Virus record (IMG/VR): IMGVR_UViG_3300033145_000740
Coordinates: 1 to 20,981 of that record
Source of the DNA: a virus
Direction: 5' to 3' (one strand)
DNA: 20,981 nt
Part shown: positions 1 through 20,981 of the stretch, piece after piece
Position numbering within the stretch: the stretch's first letter is position 1
How the letters are laid out: every line of letters starts with the position of its first letter
Made by a program: the position numbers and the translations under genes
Notes under the pieces: model-generated
The model's database searches: none
Seen by the model: the letters and a program-made list of their open reading frames with translations, nothing else
What the model was told of the DNA's origin: nothing

Positions 1-99
1 ATAGAGAAAGGTAATGATTGCAGTCCACCAGGATAGTGATACTTACCCTTTATATAAGGTGTGGAAGTGGAGTGGGGGCGGTGAGGCGAAGCGCCAGGC

Positions 100-202
100 T
101 GAATGAGGTTTATTAAATGAATGAGGTTCATTAAATGAATGAGGTTCATTAAATGAACCACCCATATGTAATGAATTCCATTCAGTATATGAATTCCATT
201 CA
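100..202. repeat. Six-unit 18-bp array of TGAAY-N3-RTTCA palindromes
   Basis: Six 18-bp units start at exactly 100, 118, 136, 154, 172 and 190. Each is a 13-bp core plus a 5-bp A/T-rich spacer such as TTAAA or GTATA. Units at 118 and 136 have core TGAATGAGGTTCA, those at 172 and 190 have TGAATTCCATTCA, and the unit at 100 has one mismatch (GTTTA). The unit at 154 (TGAACCACCCATA) keeps only the left half-site. The cores are symmetrical apart from the three central bases. The fixed spacing suggests cooperative binding of a dimeric protein (operators, replication iterons or a partition site). Which of these applies cannot be seen. The array lies just beyond the terminator of the minus-strand gene. 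Confidence 0.85.
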
Positions 203-213
203 TTGGCTGGCCT

Positions 214-239
214 AAAAAAATGAGCCCCTTTCGGGGCTC
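214..239 (-). terminator. Rho-independent terminator of the minus-strand gene
   Basis: Read on the minus strand, GAGCCCC-GAAA-GGGGCTC forms a 7-bp GC-rich stem with a GNRA-like tetraloop. It is followed after one base by seven T (the A run at 214-220). It lies 33 bp past the stop codon of the minus-strand gene ending at 273. The T run is on one side only, so it acts for leftward transcription. Confidence 0.9.
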
Positions 240-272
240 GGTGATTTGGGTCGGGCAGGGAGCCAAAATCAG

Positions 273-605
273 TTATACATAAAGGTCGATATTTTTGGTT
301 TCGGGTCGGGTGTAACCGGCAAAATAAATTTGATTGCCTTTGTAGGCGACTTCAAATCCGCGCTTTGCCATCCACTTTAAATGGGCTTTGACGGTCGATA
401 CTTTACGCATATCACAATTTTGGGCTACAACGGGAAATTCCAAAAAGCCCTTCAAGCTGTTGATTTTATTGATATGTCCCTCTAAAGTCCGAGGGGTCAA
501 CAGGATGGCGTTCAAGCGTAAAGTGAATGCCGCTTCCACATTGAGGTAACTTCCACGAAAATGGTCTTTGGCTTCATTCCAATTTGTGTATTTTTTTAAT
601 CTCAT
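273..605 (-). CDS. Small putative winged-helix DNA-binding protein, the only leftward gene
   Basis: 110 residues with no family I can name. I place the start at the ATG at 605 because AAAGGAGAGC (611-620) lies 5 bp upstream. The longer reading from 638 begins inside a TGAAY-N3-RTTCA palindrome and includes the ribosome site, so it is unlikely. The protein is basic and soluble. Its C-terminal half has a helix-turn-helix-like stretch (around STVKAHLKWMAKRGF) followed by a possible beta hairpin (EVAYKGNQIYFAGY), which would suit a small winged helix. It is transcribed away from the structural genes, ends in a strong terminator, and has two palindromes (625-637 and 643-655) directly upstream. This suggests it is autoregulated, or that it is the protein that binds the palindromes throughout the region. 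That role is inference; the coding status is well supported. Confidence 0.75.
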   Translation of the reverse strand: MRLKKYTNWNEAKDHFRGSYLNVEAAFTLRLNAILLTPRTLEGHINKINSLKGFLEFPVVAQNCDMRKVSTVKAHLKWMAKRGFEVAYKGNQIYFAGYTRPETKNIDLYV

Positions 606-624
606 TTTTAGCTCTCCTTTCCGC

Positions 625-655
625 TGAACCTCGTTCATTTTTTGAACCTCGTTCA
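625..655. promoter_or_regulatory. Tandem operator pair upstream of the minus-strand gene
   Basis: Two identical copies of TGAACCTCGTTCA at 625-637 and 643-655, again 18 bp apart. They lie between the ribosome site of the leftward gene and its presumed promoter further right, a position where a bound protein would block transcription. I could not assign a convincing -35/-10 pair in the flank. Confidence 0.75.
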
Positions 656-1000
656 GCTTGTATTTGACTCCCTGCCTTCAAATATAGACTAACAAGCCCT
701 GTTACTTTATACAATGCCCATTTTGGCCTATTTCCCCGAAATACAGTGCCGTTCTGCCTTTTTACTATTATTATCGGCTATTTTCATTTAAGTTTGCCTA
801 TTTCCTTCTTTCTTTTGAGCGGTAAAGCACTGAATAAATAAAGACCTTTTCGCACCTTTTTCTTTAATGGTTTCAATAAGTTATTAGTTATGGCGTCGGC
901 AATAGCAATGTACATGTAGGCACTAAGGCAAGCTTATAATGCCTATTTGAGCCGCATATACAGATTAGGAGTCAACCCCCAGTGACACGACGGATAATAA

Positions 1001-1013
1001 TGAACCCCATTCA
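1001..1013. promoter_or_regulatory. Single palindrome TGAACCCCATTCA
   Basis: Full match to TGAAY-N3-RTTCA. Unlike the other groups it is isolated and is not in 18-bp register with the 1075 group (74 bp away). It is followed by the first copy of the 23-bp direct repeat, as is the palindrome at 1111. Confidence 0.65.
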
Positions 1014-1140
1014 GTTATTCTAACCTTCTATAAAATATAAATTCTATTTACCTATTCAATAAGCCTCTAATAACTGAACCTCATTCATTAAATGAACCAC
1101 CCACATACATTGAATGGCATTCAGTTATTCTAACCTTCTA
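1008..1140. repeat. 23-bp direct repeat pair next to palindromes
   Basis: Positions 1008-1030 and 1118-1140 are identical over 23 bp, 110 bp apart, and include the right half of a TGAAY-N3-RTTCA palindrome plus GTTATTCTAACCTTCTA. After the repeat both copies continue into A/T-rich sequence. The conserved flank beyond the palindrome suggests either a recent duplication or a second binding site such as a promoter element. Confidence 0.8.
1075..1123. promoter_or_regulatory. Three-unit operator group in 18-bp register
   Basis: Full palindromes TGAACCTCATTCA (1075-1087) and TGAATGGCATTCA (1111-1123) flank a half-site unit TGAACCACCCACA (1093-1105). All starts are spaced exactly 18 bp. This repeats the palindrome / GAACCACCCA / palindrome order seen at 136, 154 and 172. 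Confidence 0.75.
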
Positions 1141-1259
1141 CAATATCTAATTGCTCTATATAAACCAAACCTCCCAACAAAACATAAAGACTATTTAGAG
1201 TATAAATGTTTCTACAGTAAATGAATAGGTCTTTATTTATTAAAGGCTAATTCATACAT

Positions 1260-1345
1260 TGAATGGCATTCAGTAAATGAGGAGGTAGTACTGAATGAGG
1301 AGGGTGATATTAAATGAATCAGTCTTATATTATGAATGAGGTTAG
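1260..1345. promoter_or_regulatory. Operator TGAATGGCATTCA and degenerate neighbours
   Basis: 1260-1272 is a full palindrome identical to the one at 1111. Degenerate units that keep the left half follow at 1278 (TGAGGAGG, 18 bp on), 1292, 1315 and 1333 (TGAATGAGGTTAG, 18 bp after 1315). These look like decayed copies of the same array. Confidence 0.55.
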
Positions 1346-1410
1346 GGGCGTGGGCTCGGGGAGAGGGACATGATGAGGCCCACTTATATATTGAGGAGGA
1401 CTACATTATA

Positions 1411-1441
1411 TGAATATGATTCAGTAAACGAACCACCCACG
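1411..1441. promoter_or_regulatory. Operator pair just upstream of the late operon
   Basis: TGAATATGATTCA (1411-1423) is followed exactly 18 bp later by CGAACCACCCACG (1429-1441), the half-site unit also seen at 154 and 1093. A TTGACA hexamer begins at 1469. This group is the nearest to the first rightward gene and so is a candidate site for late-operon control. No good -10 lies 16-18 bp from the TTGACA, so the promoter is not assigned. Confidence 0.6.
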
Positions 1442-1493
1442 CCTCAAGTCCGCAAGGTAGAGGGCGAGTTGACATAATAATTATTATCAGACA

Positions 1494-1745
1494 TTGAAAT
1501 CACTCGAAAATATAGAGGTGCCCCGCCCGAAATGTGGGCACCCTCTTTTTATTTTTGACTACGGGGTACCGATCACAAAATTTCGTACCGAAACCCGAAA
1601 GTTCCCTCCCCCCACCTTAGGCCATCTCCTTAACCCCCTGTATTTACAGCAACTATTCCCGCAGTATGATAAAAAGCTTGACAAGAGATGTAGGAATGCT
1701 GTACATGTGATGTTCCATACATATAAATTAAGGATTTACCTATGA
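1494..1745 (+). CDS. Small protein of unknown function, first rightward gene
   Basis: 83 residues from a TTG at 1494; a GTG at 1518 is the other possible start. Neither has a clear ribosome site, and there is no in-frame ATG until near the C-terminus. The main support is the ATGA overlap with the next gene (1742-1745) and codon-like composition. The protein is basic and Pro-rich, with a lone CxH (PKCGHPLF) that recalls half of a zinc ribbon. The partner cysteines are missing, apart from one Cys and one His near the C-terminus. I do not recognise the family. It could be a decayed zinc-ribbon gene or a chance ORF. Confidence 0.4.
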   Translation: MKSLENIEVPRPKCGHPLFIFDYGVPITKFRTETRKFPPPTLGHLLNPLYLQQLFPQYDKKLDKRCRNAVHVMFHTYKLRIYL

Positions 1746-2434
1746 GACCCCCCCAACATCAAGTAATGCCAGGAACCTTCTTAGCCAGATTCGGTAATAT
1801 CACTACCCGCAGAGGTATGCTCGAAGAGGCGAAGCTATTCTCCTGGGACGTAGTACCTAAATGCCCACAGCCTCCACCCACTGACGATGAGGGTAATGTG
1901 CCCCCCGGCTTCCTTATCTGCCCGGCTATAGCATTATGTTCTTTCGATAAGTCCACACTCCAAAAGGAAGTCAAGTGTGGTGTCACTACCCAATACCTCC
2001 GAGGTACTGCCGAGATGATCTTCAACAACTTCGCCAACCTACTCTCCGAGGATGACTTCTATAGGGTAGGTATGCACCTGATGCCGTTGTACCGAATGTT
2101 AGTCAAGCTGAAGATACACGAACTCGGCGTACGGCGAGCAGTAACAACCTCGGATAGAGGGGTCACTAAGGCTAACCCTATATATAAGGAGATTAGGGAG
2201 ACCATTAAGTCGATAGAGAGTATGTGGTACAACCTACAGCTATCAGGGATTAACAAGCGTAAAGGCATAAAGAAACCGATACCCACTCCAGGTGATCTTG
2301 AAATGACTCCCGCACAAGACTTCTCTGAGCCTGGTTCTTACTACGAGGCAATGGCAGCTGGTGAATTGAAGACTGAGGACCAATTGAAGCAAGCACGGGA
2401 GAAAGGTAAGGATAAACTTAACCTTAGGAAATAG
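1742..2434 (+). CDS. Putative terminase small subunit, P27-like
   Basis: 230 residues; ATG overlaps the preceding stop, with AAGGA 7 bp upstream. Small terminases recognise viral DNA and load the large subunit for packaging. What I see is a helical middle part (about 85-130: MIFNNFANLLSEDDFYRVGM, MPLYRMLVKLKIHELG), then an NP (145-146) that opens a long helix IYKEIRETIKSIESMWYNLQLS, and a charged C-terminus. This order (helical pair, TKANP, helix ending in a short G/L-rich turn) is the usual plan of P27-family small terminases. The N-terminal 80 residues are Pro/Cys-containing and unfamiliar. The position three genes before the large terminase supports the call. Residue-level similarity is weak, so this is a moderate assignment. 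Confidence 0.5.
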   Translation: MRPPQHQVMPGTFLARFGNITTRRGMLEEAKLFSWDVVPKCPQPPPTDDEGNVPPGFLICPAIALCSFDKSTLQKEVKCGVTTQYLRGTAEMIFNNFANLLSEDDFYRVGMHLMPLYRMLVKLKIHELGVRRAVTTSDRGVTKANPIYKEIRETIKSIESMWYNLQLSGINKRKGIKKPIPTPGDLEMTPAQDFSEPGSYYEAMAAGELKTEDQLKQAREKGKDKLNLRK

Positions 2435-2443
2435 GGAGATACT

Positions 2444-3097
2444 GTGTACCGAATAGTATCATTTGGGACAGCCCATCCTCACCAATATAGAAAGGGGATA
2501 GCAGGGACGAAAAAGAAATGCCGAGCCCTCAGCCTGCCTTATCATATGGAATTGATAGATCCAACTCTTTTCCAATTCCGAGGATGGTATGGGGGAGTCT
2601 TGTACAAGCCAACCTTTATTAAGAAGATGTTGCATGGGTACGATCAGCCTATTGTTTATCTTGATGCCGATTGCGAAGTGGTAAGCGAGTTCACCTTGCC
2701 TGAGGGGGATTGGGACATAGGTATGTTGCCCCATCAGATATTGAGGAACAGAATACATTTCGATCCTTGGGTTTCTTCTTTATTGGCATTTAGACCAACA
2801 GATCGTGCAAAGCGCCTATTAGATATGTGGGAGCGTCTATGTCAATGGGGAGGCTTGAGAGAGTCAGATCACGAAAGACTTACATGGATACTTTCTATCA
2901 TGGAGGACGAAATAAGGATACAGAACCTGCTCCCCAATCTCCGAGAAAAGATTTACCTTGATCCGAGACACAGAAAAAGATGTAAGTACAGTTATGAGGA
3001 AATCCCAAAGGAGTTAGACAATTGGAATCCCCCTAAGAAGGAACTGCCAGAAGATAAACGTCAAGAGATTATGGAGCGTGTAAGAGGTGTGTTATGA
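2444..3097 (+). CDS. GT-A fold glycosyltransferase, phage-encoded
   Basis: 217 residues from a GTG at 2444, with GGGAGAT just upstream. The key signature is PIVYLDADCEVV, with D74-A75-D76 as the DxD motif that binds the metal and nucleotide sugar in GT-A transferases. Before it lies a helix with KPTFIKKML, typical of the stretch preceding DxD. After it come FDPWVSSLLAFRPTDRAKRLLDMWERLC (the region that reads as nSGv..f..t..a..ll..W in nucleotide-diphospho-sugar transferases) and a SDHERL box (141-146), the sD...L motif. There is no signal peptide or membrane segment, so it should act in the cytoplasm. It sits inside the packaging module, overlapping the next gene by ATGA, so it would be made late with the virion proteins. 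The acceptor is unknown. Ser/Thr-rich tails on virion proteins, DNA bases or cell-wall sugars are options; the tails are the most visible candidate in this window. Confidence 0.75.
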   Translation: MYRIVSFGTAHPHQYRKGIAGTKKKCRALSLPYHMELIDPTLFQFRGWYGGVLYKPTFIKKMLHGYDQPIVYLDADCEVVSEFTLPEGDWDIGMLPHQILRNRIHFDPWVSSLLAFRPTDRAKRLLDMWERLCQWGGLRESDHERLTWILSIMEDEIRIQNLLPNLREKIYLDPRHRKRCKYSYEEIPKELDNWNPPKKELPEDKRQEIMERVRGVL

Positions 3098-3528
3098 GAA
3101 ACAGACCCCTTGATTTAGGGAAAATGGTACGAACTATCGAAATGGATGATTCTGTTCTGGAGTTCTTAACTGTCCCGACTACTCGAAATGCTTTGGAATT
3201 TAGCATTGATCGTTTTAAAGAGATGGTCAAGAAACAACGGAAAAAGCTTTCGTTGAAGTATCACCCAGATATAGGAGGGAATCCTGAGCGAATGAAAGAG
3301 ATTAATGGTGCTTGCGACCTGCTGTTGAAGCTTCAGCTCCCCTCTCCATCAAGACGAAGTCCACCCCCGAGACCTCCTTGGGGCGAGGGTATTCCTAAAC
3401 CTCCTGCTGGGACTTGGCGTTTTTCGTCACCAAGACGAAGTCCACCCCCGAGACCTCCTTGGGGCGCTGGGACTTGTCATTTTTCATTTACTTTTATGAC
3501 ACATACCACCACTGAGAGCACCAACTAA
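3094..3528 (+). CDS. J-domain (DnaJ-like) protein with Pro/Arg-rich repeat tail
   Basis: 144 residues; ATGA overlap with the glycosyltransferase gene and AGAGGTG upstream. Residues 34-80 form a short J domain: helix with FKEMVKKQRKKLSLKY, the invariant HPD (57-59), then GGNPERMKEINGACDLL. J domains stimulate Hsp70 ATPases, so the protein may recruit host DnaK to virion assembly or to terminase. The J domain is preceded by about 30 residues and followed by a tail in which SPRRSPPPRPPWG occurs twice (about 86-97 and 112-124). That tail is encoded by two identical 36-bp DNA repeats (described separately). The final residues (MTHTTTESTN) are Thr-rich. The C-terminal part looks inserted rather than conserved. 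The gene overlaps the large terminase start by TAATG. Confidence 0.7.
   Translation: MRNRPLDLGKMVRTIEMDDSVLEFLTVPTTRNALEFSIDRFKEMVKKQRKKLSLKYHPDIGGNPERMKEINGACDLLLKLQLPSPSRRSPPPRPPWGEGIPKPPAGTWRFSSPRRSPPPRPPWGAGTCHFSFTFMTHTTTESTN
3350..3475 (+). repeat. Two 36-bp hairpin-forming direct repeats inside the J-domain gene
   Basis: Positions 3350-3385 and 3431-3466 are identical over 36 bp, with an 81-bp period (27 codons, frame kept). In each copy AAGTCC (3357-3362; 3438-3443) can pair with a later GGACTT (3410-3415; 3470-3475). In the second copy CCCC (3445-3449) can also pair with GGGG (3461-3464). The GC-rich inverted structure, unlike the surrounding sequence, resembles a REP/BIME or other small mobile hairpin that has inserted in frame and duplicated. 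Confidence 0.75.
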
Positions 3529-5459
3529 TGGTTAAACTGAAACTAAGAGAAGGAGTTATACTCGTAGGGGCTCCCGAACCAGAAGAGGAATTTAAACCAC
3601 AGTCCGAAGCCGAGGAGGAACTACTTGAATTTGACAACACAGGATATAGAGCGGGTGGAGAAGGAATGGCGAGATGGGTTGAGGACAAAGTTTACGTCCC
3701 AATTTATCCTGAGGGGGAAGACATTGCGACTTGGACAGCCATCAAACACCTTCCTGACACACCAAACCCCCAAACTGGGAAAAGTTACAAGACGATGTGG
3801 GAAGAGCAAAAGAAAATCCTCAACGTAGCCTTAAAAATGAATATGGGCAGATTCCTTCACAGACAGATTGTGTTATGCTGGATGCGAGGTGAAGGAAAGT
3901 CTCTATTAGCCTGCTTGATTCAATTGTGGAAGTTTTTCAATTGGCCCAGACAGCAGATCATGTTAGGTGCTAACTCCAAGGATCAAGTCAAGTTTGTTCA
4001 TTTTGATATTATGAGAGATATCATCCGCCACAGTCCCCAGTTGTTCGAGTATGTAGGTGGTGAGAGGAACATACTCGAAAAGGAGATTAGGATCAAAGAT
4101 ACCAAAAACAGAATACAATCCTTACTCCGATCGATTAGTTCATTCTCGGGCATTGTCTCTAATATTACAGGATACACCTTTTCAGAAATCTTCGATATGA
4201 AGAACCCCAAATTTTATACCCAGCTGCATGGGTCTATTCGTAACATACCCAACGCTATTGGTGTGATCGACAGCACAGTATCCGATAAGCTCCACGTTTT
4301 ATATAGATTGTATGACAACTTTATGCAGAAGAAAACAAGTCTCCTTCACTTCTCATATAGGAGTTCCAAGAATTCTGATCCAGATGACTTTTGGAATCCT
4401 AACATGGATAAAGCCCAGCTGAATGACTATGAGGTCAACTTTCCCTTTGGAGAGTATGAGAGGTACTTTCAGAATTTGTGGAGTGCTGGTGCGAAGCAAG
4501 TCTTTACCGATGAGATGGTGGAGGAGACAGGATTTATTGGAATCGATGGAGAGAGGTTGAATTCCGAAAAGGTGAGATCGGAGCTTGAACGAAAGAACCA
4601 CATGATGGAAGTTATCGATGACGTTGCCGCAAAGGGATTTGGTGATGGAGTCGAGGAGACACAACTGAAGATCGAACAAATATACCACAGGTTAGAACCA
4701 GTAGATAGTATTTACACATTGAAGGATAGATATAATGCCCCGCAGATGGCGACCATAGATGATCTCACAAAGTTGGGAGATTTGTTCGATACAGATTGGT
4801 CAATATTAGCTGGGACTGACTTTGGTGATCCATATGCTACCAGATCAATCGCACGGACCATGTTGTTTATAATCGCTAAAGGTTTACCAGGTTCACGGTC
4901 TAATCCACATCTTGCAATACTCGCAGAAGCCTCGCCCAAATATATCCACTTTGTTTTACATGTAATGAACGTCCTTGACCACAGTCTTGATTCTGTTAAG
5001 GATGTGGTCGATGAGGCTCACCAAGAATTTATGGGAGTAGATACATTTTGTAGTGAGAGATTTGGTGCATGGGACGCAGGCAAGTGGTGTGAAGAAAGAG
5101 ATATTGCTTTTGAGCCCATCTTTCCAACGTATGATCGCCAGAAGGAAGGATTCAAAGAGATATTGATTACGGTTCGAGAAGGTCGTTTTAAATGCCCCAT
5201 CCTTGCCGTCTCCGGCAGCAAGAAGAAGGACATCCTTAGAGAAGAAATGCCTGTGTTTAACCATGATGCAGAGAAGAAGTGGTTTGGTAGTCCTGAGAAA
5301 GGTCAAAAGTTTGGAGTACAGGATGATGCTATGTTCGCCGCCGCCTGGTGTATCTATGGTGGACGTAATTTAGGCATTGATGACTTCAGGATTAGACACA
5401 GGCAAATCAGCTTTGGTGAATTTAGTGCCAACAAAGCCTTAACAGGCTCCTACGCTTAA
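3528..5459 (+). CDS. terL: Terminase large subunit (packaging ATPase-nuclease)
   Basis: 643 residues; TAATG overlap with the J-domain gene, weak ribosome site, so probably coupled. Powers DNA translocation into the prohead and cuts the concatemer. The ATPase half carries a Walker A of the terminase type (MRGEGKS, R120-S125). A Walker B-like stretch at about 215-224 (GYTFSEIFDM, with E220 the likely catalytic carboxylate) departs from the usual hhhhDE. VIDST (247-250) fits the coupling motif. The RNase H-fold nuclease half shows D431 in GTDFGDP, E510 in CSERFG and D599/D600 in QDDAMFAAAW, the three metal-binding acids. An acidic N-terminal extension of about 60 residues precedes the core. Full length with no disruptions. 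The packaging type (cos or headful) cannot be read from this alone. Confidence 0.93.
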   Translation: MVKLKLREGVILVGAPEPEEEFKPQSEAEEELLEFDNTGYRAGGEGMARWVEDKVYVPIYPEGEDIATWTAIKHLPDTPNPQTGKSYKTMWEEQKKILNVALKMNMGRFLHRQIVLCWMRGEGKSLLACLIQLWKFFNWPRQQIMLGANSKDQVKFVHFDIMRDIIRHSPQLFEYVGGERNILEKEIRIKDTKNRIQSLLRSISSFSGIVSNITGYTFSEIFDMKNPKFYTQLHGSIRNIPNAIGVIDSTVSDKLHVLYRLYDNFMQKKTSLLHFSYRSSKNSDPDDFWNPNMDKAQLNDYEVNFPFGEYERYFQNLWSAGAKQVFTDEMVEETGFIGIDGERLNSEKVRSELERKNHMMEVIDDVAAKGFGDGVEETQLKIEQIYHRLEPVDSIYTLKDRYNAPQMATIDDLTKLGDLFDTDWSILAGTDFGDPYATRSIARTMLFIIAKGLPGSRSNPHLAILAEASPKYIHFVLHVMNVLDHSLDSVKDVVDEAHQEFMGVDTFCSERFGAWDAGKWCEERDIAFEPIFPTYDRQKEGFKEILITVREGRFKCPILAVSGSKKKDILREEMPVFNHDAEKKWFGSPEKGQKFGVQDDAMFAAAWCIYGGRNLGIDDFRIRHRQISFGEFSANKALTGSYA

Positions 5460-5557
5460 AAACACTATATATTGAGAAAAAGCTTGACAAAAGCATTATA
5501 TATAGTGTATCCTCAAAATTAACCCTTTTTTAATTTAGTCTAATTATAGGAAGAGGC
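5460..5557 (+). promoter_or_regulatory. Intergenic inverted repeat with possible promoter before the portal gene
   Basis: The only sizeable gap inside the late operon. It contains an 11-bp inverted repeat (ACACTATATAT at 5462-5472 and its complement at 5498-5508) whose loop holds TTGACA (5484-5489). A weak -10, TGTATC (5506-5511), lies 16 bp downstream and overlaps the right arm. No T run follows, so I do not call a terminator. A promoter covered by an operator-like inverted repeat is the simplest reading. AGGAAGAGG just before the portal ATG is the ribosome site. Confidence 0.45.
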
Positions 5558-7228
5558 ATGAAAGATGACCTAAATATCGAACAATTCATACAAGATATGC
5601 CAGATGGGGTACTCCAAAGATTGCAATTTTCAGTGCCTTGGCAGTATGATGAAACAGATAGAGGTTACAAAGATTCTGACGGTTTTCCTTTATCAACTCT
5701 CGGCGATAAAGATGATCCTAATATTACCAGAGAAATACTCCAAGAGCAGTGTTGGTTAAAATACCAGCGTAATCCATATGTTAATACAGCTATACGTGGG
5801 ACGATGGGGAGACTCACTGGTTGGGGTTATGAGACCACTTCGGAAAATGAGCAGATTCAAGAAATCATCGAAGACACGGAGCTTGACCATAGAAACAGAC
5901 TGTACGATTTGATGCCTAAGTATGTGGGCCGATCACACGTTGAGGGTGAGCTTCATGTATCTCTGACTGTCCACGCTCCACCCGAAGTATTTGTCGAAGT
6001 AGATTTTGTTGATCCGTCAACGATAGTTGACTCTGGAGGGGATGGTAGTGGTATTATCTTTCATCCTCGAAAGACAATCATGCCCCTCTTTTATAATATC
6101 AAGCCCCAGACAGTATGGCCTGGAGATCAGTTTCAGGAACAGGTTCCAAGCATCTACATTGCCAGATACCCTGAACTTATTGCAGTGGCAAAGCAACATA
6201 TTTCCAAAGGATACAACCGAAGTCTTCAACAGAATTCCAGAAGTAGGAAAAAAGCTTTTCGTCCTTTTAAAGGATACAATAGATTCATAGTTAGCTGGAA
6301 TCGGGGATTAGTGACGAAAAGGGCAATTTCATACCTAAGAACCACGTTAGAGTGGTTAAATCACTATGAGAACCTTAAAAAGTACGAAATTGACCATAAA
6401 AAGTCATCTGGAGCTTATTTGTGGGTATTTAAGATAGAAGATGCACGTTCCTATAAGATTTGGTTGTCATTAAGTGATGAGGAGAAGCGTAAAACAGGCA
6501 TTATGCAGAAAAAAACTCCTGGTGGATCGCTCGTTTTGCCCCCAGGAATGTCGGTTACCTGTGAAAATCCACAACTTGCTTCTATAACTGATCAAGATTC
6601 AGATATTAAGGAAATGGTAACAAGTGGGCTGAATGAGCCCGCGGATGTTACCACAGGGAGTGCCAAAGGCACACATGCTTCGATTAAGGCTTCACGAGGC
6701 CCAATGAGTGATAGAACATCTGATGAAATAGCTTGGTTTGATAGATGGGCAAAATATGACTTTTGGAGCGCCATATTGTTTTTTCATACTGTACTTGGTA
6801 ACTTGCCTAAACGAATTCCTGTCCAGGAGGCTGTGAGTTTTACTGTTACGGAGAAAAGAATTAAAAATGAAGTGTCGGGGCTTATGGAAACCAAGTATGA
6901 ACATGTCCCTGTCTTTAAAGATAAATTGAAAAGGCCCGAGCAGTTGATTGATATTTCTTACCCTGCTTCTGAAATAACTGATTACGCGGCGAGGTCAAAA
7001 GGATTGCTTGGTGTCAAGCATGGTTCGGTATCTGAGACTCTTGGTATATCTAAAAAGACCATTGCTGGGAGGATAGGAGTTGAATCTTATGGAAGAGAAA
7101 GACTCCGAAAAGCAACGGAAGATAAAAAGTACCCCGCCACTCTTGCCACGGTCGATGCGGAATCGGTTCAAGAGAAGGCAGAGGGAGAACCTTCCAAGAC
7201 AAAGAGCAAAGCGCAGGAGGACAAATAA
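5558..7228 (+). CDS. Portal protein
   Basis: 556 residues from ATG 5558, preceded by AGGAAGAGG. Portal proteins form the dodecameric ring at one capsid vertex through which DNA enters and the neck attaches. The call rests on position directly after the large terminase, on size, and on portal-like stretches: a helical N-terminal region with RNPYVNTAIRGTMGRLTGWGYET, a beta-rich wing with a PSTIVD loop, and the segment GSLVLPPGMSVTCENPQLASITDQDSDIKEMVTSGLNEP (about 325-365), which matches the usual stretch before the portal stem helix. The last 80 residues contain a short helix-turn-helix-like segment (SVSETLGISKKTIAGRI) and a charged tail. No membrane segment. The stop overlaps the next start (TAATG). 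Confidence 0.8.
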   Translation: MKDDLNIEQFIQDMPDGVLQRLQFSVPWQYDETDRGYKDSDGFPLSTLGDKDDPNITREILQEQCWLKYQRNPYVNTAIRGTMGRLTGWGYETTSENEQIQEIIEDTELDHRNRLYDLMPKYVGRSHVEGELHVSLTVHAPPEVFVEVDFVDPSTIVDSGGDGSGIIFHPRKTIMPLFYNIKPQTVWPGDQFQEQVPSIYIARYPELIAVAKQHISKGYNRSLQQNSRSRKKAFRPFKGYNRFIVSWNRGLVTKRAISYLRTTLEWLNHYENLKKYEIDHKKSSGAYLWVFKIEDARSYKIWLSLSDEEKRKTGIMQKKTPGGSLVLPPGMSVTCENPQLASITDQDSDIKEMVTSGLNEPADVTTGSAKGTHASIKASRGPMSDRTSDEIAWFDRWAKYDFWSAILFFHTVLGNLPKRIPVQEAVSFTVTEKRIKNEVSGLMETKYEHVPVFKDKLKRPEQLIDISYPASEITDYAARSKGLLGVKHGSVSETLGISKKTIAGRIGVESYGRERLRKATEDKKYPATLATVDAESVQEKAEGEPSKTKSKAQEDK

Positions 7229-7530
7229 TGGGAAAGTCAATCGTTGATCGTATTGCGGCAGCAAACTCATTTTCACAGGTAGTTGATAATATCGCTGGTT
7301 ATTTTAATTATTCACTGTCCGGCACCTGGGTTGGTACTGTGACGTTGCAGAGAAGTTTTAACGGCACCACCTGGTTAGATGTTGATTCTCATACTGCTAA
7401 TATAGAAACTTACGGTATTGAGCCGGGAGAAAAGGTACAATATCGTTTTGGGTTTAAGGCCGGGAATTACACCTCGGGAACCTGTTTAGGGAGGATCGAA
7501 TGTACTAAGCCTTCACGGAGAGGGATATAA
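7228..7530 (+). CDS. Small beta-rich virion protein, function unknown
   Basis: 100 residues with a strong ribosome site (AGGAGG, 7 bp before ATG 7228). The body is a run of short beta strands (FNYSLSGTWVGTVTLQRSFNGTTWLDV ... GEKVQYRFGFKAGNYTSGTCLGRI), the pattern of a small jelly-roll or Ig-like sandwich found in many virion accessory proteins that follow portal genes. I cannot name a family. It could be a decoration, fibre-base or capsid-stabilising protein. Well supported as a gene by coupling on both sides. Confidence 0.65.
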   Translation: MGKSIVDRIAAANSFSQVVDNIAGYFNYSLSGTWVGTVTLQRSFNGTTWLDVDSHTANIETYGIEPGEKVQYRFGFKAGNYTSGTCLGRIECTKPSRRGI

Positions 7531-7533
7531 ATT

Positions 7534-8487
7534 ATGACTACTCTTAAGGATGCCCCAGAATTAAGAACAACGGATGCCACTGTTACATTGATTAAAGCGG
7601 AGACAGACAAGATTGATGGAGCTGCGATAGATGGTCTTTTAGGCGTTGAGGGTTCATTAGGTTTTAAAGTCCATGAAATTGAAATACATTTCCATAATCG
7701 GGATTTTTGGCTTGGTGAGCATGAGTCAAGAAGTTTGGAGGACAGTTGTGGCCAAATTGACACTATGGCTCCTTTTCAAACGGATGCTGGGAATGGAACA
7801 GTTGATGACTATACTCCAGGATGGGGAGCGGCTTTGTGTGTTGTAGGAAGGGATGATCTTCCGATAACCTCAGATGGAGTTATGTATGGGGCGCATAAAA
7901 TAGTTGTGGTTGATGTAGAATCCACAGCGGATCTCAAACTACATAAAGTGCAGGTTGTATATGGAAGAGGAACTTTTGCAGAGGCCTTAGCGGATCAGCA
8001 ATATTCGGATGTTCCCCCTTTTATTCCATTAAGAGGGGCAGCATTTTCGGTGGTAGAATTTAGAATTCCTTCCAAATTGTGTGGGGCAGATAAAGTTTGG
8101 GTCAGGCATTGGGTTGATGGAATAAATACTGGGACTATGGATTTCTTTATTGGTATCTATGAACATCCACAGTTTGCTACAGCTATTCCAACGACCACAA
8201 CGACCACAACGACCACAACGACCACAACGAGTTCGACCACAAGTTCAACCAGTTCGACTGCTTCGACTACATCAAGTACGAGTTCAACCAGTTCGACAGC
8301 TTCAACCACAAGTTCAACCAGCTCGACAGCTTCAACCACAAGTTCAACCAGCTCGACTGCTTCAACCACAAGTTCAACCAGTTCGACTGCTTCAACCACA
8401 AGTTCAACCAGTTCGACTGCTTCGACTACATCAAGTACGAGTTCAACGGCATCAACAACCAGTACGACAACAACAGGACCACCATAA
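7534..8487 (+). CDS. Head-fibre-like virion protein with 98-residue Thr/Ser tail
   Basis: 317 residues; GGAGAGGG lies 9 bp upstream of ATG 7534. Residues 1-219 look folded: a short helical start, then beta-rich sequence (EIEIHFHNRDFWLGE, HKIVVVDVE, LHKVQVVYGRG, AAFSVVEFRIP, KVWVRHWVDGINTGTMDFFIGIYEH). They match nothing I can name. From residue 220 the chain is only Thr, Ser and Ala up to a GPP end: thirteen Thr, then repeats of the ten-residue unit SSTSSTASTT. The order folded domain then long extended tail, in the head cluster, suits a surface appendage or receptor-interacting fibre of the capsid, but this is inference. The tail is the longest of the five in the window. Next gene starts 17 bp downstream. 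Confidence 0.7.
   Translation: MTTLKDAPELRTTDATVTLIKAETDKIDGAAIDGLLGVEGSLGFKVHEIEIHFHNRDFWLGEHESRSLEDSCGQIDTMAPFQTDAGNGTVDDYTPGWGAALCVVGRDDLPITSDGVMYGAHKIVVVDVESTADLKLHKVQVVYGRGTFAEALADQQYSDVPPFIPLRGAAFSVVEFRIPSKLCGADKVWVRHWVDGINTGTMDFFIGIYEHPQFATAIPTTTTTTTTTTTTTSSTTSSTSSTASTTSSTSSTSSTASTTSSTSSTASTTSSTSSTASTTSSTSSTASTTSSTSSTASTTSSTSSTASTTSTTTTGPP
8191..8484 (+). repeat. Thr/Ser tail DNA with 30-bp minisatellite
   Basis: 294 bp coding for 98 residues. The first part is tandem 9-mers of ACGACCACA type (poly-Thr). Then 30-bp units (SSTSSTASTT) run back to back at 8281, 8311, 8341, 8371 and 8401, with a diverged unit at 8431 and a related one at 8242-8271. Neighbouring units differ by one or a few mostly silent bases. 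All lengths are multiples of three. Such tandem units are prone to expansion and contraction by slippage. Confidence 0.9.
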
Positions 8488-8503
8488 ACTAAGTGAGGAC
8501 AAA

Positions 8504-9697
8504 ATGCCTGAGAAGCACAAATTACCGAAGGGAGCGTTAAGATTAGTAGCAGAAGACTGTCATGCCCACATTGAGATGGCAGAGGTGGATGGAGAGAAAA
8601 TCCCTAAACTCAAAATGACTGTTTATAGTGGTAAACCTATTAACAGACATTGGTACTGGGGGAAGTTGGCGATTGATTTAGAAGGCATCAAGTTTGACAG
8701 GAGCAAATACCCTGTACTTGAAGGTCATTGTACAACCCAAAAAATTGCTTTTTCCCGCAAACCTCTAATAAATGGGGGGGTGGTTTTAGATCCTGGTACT
8801 ACGGTGTTTGTGAGTACTAAAGCCAGTGAGGAGTTTCAGAAGCTTGCTCAGGAGGGTTTTCCCTATCAGGCAAGTATTTATGCTATCCCCTCAGTGGTTG
8901 AGCGTGTGGAACCGGATGCCACAGTGGAGGTTAATGGATATAAATTGAAAGGACCCGCGGTAGTTTGGCGTGAGTGTCTTTATCAAGAAGCATCTATTTG
9001 TGTTTTTGGTTGGGACAAAAAGACGGAAGCCGCTGTCTTCTCCAAAGAGGAGGTAGAGCTTAATATGCAGTACATTGATAATAAAGGAGGTGATGCAGGC
9101 GAAAATGAGCAATCCAAACCTAAACTTAAACTTAGAGGCAATGAAGGAGGTGAAACAACCATGCCAAAGACTTTAGCAGAATTACAGGAAAAGTATCCCG
9201 ATTTGACCAAGCAGTTGTCAGATGGGGTTACGGCAGACCTGCAGACTACTTTTGACAAGGAGAAAACGGCTATGCAGGCCCAGATCACCCAACTCTCTAC
9301 GGAGAGGGATGATCAGGAGGCCAGAGTACTTTCCCTTGAAAAGAAGGATACGCTTCGTTCCGAAAAGGAGCTTACCCTGACCGCTGATCGAGTCTGGAAC
9401 GAGAAACTCGCCGCCAGCAACGTGGCTGAGCACCTGTTCGATAAGGTTAAAAAGCACGTTGTTCACGTCAAGTTTGTGAAAGATGGCGTTCTCGACCACA
9501 CCAAGTTTGGCGAGGCAATCGATGCTGAAATCACTGACTGGGAAAGTCGGGGAGCAACGTCCACCGTTCTCGGTGCCGGGTTCAGCAAGCCCACTCGGGA
9601 CGATGAGTTTAATAAGGCCTCCGTCCAGGAAAAAGCGGACGATGACATGGCCGACGAACTCCTGCAATTTGCGGGACAGGAACAAAAAACTGCATAA
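8504..9697 (+). CDS. Prohead protease-scaffold fusion
   Basis: 397 residues from ATG 8504, with GAGGAC 4 bp upstream. The N-terminal domain (1-185) reads as a phage maturation serine protease. YPVLEGHCTTQKIAFS carries the likely catalytic His75 and FPYQASIYAIPSVVERV the likely nucleophile Ser124, followed by EASICVFGWDKKTEAAVFS, the usual end of the core. Residues 220-397 are a scaffold: a helix-rich segment with coiled-coil character (LTKQLSDGVTADL ... AQITQLSTERDDQEARVLSLEKKD) and a polar tail. This is the Mu I/Z and lambda C/Nu3 plan, in which the protease is made both alone-fused and as separate scaffold from an internal start (see nested gene). It acts inside the prohead, cleaving scaffold and then itself. 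I did not identify the third catalytic residue with confidence. Confidence 0.72.
   Translation: MPEKHKLPKGALRLVAEDCHAHIEMAEVDGEKIPKLKMTVYSGKPINRHWYWGKLAIDLEGIKFDRSKYPVLEGHCTTQKIAFSRKPLINGGVVLDPGTTVFVSTKASEEFQKLAQEGFPYQASIYAIPSVVERVEPDATVEVNGYKLKGPAVVWRECLYQEASICVFGWDKKTEAAVFSKEEVELNMQYIDNKGGDAGENEQSKPKLKLRGNEGGETTMPKTLAELQEKYPDLTKQLSDGVTADLQTTFDKEKTAMQAQITQLSTERDDQEARVLSLEKKDTLRSEKELTLTADRVWNEKLAASNVAEHLFDKVKKHVVHVKFVKDGVLDHTKFGEAIDAEITDWESRGATSTVLGAGFSKPTRDDEFNKASVQEKADDDMADELLQFAGQEQKTA
9161..9697 (+). CDS. Nested in-frame scaffolding protein start
   Basis: An in-frame ATG at 9161 (Met220 of the protease-scaffold) is preceded at 7 bp by AAGGAGGTGA (9144-9153), a full match to the 16S anti-Shine-Dalgarno, the best possible signal in the middle of an ORF. 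It would give a 178-residue coiled-coil scaffold protein lacking the protease. Scaffold is needed in far larger amounts than protease, which explains an internal start stronger than that of the outer gene. The same strategy is known for lambda C/Nu3 and Mu I/Z. Confidence 0.78.
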   Translation: MPKTLAELQEKYPDLTKQLSDGVTADLQTTFDKEKTAMQAQITQLSTERDDQEARVLSLEKKDTLRSEKELTLTADRVWNEKLAASNVAEHLFDKVKKHVVHVKFVKDGVLDHTKFGEAIDAEITDWESRGATSTVLGAGFSKPTRDDEFNKASVQEKADDDMADELLQFAGQEQKTA

Positions 9698-9713
9698 AGG
9701 AGGTGAATAGTCC

Positions 9714-10418
9714 ATGCAAACATTACAACGTGGAGGGGACATTCCCCATATAATTGGGAGTGTCCAAAAAGATTACAAGCGGTTGTACTTCTCCGATCCC
9801 ACCGCCGCATTAAAAGTGCCCATTACTTTACAAGCTGGCTATGGCATCCTTGAGCAGGGCACAGCACTTTCCAAGAACATCTCGGCTGGTACTGCTGGGG
9901 GTAAGGATAAGCTGCTTCCTTACAATCCCACGATCTTTGATGGGACGGAGAACAGCCCAGGCAGGGCCTATCTTGTGGGTGGTGGTACTAATGCCACTTA
10001 TACTGTCCATGTGACTATTGATGATAGTTACAAATTCAATGTGGGGGATGATATTTTCATCAATGATAATACCACTGCCGCAGAGAATCTGGGAGCGATC
10101 ACAGGGATTGATAGGACAACCTATGCCAACTTTGCTGTTATCACGTTTACTACGGTGATCGGTGGTACGACTTTCACCCTGGCACGATTTGCTTATGTGG
10201 CTGTCGAAGCCGGCGCCGCCAATAACTACGCGGATTGTGTAGGTATCCTTGAGAAGACGGTCCAGACCGGCGTCGGTGAAAATGCTAAGGGTGCCGTTGC
10301 GACAATAATTCTCGGCAATTGTGTGCTGTACGAAGGTCTTTTAACCAATTTCGATGCTGCCGCAAAAGCCGATCTTTCAACTGCCACGTCTTTTGGGCAG
10401 TTCGTATATATTCGATAG
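9714..10418 (+). CDS. Capsid decoration protein, gpD-like, with inserted beta domain
   Basis: 234 residues with a strong AAAGGAGGTGA ribosome site before ATG 9714. Decoration proteins cap capsid trimers after expansion. The outer parts fit the lambda gpD / HK97-like decoration plan: KVPITLQAGYGILEQGTALSKN near residues 34-55 and, at the end, VGILEKTVQTGVGENAKGAVATIILGNCVLYEGLL (about 176-210). Between them lies an additional domain of about 80 residues (roughly 85-165) with VHVTIDDSYKFNVGDDIFINDNTTAAENLGAITGID. It makes the protein twice the length of gpD and resembles the insert in the major capsid protein. There is no Thr/Ser tail on this protein, unlike its neighbours. Confidence 0.65.
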   Translation: MQTLQRGGDIPHIIGSVQKDYKRLYFSDPTAALKVPITLQAGYGILEQGTALSKNISAGTAGGKDKLLPYNPTIFDGTENSPGRAYLVGGGTNATYTVHVTIDDSYKFNVGDDIFINDNTTAAENLGAITGIDRTTYANFAVITFTTVIGGTTFTLARFAYVAVEAGAANNYADCVGILEKTVQTGVGENAKGAVATIILGNCVLYEGLLTNFDAAAKADLSTATSFGQFVYIR

Positions 10419-10436
10419 AAGGGAGGTGAAACTGAT

Positions 10437-11765
10437 ATGCCAAGAGGATCAAGCGATATACCCGAATTAAGATTAGAAGTTCTTCAGAAGTTTGTAACCA
10501 GATTCACGGCACCACCGAATCTGATTCTGATGAACTTGTTTCCCTCCACTACTTCTCCATCAAGTACAGTTCGATGGGAAAGTCAGCGTGGTGGCAGAGG
10601 GCTCACACCCTTTGTCCCGCCCGGAGCACCTGCGCATGTGACGGCACCCCACGGGGTTGCCCAGCACCTTGCGGAAGCTGCTTACTGGAAGGAAAAAATG
10701 CCGTTCGATGAGGAATTCCTTAATAACCTTAGGAAAGAGGGCACGGTGGCCCAGTATATGTCGGCAAAGCAACGCCTGGCAAGAGAACTGAGTTATTTGA
10801 GGAATCGTTCAAATCGTCGGATCGAATGGATGTTCACCAAGATGTTGTTTACCGGCTCCTTTGACTATAAGGTTAAAGGTGGTTATATGGCAACGGTTGA
10901 TTATAGCATCCCTACAGATCACAATGTAACCTTGGGTTCTGCTTATAACTGGTACGATGGAGCAAGCAGGAATATTATCCAAGATATCCGGGACGGCAAA
11001 CGAAAGATCAAAGAGAACTGTGGTGGTACAGTCAACATGGCCATCTGCAACTCGAAGGTCTTGACTTATCTGGCCGATGACACCACGATCCGCCAACTCT
11101 TGCAAAAGAACATGTTTGGCAAGGGTGATTTATTCAGTGGTTCCAAAGACAAGCTGGCTATGATCAACCCGAAAGTGGTTGCTGGTATTTTGGACATTGA
11201 TAATCTTATCGTTTATGATGAGATGTACGAAGTCAAGGCCTGGTTGACAGCGGCAGTTACAGGTGCTTCCAGTACCTGGATCTCGGTAGACGATGCAAGC
11301 GATTTTGAAGCCAAAGGCATGCTCCGCTTCTGGGATCAAAGTGCCGGCACCTACGAGGATCGGCAGATTCTTTCCGTTGATCACTTTGGTGGCCGTGTTC
11401 AAGTCCATACCCCACCCGCCGCCTCGTATAAGGCCGCAGAGGACTACGTCACTATGGCGAAGTACTTTGTACCGGATGATAAGTTTGTCATGCTTGCCAC
11501 TACGGTGGAGGGACAAGCGATTGCCGAGTACAAACAGGCACCTTTCGGTTTAGGTCGCCATTTTGGGCAATACACTGACAAGCACGATGACTGGGACCCG
11601 GAAGTAACGTGGATTCGTGTACAGGATAAGGGCTTGCCTATTCTGTATCAAAGGGATGCTCTTTACATCCTTGACGTGAGGATTACCCCAGGTGATGTGT
11701 TAACCACGACCACATCGACCACAACGACCACATCGAGCACAACAACAACCACAACTACTGCGTAA
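10437..11765 (+). CDS. Major capsid protein, lambda gpE-like, with Thr-rich tail
   Basis: 442 residues; GGGAGGTGAA lies just upstream of ATG 10437. The call rests on its position after protease, scaffold and decoration genes and on gpE-like features: an N-terminal arm ending in ESQRGGRGLTPFVPPGAPAH, a helical spine with AEAAYWKEKMPFDEEFL and AKQRLARELSYLRNRSNRRIEWMFTKMLFTG, and a C-terminal region with WDPEVTWIRVQDKGLPILYQRDALYILDV. Residues about 268-340 look like an inserted small beta domain (WISVDDASDFEAKGMLRFWDQ ... RQILSVDHFGGRVQVHTPP). The last 20 residues are Thr/Ser ending in Ala. Being present in hundreds of copies, this tail would dominate the virion surface if exposed. Confidence 0.78.
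   Translation: MPRGSSDIPELRLEVLQKFVTRFTAPPNLILMNLFPSTTSPSSTVRWESQRGGRGLTPFVPPGAPAHVTAPHGVAQHLAEAAYWKEKMPFDEEFLNNLRKEGTVAQYMSAKQRLARELSYLRNRSNRRIEWMFTKMLFTGSFDYKVKGGYMATVDYSIPTDHNVTLGSAYNWYDGASRNIIQDIRDGKRKIKENCGGTVNMAICNSKVLTYLADDTTIRQLLQKNMFGKGDLFSGSKDKLAMINPKVVAGILDIDNLIVYDEMYEVKAWLTAAVTGASSTWISVDDASDFEAKGMLRFWDQSAGTYEDRQILSVDHFGGRVQVHTPPAASYKAAEDYVTMAKYFVPDDKFVMLATTVEGQAIAEYKQAPFGLGRHFGQYTDKHDDWDPEVTWIRVQDKGLPILYQRDALYILDVRITPGDVLTTTTSTTTTTSSTTTTTTTA
11703..11762 (+). repeat. Thr/Ser tail of the major capsid protein
   Basis: 60 bp coding for 20 residues, TTTTSTTTTTSSTTTTTTTA. Built from ACC, ACA and ACG codons with TCG/AGC for Ser, like the other tails. Directly follows the predicted last strand of the capsid fold. 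Confidence 0.9.
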
Positions 11766-11788
11766 AAGCAGGGGAGTGTACAGCCATT

Positions 11789-12139
11789 ATGGAAACGATA
11801 ACTAAAGTACAATTGCATGCCACTTTAAAATGCGGTGGCAAAGTCTGGGAGGCGGGTGTATATAATGCACCCGTTCCCCCAGACCTAATAGCCGAGGCCC
11901 GAGCCAAAAACCGAGCGAGATCGGGTGTTATAATGGTAGAAATTCTTGAAACTAAAGTCTCAAAGGTAGTTCCTATCCGCTCACCGGAAGCTTCCACATC
12001 AGTATCAAGTGTGACAACTTCTAATTTGAGAGAAGGTCCTATGTATGCGGCTGAAAAAAAAGTGGAGGTCCCCCCTTCTACGAAGTTGAGAAAGAAGAGG
12101 GCTCCAAAACAAAAACTTAAATTAGTATTAAGGGGATAG
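11789..12139 (+). CDS. Small head-region protein of unknown function
   Basis: 116 residues; GGGGAG about 14 bp upstream of ATG 11789. Residues 1-50 (VQLHATLKCGGKVWEAGVYNAPVPPDLIAEARAKN) resemble the short beta/helix module K-V-x-G-x-x-Y-x-x-G-x-x-x-x-x-P-x-x-[LI]-x-x-x-x found in small phage proteins encoded between capsid and head-tail connector. After residue 60 the chain is Ser/Thr-containing, then very basic (KLRKKRAPKQKLKLVLRG). The basic end might touch DNA at the neck; this is a guess. Coupled within 1 bp to the next gene. Confidence 0.5.
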   Translation: METITKVQLHATLKCGGKVWEAGVYNAPVPPDLIAEARAKNRARSGVIMVEILETKVSKVVPIRSPEASTSVSSVTTSNLREGPMYAAEKKVEVPPSTKLRKKRAPKQKLKLVLRG

Positions 12140-12142
12140 TTG

Positions 12143-12601
12143 GTGACTACTCAAGCTGAAATGATTGTTTTAATGAAGGCTGAGGTAAAGGGATTGACCT
12201 CTTACCTTGACGATGTTGATTACACCAATGCAACGAATGACGCCGCTGGGGAAACGGGGTGGGCATTCCCTGTAACTGATAACTTCAAAATCTACTGGAT
12301 GAAGCAGAGGTCGAAAAGACACCTTTACGAATATCTCCTAACTGAAAGTGCCCATAAGTTTAAGTATGAACAAATCAACTTACAACACCGCTTTGAGCAT
12401 TACAGTAAGCTGATTAAGCGTATGGATGAGGACTTCGTAAACATCCAGGAAGCAAGACCTGATCAATTTGCTGATGTTGCTGCTTCCAGATTATTCGGTA
12501 CTAAGGTTGATGCAGGCTTTGCTTATGTGCCACAAACTGGACAGGACATCACTTACGTTGATGACCAACTGGTAGAATTTGGGCCCAAGGAATCCGAGTA
12601 G
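12143..12601 (+). CDS. Putative head-tail connector protein
   Basis: 152 residues. I prefer the GTG at 12143 over the TTG at 12140, because AGGGGAT (12131-12137) then sits at a better distance. Mostly helical, with a Trp/Tyr-rich middle (DNFKIYWMKQRSKRHLYEYLLTESAHKFKYEQINLQHRFEHYSKLIKRMDEDF). Position after the capsid gene and size suit an adaptor of the gp6/gpW type that docks on the portal, but I see no diagnostic motif. It lacks a Thr/Ser tail. Confidence 0.5.
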   Translation: MTTQAEMIVLMKAEVKGLTSYLDDVDYTNATNDAAGETGWAFPVTDNFKIYWMKQRSKRHLYEYLLTESAHKFKYEQINLQHRFEHYSKLIKRMDEDFVNIQEARPDQFADVAASRLFGTKVDAGFAYVPQTGQDITYVDDQLVEFGPKESE

Positions 12602-12656
12602 GGCGATAGTTTGAGAGAACCCAACATGAGAGAGCCTAAGAGGCTGAAAGAACAAA

Positions 12657-13379
12657 ATGACAATTGGCCCCGATATCCGAGAAGCAATTGTTGAGGTTGG
12701 TTCAGCGATAACGATATTGAGAGCCGCAGGAAACGTAACAGGGGAATATTTAAAATATAAATTAAATTCACAGGTAACAAAGCCTTTTATTCAAGAGTTC
12801 TTTCTTGAGGCTGATATTCCTTATGATACAGTCGTTGCGGTAGGCGATGTCGTACAGATTAATGTTACCACCATTAAGTATTTGGTAATGAATCTGTTGG
12901 CAGAGATGTTTGAGAACGAGGTTATTAAATATAATGCCGTTCTTTACAAGTGCAATGTTGTAGTAGACCTCAAAAGACCCTCCGAAGATGATTGGGATGA
13001 TTCCCAACTCTACCACCGTCAAACCTCTTGGACTACTTATGGTAGTGATGTTAATGCTCTCATCACCACCCCTCTCTATGGACACGACCTTGTAACCGAT
13101 GAAGAATTGGGCATGCTGGGTTTGGAAAGACATGAGATGTATGTTGCAACTGCGGAAGGTGTTGAGCAGTTGGATAGGGTTAGGGTTTCTGCACATGAGT
13201 ATTATCGTGTGGAGACCGTTAAGAAACGCCGATATTCTGCTGTAGACGTTTTGGAAATAGGGGAGGATACAAGAAGTGCGACCACTACCACGACAAGCAC
13301 GACCACGAGTTCGACAACGACAACTACGACAACCACGACAACATCATCGTCCACAACAACGACCACTACAACGCCGTAG
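12657..13379 (+). CDS. Neck protein with Thr/Ser tail
   Basis: 240 residues from ATG 12657; the ribosome site is weak (AAGAGG about 13 bp upstream). Residues 1-205 mix helix and strand (FIQEFFLEADIPYDTVVAVGDVVQINVTTIKYLVMNLLAEMFENEVIKYNAVLYKCNVVVDLKR). Position between connector and tail-completion genes suits a neck stopper or adaptor. The VGDVV then LYKCNVVVDLKR pattern recalls small beta-barrel neck proteins. Family not recognised. The chain ends in 32 Thr/Ser residues closing with Pro. The DNA coding that tail is also open in the +1 frame and leads into a zinc-ribbon ORF (see 13276). Confidence 0.55.
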   Translation: MTIGPDIREAIVEVGSAITILRAAGNVTGEYLKYKLNSQVTKPFIQEFFLEADIPYDTVVAVGDVVQINVTTIKYLVMNLLAEMFENEVIKYNAVLYKCNVVVDLKRPSEDDWDDSQLYHRQTSWTTYGSDVNALITTPLYGHDLVTDEELGMLGLERHEMYVATAEGVEQLDRVRVSAHEYYRVETVKKRRYSAVDVLEIGEDTRSATTTTTSTTTSSTTTTTTTTTTSSSTTTTTTTP

Positions 13380-13500
13380 GACGGTTCAGTTTAAATGTGG
13401 TTGCACGACTGAGTACCCGTGGGCATATAGAACCTGTCCCGTTCACCATAGAGACATTGTGACTCAATACAATCCCGTGGATTCGAGGCATTTGATATGA
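13276..13500 (+). CDS. Zinc-ribbon small protein overlapping the Thr tail in +1 frame
   Basis: 74 residues from a GTG at 13276, preceded 8 bp upstream by GGGGAGGA (13260-13267). The first 35 residues come from the same DNA as the Thr/Ser tail of the neck protein, read one base over, and are Arg/Gln/Pro-rich. The rest (FKCGCTTEYPWAYRTCPVHHRDIV) has a CxC-x(10)-CPVH pattern, typical of the small zinc ribbons found in phage operons. The stop overlaps the next start by ATGA. No ATG, GTG or TTG lies in frame between the tail and the first Cys, so the ribbon is reached only from this GTG, by a +1 shift from the neck gene, or by a rare start codon. The ribbon is likely real; the start is uncertain. 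Confidence 0.5.
   Translation: MRPLPRQARPRVRQRQLRQPRQHHRPQQRPLQRRRTVQFKCGCTTEYPWAYRTCPVHHRDIVTQYNPVDSRHLI
13281..13376 (+). repeat. Thr/Ser tail of the neck protein
   Basis: 96 bp coding for 32 residues: Thr runs of 5, 3, 10 and 7 separated by one to three Ser and closing with Pro. The +1 frame across it is open and used by the putative zinc-ribbon gene. Confidence 0.88.
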
Positions 13501-14060
13501 TGATACCAGTGATCAAGTTTTATGATTTGGATTATAGAAGGCACAGATCAGCCTTAAAGAGAATCCTTCGGGTATCTGGTATCAGGATGAATAGGATCCA
13601 ACAAAAAATGGCTATCGATTATAAACATTTGGTTACTCGTAATATAATGACCCAAAAATTCGCAGGGGGATATGCTCCCTACAACACACGATACCAAAAA
13701 TGGAAAGAACAATTTGCAGCTACTACTGGTTATCATGTTCTTAAAGGGGATGCTGTTAAAGCAATTACTGTTACGAAGGTAAGAGTGTATAAATGGAAGA
13801 GTATTTGGTTTAGTGGTATTCCCTCAGGAGTAAAAGATACTGGAGGCAAATCATGGTTATACCCATTAGGTAGTTCAAAGGGCAAACGAAAGAGCATTGC
13901 CATGTATATGTATGTTAGTGAGTATGGTGGTAATTATGGTCGTGGGGGGAAGCATCCTAAGAGACCTGTGTTTGGGCCTTCAATGATTGAATATTCAAGA
14001 AGGGGACAGAAAAAAAGAGGTGCTGAATATCTTAAAAACGTACAAGGAGCTTGGAAATGA
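13497..14060 (+). CDS. Tail completion protein, gpZ / HK97 gp10-like
   Basis: 187 residues; ATGA overlap with the zinc-ribbon ORF, GAGG 8 bp upstream. Very basic. Features of the neck/tail-completion family are a helical N-terminus, the stretch PYNTRYQKWKEQFAATTGYHVLKGDAVKAIT (a Y..W....G...L..tG.l..si pattern as in Mu gpG and lambda gpZ-like proteins), then YVSEYGGNYGRGGKHPKRPVFGPSMIEY, whose hPxRPvfGPs matches the common end of HK97 gp10-type proteins. The role would be joining the finished tail to the head. No Thr tail. Confidence 0.6.
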   Translation: MMIPVIKFYDLDYRRHRSALKRILRVSGIRMNRIQQKMAIDYKHLVTRNIMTQKFAGGYAPYNTRYQKWKEQFAATTGYHVLKGDAVKAITVTKVRVYKWKSIWFSGIPSGVKDTGGKSWLYPLGSSKGKRKSIAMYMYVSEYGGNYGRGGKHPKRPVFGPSMIEYSRRGQKKRGAEYLKNVQGAWK

Positions 14061-14272
14061 AAGTCTTAGGTATAGAACCGAGAGATGTTTATTTGATTTT
14101 TGAAATGAGCCACGCTCAAATAGAGCTTACCCTCGACTTTCTTGATAAATGTACTATAGAGTATGATAGTGAGCAGGAACCGAAGCTTGCTGAAGCGGTT
14201 TCCTACGTTAAAAATGATTTCTTTACAGTTTTGAATCAAGTTTCTGAAGATATGAAGCAAGGGGGCAAATAA
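14057..14272 (+). CDS. Small acidic helical protein, unknown
   Basis: 71 residues. The ATG at 14057 overlaps the preceding stop (ATGA) and lies 7 bp after AAGGAG; an in-frame TTG at 14051 would add two residues and is less likely. Acidic and mostly helical (EMSHAQIELTLDFLDKCTIEYDSEQEPKLAEAVSYVKNDFFTVLNQVSEDM). Such short genes between gpZ and gpU homologues are common, often with unknown role. It could be a chaperone for the basic neighbour. The stop overlaps the next start (TAATG). Confidence 0.6.
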   Translation: MKVLGIEPRDVYLIFEMSHAQIELTLDFLDKCTIEYDSEQEPKLAEAVSYVKNDFFTVLNQVSEDMKQGGK

Positions 14273-14742
14273 TGGCTTTAGATAATACTGCCAGACTTGC
14301 CAATTTCAGAGATAGTATCAAGAAGTACTTTGTGGATAATCTAAAGATTACGGAGAAGGTGCCTTTAACTTTTGATAAAGGACTATCCAAACCAGACATA
14401 AAGAATAGAAGTGTAGCAAGGTGGGTAGCAATCAATTGGGGACCTGTTAATTTTGGTATGATGTCGGAGGCTATGATTGATGTTAGTTGCTGTACAAGGA
14501 AAGATAATGAGGGATTTAAACTTGCTCAATTACATGATCTGGTAATGGGATATTTGGCAGATTCTTCTGGTTCAGATGGAGCGAGGAGGATTCCTTTTTA
14601 TCGAAGTCATAAAACTGAAACTTGGACAAACATAGGTGGTATTGTTATTCAGAATATAATACCATCAGCATCTTTGGAAGCGGCTGATGAAACTAAATTT
14701 ATAACTTTAACTTGTATATTGAGGTTTGCGAGCAAACTATGA
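14272..14742 (+). CDS. Tail terminator protein, gpU-like
   Basis: 156 residues; AAGGGGGC upstream, TAATG coupling. Tail terminators cap the tube when it reaches the length set by the tape measure. Seen are an N-terminal helix (LANFRDSIKKYFVDNLKI), the alternation VARWVAINWGPVNFGMMSEAMIDVSCCTRKDNEGFKLAQLHDLVMGYL (strand, strand with sxxxxV.c.tR.d..g, then long helix), and a final strand ETKFITLTCILRFAS. This is the alpha/beta layout of gpU-like proteins that form hexameric rings. Position right before the tail tube gene agrees. Confidence 0.6.
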   Translation: MALDNTARLANFRDSIKKYFVDNLKITEKVPLTFDKGLSKPDIKNRSVARWVAINWGPVNFGMMSEAMIDVSCCTRKDNEGFKLAQLHDLVMGYLADSSGSDGARRIPFYRSHKTETWTNIGGIVIQNIIPSASLEAADETKFITLTCILRFASKL

Positions 14743-14999
14743 AAAGAGGTAAGCTATATTGGTGTGAGAAATGCAGGAGGCCTTTATTGGAACGTTTGCC
14801 TAATGGTTTGTGGAGATTCAAATTTGGTCGAAAGAATAAGAGGGATACTGAAGGAAAAGAGGTTACGGATTGGGCTGTGGATATGTATGTACATGGCTCA
14901 GTAAAAATACGGTGTTTTAGAAATGGATGTTTACATTGGAACATTTTCAATTTCTTTCCACCGGCAGAAGGAACTAAATCATTATTAGAAGGGAGGTGA
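14739..14999 (+). CDS. Four-cysteine zinc-ribbon protein
   Basis: 86 residues from ATG 14739, overlapping the tail terminator stop by ATGA. An upstream in-frame TTG at 14712 would add nine residues but overlaps the previous gene more. Two knuckles are visible: C9-x2-C12 (YWCEKC) and C59-x4-C64 (RCFRNGC). A Trp/Lys-rich loop between them could wrap a zinc ion. It recalls short zinc-finger proteins such as Mu Com, which controls translation of a downstream gene, but no specific link is visible. Precedes the highly expressed tail tube gene by 4 bp. Confidence 0.65.
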   Translation: MKRGKLYWCEKCRRPLLERLPNGLWRFKFGRKNKRDTEGKEVTDWAVDMYVHGSVKIRCFRNGCLHWNIFNFFPPAEGTKSLLEGR

Positions 15000-15003
15000 A
15001 ACT

Positions 15004-15687
15004 ATGTCAAGAACAGGACCTTTAACTAAGGATACTACCACAGTAGCATTGGGACTTGCCCAGATCAGAATCGGACTTGCTTCAACGTACATCGGACAGA
15101 GAAGGCCCATCCTTACCGCTGCCAACTCGGTCGGTGCTCTGGCTGATACTAAGGTTGTTGGTAATGTTGATTTCTTCAAATTGGAATCAGGGTTCCCTTT
15201 ACAGGAAGATGCTATCTTCCCTTTGAGGGAGGCGATTGCTCTGGAGTTGTCTTTTAAAGAGATCACTCCAGCTAATGTGGCTTTGGCTCGGGGACTTAAT
15301 CCAGCGGATTATCCCAATGTCCATACAGGGGAAATCCCCTTAGGTACTATGGCCACTCCAACATTCCTGCGTTTGGAAGCGATTTACACATATCCTGATG
15401 GAGTTAATACGATGAAGATCGTCTTCCCCAGGATGCAGGTTGCAGCCAGTCTGGAAATGGATTTCCAAATGGAAGATGTTTTAGCTGTGCCCATTGTGTG
15501 TGAATCTAAAAGGGCGGACGGCGCTATCTCTGGTGGTCATGCTATCTGGAATGGTGCTCCGTTGGGTCTCATTCTTTGGGATGATGCCACACAGACCACC
15601 ACGACCACCACGACCACAACGACCACAACGACCACAACGACCACAACGAGTTCAACCACAAGCTCGACCACGACCACAGCGCCATAA
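15004..15687 (+). CDS. Major tail tube protein with Thr/Ser tail
   Basis: 227 residues; a strong GGGAGGTGAA site lies just before ATG 15004. Tube proteins stack as hexamers around the tape measure. Residues 1-195 show a beta-rich fold with the stretch VGNVDFFKLESGFPLQEDAIFPLREAIALELSFKEITPANVALARG, a pattern typical of tail tube proteins in which the beta hairpin loop is followed by a helix. TFLRLEAIYTYPDGVNTMKIVFPRMQVAASLEMDFQMEDVLAVPIVCES supplies the closing strands. Gene order (after terminator, before chaperone and tape measure) agrees. It ends in 30 residues of Thr/Ser closing with AP, which would project from each subunit along the tail if outward facing. Confidence 0.78.
   Translation: MSRTGPLTKDTTTVALGLAQIRIGLASTYIGQRRPILTAANSVGALADTKVVGNVDFFKLESGFPLQEDAIFPLREAIALELSFKEITPANVALARGLNPADYPNVHTGEIPLGTMATPTFLRLEAIYTYPDGVNTMKIVFPRMQVAASLEMDFQMEDVLAVPIVCESKRADGAISGGHAIWNGAPLGLILWDDATQTTTTTTTTTTTTTTTTTTSSTTSSTTTTAP
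15595..15684 (+). repeat. Thr/Ser tail of the tail tube protein
   Basis: 90 bp coding for 30 residues: 18 Thr, then SSTTSSTTTTAP. Positions 15638-15677 are identical over 40 bp to 20446-20485 in the gpM-like gene. Confidence 0.9.
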
Positions 15688-15723
15688 CGGTGATGTTTAC
15701 AGCCTTTTAAAGGAGATAATAAT

Positions 15724-16221
15724 ATGTCTGATGATAAAAGACTCAATCCGCAGATTACGGAGACGGACGTTGGTGTTCGTAATCTGCGGAAAATTACAAT
15801 ATACCCATTAGCTTTAGGTGATGAGATAAAGCTCACCGAAACTCTTTCCCAAGCCATCTCCACCTATTTTGAAAGTGTGAAAACTATTGAGGGCATAAGT
15901 GACGTTGCCCTCATAGGTTTTGTTGTGGATTTAATCAAGGGAAATTTTAAGGAGATCATCGGTTTCGTTGTAGATGAGGGTATAGATGTTAGAGAACTGA
16001 TGGGAGATATCACTAACTTTCAGGTGGCGGGCATTGCTCGAATCATGTATGAAAAGAATTTTGAGGAAGCCGCAAAAAACGCAGGGGGCCTGTCCGAGAT
16101 AGTGAAGAAACTATTTCTCTCGGAGAGGCCGTTTCCACAGTCTGCGAGCGATACGGATATTCCCATACTACCTTCTACCGAACCCCTTTCAGAAGAGGAG
16201 GTATCACCCGAGGAGAGTTAG
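15724..16221 (+). CDS. Tail assembly chaperone, gpG-like
   Basis: 165 residues; AAAGGAGAT upstream of ATG 15724. Lies between tail tube and tape measure, the invariable place of tail assembly chaperones. It has the expected make-up: an N-terminal strand region (RKITIYPLALGDEIKLTETLSQAISTYF), a helical middle (ALIGFVVDLIKGNFKEIIGFVVDEGIDVRELMGD), and a disordered acidic end (STEPLSEEEVSPEES). It coats the tape measure before tube polymerisation and is not in the virion. Codons 118-119 (AAA AAC) form a slippery site that can divert ribosomes into the -1 frame (next entries). Confidence 0.78.
   Translation: MSDDKRLNPQITETDVGVRNLRKITIYPLALGDEIKLTETLSQAISTYFESVKTIEGISDVALIGFVVDLIKGNFKEIIGFVVDEGIDVRELMGDITNFQVAGIARIMYEKNFEEAAKNAGGLSEIVKKLFLSERPFPQSASDTDIPILPSTEPLSEEEVSPEES
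16074..16080 (+). promoter_or_regulatory. Programmed -1 frameshift site A AAA AAC
   Basis: In the chaperone frame the bases read gcA AAA AAC, a canonical X XXY YYZ heptamer. The -1 frame has a TGA at 16062-16064 and is then open from 16065 to 16457, so any shift must occur after 16064 and before the chaperone stop at 16221. This heptamer is the best slippery site in that interval. A weaker A GGG GGC follows at 16083-16089. Confidence 0.8.
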
Positions 16222-16457
16222 AGGTTCTATACAAGCATACCCAACAGAGAATGTTGGAGCGCCTGAAGTTTCAAGCAAGAGTGCAAGGTGCAGAGATTGA
16301 GGATGATGATTCTCCGAAAGGGAAGAAAGAGGAGTCGGTGGGAAGTGTTATGTTATTTAAAGACCCTAAAGAGTATGAACATCTCTCTAAGGGGGAAAAG
16401 AAAGAACTGACAGAGAAAATGAAAGGTTTACATCGACAAAACGTAAAGATAGGATAA
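16080..16457 (+). CDS. -1 frame extension of the chaperone (gpGT-like fusion)
   Basis: Read in the -1 frame after the slippery site, this adds about 125 residues to the first 119 of the chaperone, giving a product near 244 residues. The extension looks like real protein: ETISLGEAVSTVCERYGYS, then FRRGGITRGELEVLYKHTQQRM, then a charged helical end (KDPKEYEHLSKGEKKELTEKMKGLHRQNVKIG). The stop lies 1 bp before the tape measure ATG. In lambda and many other siphophages such a fusion is made at a few percent and links tape measure to tail tube. There is no ribosome site at the ATG at 16251, so independent translation is unlikely. Confidence 0.8.
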   Translation, partial: RRGPVRDSEETISLGEAVSTVCERYGYSHTTFYRTPFRRGGITRGELEVLYKHTQQRMLERLKFQARVQGAEIEDDDSPKGKKEESVGSVMLFKDPKEYEHLSKGEKKELTEKMKGLHRQNVKIG

Positions 16458-16458
16458 A

Positions 16459-19400
16459 ATGTCACAACAAACACTTTCATTAGGTACTATATTTACAGGT
16501 CGTGTTGATGCCAAGTTTAGAGTGGCTGTCGCCAGTTTAGATAGGTCGTTAGTTGCTCTGAACACTTTGATGGGCAAGACGACCAAAGCCACAACGGCGG
16601 CGGCTGCGGCATCTACCCGAGTGGGAACAGCACAAACGAAAGCGGCTGCAGGAGCTAAGAAGCACACGAAAGCCTTGCACCCAATGAACAAACAGATTGC
16701 TAAAGTTCATGGGGCAATGGAACGCTTCAAAGCGGCTCTTAAAGTGACTGCCGCTTATGGTGCCGCTGCAACAGGAATCTTTTTGATTGTTGATGCACTT
16801 AAAGCTGGCACGATGGAGATAATCAACTTTGATCAAGCTCTCCGAAACCTTGAAGCCATCACAAGAGCCCTCCCAGAAGAAATAGTCATCATGTCTGATA
16901 GAATGATAGAAGTGGCTAAGACAACGAAGTTCTCCACTACGGAAATAGCGGAAGGGATGGTATTGTTAGGTCAGGCTGGTTTTAGTGCGGCTGAAGGCAT
17001 CAATGCCATACAAGCAGTTGCGGACCTTGCTTCTGGTACTCTGACTGATATGAAGTCCACTGCCGATCTTGTGACAAGTGCGCTCAGGGCATTTCAATTG
17101 GATTCTATTGAGGCGGGCAGAACGGCTGATGTCTTTGCAAATGCCATCAATAAATCCAAACTAACTATGGATAAAATTCGTACCTCTTTTAATTATATAG
17201 GTGCGGCGGCTTATCAGGTGGGACTATCGATTGAGGAAACTGCTGCTACCATGATGCTCCTTGCTAATAATGGTTTGCGAGCAAGTACAATAGGTACTGG
17301 TTTTAGGCAAGTGTTGTCTCGAATGATCGCTCCCAGCAGAAAATTGAAGGAGGCTTTTAAAGATTATGGTATAGAAATTGATTCGATTAATCCTAAGACT
17401 CAGGGTTATACAGTAGCTATGGAAAACTTATCTCAGGTAATTACAGAGGCAGATGGTATTACGGTTGACATGGCAAAGACTTTCAGTTTGTTTGGTCTGC
17501 GTGGTGCTCAGGCGGCGGCTGTAATAGCAGATGGGTTTTTAAGTAATAAATTCAAAGACGCTTTAAAGAAGGTCCACGAAGTGGGATCCGCAGAGAAAAT
17601 GGCTGCTATTCAAGCAAAGGGCTTGTGGTTTCAATTTAAGAATCTGGCAGATAGAGCAGGTGCTCTTGCCATAGCCCTTGGGGAGGCGGGAGTTAAAGGT
17701 ATATTACAAGCCTTAGTTATAACTTTAAGAACAACGGTTATACTTATAACCAAACTTGTGGAGGATCCTTTATCTCAGGTTATAATAAAGTTTGGTTTAT
17801 GGACTACTGCTACATTACTATTGGTCAAAGCTTTGAGTATTCTCACTGTAATCCTACCTGTGGTTTTAAAGTTTCTTGGGGGGATAGCTCTTTCTTTATA
17901 TGCAACTCCCTGGGCAGCTATTGCTATAGCTATTACTGGAGTTGTTATTGCTTATAAACATTTTGACCAGATACTGACTAAAAACGTTGAGAAACTCAAA
18001 CAACAAATTGCCGTAATGGATGGTAATATCCATTCTTTAAAAGCATATAAAGGAGCATTGCAATCTACCTTTGATGAAATGAAAGAGGGCGATGAACTTT
18101 CTGAAAAACACCTTTCTACTTTGGAGAGATTGAAGAAAGCACATCCAGAACTTGCTGAAATGATCGACAGTACGGTAAAATCGTATGAAGGGTACAATAA
18201 AATTTTGAAGGAGGTCAATAAACAGCAAGAGGTTCAGGAGAGGGCGCGAATACTGAAACTGTTGGAGTTATTGGCCCTTGAAGCAACGTGGATTGATCGT
18301 GCGGGGAAGAAAGTCGTTGCGGCAAGGAAGAGAGCCGTTGTGGCACAGGCCAAAGTGGAAGGAGGTGCTGTTGGCCAAGGTCCAGCAACCCAGGCAAAAA
18401 TGTTAGCAAGGATGGTGACCGATGCCGAGAAAATTTTAGCAGGAGCAGAAGAAGAACGAGCCAAATCTGTGGCAAAGCTTACTACTCTCCTTTATGCCAG
18501 GGCCCAAGCCCATGAAAATGTTGTGGAATCTGGTGAACGCTGGATTACAGTAATACAAAAAATAGGTAAATTTACTGATAAAGAAATAGCCACGATCCGA
18601 TCTGTATTAATACCAGAACTTGAAAGACTCGCCAAAGCCCGAGCTAAAGCCACAGGTAAAAGGGAAGTAAAAGAAAGTATGAAGGCACAGAAAGCAAGCC
18701 TTAAATTTCAACGGAGATATTTAGAAGCAATGGCGAGGATGGAGGGAGACCAGACTGGGAAATTATTGTTGGAACATAAGGCAAGGCTTTTAAGCCATGA
18801 ACAGTCTGCCAATGAACAGATTGAATTAGCAGGTAAGAATGAGGATAAATTAAATGAAATAAGAGCCAGAAAAAGAGAGTTGGATGATCAGAGTCTTAAA
18901 TTTTATAAGAAGAAATTGTTGGATAGGACATTTGATTTTGCCAAACAAGAAGCGGATTTAGAGAAAAAACAAACAATGCTCATTCTGGAGGAGAAAAAGC
19001 AAAGGGCTGTACTTGAAGGGCAAAGCACCAAAGAAATAGATAAACTAATCCGCCAAGAGAAGATAGCCTCATTGAGAGATGCTTTAGCACAGGAGAAGGA
19101 GTATTTTAAACTTGTAACTAAATTCTCTGATAAAAGAACCATAGAGGTAATAGATGCGGAGAAGAGGTTGACAGATGCACAAAGGGCTTTAAGTGTTGCT
19201 GTTACTGCGGATTTGGTGAGGGATGCTAAAGAAAGGGAGGATGAACAGGTTCGCAGTTTGAAGGCCCAACTCAAATTGGTTACTGAGTTTTCAGATGAGT
19301 GGTTGACTATTCAAGGGGAGCTGTATGATAAGGGTAAATTATCCGCTGTTGCCTACCATGAGGCAATCAACCAAAATATGATTAGGCAGATGTCTTGGTG

Positions 19401-20022
19401 GGAACGCCTTAGGCACGGAATGGATGAGGCAAAGACAAAAGGAACTGCATTTAAGGATACTTGGATAGAAATTGGTAAATCAATATCGGGCGCAATAGCT
19501 GACAATATGACTACTTCCTTATTGGACTTTGCGAAAGGCACTAAGACTGCCAAAGATGCCTTCCAAGATTTTGCTCAGTCCACCATTGATTGGCTTTTTA
19601 AAATGATCGTAAGGCAGCAAATCTATAATGCTCTTATAGGAGCGACTACTTCGTGGATCGGCACACCAGCCCCTGTAGGTGAAACAAGACCTCATGGCAG
19701 TGTGCAGGTTCCCCATTCTGGGGGAGTGCTTGGTCAAGATGCTATCCCTAAAAGATACCATGTTGGTGGAATAGTCAGACAAAACGAAGTCCCAATCATA
19801 GCTGAAAAAGGCGAGGGTGTCTTCACAAAAGGACAGATGAAAGCAATGGGAGGCCCTCAAAATATAACTGTGAAACTTGTCAATAAATCGGATAAAGAAC
19901 TGAAGGCGACTCAAAGCGGTGCTCAATTTGATATGGGACAACTGATCTTGAATGTAGTTCTTGAAGGGACATCAAGAAACAAAGGTGGTTTTAGAGATGG
20001 TATGAAAGGAGCTTTAAGTTAA
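16459..20022 (+). CDS. Tail tape measure protein
   Basis: 1187 residues; AGGAT upstream of ATG 16459. Sets tail length and is ejected ahead of DNA. The N-terminal 100 residues are helical and Ala/Lys-rich. Residues about 115-355 form the TP901-type minor-tail core, with TTKFSTTEIAEGMVLLGQAGFSAAEGI, ALRAFQLDSIEAGRTADVFANAINKSKLTMD and ASTIGTGFRQVLSRMIAPSRKL. Residues about 440-497 are strongly hydrophobic with two or three membrane-like segments, consistent with a role in membrane passage. About 590-940 is charged coiled coil. The end (about 1065-1132) has the Gly-rich VGGIVRQNEVPIIAEKGEGVFTKGQMKAMGG motif common in tape measures. By the usual 0.15 nm per residue, the tail would be near 180 nm. 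No Thr tail. TAATG overlap with the next gene. Confidence 0.92.
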   Translation: MSQQTLSLGTIFTGRVDAKFRVAVASLDRSLVALNTLMGKTTKATTAAAAASTRVGTAQTKAAAGAKKHTKALHPMNKQIAKVHGAMERFKAALKVTAAYGAAATGIFLIVDALKAGTMEIINFDQALRNLEAITRALPEEIVIMSDRMIEVAKTTKFSTTEIAEGMVLLGQAGFSAAEGINAIQAVADLASGTLTDMKSTADLVTSALRAFQLDSIEAGRTADVFANAINKSKLTMDKIRTSFNYIGAAAYQVGLSIEETAATMMLLANNGLRASTIGTGFRQVLSRMIAPSRKLKEAFKDYGIEIDSINPKTQGYTVAMENLSQVITEADGITVDMAKTFSLFGLRGAQAAAVIADGFLSNKFKDALKKVHEVGSAEKMAAIQAKGLWFQFKNLADRAGALAIALGEAGVKGILQALVITLRTTVILITKLVEDPLSQVIIKFGLWTTATLLLVKALSILTVILPVVLKFLGGIALSLYATPWAAIAIAITGVVIAYKHFDQILTKNVEKLKQQIAVMDGNIHSLKAYKGALQSTFDEMKEGDELSEKHLSTLERLKKAHPELAEMIDSTVKSYEGYNKILKEVNKQQEVQERARILKLLELLALEATWIDRAGKKVVAARKRAVVAQAKVEGGAVGQGPATQAKMLARMVTDAEKILAGAEEERAKSVAKLTTLLYARAQAHENVVESGERWITVIQKIGKFTDKEIATIRSVLIPELERLAKARAKATGKREVKESMKAQKASLKFQRRYLEAMARMEGDQTGKLLLEHKARLLSHEQSANEQIELAGKNEDKLNEIRARKRELDDQSLKFYKKKLLDRTFDFAKQEADLEKKQTMLILEEKKQRAVLEGQSTKEIDKLIRQEKIASLRDALAQEKEYFKLVTKFSDKRTIEVIDAEKRLTDAQRALSVAVTADLVRDAKEREDEQVRSLKAQLKLVTEFSDEWLTIQGELYDKGKLSAVAYHEAINQNMIRQMSWWERLRHGMDEAKTKGTAFKDTWIEIGKSISGAIADNMTTSLLDFAKGTKTAKDAFQDFAQSTIDWLFKMIVRQQIYNALIGATTSWIGTPAPVGETRPHGSVQVPHSGGVLGQDAIPKRYHVGGIVRQNEVPIIAEKGEGVFTKGQMKAMGGPQNITVKLVNKSDKELKATQSGAQFDMGQLILNVVLEGTSRNKGGFRDGMKGALS

Positions 20023-20531
20023 TGGCTACTTTTCCATTAGTGAGTAATAATTCAAAAACATCTGATTGGGAGGTATTTAAAGAGGTCAGAGCAAAACCTC
20101 AGATCAGAACTCCCTTTGAGGGTGGTGCGGTTCAGTCAAGGGCAAGAGTAACCACTGCCCGTTGGAAGTTTCAAGTGGGTTTTATCAAAATGACTACTGC
20201 TAATTATAATACGTTGGTTGCTTTCTTTGATACTAATCAGGGAAGTACTTTTACATTTGTTCATCCTATTAAGGGAACTTCTCATACTGTTAGGTTCTCT
20301 GAAGATGAATTACCGGAAGCAGATCCTGTAGGTACGGGAGACGATGCTCGGTGGAACATTGAAGGCATCAATTTGGAGGAGACGGCAGGCTCGACTGTGA
20401 CAGTGGCGACTACTACAACCAGTACCACGACCACATCGACCACATCGACCACAACGAGTTCAACCACAAGCTCGACCACGACCACTACGACCACAACGAC
20501 CACAACAACAACCACAACAACGAGCCCATAA
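20022..20531 (+). CDS. Tail tip protein, gpM-like, with Thr/Ser tail
   Basis: 169 residues; AAAGGAGC upstream of ATG 20022. Follows the tape measure as gpM does in lambda. Residues 1-128 carry the expected pattern R..TPFEGG.VQSRARVTTARWKFQVGFIKMTTANYNTLVAFFDTNQGSTFTFVHP, in which a strand, then a short helix with L..FF, then G..F.f.hP matches minor tail proteins M and related tip hub proteins. The last 40 residues are Thr/Ser ending in SP, the second longest tail in the window. TAATG coupling to the following gene. Confidence 0.7.
   Translation: MATFPLVSNNSKTSDWEVFKEVRAKPQIRTPFEGGAVQSRARVTTARWKFQVGFIKMTTANYNTLVAFFDTNQGSTFTFVHPIKGTSHTVRFSEDELPEADPVGTGDDARWNIEGINLEETAGSTVTVATTTTSTTTTSTTSTTTSSTTSSTTTTTTTTTTTTTTTTSP
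20409..20528 (+). repeat. Thr/Ser tail of the gpM-like tip protein
   Basis: 120 bp coding for 40 residues (four Thr, Ser, four Thr, mixed STT blocks, then 16 Thr and SP). Shares a 40-bp identical block (20446-20485) with the tail tube gene tail. Confidence 0.9.
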
Positions 20532-20981
20532 TGGCATTATCAGCAGCAGCATATTTAGAGAAAAACAAGTTGGCTTCAACAGGCGCCTGGCTTGTTCTTT
20601 TGAAGATAAAAACGGTCGGTGGTACAATTATAAAGCTTGTGAGTAGTACTGAAGATGTCACATGGCCTGTAACAGATGGAGACTTGTACATTGCCTTCCC
20701 TTTTGAACTTGACGAAATAGGGGATACTTCTAAAGGTGAAGTTCCTCAGGTTATCATTAGAGTATCAAATGTTAGTAGGGTGATGCAAGCATATATGGAA
20801 GCTGAAGATGGGATGGTTGATGCTGAAATTATCTTAAGGGTTGTACATACTACTCATGTTACAACGGATTCTTTAGGTGCAGGAACAAATAATTCTGATC
20901 CGGAGGTTGAATTGTTTTTTGATGCTTTGGATTCTGGAGTAGATAGCCGATGGGCTACTTTTGTGTTAGGGGCAAACAATC
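20531..20981 (+). CDS. DUF1833 / gpL-like tail tip protein, cut at window end
   Basis: At least 150 residues, open to the last base; ATG 20531 overlaps the preceding stop (TAATG). The ribosome site is weak because the upstream DNA is Thr-tail repeat, so translation is likely coupled. The visible part follows the DUF1833 plan: WLVLLKIKTVGGTIIKLVSSTEDVTWPVTDGDLYIAFPFELDEIGD, then EVPQVIIRVSNVSRVMQAYMEA and VDAEIILRVVHTTHV. Proteins of this kind lie right after gpM-like genes and belong to the distal tail. The C-terminus, and so whether it also ends in a Thr tail, is outside the window. Confidence 0.7.
   Translation, partial: MALSAAAYLEKNKLASTGAWLVLLKIKTVGGTIIKLVSSTEDVTWPVTDGDLYIAFPFELDEIGDTSKGEVPQVIIRVSNVSRVMQAYMEAEDGMVDAEIILRVVHTTHVTTDSLGAGTNNSDPEVELFFDALDSGVDSRWATFVLGANN

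Follow-up and report, generated by a model that had tools for sequence, protein, structure and literature searches.

A glycosyltransferase gene of the packaging operon and a separate enzyme island as candidate partners in the glycosylation of Thr/Ser-tailed phage virions

The glycosylation of virions by phage enzymes is already known from a few mycobacteriophages, in which, according to the accounts given in PMC11256854 and PMC12619734 (citing Freeman et al. 2023), phage enzymes glycosylate the C-termini of the capsid and tail-tube proteins. In the autonomous glycosylation of the chloroviruses and mimiviruses, a multi-enzyme viral gene set builds the glycan on the capsid protein, and the enzyme A64R is built from a GT-A domain and a methyltransferase domain (PMC4691112). 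The locus described here also combines a viral glycosyltransferase gene with possible acceptors, in the form of C-terminal tails rich in threonine and serine. Comparison with related phages points to a separate island of enzymes as the strongest candidate machinery for the addition of sugars to these tails, rather than the glycosyltransferase of the locus itself.

The stretch of DNA analysed, referred to here as the window, is an entire IMG/VR virus record, a linear fragment of 20,981 bases which contains a late operon, with a small-terminase-like gene, the glycosyltransferase (GT) gene, a J-domain-like protein, the large subunit of the terminase (terL), the portal, and the capsid and tail genes, all of those given below being on the plus strand. 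The small-terminase-like gene, us1 (1742-2434), is assigned a function by its position only, before terL in most of the relatives, and has no Pfam or PHROG match; it forms the upstream border of a slot, the interval between this gene and terL (1742-3528), in which the GT gene lies (2444-3097). The J-domain-like protein (3094-3528), which has homologues in loci L005, L027, and L028, matches PF00226 with an E value of 1.2e-4, below the cut-off, and its C-terminal half contains a duplicated SPRRSPPPRPPWG-type segment (3350-3470). This gene is followed by terL (3528-5459; phrog_9, 4.9e-15) and by the portal protein (5558-7228), recognized from a weak match to PF05136 and from its position after terL, which is conserved in the relatives. 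The 3' end of the record is occupied by a DUF2460-like distal tail protein, and the fibre genes, together with everything past them, fall outside the record.

The GT gene starts nine bases past the stop codon of its upstream neighbour, and its own stop codon overlaps the start codon of the next gene (TTATGAG at 3093-3099), which overlaps, in turn, the start of terL (TAATG). Given this spacing and the chain of overlaps as far as terL, the GT gene reads as a member of the packaging operon, as the preliminary description had proposed in stating that the enzyme is made with the packaging genes. Further upstream, palindrome-like repeats of the types TGAATGAGGTTCA and GAATGGCATTCA are found at 100-157, 625-656, 1075-1125, and 1261-1345, flanking an open reading frame on the minus strand (273-638), and it is possible that these motifs are the operator sites of a regulator. 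A search for the host recovered matches to the capsid protein in only two contigs of metagenome-assembled genomes, one in a Melioribacter bin, which is of the tailless type, and the other, of 5 kb, in a Bacteriovoracaceae bin.

The GT gene has a GTG start codon and encodes a protein of 217 residues which, used as a lone query, returned no match in Pfam, the PHROGs, the PDB sequences, or the phage records of GenBank. The features noted in the preliminary description are all present, however: the DxD of the GT-A enzymes (D74-A75-D76), the SDHERL box (at residue 141), and the character of a soluble protein, with no hydrophobic segment and a best mean hydropathy of 0.5 over 19 residues. Locus L027 contains a syntenic orthologue with 52% identity (88% in terL), and L002 a more distant homologue, which matches PF03407 (Nucleotid_trans) above the curated cut-off. 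Further scans produced a family of 15 phage members, in all of which T9, Y15, W48, D74, D76, W129, and L146 are invariant, and ten of which match PF03407, whereas the window GT and its L027 orthologue do not match it. Given that only its relatives score on this profile, the window GT would be expected to work like a Nucleotid_trans enzyme, and is not filed here as a member of the family.

An AlphaFold2 model of the protein (pLDDT 82.4, pTM 0.84) has a GT-A fold. The structural search returned 351 PDB chains with a Z score of at least 8, with GT-A enzymes in all of the top rows, led by A64R of PBCV-1 (2p72_B; Z 14.0, 3.0 Å over 165 residues) and followed at around 11 (best Z 11.3) by entries for GT6, glycogenin, and galactosyltransferase. 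The best match is, then, a capsid-glycan enzyme, and not a DNA-base or teichoic-acid transferase, the outcome that the preliminary description had set against its own proposal. A64R (PDB 2P6W/2P72/2P73), which is described as being involved in the glycosylation of the major capsid protein, is a viral protein like the window GT, which it resembles in a GT-A fold over residues 1-179, but the two share only 11-12% identity and A64R comes from a eukaryotic algal virus. It is also fused to a methyltransferase, whereas the window GT is a single-domain protein of 217 residues with no methyltransferase gene in the window; in L027, the partner is found, as in A64R, but as a separate gene beside the GT. 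The modelled fold, the invariant DxD, and the relatives that match PF03407 go well past anything expected by chance and bear out the original identification, and the protein is almost certainly a glycosyltransferase, although its likeness to A64R does not reveal the acceptor.

The preliminary description had counted five virion proteins with Thr/Ser-rich tails, and this count holds, with tails of 97, 16, 31, 28, and 42 residues, a total of 214, of which 197 are threonine or serine. The longest of these tails (8194-8484) belongs to a virion-operon protein (7534-8487) with tailed homologues in L004, L005, and L039, and the shortest (11715-11762) to the major capsid protein (10437-11765; phrog_29, 6e-44). 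The others are found in the virion-operon proteins T3 (12657-13379; 31 residues) and T4 (15004-15687; 28 residues), and in the DUF2460-like distal tail protein (20022-20531; 42 residues), which has weak matches to PF09343 and phrog_1302. The tails contain no charged residue, their Thr and Ser codons are mixed, and tandem repeats are present in the DNA that encodes them. A search of the open-licence literature for Thr-rich phage tails found no relevant publication.

Among the relatives recovered with the terL and capsid sequences, the capsid protein, T3, and T4 are either all tailed or all tailless. The tail of the capsid protein was recorded in 38 of the 61 relatives, and these 38 sequences make up one side of a single branch of the capsid tree (100/100), which means that the tail and the island described below may share one origin within this clade. 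The monophyly of the tailed phages was rejected for terL, on the tree of which the tail label needs five changes, two of them forced, compared with one on the capsid tree. This difference indicates an exchange of terL with respect to the capsid module, and recombination between the packaging and capsid genes would thus be implied by the sequences.

Most of the tailed relatives have an empty slot between us1 and terL, and other relatives present a varied cargo. In L027, a PF13578 methyltransferase gene lies directly before the GT, and other slots contain sulfotransferases (L029 and L032, the contigs of which end too early to show tails), NlpC/P60 (L030), DUF3326 (L039), or N6/N4 DNA methylases (L046 and the tailless L100). 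A slot sulfotransferase of L030 (878-1479) is split over two reading frames, and is possibly either a decayed copy or the product of a sequencing error. Within the window's phage group, the GT family is restricted to the window and L027, and it is absent from about 14 other tailed lineages in which the slot is visible, so the tails do not need this enzyme. Searches of the tailed relatives with PF03407 and profile A1 found neither beyond the window's own sub-lineage. The window GT is thus, very probably, an optional accessory gene of the slot.

The preliminary description had proposed to test whether phages with such tails carry this transferase more often than relatives without tails. Tails were scored as Thr/Ser tracts by a nine-codon pattern restricted to ACN and TCN codons, which undercounts tails with AGY serines (the tailed genome G006, for example, scored zero). 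These tracts were found in 2 of the 18 records with other members of the GT family, in comparison with 3 of 50 random IMG/VR phage contigs, and a comparison based on at least three tract hits gave P=0.17. The result was also negative inside the tailed clade, where 38 capsid proteins have tails and the window and L027 alone have the GT. Given these counts and the rarity of the gene in the clade, the window's enzyme does not go with the tails.

A different set of genes does go with the tails. The gene content was compared between 11 tailed and 8 tailless relatives, and one family, A, was found in each of the six near-complete tailed genomes but in none of the eight tailless relatives; a profile search for A confirmed both counts (6/6 tailed genomes and none of the tailless records). 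Families B, C, and D were each found in five of the six near-complete tailed genomes and in no tailless relative (0/8), and families E and F in four of the six each. These genes form an island located after the tail-fibre genes, that is, beyond what the 21-kb record of the window covers. D is a GT2 enzyme (PF00535), B a GT4 (PF00534), and F a methyltransferase; C has GT4-like C-terminal motifs and weak matches to solved GT4 enzymes, and A is, by its fold, a GT-A enzyme (best Z 15.2, with many GT2-type enzymes close behind). The order B-C-F-A-D is largely conserved across the genomes that bear the island (G001, G003, G006, G014, G019, and G023, at loci L122-L151, and also G069, G074, G092, G103, and G105), and the islands also include radical-SAM/SPASM, PIG-L deacetylase, and sulfotransferase genes.

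The GT cluster of the tailless relatives is a different one, located in the virion operon directly after the T3 homologue, and consists of a GT4 of 690 residues, often with a GT2 of approximately 250 residues (G016, 11377-13449; G022, 54204-56291; G035, 23389-25449; G017, 9230-11329). GT clusters alone do not therefore mark the tails, and the presence of a match, whether to PF00535 or to PF00534, was rejected as a tail marker. A tblastn search of 50,697 phage records with the GT, A, B, and C recovered a single record, the uncultured phage LR756508, for A, and A, B, and C have no close match in any cultured phage among these records, a result with which a distant homology to the mycobacteriophage transferases is compatible. 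Searches of the open-licence literature found no publication on the system of island and tails.

Given that the tail has only one origin in the window's clade, the search was widened beyond it. A scan of IMG/VR with A recovered 78 loci; a near-copy and three records belonging to the capsid clade of the window were then left out. Thr/Ser tracts (at least three hits) were found in 22 of 46 A-carriers and in 1 of 50 random contigs (P=6e-8, a value that ignores the kinship among the carriers), and in 17 of 35 against 0 of 23 when both sets were limited to 20-100 kb (P=2.4e-5, with kinship again ignored). The genes B, C, and D lie near A far more often in the tract-positive records, B, for example, in 19 of 25 against 6 of 25 (P=5e-4). 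In a scan with C, which has contigs in common with that of A, and in which some short contigs could be fragments of clade members, tailed open reading frames were located within 10 kb in 13 of 19 loci outside the known members of the clade, in comparison with none of 61 random loci. In G069 and G103, the capsid protein belongs to phrog_1328, and not to phrog_29, and the tails are found at the end of an Ig-like major tail protein, while the tailed proteins at other loci include head decoration, adaptor, and minor tail proteins. The island and the tails thus co-occur across capsid lineages. The proposal that these virions are glycosylated is partly supported by the statistical association of the tails with glycosyltransferases, but the families that are linked to them are A, B, C, and D of the island, outside the window, and not the enzyme first singled out. 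The roles in immune masking or the binding of mucus suggested in the preliminary description would be speculative for a phage from the environment.

The slot and the island are connected by their cargo. The islands of G001, G081, G086, and G088 contain sulfotransferases homologous to those that L029 and L032 have in the slot, and the slot methyltransferase of L027 is homologous to genes located in or beside islands, such as that at 18468-18998 of G092, between A and D. The window's GT family was never found inside the B-C-F-A-D islands examined. The homology between the slot and the island genes is the main support for the participation of the GT in the island pathway, and the absence of its family from the islands is the main gap.

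In the reading favoured here, the enzymes of the island would act in the cytosol late in infection and O-glycosylate the Thr/Ser tails. The window GT, which is cytosolic and bears a DxD, would add an optional, strain-variable sugar to the glycan made by the island. The probability assigned to this complete chain is about 0.45. Its parts differ in strength, given that the tails are probably glycosylated by island-type enzymes and, if they are, the GT would be likely to act on the same glycan. This implies that the tails would carry sugar, and that the window phage's own genome would include an island, with the window GT acting presumably on the glycan that this island makes. The strongest rival, although an unlikely one, is that the GT modifies a glycan of the host surface, in superinfection exclusion or the masking of receptors, with no relation to the tails. 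The GT family is found in clusters of glycosyltransferase, methyltransferase, and sulfotransferase genes in phages that have no Thr/Ser tails, its carriers are not enriched for tails, and its patchy presence fits a cargo gene of host adaptation. The Gtr enzymes of serotype conversion span the membrane several times, however, whereas the GT has no hydrophobic segment; it is also embedded in the packaging operon, and the genes that occupy its slot in the relatives are homologous to those of the island. The preliminary description had proposed that the GT may decorate the tails, and a reading in which it alone initiates their glycosylation is consistent with the operon it shares with the tailed proteins and with a capsid-glycan enzyme as its best fold match, but the tails persist throughout the clade without the GT, only 2 of 18 carriers have tracts, and the enzymes linked to the tails belong to other families, which makes this role improbable.

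It is also rather unlikely that the tails are unglycosylated, as flexible spacers or low-complexity expansions, with the island building some other glycan in these phages. The tandem repeats in the DNA of the tails and their single origin within the window's clade are compatible with this alternative. The mixture of synonymous codons, the all-or-none presence over several virion proteins, the restriction to Thr and Ser with no charge, and the recurrence of the tails with the island in phages with another capsid family all argue against it. Some phage glycosyltransferases modify DNA bases, according to the account of Pyle et al. (2024) in PMC12619734, and the window GT could, in principle, glycosylate modified bases in the phage's own DNA. 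This appears highly improbable, given that its GT-A fold is nearest to that of protein and oligosaccharide enzymes, that no base-modification gene was recognized among the scanned proteins of the 21-kb fragment, and that the gene has a late operon position.

The tail glycosylation proposed here may extend well beyond this clade, and the chances are about even that mucin-like virion glycosylation is widespread in uncultured tailed phages. In such a system, poly-Thr/Ser C-terminal tails would be borne by capsid, connector, tail-tube, and fibre proteins, the island would be shared across unrelated capsid lineages, and exchangeable genes for sulfotransferases, methyltransferases, and extra glycosyltransferases, including the window GT before terL, would diversify the glycan. 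If the tails are the acceptors, they would represent a modular, shared glycoprotein system of phages with a recognizable sequence signature (poly-Thr/Ser tails and the B-C-F-A-D island), which would predict which phages bear sugar-coated particles. The system would also be a source of cytosolic enzymes of Ser/Thr O-glycosylation with built-in acceptor peptides.

To our knowledge, no Thr/Ser tails are known in the chloroviruses or mimiviruses. These viruses have a multi-enzyme set in common with the phages that bear the island, but they infect eukaryotes. As in the mycobacteriophage system, in the accounts of it cited above, the glycosyltransferases are encoded by the phage, both the window GT and the islands of the near-complete relatives. 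The system proposed here differs from those accounts in the poly-Thr/Ser tails found on several virion proteins, and in the B-C-F-A-D island and its sulfotransferases. Relative to the virion glycosylation known from these phages, the new elements would be the dedicated tails of poly-Thr/Ser, their all-or-none pattern of occurrence, and an island of several enzymes that is conserved.

Follow-up and report, generated by a model that had tools for sequence, protein, structure and literature searches.

Why would several virion proteins of a single phage end in long runs of threonine and serine, and what might such ends be for? The question is raised by IMG/VR record IMGVR_UViG_3300033145_000740, a linear virus record of 20,981 bp that was analysed over its full length and is referred to here as the window. 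Five of its ORFs carry an in-frame Thr/Ser tail at their extreme C-terminus (Table 1). Translation bore out the coordinates, lengths and endings that the original prediction had given for all five tails.

Table 1. Tailed proteins of the window, their Thr/Ser tails and a candidate glycosyltransferase.
Feature	Position	Strand	Basis and remarks
Candidate GT-A glycosyltransferase	2444..3097	+	motif YLDADCEVV, DxD-like; between conserved ORF230 (1742-2434) and terminase
Protein between portal and protease, putative 'head-fibre-like'	7534..8487	+	gene order; relatives in L007 and L008 only
98-residue Thr/Ser/Ala repeat tail of the portal-protease-interval protein, ends ..TTTTGPP	8191..8484	+	30-bp tandem repeat
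Major capsid protein (MCP), Phage_cap_E family, with C-terminal Thr/Ser tail	10437..11765	+	PF03864, phrog_29; tail state traced over 85 MCPs
MCP tail, 20 residues Thr/Ser, ends ..TTA	11703..11762	+	added at the point where tail-less relatives stop
Neck/connector-position protein	12657..13379	+	identity by gene order only; conserved in relatives
Neck tail, 32 residues Thr/Ser, ends ..TTP	13281..13376	+	translation
Major tail (tube) protein	15004..15687	+	relatives match phrog_476 / phrog_117 / phrog_885
Tail tube tail, 30 residues Thr/Ser, ends ..TAP	15595..15684	+	translation
DUF2460-like tail-tip protein	20022..20531	+	weak PF09343 and phrog_1302 matches
Tip protein tail, 40 residues Thr/Ser, ends ..TSP	20409..20528	+	translation

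Identity, conservation and exposure of the tailed proteins

The names originally given to the tailed proteins held to different degrees. That of the capsid protein was confirmed (PF03864, E = 1.3e-31; phrog_29, E = 6e-44), and the tail tube label is supported through relatives matching 'major tail protein' families (best E = 3.7e-5). The tip protein is a weaker case, with a match to DUF2460 below the curated cut-off (E = 2.4e-6) and a weak one to the distal tail family phrog_1302 (E = 0.002). Searches of Pfam and PHROG gave no informative family match for the putative neck and head fibre proteins, which are named from gene order. On the neck tail, the mucin-like glycoprotein family PF01456 scored 16.0 bits against a cut-off of 34.7, a match of composition. 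In the two loci with relatives of the portal-protease-interval protein, the equivalent tails measure 97 aa (L007) and 21 aa (L008). A further locus (L023) has a tailed ORF after the tape measure protein (19678-20112), which shows no BLAST similarity to the window tip protein. Two other loci encode, after the neck gene, a 730-residue protein (L019, 5327-7519; L020, 6573-8765) with an internal, near-pure Thr/Ser domain of ~570 residues.

With the capsid protein as query, IMG/VR yielded 24 relatives (57-87% identity), all 24 with a tail at the exact MCP C-terminus, and a profile scan widened the set to more than 80 loci. Among these relatives, tails were present at the C-terminus of 69 of 84 closed MCP ORFs, 53 of 65 neck proteins and 36 of 38 tube proteins. 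Nine other late proteins of the relatives were never tailed: portals (0/58), proteases (0/26), decoration proteins (0/86), gp153 (0/73), gpZ (0/50), gpU (0/45), chaperones (0/33), tape measures (0/23) and terminases (0/43). The proposed selectivity of the tails and their place on structural proteins are supported.

Of the 12 tail-less neck loci, 11 also lack the MCP tail, and the twelfth (L045) appears truncated. In loci without tails, the MCP stops directly at the end of its folded domain (..ILDVN). A maximum-likelihood tree of 85 MCPs placed the 70 tailed rows in one clade (support 100/99), with a single change of state. A second scan added further tail-less relatives, none of which had tails on the MCP, the neck protein or, where it was recognised, the tube protein. 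In ten tail-less relatives (31-90 kb each), no ORF at all had a Thr/Ser tail. Within the window's own clade, nearly all tested relatives are tailed on MCP, neck and tube. Rather than varying randomly and being mostly absent, the tails are, on the evidence of these sequences, a conserved trait of a phage family and not a product of chance.

The tails had also been expected to lie exposed on the particle. As the AlphaFold model of the window tube protein has a pLDDT of 34, exposure of its C-terminus is argued from homologues of another tube family. Homology of this second, independent family of tailed tubes to the YSD1_22 and chi tubes (E = 1e-26) extends to residue 258 of a 381-residue chain. 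The tail of the family begins about where the solved YSD1 and chi proteins go on into an Ig-like domain at their C-terminus. In a tube homologue from Klebsiella phage Soft, Big_1 was found at residues 296-378, within the C-terminal extension that is missing from the tailed tubes, and a family search found no Ig family domain in the tailed proteins. The C-terminal extension of the YSD1 and T5 tubes protrudes on the outside of the tube (PMC8718954). By analogy, the tails of the independent tube family would start at the position of the outer Ig-like domain, which argues, for the tube, in favour of the outward exposure originally proposed; no tail was placed inside the particle.

A glycan cassette in tailed relatives

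The window ends before the position at which its relatives carry a cassette of glycan enzymes and holds only one motif-level glycosyltransferase (GT) candidate, so the cassette is known from relatives. Large contigs of tailed relatives were collected, gene families were built and nine long tailed genomes were compared. All nine encode a GT-A enzyme in a late-strand cassette, and GT2, GT-B, GT4 and methyltransferase genes were each found in eight of the nine. Some tailed genomes have additional GTs, methyltransferases and sulfotransferases in the cassette, and its members matched Pfam models for GT2, GT4/GT1, methyltransferase and Sulfotransfer_2. Given the methyltransferases and sulfotransferases, the glycans may be capped or charged. 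GT4 is present in the nearest long relative of the window (G008, MCP 71% identical), and three partial contigs (G005, G006 and G013) have tails without GT genes. None of the four cassette GT families was found in ten tail-less contigs (four long, six partial), and an HMM re-test agreed.

One of the tailed genomes, G015, has two sulfotransferase-like genes within the cassette (L136), the first matching PF03567 (53767-54396) and the second recognised by motif only (56115-56828), which suggests sulfated glycans. The same genome contains QueD-, QueE- and FolE-like genes (L134, 17200-19459), which suggests that the DNA of some of these phages carries 7-deazaguanine modification. The tail-less contigs have enzymes of their own: all ten encode a 687-aa GT-like protein, often with another GT2 near the capsid gene, and a ~160-aa protein directly after the MCP (for example G028, 75615-79598; L194). 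The 687-aa and ~160-aa proteins may represent an alternative way of virion modification.

The window's own GT-A candidate had no match in Pfam, PHROG, NCBIfam or the PDB. We rejected it as a shared enzyme: it is absent from the records of 25 relatives, no cassette HMM matched it and its sole weak relative sits on a contig without GT4. Just upstream of the terminase gene, the window has a small ORF (3094-3528, + strand) with a J-domain-like HPD motif (LKYHPDIGGNPERM). At positions 100-157, an 18-bp repeat (TGAATGAGGTTCATTAAA) occurs three times and is possibly an operator or iteron.

Enzyme-first and tail-first searches in unrelated phages

Because the association between tails and cassette inside the window's clade reflects one phylogenetic transition only, independent tests were run that started either from the enzymes or from the tails. 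For the enzyme-first test, IMG/VR was scanned with GT-A and GT4 profiles and 32 contigs were checked, 30 of which lack a homologue of the window capsid protein. In a whole-contig analysis that included the window clade, Thr/Ser tails were found on 22 of 23 GT4-bearing contigs. The exception, G048, has GT4 as its only cassette GT, no tails and a tail-sheath-like protein. Tails without GT4 were found on G017, but GT-A and GT2 are present there. The tail carriers in the unrelated phages include phrog_807 and Phage_tube_2 tail tubes, a head-tail adaptor Ad1 (phrog_477) and a head protein (phrog_687). Two tailed contigs have only cassette genes in common with G015, six ORFs in G043 and five in G060, so the cassette appears to move between phages independently and to be accompanied by the tails.

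The tail-first test was a scan, blind to enzymes, for a DNA pattern of 14 Thr/Ser codons followed by one codon and a stop. Real Thr/Ser-rich tails were present in 19 contigs among the pattern hits. When contigs of 20 kb or more were compared, seven of the nine with tails carried GT4, against none of the 26 remaining pattern hits (Fisher p = 5e-6). In 97 of 101 cases, a Thr/Ser-bearing protein and GT4 shared a coding strand, and the two were often neighbours. Generic GT2 (PF00535), considered as an alternative tail marker, was not significantly discriminating (p = 0.10).

GT4 is the cassette enzyme tied most tightly to the tails, and we regard it as a candidate for an early step. It matched the Pfam models Glyco_transf_4, just above the cut-off (E = 1e-6), and Glycos_transf_1 (E = 2e-5), and its profile had no match among PDB sequences. 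Its AF2 model (pLDDT 84.5) has a GT-B fold and is closest, among the Foldseek matches listed, to the GT4 enzymes MshA and BshA (E = 1e-12). No GT4 was found in cultured phages (tblastn against INPHARED). The only cultured phage with a GT2_f33-like enzyme is Tunturiibacter phage Tunturi_4 (E = 3e-21), which has no Thr/Ser tails. A search for hosts returned matches to loose metagenome-assembled genome (MAG) contigs only, and none of 148 genomes from the phylum to which a Melioribacter MAG belongs contained GT4.

Taken beyond the window's clade, we lean with some reserve towards a transferable mucin system. Glycan enzymes would pass between phages with unrelated virion proteins, and Thr/Ser acceptor tails would arise on the resident capsid, connector and tail-tube proteins. 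The outcome in a broad group of uncultivated siphophage-like phages would be extended mucin-like coats that may be sulfated and methylated.

Possible functions of the tails and comparison with known systems

We consider it likely that the tails are acceptors of O-glycans added by phage enzymes, making a mucin-like coat. Phage glycosyltransferases expressed from late genes would attach and extend sugars on the capsid, neck, tail-tube and tip tails in the infected cell, with GT4 putatively catalysing an early step. In some relatives, these sugars would probably be methylated or sulfated. The finished particle would then be covered, from head to tail, by a hydrated and mucin-like brush of glycans, and this coat may shield the virion or tune its contact with host surface polymers.

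The original prediction had envisaged a hydrated coat of bare tails. The linked glycosyltransferase cassette had been missed, and it points to glycosylation. We think it unlikely that the tails act by themselves as disordered hydrophilic brushes free of modification, serving as an entropic coat or for weak adhesion to host polymers, while the cassette has another purpose. Without charge, Thr/Ser stretches should adopt an extended, soluble form, and the three partial contigs with tails and no GT genes would agree with bare brushes. Yet these would leave the specific association with GT4 in unrelated phages unexplained, cassette GTs are present in all long tailed genomes of the clade, and the strong preference of the tails for hydroxyl residues with little charge is a need of O-glycan acceptors that a generic linker would not have. 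The cassette GTs could also act on other substrates. DNA and O-antigen are well-known targets of phage GTs. Remodelling of the host surface or of phage DNA, with tails and cassette co-occurring only through a common kind of host or habitat, would accord with the QueD/QueE/FolE-like genes in some genomes. However, tailed and tail-less relatives were found in the same IMG samples (L009 and L077 in 3300009529; L064 and L082 in 3300017963), the tail-less relatives have a different set of GTs, and the cassette is encoded on the late strand, in many cases next to Thr/Ser-bearing tail genes, all of which makes this explanation quite improbable.

The tails might, finally, be neutral microsatellite expansions produced by slippage, which we find barely credible. 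Tandem repeats of 9 bp and 30 bp do occur within several window tails, and tail lengths vary widely. Nevertheless, all four Thr codons are used in the tails, as are both the TCN and AGY boxes for Ser. This diversity indicates that the amino acids are maintained and the DNA repeat is not, and it rules out a microsatellite origin as the main cause. The position, frame and choice of genes are moreover conserved throughout the clade, and sister phages have no tails at all. Slippage would account for changes in tail length only.

Apart from a few mycobacteriophages, phages are usually regarded as having unglycosylated virions. O-glycosylated tails, the reading that we prefer, point to a widespread and probably independent route to a glycan-coated phage particle, and Thr/Ser tails together with one GT4 family provide a simple signature for finding such phages in metagenomes. 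If true, this would bear on phage diffusion, sticking to polymers and escape from recognition, and the cassette supplies named enzymes that are open to testing.

Several known systems resemble this one in part. In serine-rich repeat adhesins, a Ser/Thr low-complexity protein is O-glycosylated in the cytoplasm by GT4-family GtfA/GtfB, after which further GTs act. Those adhesins are bacterial surface proteins exported by accessory Sec, whereas the tails here are on virion proteins, and neither GtfA nor GtfB was among the 50 best Foldseek matches listed for the phage GT4. The Ig-like domains of phage tail tubes (lambda gpV, T5 pb6 and YSD1_22) are likewise a C-terminal add-on outside the tube. 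Unlike them, the add-on described here is low-complexity Thr/Ser and not a folded domain, and it is accompanied by glycosyltransferases.

No account of Thr/Ser tails combined with phage glycosyltransferases came up in our search of the literature. The original statement that no system of this kind had been named was nonetheless too strong, as mycobacteriophages provide a known case of C-terminal virion glycosylation, with glycans reportedly attached to capsid and tail tube. Theirs is the closest known case. As there, candidate acceptor residues lie at the C-terminus of MCP and tail tube in the phages studied here, and glycosyltransferases are phage-encoded, with four families in the relatives and a single motif-level candidate in the window. 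One account describes glycans on the capsid proteins of mycobacteriophages Che8 and Rita, together with phage-encoded glycosyltransferases (PMC11256854). The MCP and tail protein of Che8 end in the short sequences ..NKTGS and ..YSDGS, compared with Thr/Ser tails of 15-100 residues here, and Che8 GTs 108-110 do not match the cassette HMMs (best E = 0.038). Further differences from Che8 are the presence of tails on connector, tip and fibre proteins as well and the larger size of the cassette.
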